This document shows, piece after piece, positions 1 to 34,268 of a stretch of DNA of 34,268 nucleotides. The position numbers and the translations under genes were made by a program. The stretch spans positions 1 to 34,268 of the forward strand of contig NZ_JAATVU010000063.1 of NCBI RefSeq assembly GCF_013184745.1. Reading direction: 5' to 3'. Within the stretch, counting starts at the first letter, position 1; each line of letters opens with the position of its first letter. The notes under the pieces are model-generated. The model did not search any database. It worked only from the letters and a program-made list of their open reading frames with translations, and was not told where the DNA came from. The DNA comes from Mangrovicoccus sp. HB161399. GTDB taxonomy: Bacteria; Pseudomonadota; Alphaproteobacteria; Rhodobacterales; Rhodobacteraceae.

Positions 1-187
1 CATCGCGGGATCGAACCGGACGGCCAGCGATCCGCGCTGCCTCAGCGCCCCGCTCGCCGTCGCGCTCGGACCGGTGGCGCGTCACCGCTCGCTAGCAGTG
101 CCAGTTGGCGGTCTTGTACGCCGTCTTCGGAGGTCCGCTCAGGGCCGCCAGCTATCATGCTGGATTCGCGCCGTGAATCCCCCCGGA

Positions 188-662
188 TTTGCGCAACAAG
201 GCCGCCTTCCGGCCACCGCGGTGACCGTCATCGCCACGGGCGAGGGCGACGCCCGGATGGGCCTGACCACGTCTGCCATCTGCTCGCTCTCCGACGCGCC
301 GCCGATGATACCGGCCTGCATCAACCGCCGCAGCCCCGTGCCGGAGCCGATCCGCGCCAATGGCTGCTTTTCCGCCAATTTCCTGACCTAGGCCCAGATC
401 GCCGTCGCCTCGCTTTGCCGGGATGGCCAAGCTCTACGGGGCGGAACGCTTCGCCGGGGGCGCCTGGACCCGGCTCGCGGCCAGCGCGCCGGTTCTGGAG
501 GACGCGCTGTCGGCCTTCGACTTGCGTACCGACTGCGAGCGCGACTCGCCGACCCATGCGATCCTGATCGGCCGCATGGCCGCCCTCCGGCAGGACGGAA
601 GCGCGCGCGGCCTCGTCTACACCTCGGGGACCTTCAGCTTCCCGCCCGACCTCTCCGCGTGA
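188..662 (+). pseudogene. Decayed flavin reductase (DIM6/NTAB family)
   Basis: This is the remnant of a short-chain flavin reductase, the family that supplies reduced FMN/FAD to two-component monooxygenases. The first reading frame carries the family core: TVIATGEG, then GLTTSAICSLSD, then PACINRRS, then ANGCFSANFL. It is closed by a TAG at 389-391. The C-terminal half continues in another frame from about 423, with the typical ERFAGGAW segment, an APVLEDALSAFDLR stretch and a closing VYTSGTFSF segment, and stops at 662. The N-terminus lacks a convincing start. The premature stop plus frameshift make a working protein unlikely. It lies downstream of an FMO-like gene and a luciferase-like monooxygenase and may have been their reductase partner; that link is inference. 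Confidence 0.72.
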
Positions 663-1483
663 CGCAGGCAGGCTTCGGCGGCACCGGCTGGGGAACCCCA
701 TGCCGCGCCGCTGGCGGCCAAGACCGTCCGCAGGCAAGCGGCCGGCCAAGTGAGCCCGGGAACGGTCCGGAGAAACGGCCCCGATCCGGCAGACCGCGGC
801 TCCAGCCTCCTGGCCGGGAATTGGCTGCTGTGGGCAAGACGGCAGTCGCTGGGCCGCGAGCCGCCAGCCCAACAACCGGTCGGCGCCTGCACCTGCGCCC
901 GTCGTGCCGGACGGGCATCCCGCGGAGCATCCTGGCGGAGATGCAGGCCTTCCGCCCCGCAAGTCTCCAATCTTGGCGGCCCCGGCCGGCAGACCCTGCA
1001 AGGCGTCCCGCCGACCGGGCCGTTCATTGCCCGGGTCCCCATGGAGACGGACCCGATCCTGCGGCCATGCCAGTCCGGAACGGCCGGGAACTCCGGGGGC
1101 TTGCCGTTCTTGCCGCGGCCGGTCGGTCCGTCTCCGGCGCAGCCAGTCTCCGGCCTCCCCGCCCGGCATGGGGCGGTGTCCCTCACGACAGTGCCGTGCC
1201 CGCCCGGCCAAGTTCCGGGCGGCCGCACCTTTCCCTCCTCCGCTTGCGGCCATCGCGGCGCGCCCCCGGCGGCCCATGCGCCGACCGGTCCAATTCACGA
1301 TTGCCATGTCCAGGCCGGCAAGCCCGCCGCGGGCATGCGACCGCCGGGAGACCAGGCACGCACGGATCCGCGCCGCGTCTTCCGGTCCGGCGGGCATGAA
1401 CGGCACGCATCAACTGCCGGGCCGGACACACCGGGCGCAGTCCCCCTGACTGCCGCCATGGACTTGGCAGCCGCCTGCCTCCG
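663..1483. other. Gene-free stretch, no recognisable feature
   Basis: About 820 bases lie between the flavin reductase remnant and the stop of the FMO-like gene. Long open frames exist on both strands, but their translations are rich in Arg, Pro, Gly and Ala, lack recognisable motifs and look like GC-driven noise. A weak 5-bp stem (GGCAG/CTGCC, 1466-1479) sits just past the FMO-like stop. It may be decayed coding DNA, but I could not identify a source. Confidence 0.5.
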
Positions 1484-2944
1484 TCAGCCGGGCCGGTCCA
1501 GCATTGCCCGGATGTCCGCGGGAAGCTCGAACGCCTCCCTGTCATGGGCTTCCAGCATGGGGATAAGCCGGTCCTCCTGCTCGGCGAAGAGCGCACGGGT
1601 CAGGCCATCCGCCACCCGCGGCACGCCGAAGCGGTGCGACGAGATCGACACCGCCGACATGCCGCCCATCGACAGGCTGGCCAGCGCGTTGAAAGCCACG
1701 ATCCGCCCGATGCCCGGCGCGGCTCCAGGCACGCGTTCGGTGAAGCGGTAGTCGCGGTCGAGATAGGGAAACAGCAGCCGCCCCGGTGCCGGATCGTCGG
1801 CGGGCGGCTGGAAGCGGTCGCGCCAGAGCGCCGCGCCGCGCGCGATCCGGGCCAGTTCGGGGCGCCGGGACATGTCGACCAGAGTGCCCGTGGCGGCAAT
1901 GGCGTGATCCGCCTCGAACCGGCCGCGGGGCGTCCCGATGACGATCCGCCCGCCGTCCATCCCGACCGTCTCCCAGGGCGCGCCCGGCAGGATCCGGAAA
2001 TTGGGGAAGCTGCAGGCGCGGAAGAAATGATGCTCCGCCGGAGACTGGCTGAGCCCGCTCATGAATCGCGCGAGGTTCCACTTGGTCAGGTCCGACAGCT
2101 CGTGCGAATGGTTAAGGTGGCCGCCGGTCTCGAATTCGCGGGCGACGTCCTTCATCGGCAGATCCCGGCGGCGCATGAACATTTCGACCTGCCGCGCCCC
2201 GGCATCGAGGGCCGTCACCGCCATGTCGAAGGCCGCTGCCCCCGCGCCGAGGATGGCGATGTCGCGACCGGCGAACTGTGCGGCATCCACCCCGTCCGAG
2301 GAATGGCTGTAGCGCTCCGGAGGGAGCCCCGCGGCAATCACCTCCGGCACGGCCCAGGCGCCGCCGCCATCCATGCCCGTGGCCAGCACCGCATGGCGGG
2401 CGCGGATCGTGCCGCCTCCGGCCAGCGACAGGCTCACCCCGGCCGCGTCGAAATCGATGTCGGCCACCTCCGCGCCGTTGCGGACCGGCAGGTCCGCGAT
2501 GCTGCGGTACCAGCGCAGATAGGCCATCCAGTCGGTCCGCGGCACGCGCTTCAGCGCGTCCCAGGCGGCGCGGCCGTGGCAGGCGGTGAAGAAGCTCTGG
2601 ATGGTCAGCGACGGGATATTCAGATCGGCGCCCATGACCTCCTTGGGCGAGCGGATCTCGTAGTTGCGGGCGAAGCTGTCCCAGACGCCTTCGCGGCCTT
2701 CCGGCGCGCGGTCGAGAAGCAGGATGTTGTCCACGCCGCGGCGCTTCAGCTCGTGGCCGAGCACCAGCCCGGACTGTCCCGCGCCGACGATGGCCACGTC
2801 CGGAATCCGCCGCCCCGCGTGCTCGGCCGGAATGACCCAGGGCTTGGTGGCGAAGCTCAGCATGGCAAGGTCTTCGCGGGCCCGGCGGGTCAGCGCGTCG
2901 AGCGCGGACTCGGCCTGGCCGGGCGCGGGCACGGCAATGTTCAC
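1484..2944 (-). CDS. FMO-like FAD/NAD(P)-binding monooxygenase
   Basis: Encodes a 486-residue flavoprotein of the flavin-containing monooxygenase / Baeyer-Villiger type, expected to use FAD and NAD(P)H to oxygenate a small molecule in the cytoplasm. An N-terminal FAD-binding Rossmann motif VAIVGAGQSG lies at about residues 50-59. A second dinucleotide motif, IAILGAGAAAF, is near residue 230, and an ATG(T) flavin-domain signature (AIAATGTLVDM) follows further on. The GTG start at 2944 is chosen because AAGGAGA lies 6 bases upstream; frames extending further have no ribosome site. The gene follows the LysR gene on the same strand after 86 bases, and an operator-like palindrome (3040-3058) lies 96 bases before its start. 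Substrate and exact reaction (N- or S-oxygenation, or Baeyer-Villiger insertion) cannot be read from the sequence. Confidence 0.85.
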   Translation of the reverse strand: MNIAVPAPGQAESALDALTRRAREDLAMLSFATKPWVIPAEHAGRRIPDVAIVGAGQSGLVLGHELKRRGVDNILLLDRAPEGREGVWDSFARNYEIRSPKEVMGADLNIPSLTIQSFFTACHGRAAWDALKRVPRTDWMAYLRWYRSIADLPVRNGAEVADIDFDAAGVSLSLAGGGTIRARHAVLATGMDGGGAWAVPEVIAAGLPPERYSHSSDGVDAAQFAGRDIAILGAGAAAFDMAVTALDAGARQVEMFMRRRDLPMKDVAREFETGGHLNHSHELSDLTKWNLARFMSGLSQSPAEHHFFRACSFPNFRILPGAPWETVGMDGGRIVIGTPRGRFEADHAIAATGTLVDMSRRPELARIARGAALWRDRFQPPADDPAPGRLLFPYLDRDYRFTERVPGAAPGIGRIVAFNALASLSMGGMSAVSISSHRFGVPRVADGLTRALFAEQEDRLIPMLEAHDREAFELPADIRAMLDRPG

Positions 2945-3030
2945 GGGCAGTCTCCTTGGCGGGGGCTGCGGGATGGCGGCGCCCCCGCGATCTTGCCGCG
3001 CGCGGGCGCCCGCCGCCAAACGCCGAATCC

Positions 3031-4035
3031 TCAGGGAAGCGTTGCCGCAGCCGCAACGCCCGTTTCCGCCGGAACGGCGTCCGGCACCGCGGCCCGGCTG
3101 CGGACCAGCTGTCCGACCTCCGCCCGGAAGCCCGGAAGCGCCTCCTTCAGGCGCTCGAGCAGCATGGCGCCCGCACCCGGCAGCGTGCGCATCGGCTGGA
3201 CGTAGACGGTCAGCGAGGGCGGCGGCGCCAGCCGGTCCTCGATCGGCACGAAGGCCAAGGTGCCCGCGGCGATCTCCGCCATGACGCCGACGGGCGTGCG
3301 CACGCCGACGCCCAGTCCCGCCCGCACGAGATTGGTGACGAAATCAGGCGCGTTGGTGTCGAAGGCGCGCGTGCGCGGGTCGCTGGCCTCCAGATAGTCG
3401 CGCCAGCCGGTGCCGCCCCCCGTTCCCTTGCGGGTATTGACCAGCGGCTCGCCGATCAGGTCCGTCAGCTTCAGCGCGCCGCGACGCGCCAGGTGCGAGC
3501 CGGGCGGACAGATCACGCCGAGCGGGATCTCGGAAATGGCGGCGATGGTCAGGTCCCCGCGCACCGGCGGCGACATGGCGATGCCGATATCGACCGCTTC
3601 CGCGGCCACCATCTCCATGATGTCCTTCGCCCCGGCGATCTCGACGCTGAAGGTCACGCCCGGATAGGCGGCGTGGTAGGCGGCAAGCACCGGCGGCAGG
3701 AAATCGCGGCCCAGCCCGTCCTCGCAGGCCAGCCGGACATGGCCGCGGCGCAGCCCCCGCAGGTCGTCGATATGGCCGATGGCGCGCTCCAGATCCTGGT
3801 CGAGCTTCATCGCATAGCCGTAGAGCACCTCGCCCGCCGCGGTCAGCCGGACCCCCTCGGCGCGCCGCTCGAATAGCTTGGCCTGCAGCTGGTCCTCCAG
3901 CTTGATGATCTGGCGGTTGACGGCCGAGGCCGCCACGCTGAGCCGCTCGGCTGCCTGCCGCATCGACCCCGCACGGGCGGTTTCGGCGAAATAGCGCAGG
4001 GCGGCAAGATGGACATGGACAAAGGATCGGGACAC
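3031..4035 (-). CDS. LysR-family transcriptional regulator
   Basis: A 334-residue LysR-type regulator. The N-terminal winged helix-turn-helix spans roughly residues 10-68 (ALRYFAETARAGSMRQAAERL, then AASAVNRQIIKLE, then LFERRAEGVRLTAAG). A periplasmic-binding-protein-like effector domain follows (DFLPPVLAAYHAAYPGVTF, then GLGVGVRTPVGVM). The GTG start at 4035 is supported by AGGAG placed 6 bases upstream. It sits between the luciferase-like monooxygenase (110 bases upstream) and the FMO-like gene (86 bases downstream), all on one strand. Palindromes with a T-N11-A core lie 85 bases upstream of its own start, before the FMO-like gene, and twice in the 8739-9134 divergent region. It is therefore the probable autoregulated activator of the whole 1.5-14 kb cluster, with a pathway compound as co-inducer. 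Family call is firm; target set is inference. Confidence 0.92.
   Translation of the reverse strand: MSRSFVHVHLAALRYFAETARAGSMRQAAERLSVAASAVNRQIIKLEDQLQAKLFERRAEGVRLTAAGEVLYGYAMKLDQDLERAIGHIDDLRGLRRGHVRLACEDGLGRDFLPPVLAAYHAAYPGVTFSVEIAGAKDIMEMVAAEAVDIGIAMSPPVRGDLTIAAISEIPLGVICPPGSHLARRGALKLTDLIGEPLVNTRKGTGGGTGWRDYLEASDPRTRAFDTNAPDFVTNLVRAGLGVGVRTPVGVMAEIAAGTLAFVPIEDRLAPPPSLTVYVQPMRTLPGAGAMLLERLKEALPGFRAEVGQLVRSRAAVPDAVPAETGVAAAATLP
3040..3058. promoter_or_regulatory. LysR-type operator palindrome, copy 1
   Basis: CGTTGCCG-CAG-CCGCAACG matches the consensus CGTTGCCGNNNCGGCAACG with one mismatch and contains T-N11-A (T3043 to A3055). It overlaps the last codons of the LysR gene and sits 96 bases upstream of the FMO-like start. 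Its function is inferred from recurrence at three other places in the cluster. Confidence 0.55.
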
Positions 4036-4119
4036 CGGGGAACTCCTGGCTGCAACGCGTTACCCCTCCAGCCTGCCGCAAGTTCCCCCGCTTTGCCGGT
4101 CCGCGCTGTCCCCGGCAGC

Positions 4120-4138
4120 CGCTGCCGGAGCGGCAACG
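4120..4138. promoter_or_regulatory. LysR-type operator palindrome, copy 2
   Basis: CGCTGCCG-GAG-CGGCAACG differs from the shared palindrome by one base and keeps the T-N11-A core (T4123 to A4135). It lies in the short gap between the luciferase-like monooxygenase stop and the LysR start, 85 bases upstream of the latter, a suitable place for autoregulation. The same bases also form an overlapping CCGGCAG-CCG-CTGCCGG hairpin (4112-4128), which could act as a terminator for the preceding gene, although no T-run follows. Confidence 0.55.
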
Positions 4139-4145
4139 CCCAAGG

Positions 4146-5150
4146 TCAGGTCGTTGCCGGTTCCGTTGCGGGAAATTTGAGCCGGGGGCGAACTTCGGAC
4201 GCCAGCAGCCGGAGGGTCCGTTCGGCATGGCCGAGGGAGACATGCGGAATCTGGACCATCGCGTCGAGCTGGTCGATTCCCGTCTCGGCGATATAGGCGT
4301 TGAGCTTTCCGGCAACCGTCTCGGGAGAGCCGGCGATCACGTTGACCATGTCCAGCTGCTCGGCCCGGTTGCGCGGCACCTCGGGGAATATGCCCTTCGC
4401 GATCGCCTCGCGGGTATAGGCCCCCTTCGACATCATCGAGAAGTAGAGATCGGCGGCGGCCGCGCTGTCGGCCAGCGCTTCGGCATCGGTCGGGGCGACG
4501 AAGACCAGCCGCACGCCTCGGCACAGGCCCCTGCCCCCGCTCCGGCGGTAGCGGCGGACATACCCGGCCTGCACCGATCCGGTCTCGGCCTGGCCGACGA
4601 CCAGGTTGATGCCGCGCGCCGCCAGCATGGCGATCGTGCCTTCGTCGCGCCCTGCCGCCCAGAGCCGCGGCACCAGATCGACCCCTGGCGCGGGCGAAAG
4701 CGGCGTTTCGGTCAGGCCTGCGAATTCGGCGAGAAGCCCGTCGAGAAGCTCGGCGAAGCGGGCGATCTTGGCGGCACGGTCGGGGATCGCGTTCTGCGCG
4801 CCCGAGCCCAGCCCGATGCCGAAATCGACCCGCCCGCCAGAGACCAGCGACAGCATCGCCATTTCCTCGGCGGCGCGCTGCGGGCTGACATGCGACAGCA
4901 CCTTGACCCCGGTCCCCAGCCGCACGCGGCGGGTCAGCCCCGCGGCCTTGGCCAGCAGGATCTCGGGCACCGGGAAACGGCCGTAGAAGGCGGCCGCGTC
5001 GTCGCGGCGGTGATGCTCGCCCAGCCAGCAGCTGTCGAAGCCCATTTCGTCCGCCAGCCGGATCAGCGCCAGCGAGTGCTCGGCCATCTCGGCATCGGTG
5101 GTGCCGGGCGCGGCCCAGCCCTGGTCCATCAGGCCAAATCTCGGTGTCAT
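4146..5150 (-). CDS. Luciferase-like flavin monooxygenase (LLM class)
   Basis: Encodes 334 residues of the bacterial luciferase-like TIM-barrel family, which use reduced FMN from a separate reductase to oxygenate substrates (alkanesulfonates, nitrilotriacetate, pyrimidines, ketones). Family features include FGLMDQGW at the N-terminus, the DEMGFDSCWLGEHH segment at about residues 34-47, RVRLGTGVKVLSHVSPQRAAEE, and GRVDFGIGLGSG. The ATG at 5150 has GGAAAGGA upstream. It is the last gene of the ABC importer operon (23 bases after the permease), so its substrate is probably what the importer brings in. A reductase is needed; the only candidate in the window, the flavin reductase remnant near 188-662, is broken, so one encoded elsewhere must serve. 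Resembles the SsuD and RutA logic, but the substrate is not determinable. Confidence 0.88.
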   Translation of the reverse strand: MTPRFGLMDQGWAAPGTTDAEMAEHSLALIRLADEMGFDSCWLGEHHRRDDAAAFYGRFPVPEILLAKAAGLTRRVRLGTGVKVLSHVSPQRAAEEMAMLSLVSGGRVDFGIGLGSGAQNAIPDRAAKIARFAELLDGLLAEFAGLTETPLSPAPGVDLVPRLWAAGRDEGTIAMLAARGINLVVGQAETGSVQAGYVRRYRRSGGRGLCRGVRLVFVAPTDAEALADSAAAADLYFSMMSKGAYTREAIAKGIFPEVPRNRAEQLDMVNVIAGSPETVAGKLNAYIAETGIDQLDAMVQIPHVSLGHAERTLRLLASEVRPRLKFPATEPATT

Positions 5151-5173
5151 TGCGCGGTCCTTTCCGGCAGGGA

Positions 5174-5989
5174 TCAGCGGGTCTTCCAGGGCATGGCCAG
5201 GCGCTCGGCCAGCGTCACCAGCCCGTAGACGGCCAGGCTCGCCGCCGTGGCGGCAAGCGCCGTCGCCCAGACCTCGGCGGTCTGGTAGCGCGCGCCGTAG
5301 ACGACGATCAGGTGGCCGAGCCCGCGCTCGGCGGCGAGCCATTCGGCGACGATGGAGGAGACGATGCAGGCGCAGGCCGACAGCTTGAGCGCGTTGAAGA
5401 GGAACGGCACCGATGCCGGCAGCCGCACCAGCCAGAGCGTCTGGCGCGCATCGGCCGACAGCGTGTGCATCAGTTCCTTGACCTCCGCATCGGCGCTGCG
5501 CAGCCCGCGCAGGGCGTTCACCAGCATCGGGAAGAAGGTGAGGAAGGCGGTGATGACGATCTTCGGCGCCATGCCGTTGCCGAGCCACAGGATCAGCACC
5601 GGCAGGACCGCGACGACCGGCACGGCCTCGGCGCCGATGGCAACCGGATAGACCGCGCGCCGGATCGGTGCGGAATGGACGAAGATGATGGCGACGAGCA
5701 GCCCCAGCGCGTTGCCGATGGCGAAGCCCGCCATAGCCTGGCCGAGCGTCACCCCCATATGCGCCAGGATCTCGGCGCCCGAGCGGCCGAAGGCCTCGGC
5801 GATGGCCAGCGGCGAGGCCAGGATCAGCGGCGAGACGCGCCCGGAAGCAGTGATCCATTGCCAGAGGCCGAGCGCCACGAACAGCACCGCCAGCGGCAGC
5901 GCGATGCGGCGGAGGCGGTGCCAGGGGATCGGCGGCAATGCCGCCGCATCGCGGGCCATGGCGGGAAGGATGTCGGGCTGGGCGGTCAA
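5174..5989 (-). CDS. ABC importer permease, SsuC/TauC type
   Basis: Membrane subunit (about 271 residues) of an aliphatic sulfonate/taurine/pyrimidine-type ABC importer. It begins its first helix at IALPLAVLFVALGLWQWI. It has the family coupling-loop pattern around AKELMHTLSADARQ-like residues (EVKELMHTLSADARQTLWLVRLPASVPFLFNALKLS) that docks on the ATPase, and then several hydrophobic helices. The start is uncertain. The TTG at 5989, preceded by GAGGA at a suitable distance, is preferred; the ATG at 5959 is the alternative with a weaker ribosome site. It lies 20 bases after the other permease and 23 bases before the luciferase-like monooxygenase. Two different permeases in one operon imply a heterodimeric channel. 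Confidence 0.85.
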   Translation of the reverse strand: MTAQPDILPAMARDAAALPPIPWHRLRRIALPLAVLFVALGLWQWITASGRVSPLILASPLAIAEAFGRSGAEILAHMGVTLGQAMAGFAIGNALGLLVAIIFVHSAPIRRAVYPVAIGAEAVPVVAVLPVLILWLGNGMAPKIVITAFLTFFPMLVNALRGLRSADAEVKELMHTLSADARQTLWLVRLPASVPFLFNALKLSACACIVSSIVAEWLAAERGLGHLIVVYGARYQTAEVWATALAATAASLAVYGLVTLAERLAMPWKTR

Positions 5990-6009
5990 GGGCACGTCCT
6001 CGGGCAGGG

Positions 6010-6807
6010 TCAAAGGTCGGGCGCGGCGGCGGTGTAGCGGTGCAGCAGGTGCTCGGCGAGATGCACGAGTCCCAGAAGCGACAGGGTCAGCCCGGCGGAG
6101 GTGAAAATCGCCGCCCAAAGCTGGGGAAGCTGGAAATACTGGCCCGAGACCACGACGAGATAGCCCAGCCCGGTATTCGCCCCGATCCATTCGGTCACCA
6201 GCGCGGCGATGAAGGCCGAGGAGGCCGAGACCTTCAGCGCGGCAAAGAGATAGGGCATGGCCGCCGGGAACTCGACCATGCAGAGCCGCTGCCAGCGCGA
6301 GGCATGCAGGCTGTGCATCAGCTCCAGATGGTCGTCCGAGGGCGAGGCCAGCCCGCGCATCATGTTGAGGAAGGTCGGGAAATAGACCGAGAAGGAGACG
6401 ATGGCGATGATCGGCGGCAGGCCGCGCCCGAGCATCACCACCACCAGCGGCGTGAAGACGACGATGGGAATCGCCCGGCTGACCAGCGCATAGGGATAGA
6501 GCGCCTCGCGCAGCACCGTGACCGAGGAGAGCAGCATCGCCATCGCGACGGCGACGATGTTGCCGATGGCGAAGCCCGACAGCGCCTCCAGCGTGGTCGC
6601 CCCGGCATGGCGCAGCAGCACTTCGGAATTGCCGGTGAACTGCGCCGCGACCAGTCCGGGCGCCGGCAGGATGAAGGACGGGATCCAGCCCTGCGCCGCG
6701 CCGGCCGACCAGAGCGCGACCAGTCCGGCGATCAGCAGGACCGGCGGCAGGACGGCGCCGAGGACGCCGGGAACGGCGGATGGCAGGCGCGGGAGGGGCT
6801 GGATCAT
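6010..6807 (-). CDS. ABC importer permease, SsuC/TauC type (second subunit)
   Basis: A 265-residue inner-membrane permease of the BPD_transp_1 family. About six hydrophobic helices are visible, for example PPVLLIAGLVALWSAGA and LVSRAIPIVVFTPLVVVMLG. The cytoplasmic coupling loop (HLELMHSLHASRWQRL, then FPAAMPYLFAALKVS) is expected to contact the ATPase. The ATG at 6807 is preceded by CGGAG. It follows the binding-protein gene by 52 bases and precedes the second permease by 20 bases. The two permeases share the family pattern but differ clearly in sequence, so this is not a recent duplication. Confidence 0.88.
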   Translation of the reverse strand: MIQPLPRLPSAVPGVLGAVLPPVLLIAGLVALWSAGAAQGWIPSFILPAPGLVAAQFTGNSEVLLRHAGATTLEALSGFAIGNIVAVAMAMLLSSVTVLREALYPYALVSRAIPIVVFTPLVVVMLGRGLPPIIAIVSFSVYFPTFLNMMRGLASPSDDHLELMHSLHASRWQRLCMVEFPAAMPYLFAALKVSASSAFIAALVTEWIGANTGLGYLVVVSGQYFQLPQLWAAIFTSAGLTLSLLGLVHLAEHLLHRYTAAAPDL

Positions 6808-6859
6808 GGCAGGCTCCGGTCGGCAGGGGCTCCGGCGCCGGAAGCGCCGGAGGCGGGCA

Positions 6860-7876
6860 TCAGTGCTTCGGCAGGACGGCCATCTCGAGGATCTCGGTGG
6901 TGGTGAAGCTCGCCGGGTCGATCACCGAGGCCGCGGCACCGGCCTCGAAGGCGTTCTGCGCCGTCTCGGCCCAGACATCGGGCTCCAGCCACAGGATGCC
7001 GTGCTCGGCGGTCATGTCCGACTTCATGTAATCGGCCTGGTGGACGGCCTGGTAGGTCTGCTGCTCGAGGTTGAGCCCGTCATTGAACTTGTGGTCGACG
7101 ATGTATTTCGCCGCCGCTTCGGGATCGGCGAAATAGATGTCCCAGGCCTTGGCCTCCGCCGACATGTAGGCTGCGAGGGTTTCCTTGTTCGCCGGGTCGG
7201 ACAGGTACTCGTCGGTGACGATCCAGGAACCGGATTGCGAGTTCATCCCGAAATCGCCCAGCGGCAGGACGTTGACCTCCACCCCGGCCTGCTCGATCAG
7301 CCGCGGCTCGTTGAAGGCGAAGGTGGTGATCATGCAGTCGATGCGCCCGGCGATCAGCAGGGAGATGTCGCTGTTGCCGATAGAGGTGGTGTCGACCTGG
7401 TCGAGCGTGACGCCGTTCTTGCCGAGAAAGGTCTCGGCATAGACCTGGGCGGACTGCTTGACCCCCAGCCGCTTGCCGACAAGCTGGTCCGGCGCGGTGA
7501 TGCCGCTGTCCTTGCGGCAGGTCATGGCCACCGGCGAGGTCTGGAACTGCCCGGCGATGACCTTCAGCGGCGCGCCCTTGTCGACCGCGGCGACCACGCT
7601 GTCGGCGCCGGTCATCGCCAGCTGCGCGACATTGGCCGAGACCATCTGCACCCCGTCGACCCCGTTGCCCCCGGGGATCAGCGTGACATCGAGGCCGGCC
7701 TCCTCGAACAGGCCCTCCTCCTTGGCATAGAGCGCGCCGAAATTCTCGACATTGGGGATGTAGCTCAGCACGACGGTGATCGGCGTCAGATCCTGGGCCG
7801 GGGCCATGGAGGCGGCGGAGATGGCCAGGGCGGCAAGGCTGGCGCGGCGGGCCGCGGCGATCGGGGAGAAGGGCAA
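6860..7876 (-). CDS. ABC importer substrate-binding protein (NMT1/THI5-like)
   Basis: A periplasmic binding protein of about 338 residues from the NMT1/THI5/SsuA superfamily, whose known ligands include hydroxymethylpyrimidine, formylaminopyrimidine, taurine and sulfonates. A signal peptide precedes QDLTPITVVLSYIPN (RRASLAALAISAASMAPAQ). The mature part shows the family features: FGALYAKEEGLFEEAGLDV, LAMTGADSVVAAVDKGAPLKVI and the KRLGVKQSAQVYAETFL segment. The TTG at 7876, with GGAG upstream, is chosen as the start because it gives a compact signal peptide; an earlier in-frame start would overlap the ATPase gene. It lies second in the importer operon. Superfamily membership does not fix the ligand, but suits a heteroaromatic or acidic small molecule. 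Confidence 0.86.
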   Translation of the reverse strand: MPFSPIAAARRASLAALAISAASMAPAQDLTPITVVLSYIPNVENFGALYAKEEGLFEEAGLDVTLIPGGNGVDGVQMVSANVAQLAMTGADSVVAAVDKGAPLKVIAGQFQTSPVAMTCRKDSGITAPDQLVGKRLGVKQSAQVYAETFLGKNGVTLDQVDTTSIGNSDISLLIAGRIDCMITTFAFNEPRLIEQAGVEVNVLPLGDFGMNSQSGSWIVTDEYLSDPANKETLAAYMSAEAKAWDIYFADPEAAAKYIVDHKFNDGLNLEQQTYQAVHQADYMKSDMTAEHGILWLEPDVWAETAQNAFEAGAAASVIDPASFTTTEILEMAVLPKH

Positions 7877-7931
7877 GGTCGGGGTCTCCGGTCTGGTCGG
7901 GCTCGGCCCGGGTTGGCAAGGCGGGGGAGGT

Positions 7932-8738
7932 TCAGCCGTGCAGCGCATGGCGCAGCTCGGCCTCGTAGGCGGCAAAGCGCGGATCGTCGCGCAGGGACCG
8001 GTCGCGGTCGCGGCCGAAGCCGATCGGCACGCGCTTCGTGATGCGGCCGGGACGGGCGCTCATCACCGCGACCTCGTCGGACAGGATGATCGCCTCGGAA
8101 ATCGAATGGGTGACCAAGAGGAGCGTCGCGCCGGTTTCCTGCAGGATGCGCAGCAGCTCGAAATTCAGCTTCTCGCGGGTAATCTCGTCGAGCGCGCCGA
8201 AGGGTTCGTCCATCAGCAGGAAGCGCGGCCTCAGCGTCAGCGCCCGCGCGATCGCCGCGCGCTGGCGCATGCCGCCCGACAGTTCCGCCGGATAGGCCCG
8301 CTCGAACCCCTTGAGCCCGACCAGCTCGATCATCTCCTCCGCGGTCCGGCGGCGTTCGCGCGGCGAGACCCGGGCGACCTGCAGGCCGAGCTCGACATTC
8401 TCCAGGATGCGGCGCCAGGGCAGCATGGTCGATTGCTGGGAGACCAGAGCGAAGACCCGGTTGGCGCGCGCATCCGCAGGCGTCGTGCCGTGCAGCGTCG
8501 CCCTGCCCGAGGTCGGATGCACCAGATCGGCGAAGATGCGCAGCAAGGTGGACTTGCCGCAGCCCGACGGCCCGATCAGCGAGGCCCAGGAGCCGCGCGG
8601 CACCTCCAGCGAGCAGCCGGTCAGCGCCTCGGTCACCTCGCGTCCGCGGCGGTAGACCATGCCGACGTCGCGGGCAACGAGCCCTCCGGCCGCCGTCTCC
8701 GCTGTCATCCCGTCCGGGTCCGGCAGGCTGCCATCCAT
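7932..8738 (-). CDS. ABC importer ATPase, SsuB/TauB type
   Basis: The 268-residue ATP-hydrolysing subunit of the importer. Walker A GPSGCGKST lies at residues 56-64, the Q-loop is in LVSQQSTMLPWRRILENV, the signature LSGGMRQR is at 153-160, Walker B FLLMDEPFGALD begins at 173, and the H-loop is in LLLVTHSISEA. Order, length and the MLPWR motif match nitrate/sulfonate/taurine/pyrimidine importers. The ATG at 8738 follows GGAAAGGA. It is the first gene of the leftward operon (ATPase, binding protein, two permeases, monooxygenase) and is read from the divergent region that holds two perfect copies of the shared palindrome. The nearer copy is 154 bases upstream of the start. Confidence 0.93.
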   Translation of the reverse strand: MDGSLPDPDGMTAETAAGGLVARDVGMVYRRGREVTEALTGCSLEVPRGSWASLIGPSGCGKSTLLRIFADLVHPTSGRATLHGTTPADARANRVFALVSQQSTMLPWRRILENVELGLQVARVSPRERRRTAEEMIELVGLKGFERAYPAELSGGMRQRAAIARALTLRPRFLLMDEPFGALDEITREKLNFELLRILQETGATLLLVTHSISEAIILSDEVAVMSARPGRITKRVPIGFGRDRDRSLRDDPRFAAYEAELRHALHG

Positions 8739-8891
8739 GCGTGTCCTTTCCGGGGCTGCACCCCAACCGGCAGTCCTGTGCCGGTCCCTCGACCTCCCTG
8801 ACGTCGGGCGGGGCTCCGGTCCGCTCCGCCTTCCGGTTCCGAAGGTGGCACCGGCCGCGCGAGTTTGGGAAGACGCATATCCCGGACGATG

Positions 8892-8910
8892 CGTTGCCGC
8901 TTCGGCAACG
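8892..8910. promoter_or_regulatory. LysR-type operator palindrome, copy 3 (perfect)
   Basis: CGTTGCCG-CTT-CGGCAACG is a perfect inverted repeat with 8-base arms and a T-N11-A core. It lies 154 bases upstream of the ABC ATPase start and 75 bases (about seven helical turns) from the next copy. Confidence 0.7.
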
Positions 8911-8966
8911 GGTGTCGGCAGGCGCCGCCGAGCAAGCGCCGCAATGGTTGAATTTTTTGCCGATTG

Positions 8967-8985
8967 CGTTGCCGAACCGGCAACG
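8967..8985. promoter_or_regulatory. LysR-type operator palindrome, copy 4 (perfect)
   Basis: CGTTGCCG-AAC-CGGCAACG has the same arms as copy 3 with a different spacer, which argues for selection on the arms. It sits 150 bases upstream of the questin-oxidase-like gene, next to an AT-rich patch. Confidence 0.7.
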
Positions 8986-9134
8986 TTTAAAAATTCTTCT
9001 GAAATAACTGTATCTTACCGGCATCTTTCGGAAAACCGCCTTTGCCCCGCGGCGCAGTGGCGCGACTGTACAAGCCGTGCGGCCTTCCTATCATCGCCGT
9101 GCCGGCAGCCGCCGGGCAGAGTGAAGGAGTTCCG

Positions 9135-10181
9135 ATGGACAGGCCCGCACCGCAGCAGGACGTCGACGGCATCATGGCCGCGATGCCCGCGTACAGCACA
9201 GAATTCGCCGAGACCTTCGCCAACCATGCCCCCATGGTTCTCGTCGCGCTCGACAGGATCGGCGGCGGCGCGGACCGGCTGCACGATTTCTTCCGCAGCT
9301 ACGAGGCCTACAAGGTCCTTCTGCCGGTGCAGCCCGGGACCGCCCCCCTGACCGCCGCCGACCTTCCCGCCCTTCTGGGCGCGCGGGAGCGCGAGGACGA
9401 CCTGCGCCGCTATTTCGCCGCGGAGGTGGACAGGCTGGGCTGGCGGGAGGCGCTCGCCGTGCACCTGCCGGGCCTTGCCTCGGGCGTCGGCGCCAGCGCG
9501 CTGCACGCGCTCATGCGGACCGCCTACGGCATCCTGCGCGAAGACCCGCAGGAAATCGCGATCGCGCTGGCCTATTGGCACTGGTCCCACCTGGCGCTGC
9601 CGCCCGCAACCGGCGCCGCGCCGGTGACGGCCGACCCCGCGGAGGTCCTGGCGCGCGCGGGCCGGATCGACGCGCTGCGCGCGCTGCCCCTGCATGGCCT
9701 GCTGTGGCAGAACATGGCCGAAAGCGGGCGCTGCGCAGGGTTCGCGCCGGTCGTCGACTGGCTGGAGATCGGGCCGGACACGCTGGACCGCATGGCTGCG
9801 GCCTCGATCGCGCTCTTCGCCGCGACCCAGGACTTTTCGGCCCTCCACGCGGTGACGGGGTGCCACTGGCTGCGGATCGTGCTTCCCTGCTGCAGCGCGG
9901 ACACGCAGGAGACGATGCTGCGCAGCTTCTGGCAGTGCATCGCCGCGCTCTCGGGCGAGATGGGCTTTCCCGCCCTGCCCTCCGCCGCCCGGCTGGAGCG
10001 CTGGCGCATGGCCGAAGCGCCGGACTGGCCCGCGATCTTCGCGGCCGCGCGGCTGTCGGATGACGAGCACGACATCTCCGTCGCCTTCTCCGCCTCCGAA
10101 GAGGACAGGATCCGCCCCGACCCGCTCTACCGGGTCTCGGTCGCGCGGCGGCTGGGCCTGATCCGGGACTACCGGACATGA
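9135..10181 (+). CDS. Questin-oxidase-like protein (DUF4243 family)
   Basis: Encodes 348 residues resembling the questin oxidase-like family, whose fungal members cleave anthraquinone rings by Baeyer-Villiger-type oxidation and whose bacterial members are largely uncharacterised. The characteristic N-terminal pattern is present (FANHAPMVLVALDRIGG at about residues 30-46, followed by the RLHDFFRSYEAYK helix). So are His-rich helical segments further on, including AYWHWSHLAL and HAVTGCHWLRIVLP. No signal peptide or membrane segment is seen. The ATG at 9135 has AAGGAG six bases upstream; extensions to earlier starts lack this. The stop overlaps the next start (ATGA), so it is the first gene of the amidohydrolase operon. 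A role as a ring-cleaving oxygenase feeding the hydrolases is inference; the family call rests on recalled motifs. Confidence 0.7.
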   Translation: MDRPAPQQDVDGIMAAMPAYSTEFAETFANHAPMVLVALDRIGGGADRLHDFFRSYEAYKVLLPVQPGTAPLTAADLPALLGAREREDDLRRYFAAEVDRLGWREALAVHLPGLASGVGASALHALMRTAYGILREDPQEIAIALAYWHWSHLALPPATGAAPVTADPAEVLARAGRIDALRALPLHGLLWQNMAESGRCAGFAPVVDWLEIGPDTLDRMAAASIALFAATQDFSALHAVTGCHWLRIVLPCCSADTQETMLRSFWQCIAALSGEMGFPALPSAARLERWRMAEAPDWPAIFAAARLSDDEHDISVAFSASEEDRIRPDPLYRVSVARRLGLIRDYRT

Positions 10182-11734
10182 CGCATCCTTCCGATTTCCT
10201 GATCGAGGCGGGCGTGGTGCTCTGCGGGCTGGACGGCGCGGGACGGATGCAGCTGCGCCATGACGCGATGATCCGGGTGCACGAGGGCCGGATCGCCCAT
10301 ATCGGCGCGCCGGAGGCCGTGGCCTTCGGCAATGGCCATCTTCCGCGCTTCGGAGGCCCCGGGATGATCGCCATGCCGGGCCTGGTGAATGCGCATCACC
10401 ATTTCGGGATCACCCCGCTGATGGGCGGCGTTCCCTTCGCGCCGCTGGAACTGTGGCTGCCGCGCTTCCGCCTGATCCGCCAGATCGGGCCGCGGCTCGA
10501 CACGCTCTATTCCGCCATCGAGATGCTGGAAAGCGGCACGACCACCGTGCATCACATCCATTCCGGGCTTGCGGGCTCGCCGGAGGACTGGAAGGCCGGG
10601 GCCGATGCGGTGCTGGGCGCCTATGGCGAGACCGGGATGCGCGCGGGCTTCTCCTTCATGATCCGCGACCGCAACGTGCTGAGCTACGACCCCGACGAGG
10701 ACGTGCTCGCCGCGCTTCCCGCCGAGATGGCGGAATGGTGGCGGCCGCGGCTCTCGGCGGCGGCGACGCCGATCGGCGACTACATGGACTTCTTCCGTCG
10801 GATGCAGGCGGACTGGGCGGCGAAGGCCCCCGGCATGGTGCGGATGCACCTGGCGCCGGCGAACCTGCACTGGTGCTCGGATGGCGCGCTGCAGGAGATC
10901 GTTTCGACGGCACGCGCGGCGGGCGCCAACCTCCACATGCACCTGGTCGAGACCGAGCGCCAGGCCGCCTTCGCGCAGCGCACCTTCGGCTGTTCGGCGG
11001 TGGAGCACCTCCACCGGCTGGGCTGCCTCGGTCCGGAGCTGACGCTGGGCCACGGCAACTGGACCAGCCGCGGCGATCTCGACCTCCTGGCCGACTGCGG
11101 CTGCATGATCTGCCACAATGCCTCTTCCGGGCTGCGGCTGGGATCGGGCATCGCGCCGGTCAACGAGATGCGCCGCAGGGGAATTCCGGTGGCGCTCGGC
11201 ATCGACCAGTCGAACATCGCCGACGACCGCGACATGCTGCTGGAGATGAAGCTGGCCTGGGCGCTGCACCGCGAGACCGGGCTGTGGAACGACCGTCCCG
11301 ATGCGGCCGCCGTGATTGCCATGGCGACGGAGCATGGCGCGCGCTCCGCCGGGTTCGGCACCGAGGTCGGCCGGCTGGAGCCGGGGCGGCGCGCCGACAT
11401 CCTGCTGCTCGACCGCGCCAGGGTGGAACGCCCCTTCGTCTCGCCGCACACGCCGGTGGCCGAGACGGTGCTGCACCGCGCGGCACGGGACGCCGTGGAC
11501 AGCGTCTTCGTCGAGGGACGCCGGGTGGTCGAGGGCGGCCGCGTGACGTCGATCGACCGCGGCGCGGTGCTGGCCGAGATCGGCGACCGGCTCGCCGCGC
11601 CGGAAACGGCCGGCGAGACCGAGGCGCGGAGGATGGTGGAGGCGACCATGCCGGTGCTGGCCGGGTTCCAGAGGCGCAGCTCCCCGCACGAGGCGCACCG
11701 CCCCTACCGCTACAACGCGATGGACCATGGCTGA
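10178..11734 (+). CDS. Metal-dependent amidohydrolase, AtzB/TrzA-deaminase-like
   Basis: Encodes 518 residues of the COG0402 amidohydrolase superfamily (S-adenosylhomocysteine, 8-oxoguanine and hydroxydechloroatrazine-type deaminases). The metal-site motifs are all visible: NAHHHFG after MIAMPGLV, LHMHLVETERQ, LTLGHGNW, and GIDQSN in the place of the last Asp ligand. The start of the composite beta-sandwich and its return near the C-terminus (GRLEPGRRADILLLD) are present. An extra C-terminal tail of some 80 residues follows the usual end. It overlaps its upstream neighbour by ATGA and the downstream one by 8 bases, so expression is coupled. The HHHF variant of the HxH motif and the substrate pocket resemble AtzB-like enzymes that remove amino groups from heteroaromatic rings. 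The actual substrate is unknown. Confidence 0.85.
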   Translation: MTHPSDFLIEAGVVLCGLDGAGRMQLRHDAMIRVHEGRIAHIGAPEAVAFGNGHLPRFGGPGMIAMPGLVNAHHHFGITPLMGGVPFAPLELWLPRFRLIRQIGPRLDTLYSAIEMLESGTTTVHHIHSGLAGSPEDWKAGADAVLGAYGETGMRAGFSFMIRDRNVLSYDPDEDVLAALPAEMAEWWRPRLSAAATPIGDYMDFFRRMQADWAAKAPGMVRMHLAPANLHWCSDGALQEIVSTARAAGANLHMHLVETERQAAFAQRTFGCSAVEHLHRLGCLGPELTLGHGNWTSRGDLDLLADCGCMICHNASSGLRLGSGIAPVNEMRRRGIPVALGIDQSNIADDRDMLLEMKLAWALHRETGLWNDRPDAAAVIAMATEHGARSAGFGTEVGRLEPGRRADILLLDRARVERPFVSPHTPVAETVLHRAARDAVDSVFVEGRRVVEGGRVTSIDRGAVLAEIGDRLAAPETAGETEARRMVEATMPVLAGFQRRSSPHEAHRPYRYNAMDHG

Positions 11735-12902
11735 GCGGCTGGTCCTCTCCGGCGCCGTCCTGCCCGACGGCACGGCGGCCGACATCGTGATCGCGGACGG
11801 GCGGATCGCGCAGCTCGCCGCGCCCGGCACCGCGGCGGGCCCGGCCGAGGACTGCACCGGCATGGCCGCGCTGCCGGGCCTCGCCGACGCGCACATCCAT
11901 CTCGACAAGACGCTCTGGGGCCTGCCCTTCGAGGCGCATGCACGCGGCGGCACCGTCGCGGAGCGCATCGCCTTCGAACGCAGCCGCCGCCCCTCCCTGC
12001 CGCCGGTCTTCGGCCGCGGCCTGGCGCTGGCACGGCACGTCGCCGCGCTCGGCACCACGCAGGTCCGCAGCCATGTCGACATCGACACGCAATCCGGCCT
12101 GTCCGGGCTCTTTGACCTGCTGCGGCTGCGCGAGGCGGTGCGGGACCTCGTCGACATCCAGATCGTCGCCTTCCCGCAGAGCGGCATCCTGCGCGACCCC
12201 GGCACGGCGGAGCTGCTGGATGCCGCGCTCCGCGAGGGCGCGGACCTGGTGGGCGGGCTCGATCCCTCGGCGATCGACGGCGATGCCGCCGGGCATCTGG
12301 ACATCGTCTTCGGACTGGCGGAACGCCATGGCAAGGGCATCGACATCCACCTGCACGAGCCTGGCGCCGCGGGACTTGGCGCGCTTGCCGACATCGCCCG
12401 GCGCACCGGGGCTGCCGCGATGCAGGGCCGGGTCGCCGTCAGCCACGCCTTCGCGCTGGGGCATCCGGCGGCCGGGCCGGCGGTCGACGCGCTGGCACGG
12501 GCGGGCGTGGCCATCGTCACCAACGGCCCGCCCCGCGCCGTCGCCATGCCCCCGGTCGCGGCGCTGCAGGCCGCGGGCGTCCTGGTGGCCGCCGGTTCGG
12601 ACAACATCCGCGATCTCTGGAGCCCGCACGGCAATGGCGACATGCTGCAGCGTGCCGGGATGATCGCCTACATGCAGGGTCTCTGCGCGCCGGAGGAGCT
12701 GGAGCTCGCGCTCGCGCTCGCGACCTCGCACGGCGCGGCGCTGTGCGGATCGGACGGCGGCAGGATCGCGCCGGGCGGAGCGGCCGACATGGTGCTGGTT
12801 GCGGCAGGTTCGGCGGCCGAGGCGTTGGTCTCCGCCCCGCCGCGCCGCATGGTGATCAAGCGCGGGCGGATCATCGCGCGCGACGGCAAGCTGGAGAGCT
12901 GA
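11727..12902 (+). CDS. AtzC/cytosine-deaminase-like amidohydrolase
   Basis: A 391-residue cytoplasmic amidohydrolase. The motif set closely follows the N-isopropylammelide amidohydrolase (AtzC)/cytosine deaminase branch: DAHIHLDK, then RSHVDIDTQSGL, DIQIVAFPQSG, DLVGGLDPSA, GIDIHLHEPG, VSHAFALG and the final ASP-bearing segment GSDNIRDLWSPHGNGDM. The length is close to the roughly 400 residues of AtzC. It begins at ATG 11727 inside the end of the previous gene and stops one base before the next start, a tightly coupled arrangement. It is expected to hydrolyse an exocyclic C-N bond or an amide of a heterocycle or ring-opened product. It need not act on triazines: many members of this branch have no known substrate. 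Confidence 0.85.
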   Translation: MAERLVLSGAVLPDGTAADIVIADGRIAQLAAPGTAAGPAEDCTGMAALPGLADAHIHLDKTLWGLPFEAHARGGTVAERIAFERSRRPSLPPVFGRGLALARHVAALGTTQVRSHVDIDTQSGLSGLFDLLRLREAVRDLVDIQIVAFPQSGILRDPGTAELLDAALREGADLVGGLDPSAIDGDAAGHLDIVFGLAERHGKGIDIHLHEPGAAGLGALADIARRTGAAAMQGRVAVSHAFALGHPAAGPAVDALARAGVAIVTNGPPRAVAMPPVAALQAAGVLVAAGSDNIRDLWSPHGNGDMLQRAGMIAYMQGLCAPEELELALALATSHGAALCGSDGGRIAPGGAADMVLVAAGSAAEALVSAPPRRMVIKRGRIIARDGKLES

Positions 12903-12903
12903 C

Positions 12904-14178
12904 ATGTTCGACCTCATCCTGCGCAACGCGGCGCCCGACGGGTTCGGCGGCCTGCGCGATCTGGGCCTGAAGGACGGGCGCATTGCCGCCATCGCCCCCA
13001 GGCTCGAGGCGGAGGCGCCGGAGGAAGACCTGCAGGGGCTGTTCCTCTCGCCCGGCCTATGCGATGCGCATGTCCATCTCGACAAGGCCTGCATCCTCGG
13101 CCGCTGCCAGGTCTGCGAGGGAACGCTGGAAGAGGCCGTCCGCCTGACGGCCGCCGCCAAGACGGGCTTCGACGAGGAGGACGTGTACCGGCGCGGCGCG
13201 CGCGTGCTGGAGAAGGCAATCTCGCACGGCACGCAGCGGATGCGCAGCTTCGTCGAGGTCGATCCGCGCGCGGGCATGCGCAGCTTTGCCGCCGTCATGC
13301 GGCTCAAGGCGGATTATGCCTGGGCGCTCGACCTGCAGGTCTGCGCCTTCGCGCAGGAGGGCCTGACGCAGGAGATGGCGACCCTTGGGCTGCTGGAAGA
13401 GGCCTGCCGCGAGGGGGCCGACATGGTCGGCGGCTGCCCCTATACCGATCCCGACCCGGCGCGCCATGTCGCGCTGATCTTCGATCTCGCGGAGCGGCAC
13501 GGGATGCGGGCCGATTTCCACCTGGATTTCGATCTCGATCCCGGCAGGACCAACCTGCCGCATGTGCTGCGCGAGACGAAGGCGCGGGGCCTGCAGGGGC
13601 AGGTCTCCATCGGCCATGTGACGCAGATCTCCGCCATGGCGCCCGCGCAGGCGGAGGCGGTGGCGGAGGCGCTGGCGGAGGCCGGCGTCGCGCTCACCGT
13701 GCTGCCGGCGACCGACCTTTTCCTGACCGGCCGCGATTCCGACCGGCTGGTGCCGCGCGGGATCGCCCCGGCGCACCGGATGGCGGGGGTGGCGGCTTCG
13801 CTGGCGACGAACAACGTTCTGAACCCGTTCACGCCCTTCGGCGATGCATCGCTGGTCAGGATGGCCAATCTCTATGCCACCGTCGCCCAGGCGGCGAGCG
13901 CGGCGGAATGCCTGCGCATCTGGCGGATGATTGCCGCGGATGCCGCGGCCGCGATGGGTGCGCGGGCGGAGATCGCCGTCGGTGCGCCGGCCGACCTGGT
14001 GCTTTTCGACGCGCCGGACGCAGAGGCGGCTCTGCGCGAAGTGGCACCCGCCCTGGCCGGCTGGAAGGCCGGATGCCCGAGCTTCCGCAGGCCCCGTCCC
14101 GTTCTGATGCCCCCGGACACGGGCTGGGACAGCACAGGACGGGGACCGTCCCGCAGGGGACGCGCTCCAGGGCAATAG
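12904..14178 (+). CDS. Cytosine-deaminase-like amidohydrolase with Asn at the usual Asp ligand
   Basis: Encodes 424 residues, paralogous in design to the preceding gene: DAHVHLDKACILGRC, RSFVEVDPRAGM, LQVCAFAQEGL, MVGGCPYTD, ADFHLDFDLD, SIGHVTQ. Where cytosine deaminase and AtzC carry an Asp (HDD or SDN), this protein has ATNNVLNPFTPFGD. The metal or catalytic acid is therefore an Asn, so activity or metal use may differ. The ATG at 12904 follows GGAG and starts one base after the upstream stop. A short C-terminal extension rich in Gly, Arg and Pro contains a GGACGG-GGA-CCGTCC hairpin (14137-14151) at DNA level, possibly the transcription end of the operon. Substrate unknown. Family assignment is firm, function open. 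Confidence 0.85.
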   Translation: MFDLILRNAAPDGFGGLRDLGLKDGRIAAIAPRLEAEAPEEDLQGLFLSPGLCDAHVHLDKACILGRCQVCEGTLEEAVRLTAAAKTGFDEEDVYRRGARVLEKAISHGTQRMRSFVEVDPRAGMRSFAAVMRLKADYAWALDLQVCAFAQEGLTQEMATLGLLEEACREGADMVGGCPYTDPDPARHVALIFDLAERHGMRADFHLDFDLDPGRTNLPHVLRETKARGLQGQVSIGHVTQISAMAPAQAEAVAEALAEAGVALTVLPATDLFLTGRDSDRLVPRGIAPAHRMAGVAASLATNNVLNPFTPFGDASLVRMANLYATVAQAASAAECLRIWRMIAADAAAAMGARAEIAVGAPADLVLFDAPDAEAALREVAPALAGWKAGCPSFRRPRPVLMPPDTGWDSTGRGPSRRGRAPGQ

Positions 14179-14578
14179 GACACGGCGATTGCCGCCGGTT
14201 CCGTGCTTCGCCGCACGGAGCTCTTTGGTGGGACGGGCAATCTCTCCCATCGGGCGGCCCGGCCCTCGGTCCGGGGGATCACATCCGCGCAGGAGCGGGA
14301 AGCTTGCCCCGGGGCCGGGACCGGCACGGCCAAGATTGACGCGGCCAGCCCGACGGCGCACCGCGCGGCCAGCCGCATGCCGCCGGAAAGGGACAGCCCG
14401 GCCGCACCTTGGGCGGCCTGACCGCGGCATTCCCCGCCGTCGCGGGCCGTAACGGCGGTCCAGGTCCGCGGGGCAGCGACGGAGGAGACCGGACGACTGC
14501 GGTTCCGGCCTGCACCGGTTCCCTCTCCCGCCGCGACGATATGCGTTGCGCCCGGCGCCGGAAAGGCAACACGATCCC
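14179..14578. other. Gene-free stretch before the IS remnant
   Basis: About 400 bases between the last amidohydrolase stop and the left end of the IS remnant. A minus-strand frame near 14378 begins like a secretion signal (MRLAARCAVGLAASILAVPV) but does not continue into a recognisable protein. I see no RNA gene or repeat. Confidence 0.45.
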
Positions 14579-14595
14579 CTGGGGTCAGGATTCAT
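14579..14595 (+). repeat. Left terminal inverted repeat of the IS5-type remnant
   Basis: CTGGGGTCAGGATTCAT pairs with the complement of 15344-15360, matching at 16 of 17 positions. Confidence 0.75.
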
Positions 14596-14645
14596 TGGTT
14601 TGTGCTGTTCCGCATGCTTCGCGCCTCCAGCGACGCAGCGGCGAC

Positions 14646-15342
14646 ATGAACGATTTCTTCCGGCTGATCCGCGCGCTGGTGGCGCGTCTGAACCCGTTCC
14701 GTCCGAAGCCGCACGGAAAGCCCCGGGTCGATGGCAAGAGGGTTCCGAGCGGGATTGCCTTCATCAACCGCAATGGGGTGAGGCGGCGCGATGCCCTGAA
14801 GGCCTTGGCCCGCACAGGTGAAGGAGACCGTGGCACCAGCGGCGACGCGAAAGCCCCGGAAACGGCCTGCAGTCGCTGGAATCTCTGGACCGGGAAAGCC
14901 ATCTTCGCACAGATCACGGCGGGCGCGGCCGCCTCACCGATCGAACCGGAAGCGGCATGGACACCAAGCTCCGTGCCATCTGTGGCCGCCCGGGGCGGCC
15001 GGTTGAGCTGTTCGTCACCGCCGGACAGGCGAGCAATCATGTCGGAGCAAGAGCGCTGATCGCAGCCTGCCCGACGTCAAATGGCTGCCCGGGGATCGCG
15101 GCTAGGATGCCGATTGGTTCCGGGAAGCGCTGCAGAACAAGGGGATGTGCCCCCGTGCATTCCCGGCCGAAGGCAACGCAAGATCCCCGTCAGCCACGGC
15201 AGGCGCTGGTGCAAGCGGCGCAACCGCATCGAGATCTTGTCCGGCAGGCTCAGGGACCGGAGGCGCGCCGCAACCCGCTGCGGTAGAGGTCCCAAGGTCT
15301 TCCTCTCCGCCATCGCTCTCGCGGCAACCGGCATCTTCTGGG
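14646..15342 (+). pseudogene. IS5-family transposase remnant
   Basis: The transposase survives in three frames. The N-terminal part starts at ATG 14646 and shows GKPRVDGKRVPSGIAFINRNG, the family's DNA-binding segment. A second block in another frame has GGRGRL followed by MDTKLRAICGRPGRP, ELFVTAGQASNHVGARALIA. A third has CIPGRRQRKIP, RRWCKRRNRIEILSGRL, and CGRGPKVFLSAIALAATGIFW. The segment that should hold the first catalytic Asp is deleted, and a TAG interrupts the LPGDRG region. It cannot encode a working enzyme. Confidence 0.85.
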
Positions 15343-15343
15343 C

Positions 15344-15360
15344 ATCAATCCTGACCCCAG
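15344..15360 (-). repeat. Right terminal inverted repeat of the IS5-type remnant
   Basis: ATCAATCCTGACCCCAG is the inverted copy of the left end at 14579-14595; it directly follows the transposase C-terminus. Confidence 0.75.
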
Positions 15361-16105
15361 GCCGCCGATGGCACGTTCCGCGACGTTCGATGGCCTGCAT
15401 GCGATCGGGTCGCGCACCACGGCGTCTCCGCCTGCCGGCACGGGACATGACGCGATCATTGCTCCACGATCTCGCGCTGCCCGGGAAGACCGGAGCCGGA
15501 CGGCATGTCTCCGGAGCGTCGGAGAACGGCGCCCAGCCGGCATTCCCGCCCGATGGCCGCCGGCGGGCACAGGGTTGCCCTGACGGGGCGAGACTGAAAG
15601 GGCCAATTCCTTCGCTGTCTACTCCTGACGCGAGACGGAAGCACGCTGCGAAACGGCAAATGCGTATCGTCTCGGCGGAAACAAGCGGCACGTACGGCTC
15701 AGAACCCGGGGGAAGGGCGGAAAGGTCTGCGCGCCGAACCACTGGCGGGTCCGTCGCCGCATCTACCGCTGCCATTGCTGCGGGCATGCTCTCCGACAAC
15801 TCCGGATACTGGCAGGACAACACGCAGGCAATGGAGAGTAGAATGCAGCGCCGCCCAGGTCTCCGGCAGGACGGCGGCGGGCACGCTTCGCGATCCATGC
15901 TCCGCGGCCGCGGAGCCGCTTCGGCCGGAAACATCCGCACCTGGGCCGGCGATGTCCGTCCCCGCCGGCCAGCGGCCGCGACCGCCCTCCCAGATGAGCA
16001 CCCGGGTCCGCGCGCAGCCAGTCCGCTTTCCCGGATACGCTGCCGCAGAAAAATCGGAGGCCGCGCGCCGCCGCAATGCCGCGCAGCCCCGGTCTTCGCC
16101 GCAGC
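15361..16105. other. Gene-free stretch right of the IS remnant
   Basis: About 745 bases between the IS right end and the RTX terminator. Open frames on both strands have GC-driven composition and no recognisable domain. The stretch is probably decayed sequence like the rest of this 8-kb zone. Confidence 0.45.
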
Positions 16106-16108
16106 AAA

Positions 16109-16141
16109 GGCAGGCGTCCCGCCGCCCGGCGGGCGCCTGCC
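16109..16141 (-). terminator. Hairpin terminator after the RTX gene
   Basis: Read on the minus strand, an 8-bp outer stem (GGCAGGCG/CGCCTGCC) encloses a second stem (CCCGCC/GGCGGG) with a short loop, followed by CTTTGCT. It begins 20 bases past the RTX stop codon and is a good candidate for factor-independent termination despite the short T-run. Confidence 0.7.
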
Positions 16142-16160
16142 GTCAGGACCGGAAGGCCGG

Positions 16161-17759
16161 TCAGAACAGGAAGTCGCTCTGGTCCAGTTCGCCCAGCTGC
16201 AGATCCTCGAAGGTCAGGACATTGCCGCCGCCGAAATCGATCACCACGTCGCTGCCCTGCTGGACTGCGGCTTCCGCCACGTCCTCCCAGCCTTCGACCC
16301 CTTCGACCTCGAGGCGGACGCGATCGGTGCCGTCCTCGAAATCCGTTACGGCATCGGCGCCCTCGGCGAAGACGAAGACATCCGCCCCGGCCCCTCCGGT
16401 CATGGCATCATTGCCTTCGCCGCCATCGAGCCAGTCCGCGCCCCAGCCGCCGATCAGCACGTCGTTCCCCGTGCCGCCATTGGCCTCGAGCGCGATCGAG
16501 CCCGCCTCCAGCGCGCTGGCATCGATCGTGTCGTCGCCCCCGAGCCCGTCGACCACCAGCTTCTCGGTGTTGGAGATCTCAAGCGTGAAATTGCCCAGGT
16601 TGGTGCGCTCGAACTCGACGCCCTCCGCGGTGCTGCGGATCTCGAAGGCGTCCCCGGCGGTCTCTGCGCCGTCGACCTCGGCGGTGTCATGGCCATAGCC
16701 GCCATCCATCACATCCGAGCCGTCGCCGTTGTCCCATTCCATGATGTCGTTGCCTAGGCCGCCGCGCATCGTGTCGTTGCCCTTCTCGCCCTCGAGCACG
16801 TCGTCGCCCTTGCCGCCTTCCAGCACGTCATCCCCGGCCCCGCCGATCAGCACGTCGTCGCCGTCGCCGCCATCTGCCTTGAGCGCGATCGAGCCAGCCT
16901 CAAGCGCGCTGGCATCGATCGTGTCGTCGCCGCCAAGCCCGTCGACCACCAGCTTCTCGGTATTGGAGATCTCCAGCGTGAAATTGCCCAGGTTGGTGCG
17001 CTCGAATTCGACGCCCCCGGCAACGCTGCGGATCTCGAAGGCGTCCCCGGCGGTCTCTGCGCCGTCGACCTCGGCGGTGTCATAGCCGAAGCCGCCGTCC
17101 ATCACGTCGGACCCGTCGCCGTTGTCCCATTCCATGACGTCCCGGCCCAGGCCGCCGCGCATCGTGTCGTTGCCCTTCTCTCCTTCCAGCGTGTCGGCCC
17201 CGGCGCCGCCTTCCAGAAGGTCGTCCCCGGCCCCGCCGATCAGCAGGTCGCTGCCCGCGCCGCCAAGCGCCCGGAGCTCGATCGAGCCCGCCTCAAGCGC
17301 GCTGGCATCGATCACGTCGTCGCCGCCCAGGCCGCTGACGATCAGCTTTTCGGTGTTGCGGATGTCCAGCGAGAAATTGCCGAAATTGACCCGCTCGAAG
17401 TCGATCCCGCCGTCGGTGCTGCGGATCTCGAAGACATCGCCGCTGCCGTCGGAGCCGTTTGCCACCGCGCGGTCGAAGCCCTCGCCGCCCTCCATGACAT
17501 CGGAGCCGTCGCCATTGTTCCAGACCATCGTGTCCGCACCTGCACCGCCCAGCATCACGTCGCTGCCCTTGCCGCCGATGATCGTGTCGCCGCCGCTTTC
17601 GCCGGCCAGGACGTCGTCGCCGTCGCCGCCCTCCAGCAGATCCGCGCCGCTGCCGCCAGCGACGACGTCATTGCCTTCCAGCGCCTCGATCACGTCGCCT
17701 TCCGGGCTGCCTGCCAGAACGTCTGCGTCCACGGTCCCGACAATGTTCTCTCCAGCCAT
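16161..17759 (-). CDS. RTX calcium-binding repeat protein, probable type I secretion substrate
   Basis: A very acidic 532-residue protein made of glycine/aspartate nonapeptides (GGxGxDxLx) that fold into calcium-binding beta-rolls, as in type I secreted toxins, enzymes and adhesins. After an N-terminal RTX block (residues 15-57) come three 131-residue modules. Each combines RTX repeats, a WxNGDGSDVM motif (Trp at 80, 211 and 342), an FEIRS...FER.N.GNF...NTEKL strand-rich segment and a GLGGDD.IDASALEAGSI motif. The C-terminus (DFEDGTDRVRL to LTFEDLQLGELDQSDFLF) matches the usual uncleaved secretion end. There is no N-terminal signal peptide and no enzymatic domain. The ATG at 17759 follows GAGGAGA. 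No ABC/MFP/TolC exporter genes are in the window. It stands alone among pseudogenes, with its own terminator. A structural, S-layer or adhesive role is possible. Confidence 0.9.
   Translation of the reverse strand: MAGENIVGTVDADVLAGSPEGDVIEALEGNDVVAGGSGADLLEGGDGDDVLAGESGGDTIIGGKGSDVMLGGAGADTMVWNNGDGSDVMEGGEGFDRAVANGSDGSGDVFEIRSTDGGIDFERVNFGNFSLDIRNTEKLIVSGLGGDDVIDASALEAGSIELRALGGAGSDLLIGGAGDDLLEGGAGADTLEGEKGNDTMRGGLGRDVMEWDNGDGSDVMDGGFGYDTAEVDGAETAGDAFEIRSVAGGVEFERTNLGNFTLEISNTEKLVVDGLGGDDTIDASALEAGSIALKADGGDGDDVLIGGAGDDVLEGGKGDDVLEGEKGNDTMRGGLGNDIMEWDNGDGSDVMDGGYGHDTAEVDGAETAGDAFEIRSTAEGVEFERTNLGNFTLEISNTEKLVVDGLGGDDTIDASALEAGSIALEANGGTGNDVLIGGWGADWLDGGEGNDAMTGGAGADVFVFAEGADAVTDFEDGTDRVRLEVEGVEGWEDVAEAAVQQGSDVVIDFGGGNVLTFEDLQLGELDQSDFLF
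16410..17588 (-). repeat. Three tandem 393-bp modules inside the RTX gene
   Basis: The coding sequence repeats with an exact 393-base period (131 codons; residues 58-188, 189-319, 320-450). The second and third modules are very similar at DNA level, including third positions, over the stretch coding GDAFEIRS, FERTNLGNF, NTEKLVVDGLGGDDTIDASALEAGSIAL. This points to recent unequal duplication or gene conversion. Confidence 0.85.
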
Positions 17760-17984
17760 ATCACGTCTCCTCGTTGGCCAATGGACAGCACCACTGCGGC
17801 GCTGATGACCCTTGGTCGGAGGGCCCTGCCGAACGGTTCAAAATAATTTCCGCCTGTCCGCAGCGGTCCGCGGCCCGGGGCAGACCGCCCCTGCCGAGGC
17901 CTGCGGATGGCGTGTCTGTCCGCGCCCGGGCCGGGCTCCTCCGCCAGCATCCCGTCGATCCCCGCCGCCCCGGGGACATGGTCG

Positions 17985-18795
17985 CATGCCGGAGACGCGA
18001 GCGCAGATCCGTTCGGCCAGGCGCCGCTGGATCAGCGGCCCCCAGGCCAGATCGCCCGGGAGAATGCGGTTCCGCACATCGGGCCGCGCCAGGACGCTCA
18101 CGCAGCCGACGGGTCCCCAGTTCCCGGATCCTCTCCCCAAATTTCCCGTGGCCACGGCATCGGCCCGCGCCCGCTGCCTGCGGATCGCGGCACGGAGCCG
18201 GGCTTGCCGCGACAGGGTGCTGTCGGGCAGGCAGATCGGCCATTGCAGCGCGAAGGATATGGGGATCTCGGACCCGCCGATCTCCGCCAGAACCGGCGCG
18301 CGGATCATGCCCATCCGGCAGGGCGGTTCGGGCACCGCGCGCATCGTCTGGCCCGGCACCACGCTGATGGCAATGAGCAGACCCATCCGGTCCTCCTGCC
18401 GACCGGCAAGCGGCCTCTCCTTGCCGCAGGAGGCCGCCTCGATCCGGTCGGCGGCGCCGACCGCGCGGAGATGACCGAACAGATCGGGGACGGGCGTATC
18501 CACGAGGCATCCCATCGCGCCGATGTGCAGCACCTTTCGGCCATGTGCTGCGACAGCGCCGCGCGCAGCCGGTTGCCGTCCGCCAGCCAGCGTTCGGCCT
18601 GGCACGGCAGCGTCCGGGCGGCCATTGCCAGCTCCGCGCCGGCCGCGCGGCGCACCATCTGGCCTGCCCCCGGATCGGCCTCCGGCGTCGCTGGGCGCAA
18701 CGGATGAAATGTCCGGCTTTTCCGCAGCGCCGCGGATCGAGCCTCCGCGCGCGCGCCGAAAGCATGGATGTCGCTTCGGAACTCAGCCTTTCCTG
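17985..18795 (-). pseudogene. Probable broken gene of unknown function
   Basis: Two overlapping minus-strand frames read like one protein joined by a frameshift near 18540-18560. The first part contains DIHAFGARAEARSAALRKSRTF, WLADGNRLRAALSQHMAE; the second contains VLHIGAMGCLVDTPVPDLFGHL, GLLIAISVVPG, SFALQWPICLPDS, and SGNWGPVGCVSVLARPDVRN. Composition is far more protein-like than the surrounding noise frames. I do not recognise the family. It faces away from the deaminase remnant on the other strand. Confidence 0.4.
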
Positions 18796-18925
18796 GCCGC
18801 TCCCGCCTGTCAGCATGCGCTGCATTTTTTCGCGCGCCTGTCACCGATGTATCAAAACCTTCTCGCGCCTCCATCCCCCTACCCTCGCCGCATTTCGTTC
18901 CAGAACGCGGAGAGAGGCCCTGGAA

Positions 18926-19585
18926 ATGGGCCTGCACCACCTGCGCGAGACCGTCCGCATCGCACGGGACAGCCCCGAGGCCGGCAACCACCCGTTCTGC
19001 GCCATGCTGGTCGGGCCGGACGGCACGGTCCTGCTGCCGCGCGGCAACGGCCTCGGGACCGGCGGCGCCACCGGCGATGCCGAGACGACGGTCGCCCGCA
19101 GGGCGAGCCGTCTCCGCAGCCCGGAATTCCCCGGGGCCTTCACGTTCTGCACTCCGGTGGAGCCCTGCTGCATGTGCCCGGGCGCCTGCGACCGGGCGGG
19201 ATTCGGCACCGTCGTCTGCGGCATGACCGAAAGGCGCCTCGCCGTGCTGGCCGGCAACAATCCCGGGAACCTTGCGCTCTACCTGCCCGGCTCGGCGGTC
19301 TTCGCCGCCGGGCGGCGCCAAGCCGGGATCCGCGGCCTCTTCGCCGGGACAATGGAAGAAGCGGCCGCGGGCCATCTCGGCTTCTGGCAGCGGCCACCGC
19401 CAGTGCGGCAGGGCAAGAGGCCATGGCAGGCAGTGCCCTTGTCCGGCGCGACCGGTCGGCGGCACGGGCGTGGGTGGGGGGCCGGACCTCATGTTCGCCG
19501 CGGCGCTCCTGTACGTGCGGGCGATCCAGCCCGGCGTCCTTGCCCTGCCAAGCCGCCGGAGCGCCACGGGGCGGCCAGGGTCTAG
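18926..19585 (+). pseudogene. Decayed nucleoside deaminase (CMP/dCMP deaminase fold)
   Basis: Resembles zinc-dependent nucleoside/guanine deaminases: HHLRETVRIARD, NHPFCAMLVGPDG, the second zinc motif EPCCMCPGAC, and the C-terminal GHLGFW. The first zinc motif, normally HAE, reads DAE (GDAETT), so the zinc-binding His is lost. The reading frame runs about 65 residues past the usual FW end with no homology, suggesting a lost stop or frameshift. The frame remains open, so a divergent protein cannot be fully excluded, but catalysis by the known mechanism is not expected. Confidence 0.65.
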
Positions 19586-19759
19586 GGCGTTGCGCCGGAT
19601 GGCGGCAAGCCGGCCGGACGCGGCCAGTCGATGCGATCGATCTGTCCCCGTCATTCGGGGCGGCTGTCGGCCCCTCAAGGTGCGGGCGTCCGCTGTCCGG
19701 CCGGTACGGCGCCACTTTGCGCTCCCGAACCTCCGGGAACGTGCCCCGGAGCAGGAACC

Positions 19760-20579
19760 GCCGCCGCGGGAATGCATTCGGCGCGCCGCCGCCGGAGCAC
19801 GGTCGCCCCCGCCAGCGGCAGCAACGCGACCCGCCGCAGCGAGAGCGGATCCGGTTGCCCCGGAAAGGCCGTCACGCCGATCGGAACGCCGACGGCGCGG
19901 CAGGAGCAATCCCAGGTCGTGACCAGAGGTGCGGGTCCCAACCGGCAGGCAATGCGGTTCCGAAGCACCCGGCCAGCATGGACAGGCCCGGAATCACCGT
20001 CACCCGTCACCCGTCACGGGATGTCGTCGGCAGGCTGCCATGTGGCGGCAGCCTCCGGCCCTTAAAGTCGCGCAGCGCCGCCGAGGCAGACCGCGGCCAG
20101 GCTACCGGCGCGAGGGCAAACGGGTTCTCCCCGCGGCTCCGGCGGCGGGTCGCCCGCATCCGGCTTCGGCATTGGCAGCACACCGCCGGAGCCGAGAGCG
20201 ATCCCGTGCCGCCGGCACGGTCCCCCCAGAGCGTGCGGAAAGCAGCGTGGCGGAAGGAGGGACCGAGAAATACGTCGCGGCAGCGACGCTTGGCAGAGCA
20301 GGAGGCTCGACGCAGCAGCAGGCCGCAGGAGCCCCGGCCCGGGCGCGACGCCCGGAGGGACGCCGCCCGACAGCACAATTTCAGCGCCCCGGCGCGCGCT
20401 GGCAAGGCGAGGCAGGAGTGCAGCAAGATAAACTGCGCCAGCGGCACGTCCGGCAACGCCGCCTTGATCGCCGCATCCGCGGCGGACCGCGACAGGGTCG
20501 CGAGGACCGTCAACGCCACGGCAGACACCGCCCTGTCCTTCCATCGCTCCGCGTGGCGGCCCCATGTGCGATCTCCCAT
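19760..20579 (-). pseudogene. Broken EamA/DMT-family transporter
   Basis: The N-terminal helices start at ATG 20579 (AVSAVALTVLATLSRSAADAAIKA, then PLAQFILLHSCLALPA). Later segments continue in other frames, and the C-terminal end is seen as PDPLSLRRVALLPLAGATVLRRR near 19800. Multiple frameshifts and substitutions of hydrophobic helix residues break it. It is divergent from the LysR remnant at 20683, the usual arrangement for DMT exporters. Confidence 0.65.
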
Positions 20580-20682
20580 CTGGCAGGTCGGACGCTATTG
20601 CGTGCGAAACGCACGGGAACCCGGATATTCAGGACATGCTGGCGGCATTTCCGGACAACGGCAGCGCATGGAACCGGCGGAC

Positions 20683-21398
20683 ATGGCCAGCGTCGATGAC
20701 ATCCGGCGGAGATCGCCGAGTCTGGGGGCTTCACAGGGGCAGGCAGGCGGCCCGGCATTCCGAAGTCCACGGTGTTCCAGAGGATCGCGCAGCCCGATGG
20801 CCAGCCCGGCCTGCTCCTGCCGAACCGCTCGACCTGCCGCACCAGCCTGACTGGCGCATCGCACATCCAACTGGACTATTCCTGGCGCGTGCGGGCCGAA
20901 GCCGCCGCGGCCGGGACAGCCATGGGCAATCACAGGGAACAACCTTTCGGCCGGTTCCGGATCATCTGCCAGAAGCGGCGACGACAAATTGCATGCCGGA
21001 AGCCCTAGGCGCCTTCCCGGCAGAATATCCGGGGATCGCCCTCGATCTGCCGACAACGTCCCGCCGGCATCATCGCGGATCGCATCGACTAAGCCGTCCA
21101 GGCCGGCACGGCATCCGGGCAAAAAGTCATCCTGCGCCTCGTCTTCTCGATCCGGCGGACGCACCCGCGCTGTGTCAACAGCGCCGCCTCCATCCACAGC
21201 CCGGCAGCCTTCTCGGACACCGCAGCCGGATGCAAGATGCGCGGGCGGTCTGGCGCTGGTCCGGCGGAGACGGGATCTGCAGGCGCCGTCCGGCCGCGGC
21301 AATGGCATCGGGCACGATGGGCTACCTGCTGCAGATGGCCATCGCGCGGCGGCATCGCCCGTCTGCCGGACGACATGTGCTGTCCCGGCTTGGCGTAG
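20683..21398 (+). pseudogene. Broken LysR-family regulator, cut by an IS
   Basis: The start MASVDDI at 20683 is followed, in shifted frames, by clear LysR landmarks. These are the helix-turn-helix remnant (AESGGFTGAGRRPGIPKSTVFQRI, LLLPNRSTCRTSLT), the linker (WRVRAEAAAAGTAMGNHREQP), the effector domain (PEALGAFPAEYPGIALDL, then VILRLVFSIRRT) and GIARLPDDMCCPGLA near the end. The left end of the IS remnant begins right there (21399). Just beyond its right end (22071 on) a frame reads [14 protein letters not shown], which resembles the missing C-terminal LysR strand. Several frameshifts and a stop exist besides the insertion. Confidence 0.7.
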
Positions 21399-22067
21399 CA
21401 GTGTGCTGAAACAGGTAGGCTGACGCCTTGTCGATCCTGGCAGCGCAACCACTCGGCTTCTTGTTGCCGCACATCATGCAGCAGGGAGGCGACGCTCTCC
21501 CTCAAATCGCCAGCTGCGGCGGCAAACGGACGAGGTTTGCCGACGCCAAGGTGAGTGAGGATGGAGCGGGACCGTACACGCTCGACGCCGCGATGGACCG
21601 TCTGTGCCGCGATCTCCACCGTCTTGGTCCAGACAAAAGGCCCTCGATCCGCTTGCATTGCCGCTGCGACGGAGCATGGACCGCGTGCCGCGTGGTGCGT
21701 CCGGCGATCGCCAAGAACTGCGCCTTCTGCGCGGCATAAGGGGTGATGCAGGCCGGAGGGCAATGGGCCACGGACCCTGCAGAGTCGCATGCCTTGTCGG
21801 CATCCAGGGTCGGAAGCCTCGTCAAGCCCGTCGAGTGGCGTAGAGCACCTCGAATTTGGCATCGAGGCTGGCGAGCGCGTTCGCCATGGCTCGCTGCACG
21901 GCCCCCCCCCGGAACTTCCGCAGCGGATGCCGGGCCGAGAGGCGCGCCTCGAGATCGACATGGCTGAAGAACGATCCGCTCGTCTCGTCCGTTCCGCGCA
22001 TGACTGTTTCCGCCGTTGATCCGCAGCGGATGAATCATGTCCTGCGCGCGACAATTTCAGCACCCTG
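21399..22067 (-). mobile_element. Second degenerate IS (DUF772/DDE transposase type)
   Basis: A 669-base remnant with short inverted ends: CAGTGTGCTGAAA at 21399-21411 and TTTCAGCACCCTG at 22055-22067 (12 of 13 positions match when inverted). Between them, on the minus strand, lies a broken transposase gene. No target duplication is obvious. It interrupts the LysR remnant. Confidence 0.65.
21502..22001 (-). pseudogene. Transposase remnant, IS5/IS1182-like
   Basis: From ATG 22001 the first 59 codons read [30 protein letters not shown] and [13 protein letters not shown], the DUF772 N-terminal domain of this transposase class, then stop. The middle of the gene is missing. Then TLDADKACDS, ITPYAAQKAQ, GRTTRHA and, in alternating frames, SQRQCKRIE, TKTVEIAAQTVHRGVERVRSR and ASANLVRLP mark the C-terminal DDE domain, ending at 21502. 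It is clearly inactive. Confidence 0.75.
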
Positions 22068-22365
22068 CCAGGCCGCCTGGAAGGCGCCGGCCGGCGGGGT
22101 CCGGAAGCCCCTCCGCACCGCCGGAGCGGCCGATGGGATGGCGGCCCGTGGCCAGGATGCCCCGCATCGGCACGTGCCCCGTGCAGGAGCGGCCCTTCCG
22201 TCCGTGCCGGAGCATGGATGCAACCCCGCGGCGGCCGCCCGCGGAAGAACGGCGGGGAATCCGTGCAAGGGACGGCGGCTTTCTCCAAGACCGCGCCCCT
22301 GCCTGCGCGCAGGATGCGGGACACCGTCCGCCGGATGCAGGGCGGGCCATGCCCAGGAGAGCAGG
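22068..22365. other. Short gap before the MFS gene
   Basis: Just under 300 bases. The first part probably continues the LysR remnant. The rest is GC-rich with no gene that I can support. The MFS ribosome site (AGGAGA) lies at its right end. Confidence 0.4.
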
Positions 22366-23562
22366 ATGGAACCGGACAGACATTCACCGGACGGCCCCGC
22401 GCCGCAGACAGGCGGGACGGAGCCGGCCGTCCCGGTCGCTGCCATGGCCATCGCCGCGGGCGCCGGGGTCGCGAACATCTACTACAACCAGCCGATGCTC
22501 GACCTGATGGCGCGGGATCTGGGTCCGGCCGCCGCGGGGCTCGTGCCGACCGTCACCCAGATCGGCTACGGGCTGGGGCTGTTCCTGCTGGTGCCGCTGG
22601 GCGACATGCTCGAACGCCGCCGGCTGATCGCGCTGCAGTTCGTCGCGCTCGCCGCGGCGCTGGCCGCGGTGGCCGCCGCGCCCGGCGCGGCCGTCCTGGT
22701 GGCGGCCTCGGTGCTGGCCGGCGCCGCCGCGACCGTCGCCCAGCAGATCGTGCCGCTGGCCAGCCACCTGGCGGCGCCCGCGCAGCGCGGGGCGGTGGTC
22801 GGCAAGGTGATGTCCGGCCTCCTGGCCGGCATCCTGCTCAGCCGCACGCTGGCCGGGCTGGTCGGCAGCGCCTGGGGCTGGCGGGCGATGTTCTGGCTGG
22901 CCGTGCCGATCGCGCTCGGCGCGGCGGCGCTGATGGCGCGCTGCCTGCCGCAAAGCCGTCCCGGGTCGGCGCCGCGCTACCGGGAGCTGATCCTGTCGCT
23001 GCTCCATCTCTGGCGCGCGCTGCCCGCGCTGCGCCGCGCCGCGGCGTCGCAGGTGCTGCTCTTCGCGGCCTTCTCGGCCTTCTGGACGGTGCTGGCGCTG
23101 CACCTGGCGCAGGATTACGGCCTCGGCGCCGAGACGGCCGGGCTGTTCGGCATCCTAGGCCTCGTCGGCATCTTCGCCGCGCCGCTGGCCGGACGGGTTG
23201 CCGACCGCCGCGGCCCGCAGGCGGCGATCGCGCTCGGCGCCCTCGGCACGCTGGCCGCCTGGGCGGTGTTCGGTGCCTGGAGGGCGATGCCGGGGCTGGT
23301 GACCGGCGTCATCCTCCTCGACCTCGCCGTGCAGGCGGCGCTGGTGTCGAACCAGCACGTGATCTTCGCGCTGCGCCCCGAGGCGCGGGCGCGGATCAAC
23401 ACCATCTTCATGGGGCTGATGTTCCTCGGCGGCGCGGCGGGCTCGGCGCTGTCGGTGCTGGCCTGGCACCGGGCGGGATGGGCCGGCCCGGCCGCGCTCG
23501 GCCTCGCGCTCGGAGCCGCCGCAAGCGCCCTTGAGCTCGCAGGCAGGCGGCGGCCGTCATGA
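22366..23562 (+). CDS. MFS transporter (drug/metabolite efflux type)
   Basis: A 398-residue inner-membrane transporter with about twelve hydrophobic helices. [18 protein letters not shown] in the first helix region is typical of a widespread Bcr/SotB-like MFS branch. The loop 2-3 signature appears as LGDMLERRR, and the equivalent in the second half as [10 protein letters not shown]. The ATG at 22366 is supported by AGGAGA five bases upstream; longer frames upstream run through the decayed IS/LysR sequence and are not credible. It stands alone and converges with the minus-strand operon ending at 23629. Substrate unknown; proton-driven efflux of a small molecule is the usual family role. Confidence 0.88.
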
Positions 23563-23610
23563 GCCTGCGTCCCGCCTGCCCCGGGGACCGCAAGGCCCGG
23601 AACAGGCAAC

Positions 23611-23627
23611 GGCCGCGCGCGGCGGCC
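23611..23627. terminator. Hairpin between convergent genes
   Basis: GGCCGC-GCGCG-GCGGCC forms a 6-bp GC stem in the 66-base gap between the MFS stop and the cupin stop. It could end transcription in both directions; no long T-run is present. Confidence 0.45.
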
Positions 23628-23628
23628 T

Positions 23629-23988
23629 CTAGCCGTAGGTGACCCAGAGCTTGCGGGTCGGCTCGATCACCCGCCAGACGCCGCGGAAGCCCGGACGCAT
23701 CACGAAGGTCGACCCGGCGCGCAGCGTGACGGTTTCGCTGCCGCCTTCCTCGGTGATCTCGGAATGGCCCGAGACCACATGCATGAACTCCCAGGCGTCC
23801 TTGACCACGTGCCAGGCGCCGGGGGCGACCTCCCAGACGCCGGTCTCGACCTTGCCGTCGGGGCTGCGCTCCAGATCCCAGGTCAGGTTCGAGGGCGCGC
23901 CCTCGATCACCCGCTCCGCCGCCGGGCAGCCCGCCGCGGCGGGAACGCCCGGCTCCTGCGCGTCGATCACCAGGTATTTCGGCTCCAT
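23629..23988 (-). CDS. Small cupin-domain protein
   Basis: A 119-residue single-domain cupin of the DUF861/EutQ-like group. The conserved barrel motifs are visible: GVWEVAPGAWHVVKDAWEFMHVVSGHSEI, then LRAGSTFVMRPGFRGVWRVIEPTRKLW. The usual HxH metal motif is weak: the first motif offers one His (FMHVVSGH), so metal binding is uncertain. The ATG at 23988 follows AGGAGG at a good distance. It is the last gene of the eight-gene operon, 11 bases after the hydroxyacid dehydrogenase. Such cupins are frequent next to PuuB-like oxidases; whether it is an enzyme, isomerase or sensor is unknown. Confidence 0.82.
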   Translation of the reverse strand: MEPKYLVIDAQEPGVPAAAGCPAAERVIEGAPSNLTWDLERSPDGKVETGVWEVAPGAWHVVKDAWEFMHVVSGHSEITEEGGSETVTLRAGSTFVMRPGFRGVWRVIEPTRKLWVTYG

Positions 23989-23999
23989 GTTCCAGCCTC

Positions 24000-24944
24000 C
24001 TAGTAGCCGCGGACGCGGTCGCCGAGCGGCGTCGGCGCCTCGCCGCGCGCCATCCGGCCGATGTTCTCGCTGACCGCGACGCCGCAGATCGCGGCATTGC
24101 CGTCGCTGCCGATATGCGGGGTCAGGCGCACCTTCGGATGGGTCCAGAAGGGGCTGTCCTCCGGGACCGGCTCGGGGTCGAAGACATCGAGCGTCGCGGC
24201 GCCCACCTGCCCGCTGTCGAGCGCCGCCAGCAGGTCCTCTGCGACGAGGTGGTTGCCGCGGCCGAGATTGATGACGGCCGCGCCCCGCGGCAGTCGCGCG
24301 AAGAGGTCCGCATCCAGCAGCCCGACCGTGTCCGGCGTCGCGGGCAGCACCGAAACCAGAAACCGCGTGCGCGCCAGCATCGCCGACAGGCCGTCGGCGC
24401 CGCTGAAGGTTTCGACGCCGGGGATGTCCTTCGGGCTGCGCGACCAGCCCATCACGGCGAAGCCGAGCCCGGCAAGCGCGGCCGCCGCTGCCCGTCCCAT
24501 CTCCCCCATGCCGAGGAAGCCGACCGGCAGGGCGGCCTTGTCGCGGATCTGCAGGAAGCGCCAGGCACCCTCGGCCTGCTGCGCCGCCGCCACGTCCATC
24601 TGGCGGTAATAGTGCAGCACCGCATGCAGGACATAGTCGCGCATCTGCTCGCGGGTCTTGTCATGCATCAGCCGGACGATCGGCACCTCGGCAGGCAGCG
24701 CCGGATCGGCCAGGATATGGTCGATCCCGGCGCCCATCGAGAAGATCGCCTTCAGGTTCGGCAGGCTCGCCATCAGGCCCGGCGCAGGCTTCCAGACCAG
24801 AGAGAAGCCGATCGTCGCCGGGTCGTAGGCCTCGCCCTCGGCATGGATTTCCAGATCGGGCATGTGCGCCCGGAGCGCGTCGCGATAGGGGACCGGGTCC
24901 TCGCCCGTGGCAGCGATCAGAAGGGCGTTTGCGTCAGACGGCAT
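24000..24944 (-). CDS. D-2-hydroxyacid dehydrogenase (GhrA-like glyoxylate/hydroxypyruvate reductase)
   Basis: A 314-residue NAD(P)H-dependent reductase that interconverts 2-oxoacids such as glyoxylate or hydroxypyruvate with D-2-hydroxyacids. It shows SMGAGIDHI in the substrate domain, the nucleotide-binding GFLGMGEMG, then WSRSPKDIPGV, the catalytic Arg in INLGRGNHL, the catalytic Glu in DVFDPEPVPEDSPFW, and the catalytic His in TPHIGSD. The ATG at 24944 is preceded by AAGGAAAG and overlaps the end of the dual-ATPase gene by 11 bases. In this operon it probably handles a 2-oxoacid released from the imported compound. The GhrA-like label is by motif resemblance. Confidence 0.88.
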   Translation of the reverse strand: MPSDANALLIAATGEDPVPYRDALRAHMPDLEIHAEGEAYDPATIGFSLVWKPAPGLMASLPNLKAIFSMGAGIDHILADPALPAEVPIVRLMHDKTREQMRDYVLHAVLHYYRQMDVAAAQQAEGAWRFLQIRDKAALPVGFLGMGEMGRAAAAALAGLGFAVMGWSRSPKDIPGVETFSGADGLSAMLARTRFLVSVLPATPDTVGLLDADLFARLPRGAAVINLGRGNHLVAEDLLAALDSGQVGAATLDVFDPEPVPEDSPFWTHPKVRLTPHIGSDGNAAICGVAVSENIGRMARGEAPTPLGDRVRGY

Positions 24945-26580
24945 GGTCTTTCCTTGCAGTGTCGGGAAGGGAACGGCGGGCGGCGATCTCGTCGAGCCAG
25001 CCGGGAGAAAGCTGCGGCACCGCCTCGAGCAGCGCCGCGGTATAGGGGTCGGGCGGCGCGTCGAAGACATCCGCCAGCGCGCCGGACGCGACGAGCCCGC
25101 CCTGCTTCATCACCGCCACCTCGTCGGCGATGGAGGCCACCGCGCCGAAATCATGGGTGATGAACAGATAGCTCGCGCCGGTCTCGGCCTGGAGCCGGGA
25201 GAGCAGCTTCAGCACGCCTTCCGCGACCAGCGGGTCGAGCGCGCTCGTCACCTCGTCGCAGATGATCAGCCGCGGCTCGGCGGCGAGCGCGCGGGCGATG
25301 CAGACGCGCTGCTTCTGGCCGCCCGACAGCGCGCCGGGCAGGCGCGCGGCCAGCGACGGGTCGAGGTCCACCTGCCGCAGCAGCCGCGCGGTCTCTTCGC
25401 GGGCCGCCGCGCCGCGCAGCCCGCGGAACCGGGCGAGCGCCGCGCCGATCGCGGCGCCGACGCTGCGGCGCGGGTTCAGCGCCAGATCGGGCAGCTGGTG
25501 GATCAGCTGGATGTCCTTCAGCTCGGCCCGCGTCCGGCGGCGCAGCTCGGGAGCCAGATCGCGCCCGGCGAAGCGGACCGATCCGGCGCTCCAGGGCAGG
25601 AGCCCGCAGATCGCGCGGCCGAGCGTCGACTTGCCCGAGCCGCTCTCGCCGATCACCGCCAGCGTGCCGCCCTCGGGAACGGACAGCGTCAGATCGCCGA
25701 TCACCTTCATCTCGCCATAGGCCGCATCGAGTCCCCGGACCTCCAGGATCGGAGCGGCGGAGGGGCGCGGCGTCCGGACCAGCCCGCGCGCGCCGATCAG
25801 CGCCTGCGTATAGGGGCTTTTCGGCGCGTCGATCACCTGCCGGACCGGGCCGTGCTCGACCATGCGGCCATGGCGCAGCACCATGATCTCGTCCGCCATC
25901 TGCGCCACCAGCGCCAGATCGTGCGAGATGTAGAGCGCAGCCATGCCCTCTTCGCGGATCGCGCTGCGCACCGCGACGAGGACCTCGATCTGGGTGGTGA
26001 CGTCGAGCGCGGTGGTCGGCTCGTCGAATACGATGAGCCGGGGCCGCGCGCACATAGCCATCGCGGTCATCGCCCGCTGCAGCTGCCCGCCCGAGGCCTG
26101 GTGCGGGAACCGCCCGCCGAAGCGCGCCGGATCGGGCAGGCCGAGCCGGGCGAAGAGGTCGATGGCGCGGGCGCGCGCCCCGGCCCGGGACATGCCGCAG
26201 GCCAGCGCGGTCTCGATCACCTGGTCGATCAGCCGCTGCGCCGGGTTGAAGGCCGCCGCCGCCGATTGCGCGACATAGGCGACCTCCCGGCCGCGCAGCC
26301 GCCGCATGGCGCCCGGATCCAGGCGTCCCAGCGGCTGCCCGGCCAGCCGGACCTCGCCTGCCGTCATCCGCTGGCCGCCGCGCAGCACGCCGAGCGCGGC
26401 AAGGCCGAGGGTGGATTTCCCGGCGCCGGATTCGCCGATCAGCCCCAGCACCCGGCCCGGCGCCAGCTGCAGCGACACGCCGTCGATCAGCCGCAGCGGC
26501 GCGCCGCCCTTGCCCGGCGCCTCGATCTCCAGCCGGTCGATGGCGAGAAGCGGCACTTTCATCGCAGGCTCCGGCTTCAT
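24934..26580 (-). CDS. Fused dual ATPase of a peptide/opine-type ABC importer
   Basis: A 548-residue protein with both ATPase subunits (DppD- and DppF-like) in one chain, as in GsiA and YejF. Half one has Walker A GESGAGKST (49-57), signature ASGGQ (162-166, Ala replacing the usual Leu) and Walker B LIVFDEP (182-188). Half two has Walker A GESGSGKST (311-319), a Q-loop in the segment ending ALNPR, LSGGQ (418-422) and LIICDEV (438-444). The family's short tail after each half (SPYTQALI, DPYTAALL) is present. The ATG at 26580 overlaps the permease stop (ATGA). It powers the importer formed by the two upstream permeases and the binding protein. Confidence 0.92.
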   Translation of the reverse strand: MKPEPAMKVPLLAIDRLEIEAPGKGGAPLRLIDGVSLQLAPGRVLGLIGESGAGKSTLGLAALGVLRGGQRMTAGEVRLAGQPLGRLDPGAMRRLRGREVAYVAQSAAAAFNPAQRLIDQVIETALACGMSRAGARARAIDLFARLGLPDPARFGGRFPHQASGGQLQRAMTAMAMCARPRLIVFDEPTTALDVTTQIEVLVAVRSAIREEGMAALYISHDLALVAQMADEIMVLRHGRMVEHGPVRQVIDAPKSPYTQALIGARGLVRTPRPSAAPILEVRGLDAAYGEMKVIGDLTLSVPEGGTLAVIGESGSGKSTLGRAICGLLPWSAGSVRFAGRDLAPELRRRTRAELKDIQLIHQLPDLALNPRRSVGAAIGAALARFRGLRGAAAREETARLLRQVDLDPSLAARLPGALSGGQKQRVCIARALAAEPRLIICDEVTSALDPLVAEGVLKLLSRLQAETGASYLFITHDFGAVASIADEVAVMKQGGLVASGALADVFDAPPDPYTAALLEAVPQLSPGWLDEIAARRSLPDTARKDHAV

Positions 26581-27416
26581 CGGCCCGTCCTCCCGCCTGC
26601 TGCCCGGTCGCCGAGCAGGTTCACCGAAATGGCGAGCAGCGCGATGGCGGCGGCCGGAACCAGCGGCGCGATGCCGCCATAGTTCAGCGCGCCGGCATTC
26701 TCGCGCACCATGCCGCCCCAGTCGGCCATCGGCGGCTGCACCCCGAGCCCGAGAAACGACAGCGAGGCGACGAACAGGAAGGCGAAGACGAAGCGCAGGC
26801 CCGCCTCGGCGATCAGCGGCCCGGCGGCATTGGGCAGGATCTCGCAGGCGGCGATACGGAGCGTGCCCTCGCCGCGCAGCCGCGCGATGTCGACGAAATC
26901 GCGGGTCGCGAGGTCGACCCCCAGCGCGCGCGACAGCCGGAACACCCGCAGCGCGGCGAGGAAGGCGGCGACCAGGGTCAGCGTGACAAGCGAGGTGCCG
27001 GTGACCGAAAGCGCCAGCAGCGCCAGGATCAGCGGCGGCAGCGCCATGAAGAGATCGACGGTGCGGCTCATCGCCTGGTCGGCCCAACCGCCGAGCACGG
27101 CGGCCGCGAGGCCCGCGGGCACGCCGAAGGCAAAAGCCAGCGCGGTGATCGCGGCCGAGAGGCCGATGGAGACGCGCGCGCCCCAGATGATCCGCGAGAG
27201 CATGTCGCGGCCAAGCTGATCGGTGCCGAGGAGGAAGCCGTCGCCCGGCGGCTGCCAGGGCAGCGCCACCAGATCGGCCGGGTCATGGGGCGCAAGCACC
27301 GGCGCGGCAACGGCGGCGGCAAGGCAGGCAAGGCAGAAGGCGGCCGCGGCCAGCACCGGCAGGCGGGCGAAGCCGGGCGCGCGCAGGGGCGGGGCGGTGA
27401 TGTCATGCAGGCTCAT
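26577..27416 (-). CDS. ABC importer permease, DppC type
   Basis: A 279-residue inner-membrane permease. It shows the N-terminal helix (LPVLAAAAFCLACLAAAVAAPVL), the APHDPADL and LGTDQLGRDMLSRIIWGARVS segments that mark the DppC/OppC group, and the coupling-loop region RDFVDIARLRGEGTLRIAACEILPN. The ATG at 27416 follows GGAG and overlaps the upstream permease stop by four bases (ATGA); the downstream end overlaps the ATPase gene in the same way. It forms the channel with the DppB-type partner. Confidence 0.92.
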   Translation of the reverse strand: MSLHDITAPPLRAPGFARLPVLAAAAFCLACLAAAVAAPVLAPHDPADLVALPWQPPGDGFLLGTDQLGRDMLSRIIWGARVSIGLSAAITALAFAFGVPAGLAAAVLGGWADQAMSRTVDLFMALPPLILALLALSVTGTSLVTLTLVAAFLAALRVFRLSRALGVDLATRDFVDIARLRGEGTLRIAACEILPNAAGPLIAEAGLRFVFAFLFVASLSFLGLGVQPPMADWGGMVRENAGALNYGGIAPLVPAAAIALLAISVNLLGDRAAGGRTGR

Positions 27417-28360
27417 CTGGCGCTCCGGAGCCGGGGATTGAAGGCGATCGCCAGCATGTCCGCGGCCATGTTGAGGAAGATGTAGGTGGCAGCGAAGATC
27501 AGCCCGCAGGCCTGCACCACGGTGATGTCGCGCTTGGCGACCGAGTCGACCATCAGCTGGCCCATGCCGGGATAGGCGAAGATCGTCTCGACGATGATCA
27601 GCCCGACGACGATGTCCGCCAGCGTCATCACCACCACGGCCGAGACCGGGGCGGCCACGTTGGGCAGGATGTGGCGCAGCACGATCCGGCCACGCGGCAG
27701 GCCCTTCAGCATGGCGGTGCCGACATAGTCCTGCTCCATCGCCGCGACGATCGAGGCGCGGGTCATCCGCGCGACATGCGCCGTCGAGGTGACGACGAGG
27801 GTCAGCACCGGCAGGACCAGCACCTGCAGCACCTCCCAAACGCTCATGCCCGGGCGCGGAATGGAGATCGAGGGCAGCCAGTTCAGCTCCACCGCCAGCA
27901 CGGCGATGGCAACATAGGCGAAGAAGAATTCCGGCGTCGCGACCGTGACCATGGTCAGGACCAGCACCGCGCGGTCGATCCAGCTGTCGCGGAAGACCGC
28001 CGCCAGCGTGCCGAGCGCCAATGCCAGCGGCACGGCAACCGCCGCGGCGAGCCCGGCCAGCAGCAGCGTGTTGCCGAGGCGCGAGGCGATCAGCGCGCCG
28101 ATCTCGCGCCCATTGGTCAGCGACAGGCCCAGATCGCCGTGCAGGAGCCCGCCGAGCCAGGCCAGATAGCGCGCCGCCGGCGAGGCATCGAGCCCGCGCG
28201 ACAGGCGCAGCGCCTCGACGGTCTCGGGCGTGGCCGAGGCGCCGAGCAGCTTCGAGGCGAAGTCGCCCGGCATCATCTCGCCCGCGAGGAACAGGAGCAG
28301 GGTGGAGGCAAGGACGAGGAGACCCCCCGTCCCGCCCCGCCGCAGGATCAGCCTGCCCAT
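27413..28360 (-). CDS. ABC importer permease, DppB type
   Basis: A 315-residue permease with the DppB/OppB layout: a first helix (GGLLVLASTLLLFLAGEMMPGD), a periplasmic segment, then LGNTLLLAGLAAAVAVPLALALGTLAA and the coupling loop DYVGTAMLKGLPRGRIVLRHILPN. Its start overlaps the stop of the binding-protein gene (TGATG), with no separate ribosome site, so translation is probably coupled. It pairs with the DppC-type subunit. Confidence 0.92.
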   Translation of the reverse strand: MGRLILRRGGTGGLLVLASTLLLFLAGEMMPGDFASKLLGASATPETVEALRLSRGLDASPAARYLAWLGGLLHGDLGLSLTNGREIGALIASRLGNTLLLAGLAAAVAVPLALALGTLAAVFRDSWIDRAVLVLTMVTVATPEFFFAYVAIAVLAVELNWLPSISIPRPGMSVWEVLQVLVLPVLTLVVTSTAHVARMTRASIVAAMEQDYVGTAMLKGLPRGRIVLRHILPNVAAPVSAVVVMTLADIVVGLIIVETIFAYPGMGQLMVDSVAKRDITVVQACGLIFAATYIFLNMAADMLAIAFNPRLRSAR

Positions 28361-29955
28361 CAGGAGGCGAGCCAGACGCGCTCGGTGAAGCGCGCGCCCA
28401 TCAGGTACCAGGAGGGCGTCGGCATCAGGCCGCGCACCCGCGGGCTGTAGGCGTCGATGAAATCCGCGAAGACCGGGATCACGTGGCCGGCATCGGCATG
28501 GATGATCGACTGCAGCTCCCAGTACATCTCCTTGCGCTTCGCCGGGTCGAGCTCGGCGCGGGCCTCGACCAGGATGCCGTCGAACCGCGGATCCGACCAG
28601 AAGGCCTCGTTCCAGGGCGCGTCGCCGGCGAAGATCGTCGACATCAGCATGTCCACCGTGGGCCGCCCCATCCAGACGCCCGAGGTCATCTGCCGCGACG
28701 GGTTCAGCCAGATCTGGTCCCAGTAGCCATCGGCCGGCTGGCGCATCACCTCGATGCCGATGCCCGCCTCCTGCGCCGCCTGGCGGTAGAGCTGGCCGAC
28801 ATTGGCCGAGCCCGCATAGGTCGCGTCCGAGGTGTCGAGCTGCAGCGACAGGCCGTCGAGCCCGGCCTCCTTCAGGTAGTAGCGCGCCTTTTCCGGATCG
28901 TAGGGGGTCTGGCCCAGCTCGGTGTTGAACAGCGGATCGGTCGCCGCCACCGGCTGGTCGTTGCCGATCCGGCCATTGCCGCGCAGCACGATGTCGAGGA
29001 TCTTCTGCCGGTCGATGCCGTGCTTGAGCGCGCGGCGGACATTGACGTTGTCGAAGGGCGCGAGCTTGCAGTTCGCGGCATAGCTCCAGAACTGGCCGCC
29101 CGCGCTGTTGACGACCTGGGCGGCGCCGCTGCCCTTCAGCATCTCCACGGCCACCGGATCGACCAGGCCGAGCGCGTCGATCTGGCCCGACTGCAGCGCG
29201 GCGATGCGCGCCTGCGGGTCGTTCAGCACCAGGAACTCGACCTCGCCGACATGGGCGCGGCCTTCCTTCCAGTAGTTCGGGTTGCGCTCCCAGGTGGCGC
29301 GGACGCCCGGCTCGAAGGAGGTCTGGACGTAGCCGCCGGTGCCTACCGGCTTCATCCAGTTGTCGAAGCCGTCGGGCACGATGGCCATGTGGTCGCCCGA
29401 GAAGTTCCAGGGCAGGTCGGCATTGCCCGAAGCCAGGCGGATGCGGATCTGGTGGCTGCCGAGCTTCTCGACCTCCTCGATCGCGGCCATCAGCGCCTTG
29501 GCGCCGGATTGCGAGGCCTCGCCGCGGTGGCGGTTGATCGAGTAGATCACGTCGTCGGCGGTCATCGTCCGGCCGTCATGGAATTCGACGCCCTTGCGCA
29601 GGTTGAACACCCATTCCTTCGCGCCCGGCGCGGCCTCCCAGCTTTCGGCCAGCTCGGGGGCAAGCGTCTTGTCGGGGGCGATCTCGACCAGGTGGTTGAA
29701 GGTCGTGTAGGCGGCCATCACGCCGAACTCGTCCTGGCGCAGCGCCGGATCGTTGGTGTTCGAGCTGGCGCCGAGGATGCCCGCGCGCAGCGTGCCCCCC
29801 GATTGCGGCACCTCCTGGGCGCGTGCTACGCCGGGCAGCAGGAGCCCGCCCGCGCCGGAGGCGAGGCCGAAGGCGGCGGCGGATTGCAGGAGGCCGCGGC
29901 GGCTGATGGCGCGCGGTCGTGCCGGAACGGCGGCAGGGCGTTTCTGGTCGGTCAT
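28360..29955 (-). CDS. Tat-exported peptide/opine-type substrate-binding protein (SBP_bac_5)
   Basis: A 531-residue extracytoplasmic solute-binding protein of the DppA/OppA family. The N-terminus carries a twin-arginine signal (ISRRGLLQSAAAFGL...ARA, about residues 17-46), so it is probably exported folded. The mature part has FNHLVEIAPDKTLAPELAESWEA and VFNLRKGVEFHDGRTMTADDVIYSI, the classic family segment. The ATG at 29955 follows GAGGAC. It lies 69 bases after the PuuB-like gene, with a small hairpin between (29977-29993), and overlaps the permease gene. Ligands of this family include peptides, opines, nickel complexes and glutathione. With PuuA/PuuB genes next to it, an amine-containing conjugate is plausible, but this is inference. 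Confidence 0.92.
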   Translation of the reverse strand: MTDQKRPAAVPARPRAISRRGLLQSAAAFGLASGAGGLLLPGVARAQEVPQSGGTLRAGILGASSNTNDPALRQDEFGVMAAYTTFNHLVEIAPDKTLAPELAESWEAAPGAKEWVFNLRKGVEFHDGRTMTADDVIYSINRHRGEASQSGAKALMAAIEEVEKLGSHQIRIRLASGNADLPWNFSGDHMAIVPDGFDNWMKPVGTGGYVQTSFEPGVRATWERNPNYWKEGRAHVGEVEFLVLNDPQARIAALQSGQIDALGLVDPVAVEMLKGSGAAQVVNSAGGQFWSYAANCKLAPFDNVNVRRALKHGIDRQKILDIVLRGNGRIGNDQPVAATDPLFNTELGQTPYDPEKARYYLKEAGLDGLSLQLDTSDATYAGSANVGQLYRQAAQEAGIGIEVMRQPADGYWDQIWLNPSRQMTSGVWMGRPTVDMLMSTIFAGDAPWNEAFWSDPRFDGILVEARAELDPAKRKEMYWELQSIIHADAGHVIPVFADFIDAYSPRVRGLMPTPSWYLMGARFTERVWLAS

Positions 29956-29976
29956 GGTTGTCCTCGCTGTTGCACT

Positions 29977-29993
29977 GCCCCTCTTGAGGGGGC
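29977..29993 (-). terminator. Small intercistronic hairpin
   Basis: GCCCCTC-TT-GAGGGGGC in the 69-base gap between the oxidase and binding-protein genes can fold into a short GC stem. It may be a partial terminator or an mRNA stabiliser that sets the high expression usual for binding proteins. There is no T-run. Confidence 0.35.
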
Positions 29994-30024
29994 TCAGTCA
30001 CTCTTCCAGGTCGTCTCGTCCCGC

Positions 30025-31314
30025 TCAGGCCAGCCTTTCGCGGAGCGTGTAGTACCACATGCCAAGAGCCAGGGCCTGGTGGGCCGCCCATTGGCCGGCC
30101 GGCAGCCGCAGCCGCCGCACCGCGTCGAAGACGTCGAACTCGCCCATCGTGCCGGTGACCGCCCCGGCCATGATGCCGGCGACGATATGGCTGGTGGCGA
30201 TGCCGTGGCCGGAATAGCCCTCGGCGAAGAACACATTCGGCCGGATGCGCCCCAGATGCGGGATGCGGTTCGGGATGATCCCGTCCTGCCCCGACCACTG
30301 GAAGTCGATGCCGATGCCCTTCAGCCGCGGATAGGTGCGCTCGATCGCCGGGCGCAGCTCGGCGGCGATGTCGCGGGTGGCGCGGCCGGAATAGTTGGTG
30401 CCGCCGCCGAAGATCAGCCGCCTGTCGGCGGTCAGCCGGTGGTAGTCGAGCACGAAGCGGTCGTCATAGACCGCGATGTCCCGCGGGTTGATCCTGCGCG
30501 CGACCTCCTCGGGCAAAGGCTCGGTCGCGACGATGCCGAGCGCCGCCGGGAAGAGCGCGCCCTTCATCCGCCCCTGGGCCAGCCGGTGATAGGCATTCCC
30601 GGCCAGAAGGACGGTGTCGCAGGTGACCCGGCCGGCTGCAGTTTCCAGCACCGGGCGGCGGCCGTGGCGGATGCCGGTCACGCGGGTCCGCTCGAAAATC
30701 CGCACGCCCAGCGAGGCCGCGGCCTGCGCCTCGCCGATGGCCAGGTTCAGCGAATGGACATGCATGTTGCGCATGTTGAGCACGCCGCCGGTATAGAGCG
30801 GCACCTCGATCAGGCTGCGCAGTTCGTCGCCCCCGACATAGCGGACCTCGTCCCCCATGCCCTGCGCTTCCGCGGTGCGGGCCAGCTCTTTCAGCGCAGC
30901 CTCGTGCTTCGGGGTCATGGCGGCCTGCAGGTGGCCGTGCTTCAGGTCGCAGTCGATGCCGAAGCGCGCGACGCGCTCGCGGATGATCCGGTGGCCGCGC
31001 CAGCGCAGGTCCCAGATGTAGTCCGCCGTCTCCGCGCCGAGCGAGCGGCGGAACTGCCGCGCCATCGCCGCGTCGCCCGAGAGAGAGCCGGTGATCTGCC
31101 CGCCATTGCGCCCGGTGGCGCCCCAGCCGATGCGGTTCGCCTCGAGAAGCACGACGCGCAGGCCGCGCTCGGCCAGCTCGATGGCGGCGTTGATGCCGGT
31201 GAATCCGGCACCGACCACCGCGACATCGGCCTCGGCCGCGCCCTCGAGCGCCGGGAAGGGATCGTAGCGGCGCGCCGTCGCCGCGTAATAGGACGCCGTG
31301 TGGGGCTGGGTCAT
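30025..31314 (-). CDS. FAD-dependent amine oxidase, gamma-glutamylputrescine-oxidase-like (PuuB type)
   Basis: A 429-residue DAO-family flavoenzyme. It has the FAD motif VAVVGAGFTGINAAIELAERG (about residues 31-51), followed by LLEANRIGWGATGRNGGQI, which is characteristic of PuuB-like oxidases, and the C-terminal FAD-contacting segment FFAEGYSGHGIATSHIVAG. PuuB oxidises a gamma-glutamylated amine to the aldehyde, releasing ammonia and hydrogen peroxide. It follows the ligase gene by 7 bases, and the pair suggests sequential gamma-glutamylation and oxidation of an amine. The rest of the Puu route (aldehyde dehydrogenase, gamma-glutamyl hydrolase) is absent here, so the amine may not be putrescine. 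Confidence 0.88.
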   Translation of the reverse strand: MTQPHTASYYAATARRYDPFPALEGAAEADVAVVGAGFTGINAAIELAERGLRVVLLEANRIGWGATGRNGGQITGSLSGDAAMARQFRRSLGAETADYIWDLRWRGHRIIRERVARFGIDCDLKHGHLQAAMTPKHEAALKELARTAEAQGMGDEVRYVGGDELRSLIEVPLYTGGVLNMRNMHVHSLNLAIGEAQAAASLGVRIFERTRVTGIRHGRRPVLETAAGRVTCDTVLLAGNAYHRLAQGRMKGALFPAALGIVATEPLPEEVARRINPRDIAVYDDRFVLDYHRLTADRRLIFGGGTNYSGRATRDIAAELRPAIERTYPRLKGIGIDFQWSGQDGIIPNRIPHLGRIRPNVFFAEGYSGHGIATSHIVAGIMAGAVTGTMGEFDVFDAVRRLRLPAGQWAAHQALALGMWYYTLRERLA

Positions 31315-31321
31315 CGTCAGG

Positions 31322-32704
31322 TCACACCGTCCGCAGGTAGCTGTGGTATTCGAGCGCCGAGATCTCCGCCTCGAAGACCGCCAGTTCCTGCCGCTTGCAG
31401 GCGGAGAACATGGCGACGAATTCGGACGGGAAGAGCGCGGCGCAGAGCGGGCTCGCCTCGAAGGCCGCGATCATCTGGCGCCAGTCGGGCGGGATCGCCG
31501 CCGCGCCGCCCGCGCCGACATTGTTGTCCTCGCGCGGCACCGGTTCCTTCCCCGCCCCGATGCCGCGCAGCGCCGCAGCCAGGACCGCGGCCATCACCAG
31601 GTAGGGATTGGCATCCGCCCCGGCCACGCGGTGCTCTATCCGCCGCGCTGCAGGAGCCCCGCCGGGAATGCGGACCGCCGCCGTGCGGTTCTCGCACCCC
31701 CAGGAGGCGTTCACCGGCGCCAGCGTTCCGGGCCGGAGCCGCCGTGCCGAATTGCGGTGCGGCGCGAAGATCAGCGCGGTATCGTGCAGCGCCTCCAGCA
31801 GCCCCGCCACCGCATGGCGCAGGACCGGCGTGCCGTCGGGACCGCCATCGTCGAAGACATTGCGTCCCGCGCCGTCGAGCAGGCTGAAATGCATGTGCAT
31901 CCCGTTCCCGGCATGGGCCATGTAGGGCTTGGCCATGAAGGTCGCCTCCATCCCGTGGCTGCGCGCGGCATTGCGGATGATCTGCTTGAGGAACACCGCG
32001 TCATCGGCCATCCGAAGCGCATCGGCGGAATGGACGAGGTTGAACTCGTACTGGCCCGGCCCGCTTTCCGAGGTCACCGCCTCCAGCGCGATGCCGCAGG
32101 CTTCCGCGCCTTCATAGACCGCGTCGAGGAAGGGTCCGGCCCGGCCAAGCTCCTCGAGGCTGTAGATCGTGTCCCCTGCCCCGGCATGGGCCGCAGGCAG
32201 CGCTGCGACCGGCTGCGGCGCGCCCTCCGCGCCGGGGCGGATCAGGTGGAATTCCAGCTCCAGCGCAACCACCGGGACCAGCCCGGCGGCCGCGAAGCGG
32301 CCCAGGATCTCAGCCAGCACCCGGCGCGGATCGCCGAAGAAGGGCGTGCCGTCCTCGCGGCGCATCCACATCGGCACGAAGCACCCGCCGCTTCCGCTCC
32401 AGTCCAGCGGGATCGGCCCGCGCCCGGTCGGCTCGACCACCCCGTCGAGATCGCCCGCCTCGAAAAGCGGGCTGCCCGCCACGTCCGTCCCCCAGATGTC
32501 GACCCCGATGGAGGACATCGGCATCCGCATGCCCTCGGAGAGCAGCTTGGCCGATTGCGTCCCCGGCAGCCGCTTGCCCCGGAACACGCCGTTGAGGTCG
32601 CATTGCGCCGCCAGCAGGAAAGGCGGGCGGACCGGGCGTTTTTCGATATGGTCGAGGGCAGTATGGTCCAAAGCGGTCATGCGGTCGGTCCAAAGGGGCG
32701 TCAT
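31322..32704 (-). CDS. Glutamine-synthetase-like gamma-glutamyl-amine ligase (PuuA type)
   Basis: A 460-residue member of the glutamine synthetase family that lacks the signs of true GlnA. It shows the catalytic segments ALELEFHLI, SESGPGQYEFNL, NGMHMHFSL, and NASWGCENRTAAVRIPGG. Such enzymes couple glutamate to an amine using ATP (PuuA, and GlnA3/GlnA4-like ligases). The start is either ATG 32704 or ATG 32680; neither has a strong ribosome site, and the former would nearly abut the operator repeats, perhaps with a very short leader. It is the first gene of the eight-gene operon ending at 23629. The divergent GntR gene starts 87 bases away. Confidence 0.86.
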   Translation of the reverse strand: MTPLWTDRMTALDHTALDHIEKRPVRPPFLLAAQCDLNGVFRGKRLPGTQSAKLLSEGMRMPMSSIGVDIWGTDVAGSPLFEAGDLDGVVEPTGRGPIPLDWSGSGGCFVPMWMRREDGTPFFGDPRRVLAEILGRFAAAGLVPVVALELEFHLIRPGAEGAPQPVAALPAAHAGAGDTIYSLEELGRAGPFLDAVYEGAEACGIALEAVTSESGPGQYEFNLVHSADALRMADDAVFLKQIIRNAARSHGMEATFMAKPYMAHAGNGMHMHFSLLDGAGRNVFDDGGPDGTPVLRHAVAGLLEALHDTALIFAPHRNSARRLRPGTLAPVNASWGCENRTAAVRIPGGAPAARRIEHRVAGADANPYLVMAAVLAAALRGIGAGKEPVPREDNNVGAGGAAAIPPDWRQMIAAFEASPLCAALFPSEFVAMFSACKRQELAVFEAEISALEYHSYLRTV

Positions 32705-32705
32705 G

Positions 32706-32756
32706 TGTTATAAAACATGGGCCTTGTGTTATATCTTAGGAAGGGATCTTATAACA
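32706..32756. promoter_or_regulatory. TGTTATAA operator repeats in the divergent ligase/GntR promoter
   Basis: This stretch is strikingly AT-rich against the GC-rich genome. TGTTATAA occurs at 32706-32713, TGTTATA again exactly 21 bases on (32727-32733), and an inverted copy TTATAACA at 32749-32756. The first two also form an imperfect palindrome with 12-base arms around 32721 (10 of 12 matching). The 21-base spacing is two helical turns. They are probably binding sites of the adjacent GntR regulator and overlap the ligase promoter. Confidence 0.6.
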
Positions 32757-32790
32757 TGACCTATGGAAAGCGGCGTCGATCGATGAAAAA

Positions 32791-33453
32791 ATGAGCGAAT
32801 ACAAGCCAAATACGTCAGCAGATGTGCTGCATGCGAAACTGCGCCAGAGAATCTGGGAAGGAAGCTTCCTGCCCGGGGACCGCGTCTCGATCCGCGCGCT
32901 CGCGCAGGAGGAGGGCGTCAGCGTCATTCCGGTGCGCGACGCGGTGCGGCGCCTTGTGGCGGAAGGCGCCCTGTGCTTCGCCGACAGCCGGACGATCGAA
33001 GTGCCGCGGCTGAGCCTGCCCAACCACCGCGACATCCTGTTCGCGCGCATGCAGCTGGAGCCGGAGACCGCCCGGCGCGCCTTCGCCGCGCTGTCGCAGA
33101 ACGACCTGGACACGCTGGTCGGGCATGACACGGCGGTCAACCGGGCGATCGAGGCGGGCGATCTGGACGCCTACATGACCGCGAATTTCGACTTCCACTT
33201 CCACATCTACCGCAAGGCGGATGCCCCGGCGCTGTTCCGGCTGATCGAGATCCTCTGGCTGCAGTCCGGACCTTCGATGCGCTACATCGCCGGGCAGTAC
33301 CGCGCGCAGGAGATGGCGGCCGACTTCCACAAGGAGGCGACCGACGCCCTGACCCGGCGCGATTGCGACGGCTTCGTCGCCGCGCTGCGCAGCGACATAG
33401 CCCAGGGGATGGACTTCATCCGCAATGCCGAAGCGGCGGGAGACCGGCTTTAG
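32791..33453 (+). CDS. GntR-family regulator with FCD effector domain
   Basis: A 220-residue FadR-subfamily regulator. The winged helix-turn-helix is seen in LRQRIWEGSFLPGDRVSIRALAQEEGVSVIPVRDAVRRLVAEGAL (about residues 17-61). An all-helical FCD domain follows with the metal/ligand residues of the family (DFHFHIYRKAD, and a later H in DFHKEATDAL). The ATG at 32791 lacks a clear ribosome site. Two tiny open frames precede it: an ATG at 32763 with 7 codons, and ATG-AAA-AAA-TGA at 32783-32794, whose stop overlaps the start. It is divergent from the ligase operon and probably represses it and itself through the TGTTATAA repeats, released by an acid or amine ligand. Confidence 0.9.
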   Translation: MSEYKPNTSADVLHAKLRQRIWEGSFLPGDRVSIRALAQEEGVSVIPVRDAVRRLVAEGALCFADSRTIEVPRLSLPNHRDILFARMQLEPETARRAFAALSQNDLDTLVGHDTAVNRAIEAGDLDAYMTANFDFHFHIYRKADAPALFRLIEILWLQSGPSMRYIAGQYRAQEMAADFHKEATDALTRRDCDGFVAALRSDIAQGMDFIRNAEAAGDRL

Positions 33454-34145
33454 GCCGGTGGGAAAGGCAGGGCCGGCCCGCGGGACGCCTCTGCCAGCGG
33501 GCCGCCTTCGGCCGGGCATGGCCGATGCGCGCTGTCCGGCCGGTGCGCCCGTGGCAGGCTCCGGGAGGCGGGCGGTCCGCCGGGGTCCGGAACGGCGCGC
33601 TGCAAATCGGCCCGTCGGCAGTGCGGAACCGGGCCGAAGAATCCTGCCGCGCGCTCCTGCGGCATTCGCGGAATGCGCCGGTGGCCGAGGATCTCGCCGG
33701 CTCTGGCGGATAGCGGCGCCAAGCCCGCCTTGCCGCAGGACCGCGCGGGGCAAGCTGCCAGACCCTGCCAATGTGGATGCCGCAGCGCAGCCGGCGATGC
33801 CGGAAGGCGCGCGGCTCCCTCTGGAGCGCTCTCCGGCCTGCCCTTTCGTCACCGGCAAGGCCCCCGGAGGTCAGCTCCGGATTCCGGGGCAACCCGCTGG
33901 CGGTGGCTGCCGAGACCGGACCGCTGATCTTGGTGATCCTGAACGGTGCCGCCGCGCTCTCGGCGCAGACGCCGCCGATGCATCTGGTGACCCAGCTCAA
34001 TTCCGGGCGGCCGGCAGGCGGAAAGGCCTGCGGGCTTCCCGCACGGTGTCCTGGGCCATGACGCCCCGGCGGCCGGAGCCGCCGGGATCTCCGCGGTACG
34101 GCTGCGGCCCGCCGGCTTTCCCAGGACATTGCGGACAGCAGGAAG
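33454..34145. other. Gene-free stretch, probably decayed
   Basis: About 690 bases. Several open frames occur on both strands but none shows a recognisable domain or a good ribosome site. One plus-strand piece (about 33850-34000: FRGNPLAVAAETGPLILVIL) reads somewhat protein-like and could be a gene remnant. I cannot name it. Confidence 0.4.
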
Positions 34146-34169
34146 GGGCCGGTTTCCCGGCCCCTGTTC
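34142..34169 (-). terminator. Hairpin terminator after the partial right-edge gene
   Basis: On the minus strand GGAA-CA-GGGGCCGG-GAAA-CCGGCCCC-TTCC folds into a strong stem with a GAAA tetraloop. It lies about 30 bases past the stop of the partial gene. No T-run follows. Confidence 0.6.
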
Positions 34170-34196
34170 CCTTGCCCTTGCCTGCTGCGGGATGGC

Positions 34197-34268
34197 TCAT
34201 TTCGCCAGGGCGAGGGCTCCGCCGCCGATCAGGGCCTGGACCAGCAGGGCGACGGCCCAGAAGGCGGG
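34197..34268 (-). CDS. 3' end of a gene, hydrophobic C-terminus (partial)
   Basis: The last 23 codons and stop (TGA at 34197-34199) of a minus-strand gene that continues beyond the window. The visible end, PAFWAVALLVQALIGGGALALAK, looks like the final helix of a membrane protein or a transporter. The hairpin that follows supports a true gene end. No family can be assigned. Confidence 0.45.
   Translation of the reverse strand, partial: PAFWAVALLVQALIGGGALALAK

Follow-up and report, generated by a model that had tools for sequence, protein, structure and literature searches.

Four copies of an interrupted palindrome, CGTTGCCGNNNCGGCAACG, found in the window (the whole 34,268-nt stretch of DNA analysed) are very probably LTTR boxes, one per transcription unit, recognised by the LysR-type product of the gene at 3031-4035. 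Binding of this protein to the palindromes is predicted from the rarity and clustering of the sites, their placement in orthologous loci, the conservation of their arms alongside this LysR, and the lack of copies within one mismatch in related enzyme clusters where no similar LysR was found.

Gene content and palindromes of the cluster

The minus strand of the cluster carries a gene for an FAD-dependent monooxygenase-like (FMO-like) protein (1484-2944; Pfam Pyr_redox_3) and lysR (3031-4035), the product of which contains an N-terminal winged HTH domain (HTH_1, PF00126) and a substrate-binding domain (LysR_substrate, PF03466), both above gathering score. A putative importer operon lies on the same strand. 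Its first gene encodes an ABC ATPase (7932-8738; Pfam ABC_tran), the best NCBIfam match of which is a taurine ATPase, below cut-off. An NMT1/THI5-like substrate-binding protein (6860-7879; Pfam NMT1), permease 2 (6010-6807, a reading frame assigned by position and BLAST relation only), permease 1 (5174-5992; Pfam BPD_transp_1) and, as the last gene, a luciferase-like (LLM) monooxygenase (4146-5150; Pfam Bac_luciferase) complete it. On the plus strand, a putative operon begins with a questin-oxidase-like gene (9135-10181; Pfam PF14027) and continues with three amidohydrolases, classified by comparison with protein families and relatives: amidohydrolase 1 (TRZ/ATZ-like, 10178-11734), amidohydrolase 2 (AtzC/cytosine-deaminase-like, 11727-12902) and amidohydrolase 3 (cytosine-deaminase-like, 12904-14178).

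Scanning the window recovered the four copies at the positions, and with the mismatch counts, given in the initial annotation. Two are exact, at 8892-8910 (minus strand) before the importer/LLM operon and at 8967-8985 (plus strand) before the questin oxidase/amidohydrolase operon, and two have one arm mismatch, at 3040-3058 (minus) before the FMO gene and at 4120-4138 (minus) before lysR. A fifth match, at 28959, had three mismatches; at this tolerance 0.80 matches would be expected in the window, and five were reached by one of 100 shuffles. The site centres are located 105, 94, 163 and 159 bases before the start codons of FMO, lysR, ATPase and questin oxidase, respectively, in agreement with the distances of 96, 85, 154 and 150 bases previously counted from the site edges, and the T-N11-A core ascribed to each copy was present in 4/4. 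All four copies do lie upstream of cluster genes, with the correction that the one at 3040-3058 is also inside the 3' end of lysR, within the last codons of its frame.

Rarity of the palindrome

Matches proved not to be scattered when the whole 7.18-Mb genome was scanned, as the initial annotation had proposed: both exact copies of CGTTGCCGNNNCGGCAACG belong to the cluster, as do four of the five copies within one mismatch. The 15-base inner core TTGCCGNNNCGGCAA was less special, with two exact matches in the cluster and three elsewhere (C258, C266 and C299, the last among glycosyltransferase genes), and two in the reversed control. When up to one mismatch to the 7-base arms of the conserved form described below (7-5-7) was allowed, half of the sites in this genome (4/8) fell within the cluster, and 3/7 and 2/3 did so in two Maritimibacter genomes. 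Outside the cluster, exact arms were found in none of these three genomes. Exact arms occurred in 15/394 family genomes, two copies being present only in this genome and one copy in each of the others, about as in the reversed control. Gene-defined gaps were also set against simulated sequence, a comparison counted as support for the LysR operator reading.

The off-cluster sites of this genome within one mismatch of the arms (C201, C256, C273 and C291) numbered four, against four in the reversed control. In an automatically generated list of reading frames, long ones overlap the sites at C201, C256 and C291, and three frames tested at C291 had no Pfam match. The C273 site is situated between a cation-efflux gene and a gene for an NMT1-like binding protein, approximately 260 bases before the read start of the latter. 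A Rieske oxygenase gene follows that for the binding protein, with an OHCU decarboxylase further on. The C273 site was set aside as an operator because the reversed control is equally rich. All five off-cluster arm sites in the two Maritimibacter genomes overlap reading frames; one of them, CGTTGCCATCCCGGCAACC, common to both genomes, overlaps long reading frames and was provisionally taken as coding.

Orthologous loci and clusters without the regulator

Relatives of the LysR protein, at 64% and 61%, are encoded in two Maritimibacter MAGs (loci L016 and L017), where a leftward questin oxidase gene faces away from lysR and FMO, both rightward. The FMO is 63% identical to the copies in both loci, from residue 1, and the questin oxidase is 55% identical to its L016 copy. 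The search of orthologous clusters called for by the initial annotation yielded three palindromes in each MAG, at places matching those in the window and with similar spacing: before questin oxidase (L016 9782, L017 9786; counterparts of 8967-8985), before lysR (9927 and 9931; counterparts of 4120-4138) and before FMO (10978 and 10977; counterparts of 3040-3058). No counterpart of 8892-8910 was found in the Maritimibacter loci. The MAG copies differ from the 8-3-8 pattern of CGTTGCCGNNNCGGCAACG by 2-3 mismatches and from the arms by 0-2; over the whole 20.9-kb loci, match counts of the 8-3-8 pattern were equalled in 2/100 and 3/100 shuffles. In the window and the Maritimibacter loci alike, the palindrome precedes the regulator's own gene as well as the target operons. 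The same site is conserved at orthologous places with the same regulator, the other lineages representing one genus. The suggestion of a single regulon holds for questin oxidase, lysR and FMO, which are shared, but the importer, LLM and amidohydrolase genes stand behind such sites only in the window among the three loci.

Further relatives were sought in several genome sets. Among 295 family genomes (1e-40), the window LysR matched its own gene and six others at 33-36%. Alignment searches of 385 class genomes (1e-75) and 398 phylum genomes (1e-70), sets that overlap and include the own genome, gave only the own protein among the matches listed, of which up to five candidates per genome were scored. 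Within the genus Maritimibacter, an orthologue was present in 2/5 genomes, both being the MAGs already known, and 388 plasmid records held no relative of at least 60% (at most about 36% among 25 matches listed). The contig scan that gave the MAG orthologues starts from exact peptide patterns, so some relatives may escape it. As LysR relatives were not found more widely, the footprint is limited to three LysR-bearing loci, two of them from one genus, and hence to few independent lineages.

Questin oxidase searches in the 295 family genomes (1e-30) returned only the own protein. Since an enzyme-bearing cluster lacking the LysR was unavailable within the family, three Rhizobium plasmid clusters (L021-L023) served as comparison. 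These encode a related questin oxidase (56%), amidohydrolase 1 (65-66%) and FMO (39-40%), but no LysR similar to that of the window within approximately 25 kb (tblastn, 1e-8) and no palindrome within one mismatch; two-mismatch copies appeared once in L021 and once in L022. The LysR that L021 does possess was unrelated to the window LysR beyond background upon direct comparison. In these comparisons the palindrome accompanies the lysR gene, not the enzymes alone.

These comparisons also bear on the idea that the palindromes serve a different regulator, such as a nitrogen- or purine-responsive repressor, whose gene lies elsewhere and which happens to control the same genes. The link between the LysR protein and the sites is drawn from sequence, and T-N11-A alone is a weak signature. 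However, a regulator with other targets should show sites elsewhere, while no exact arms occur outside the clusters in the three genomes and the family holds few exact copies, one to a genome apart from the present one. Moreover, LysR is the sole regulator seen to be shared by the window cluster and L016 (the latter also has a DeoR-type regulator, by Pfam), and in the Rhizobium clusters neither a similar LysR nor a palindrome within one mismatch was found. We consider this explanation improbable.

Form of the site

The conserved form of the site is CGTTGCC-N5-GGCAACG (7-5-7), which was picked after the Maritimibacter sites had been inspected. The 8-3-8 form with kept arms described initially is valid in this genome and does not extend to the others. 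Between the two MAGs, identity reached 41/42 in the arms, compared with 9/15 in the spacers and 252/438 in the rest of the surrounding gap. The T and A of T-N11-A are kept in 10/10 sites of the three loci, and the distance from site centre to the start codon of the assigned gene ranges from 52 to 163 bases. An interrupted palindrome with a T-N11-A core fits the definition of an LTTR box.

Arm letters deviated in 1/70 positions of the promoter-distal arm and 6/70 of the proximal arm, an asymmetry of little weight given the kinship of the two MAGs.

Relative to the transcription start, an LTTR box is expected to be centred around -65 and to be accompanied by an activation site around -35. The lone sigma-70-like match in the vicinity of a site (plus strand, 9067-9094; one found vs 0.4 expected, within chance) would place the 8967 site at about -125, away from -65; near the three remaining window sites no such match was found.

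A role of the palindromes at the RNA level, as hairpins that terminate or attenuate transcription or stabilise mRNA, is highly improbable. The exact copies could form stems of 8 to 9 pairs, and the 8967 copy folds better than all but one of 200 shuffles, but the other three window sites are unremarkable, with 17, 26 and 49 of 200 shuffles folding as well. Changes in the arms break the pairing, and no compensating double change was seen among the 10 sites. The terminator or attenuator reading was rejected on these grounds, together with the lack of any terminator called at the sites. As for chance or a mobile repeat element, the G+C-rich window is indeed rich in inverted repeats (13 are perfect 7-5-7 repeats, whatever their sequence), but this explanation is practically negligible given that these arms recur at corresponding positions elsewhere, that the three genomes hold no further exact copies, and that Poisson estimates of the clustering in them are 5e-12, 2e-10 and 3e-8. 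The estimates are partly post hoc, the motif having been derived from the sites themselves.

Proposed regulon

In the LysR operator model, four units would each be controlled from one site: FMO, lysR, the divergent importer/LLM operon and the questin oxidase/amidohydrolase operon. A LysR dimer would occupy the fixed arms CGTTGCC and GGCAACG across the 5-base spacer, and the usual LysR tetramer would additionally contact weaker DNA nearer to the promoter. Upon binding of the substrate or a breakdown product, transcription would be switched on, and LysR might limit its own synthesis. Judging from the amidohydrolase types, the inducer is probably a nitrogen heterocycle.

It might be speculated that a three-site questin oxidase/lysR/FMO regulon was extended in this lineage, by the importer/LLM operon with an extra operator between the divergent sites and by amidohydrolases behind the questin oxidase gene, with each added unit thereby placed under the one switch; the copy at C273:27052 may add a second NMT1 importer and a Rieske oxygenase. 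This joint scenario is tentative and rather doubtful.

Literature searches, judged by titles, found no earlier description of such an operator with a LysR. Nothing joining questin oxidase, LysR and amidohydrolase was found, DUF4243 with amidohydrolase cluster led to fungal work only, and no Maritimibacter LysR regulon was found. The proposed regulon is new and its regulator family known; it is ordinary in kind, a LysR switch at operator sites being common in bacterial gene control. The analysis provides a specific candidate operator for an uncharacterised LysR, with its probable target genes named. One inducer would link a questin-oxidase-like protein, a flavin monooxygenase, an importer and three amidohydrolases, and a reporter carrying one site would offer a direct route to the substrate of the pathway.

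Comparison with known systems

LysR control of nitrogen-heterocycle genes is known from AtzR in cyanuric acid breakdown, to which the present system is likened by regulator type and presumed gene function. Among LysR proteins of solved structure, BenM and a regulator of a Rubisco operon are examples of no more than distant relatives of the window LysR. The anatomy of LysR sites is treated in PMC4834489, PMC8407307 and PMC6449761. As presented in PMC4834489, ThnR of tetralin degradation resembles the proposed regulon in that one LysR serves several promoters within a single catabolic system, among them a closely spaced divergent pair with a site each; unlike the system proposed here, ThnR requires a co-activator, and its pathway differs. 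Operators of the CatR/ClcR/TfdR type, as described in PMC6449761, are likewise odd palindromes before catabolic operons; they contain T-N11-A, and 5 bases separate their two 5-base core arms. The CatR-type consensus is given there as AkACC-N5-GGTAT, whereas the core arms in the window are TTGCC and GGCAA.

Palindrome copies and gene content of the cluster

Scanning of the 19-bp palindrome CGTTGCCGNNNCGGCAACG over the window and the whole 7.18-Mb genome confirmed the copies proposed in the initial annotation, two of them exact (8892-8910 and 8967-8985) and two with one mismatch (3040-3058 and 4120-4138). No exact copy was found elsewhere in the genome, and the sole one-mismatch copy beyond the cluster lies at position 154495 of contig C291. 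The shorter core TTGCCGNNNCGGCAA gave five exact matches genome-wide, two of them in the window, versus two in the reversed control. The wider form CGTTGCC-N5-GGCAACG, derived after a second set of sites had been seen in Maritimibacter, matches all four window copies with at most one mismatch. The copy at 3040-3058 falls within the last codons of lysR (3031-4035, minus strand), which encodes the proposed binder. Two more half-sites (CGTTGCC and CGTTGCG) are found in direct orientation at 4152-4170, about 14 bases past the palindrome at 4120, and are possibly a secondary LysR contact.

On the minus strand, the order of transcription is ABC ATPase, NMT1/THI5-like binding protein, two permeases (the second assigned from reading frame and BLAST relation alone) and luciferase-like (LLM) monooxygenase, followed by lysR and the FAD-dependent monooxygenase gene (FMO, 1484-2944). 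On the plus strand, a questin-oxidase-like gene (9135-10181) precedes three amidohydrolase genes, ends touching or overlapping. Solved relatives of the amidohydrolases include i) atrazine chlorohydrolase and 8-oxoguanine deaminase, ii) N-isopropylammelide isopropylaminohydrolase, and iii) cytosine deaminase, respectively. Import and degradation of a nitrogen heterocycle is the likely role of the cluster. At 74-391 (plus strand), flavin reductase domain PF01613 is matched over its N-terminal part (8.7e-10) by a short frame that ends thereafter, apparently what is left of a reductase, which could have supported a flavin monooxygenase. Elsewhere in the window, an RTX calcium-binding repeat protein is encoded at 16161-17759 (minus strand; PF00353, seven matched stretches), and long G+C-rich, seemingly gene-poor stretches at about 17800-24000 and 14200-16100 may be decayed or non-coding DNA. 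Three frames within 17800-24000 had no Pfam match.

Conservation in orthologous clusters

A peptide-pattern scan of genome contigs (84,980 species by database description) with the LysR protein returned five loci, two in Maritimibacter metagenome-assembled genomes (L016 and L017; 64% and 61% identity) and three distant ones (22-23%). No other close relative was found in searches of 295, 385 and 398 genomes, sets which overlap and contain the window's own genome; loci with this LysR total three, two of them from one genus. In both Maritimibacter loci questin and lysR are transcribed divergently and FMO follows lysR, and the palindrome expected in orthologous clusters is present in three copies each (9782, 9927 and 10978 in L016; 9786, 9931 and 10977 in L017; at most three mismatches), all close to these genes. 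Only 0.54 and 0.72 matches were expected over the whole loci, and three matches arose in 2 and 3 of 100 shuffles, respectively. With the same pattern and threshold, gene-defined gaps held two and one sites per genome, versus 0.003-0.011 expected from simulated sequence. The arms CGTTGCC/GGCAACG carry 1, 1 and 0 mismatches in L016 and 1, 2 and 0 in L017; additional arm matches (one in L016, three in L017) have three mismatches each. In window and Maritimibacter, site centres are spaced similarly from the start codons: 105 versus 115-116 for FMO, 159 versus about 151-155 for questin (the L016 start possibly lies six bases further out) and 94 versus 52-56 for lysR.

Between L016 and L017, identity amounts to 41/42 in the arms, 9/15 in the spacers and 252/438 in the remaining gap sequence (arms versus rest of the gaps, Fisher test, 9e-9). 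All ten sites (four window, six Maritimibacter) retain the T and A of T-N11-A, and no arm pair is changed on both sides in any of them. Arm letters are kept rather than pairing, which fits a protein site and not an RNA stem. Folding points the same way: of the window's four sites, a single one exceeds its shuffles, and none coincides with a called terminator; the terminator or attenuator reading was rejected.

The lineages differ in arrangement. In Maritimibacter, two sites occupy the divergent questin-lysR gap, one on the side of each gene. In the window, the importer/LLM operon sits between these genes, each retaining its own site, and an extra site (8892) stands before the operon. Gain in the window lineage or loss in Maritimibacter would explain this. 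Neither Maritimibacter locus matched the LLM, permease, binding-protein or amidohydrolase 1 queries (1e-8), and matches to the ATPase query reached at most 40% identity. Both contain, about 4 kb past FMO, an amidohydrolase 2 relative (60-61%) that has no site within two mismatches. Pfam annotation of these loci covered ten L016 frames.

Three Rhizobium plasmid clusters carry related questin oxidase, amidohydrolase 1 and FMO. Neither a LysR similar to that of the window (1e-8) nor a palindrome within one mismatch was found in them; the palindrome thus accompanies this LysR gene and not the enzymes. Two two-mismatch matches occur (one each in clusters L021 and L022), others having three mismatches; direct comparison of the L021 LysR with that of the window gave no meaningful similarity.

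Specificity of the pattern

All exact arm matches lie inside the cluster (2/2 in this genome, 1/1 in each Maritimibacter genome), as do 4/8, 3/7 and 2/3 of those with at most one mismatch. The reversed control at one mismatch gives totals of 4, 3 and 4, so off-cluster matches are at chance level. Among 394 genomes of the family, 15 contain an exact arm match: two occur in the window's genome alone, one in each of the other 14; the 16 matches compare with 18 in the reversed control. On contig C273 of the same genome, CGTTGCCCGAAAGGCAATG at 27052-27070 (3053-3071 of stretch L040) lies in the gap some 260 bases ahead of a second gene for an NMT1-like binding protein, itself followed by a Rieske oxygenase gene; it is a possible fifth site, not above chance.

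Proposed regulation and known LysR systems

Judged from sequence, the palindrome is a real, conserved predicted operator of ordinary kind. No description of its regulon was found in the literature searched. According to two accounts (PMC4834489, PMC8407307), LysR proteins bind a T-N11-A palindrome often centred near -65 and, with inducer, switch on target operons, their own expression often being limited. Four predicted transcription units in the window with one site each fit this scheme, and we infer LysR binding, activation and an inducer here. Between 2900 and 9200, promoter scanning called a single match (9067-9094, plus strand), versus 0.4 expected by chance; if real, it would place site 8967 near -125, more distant than usual. 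CatR-type sites, given as AkACC-N5-GGTAT in PMC6449761, have the same build as the palindrome in the window.
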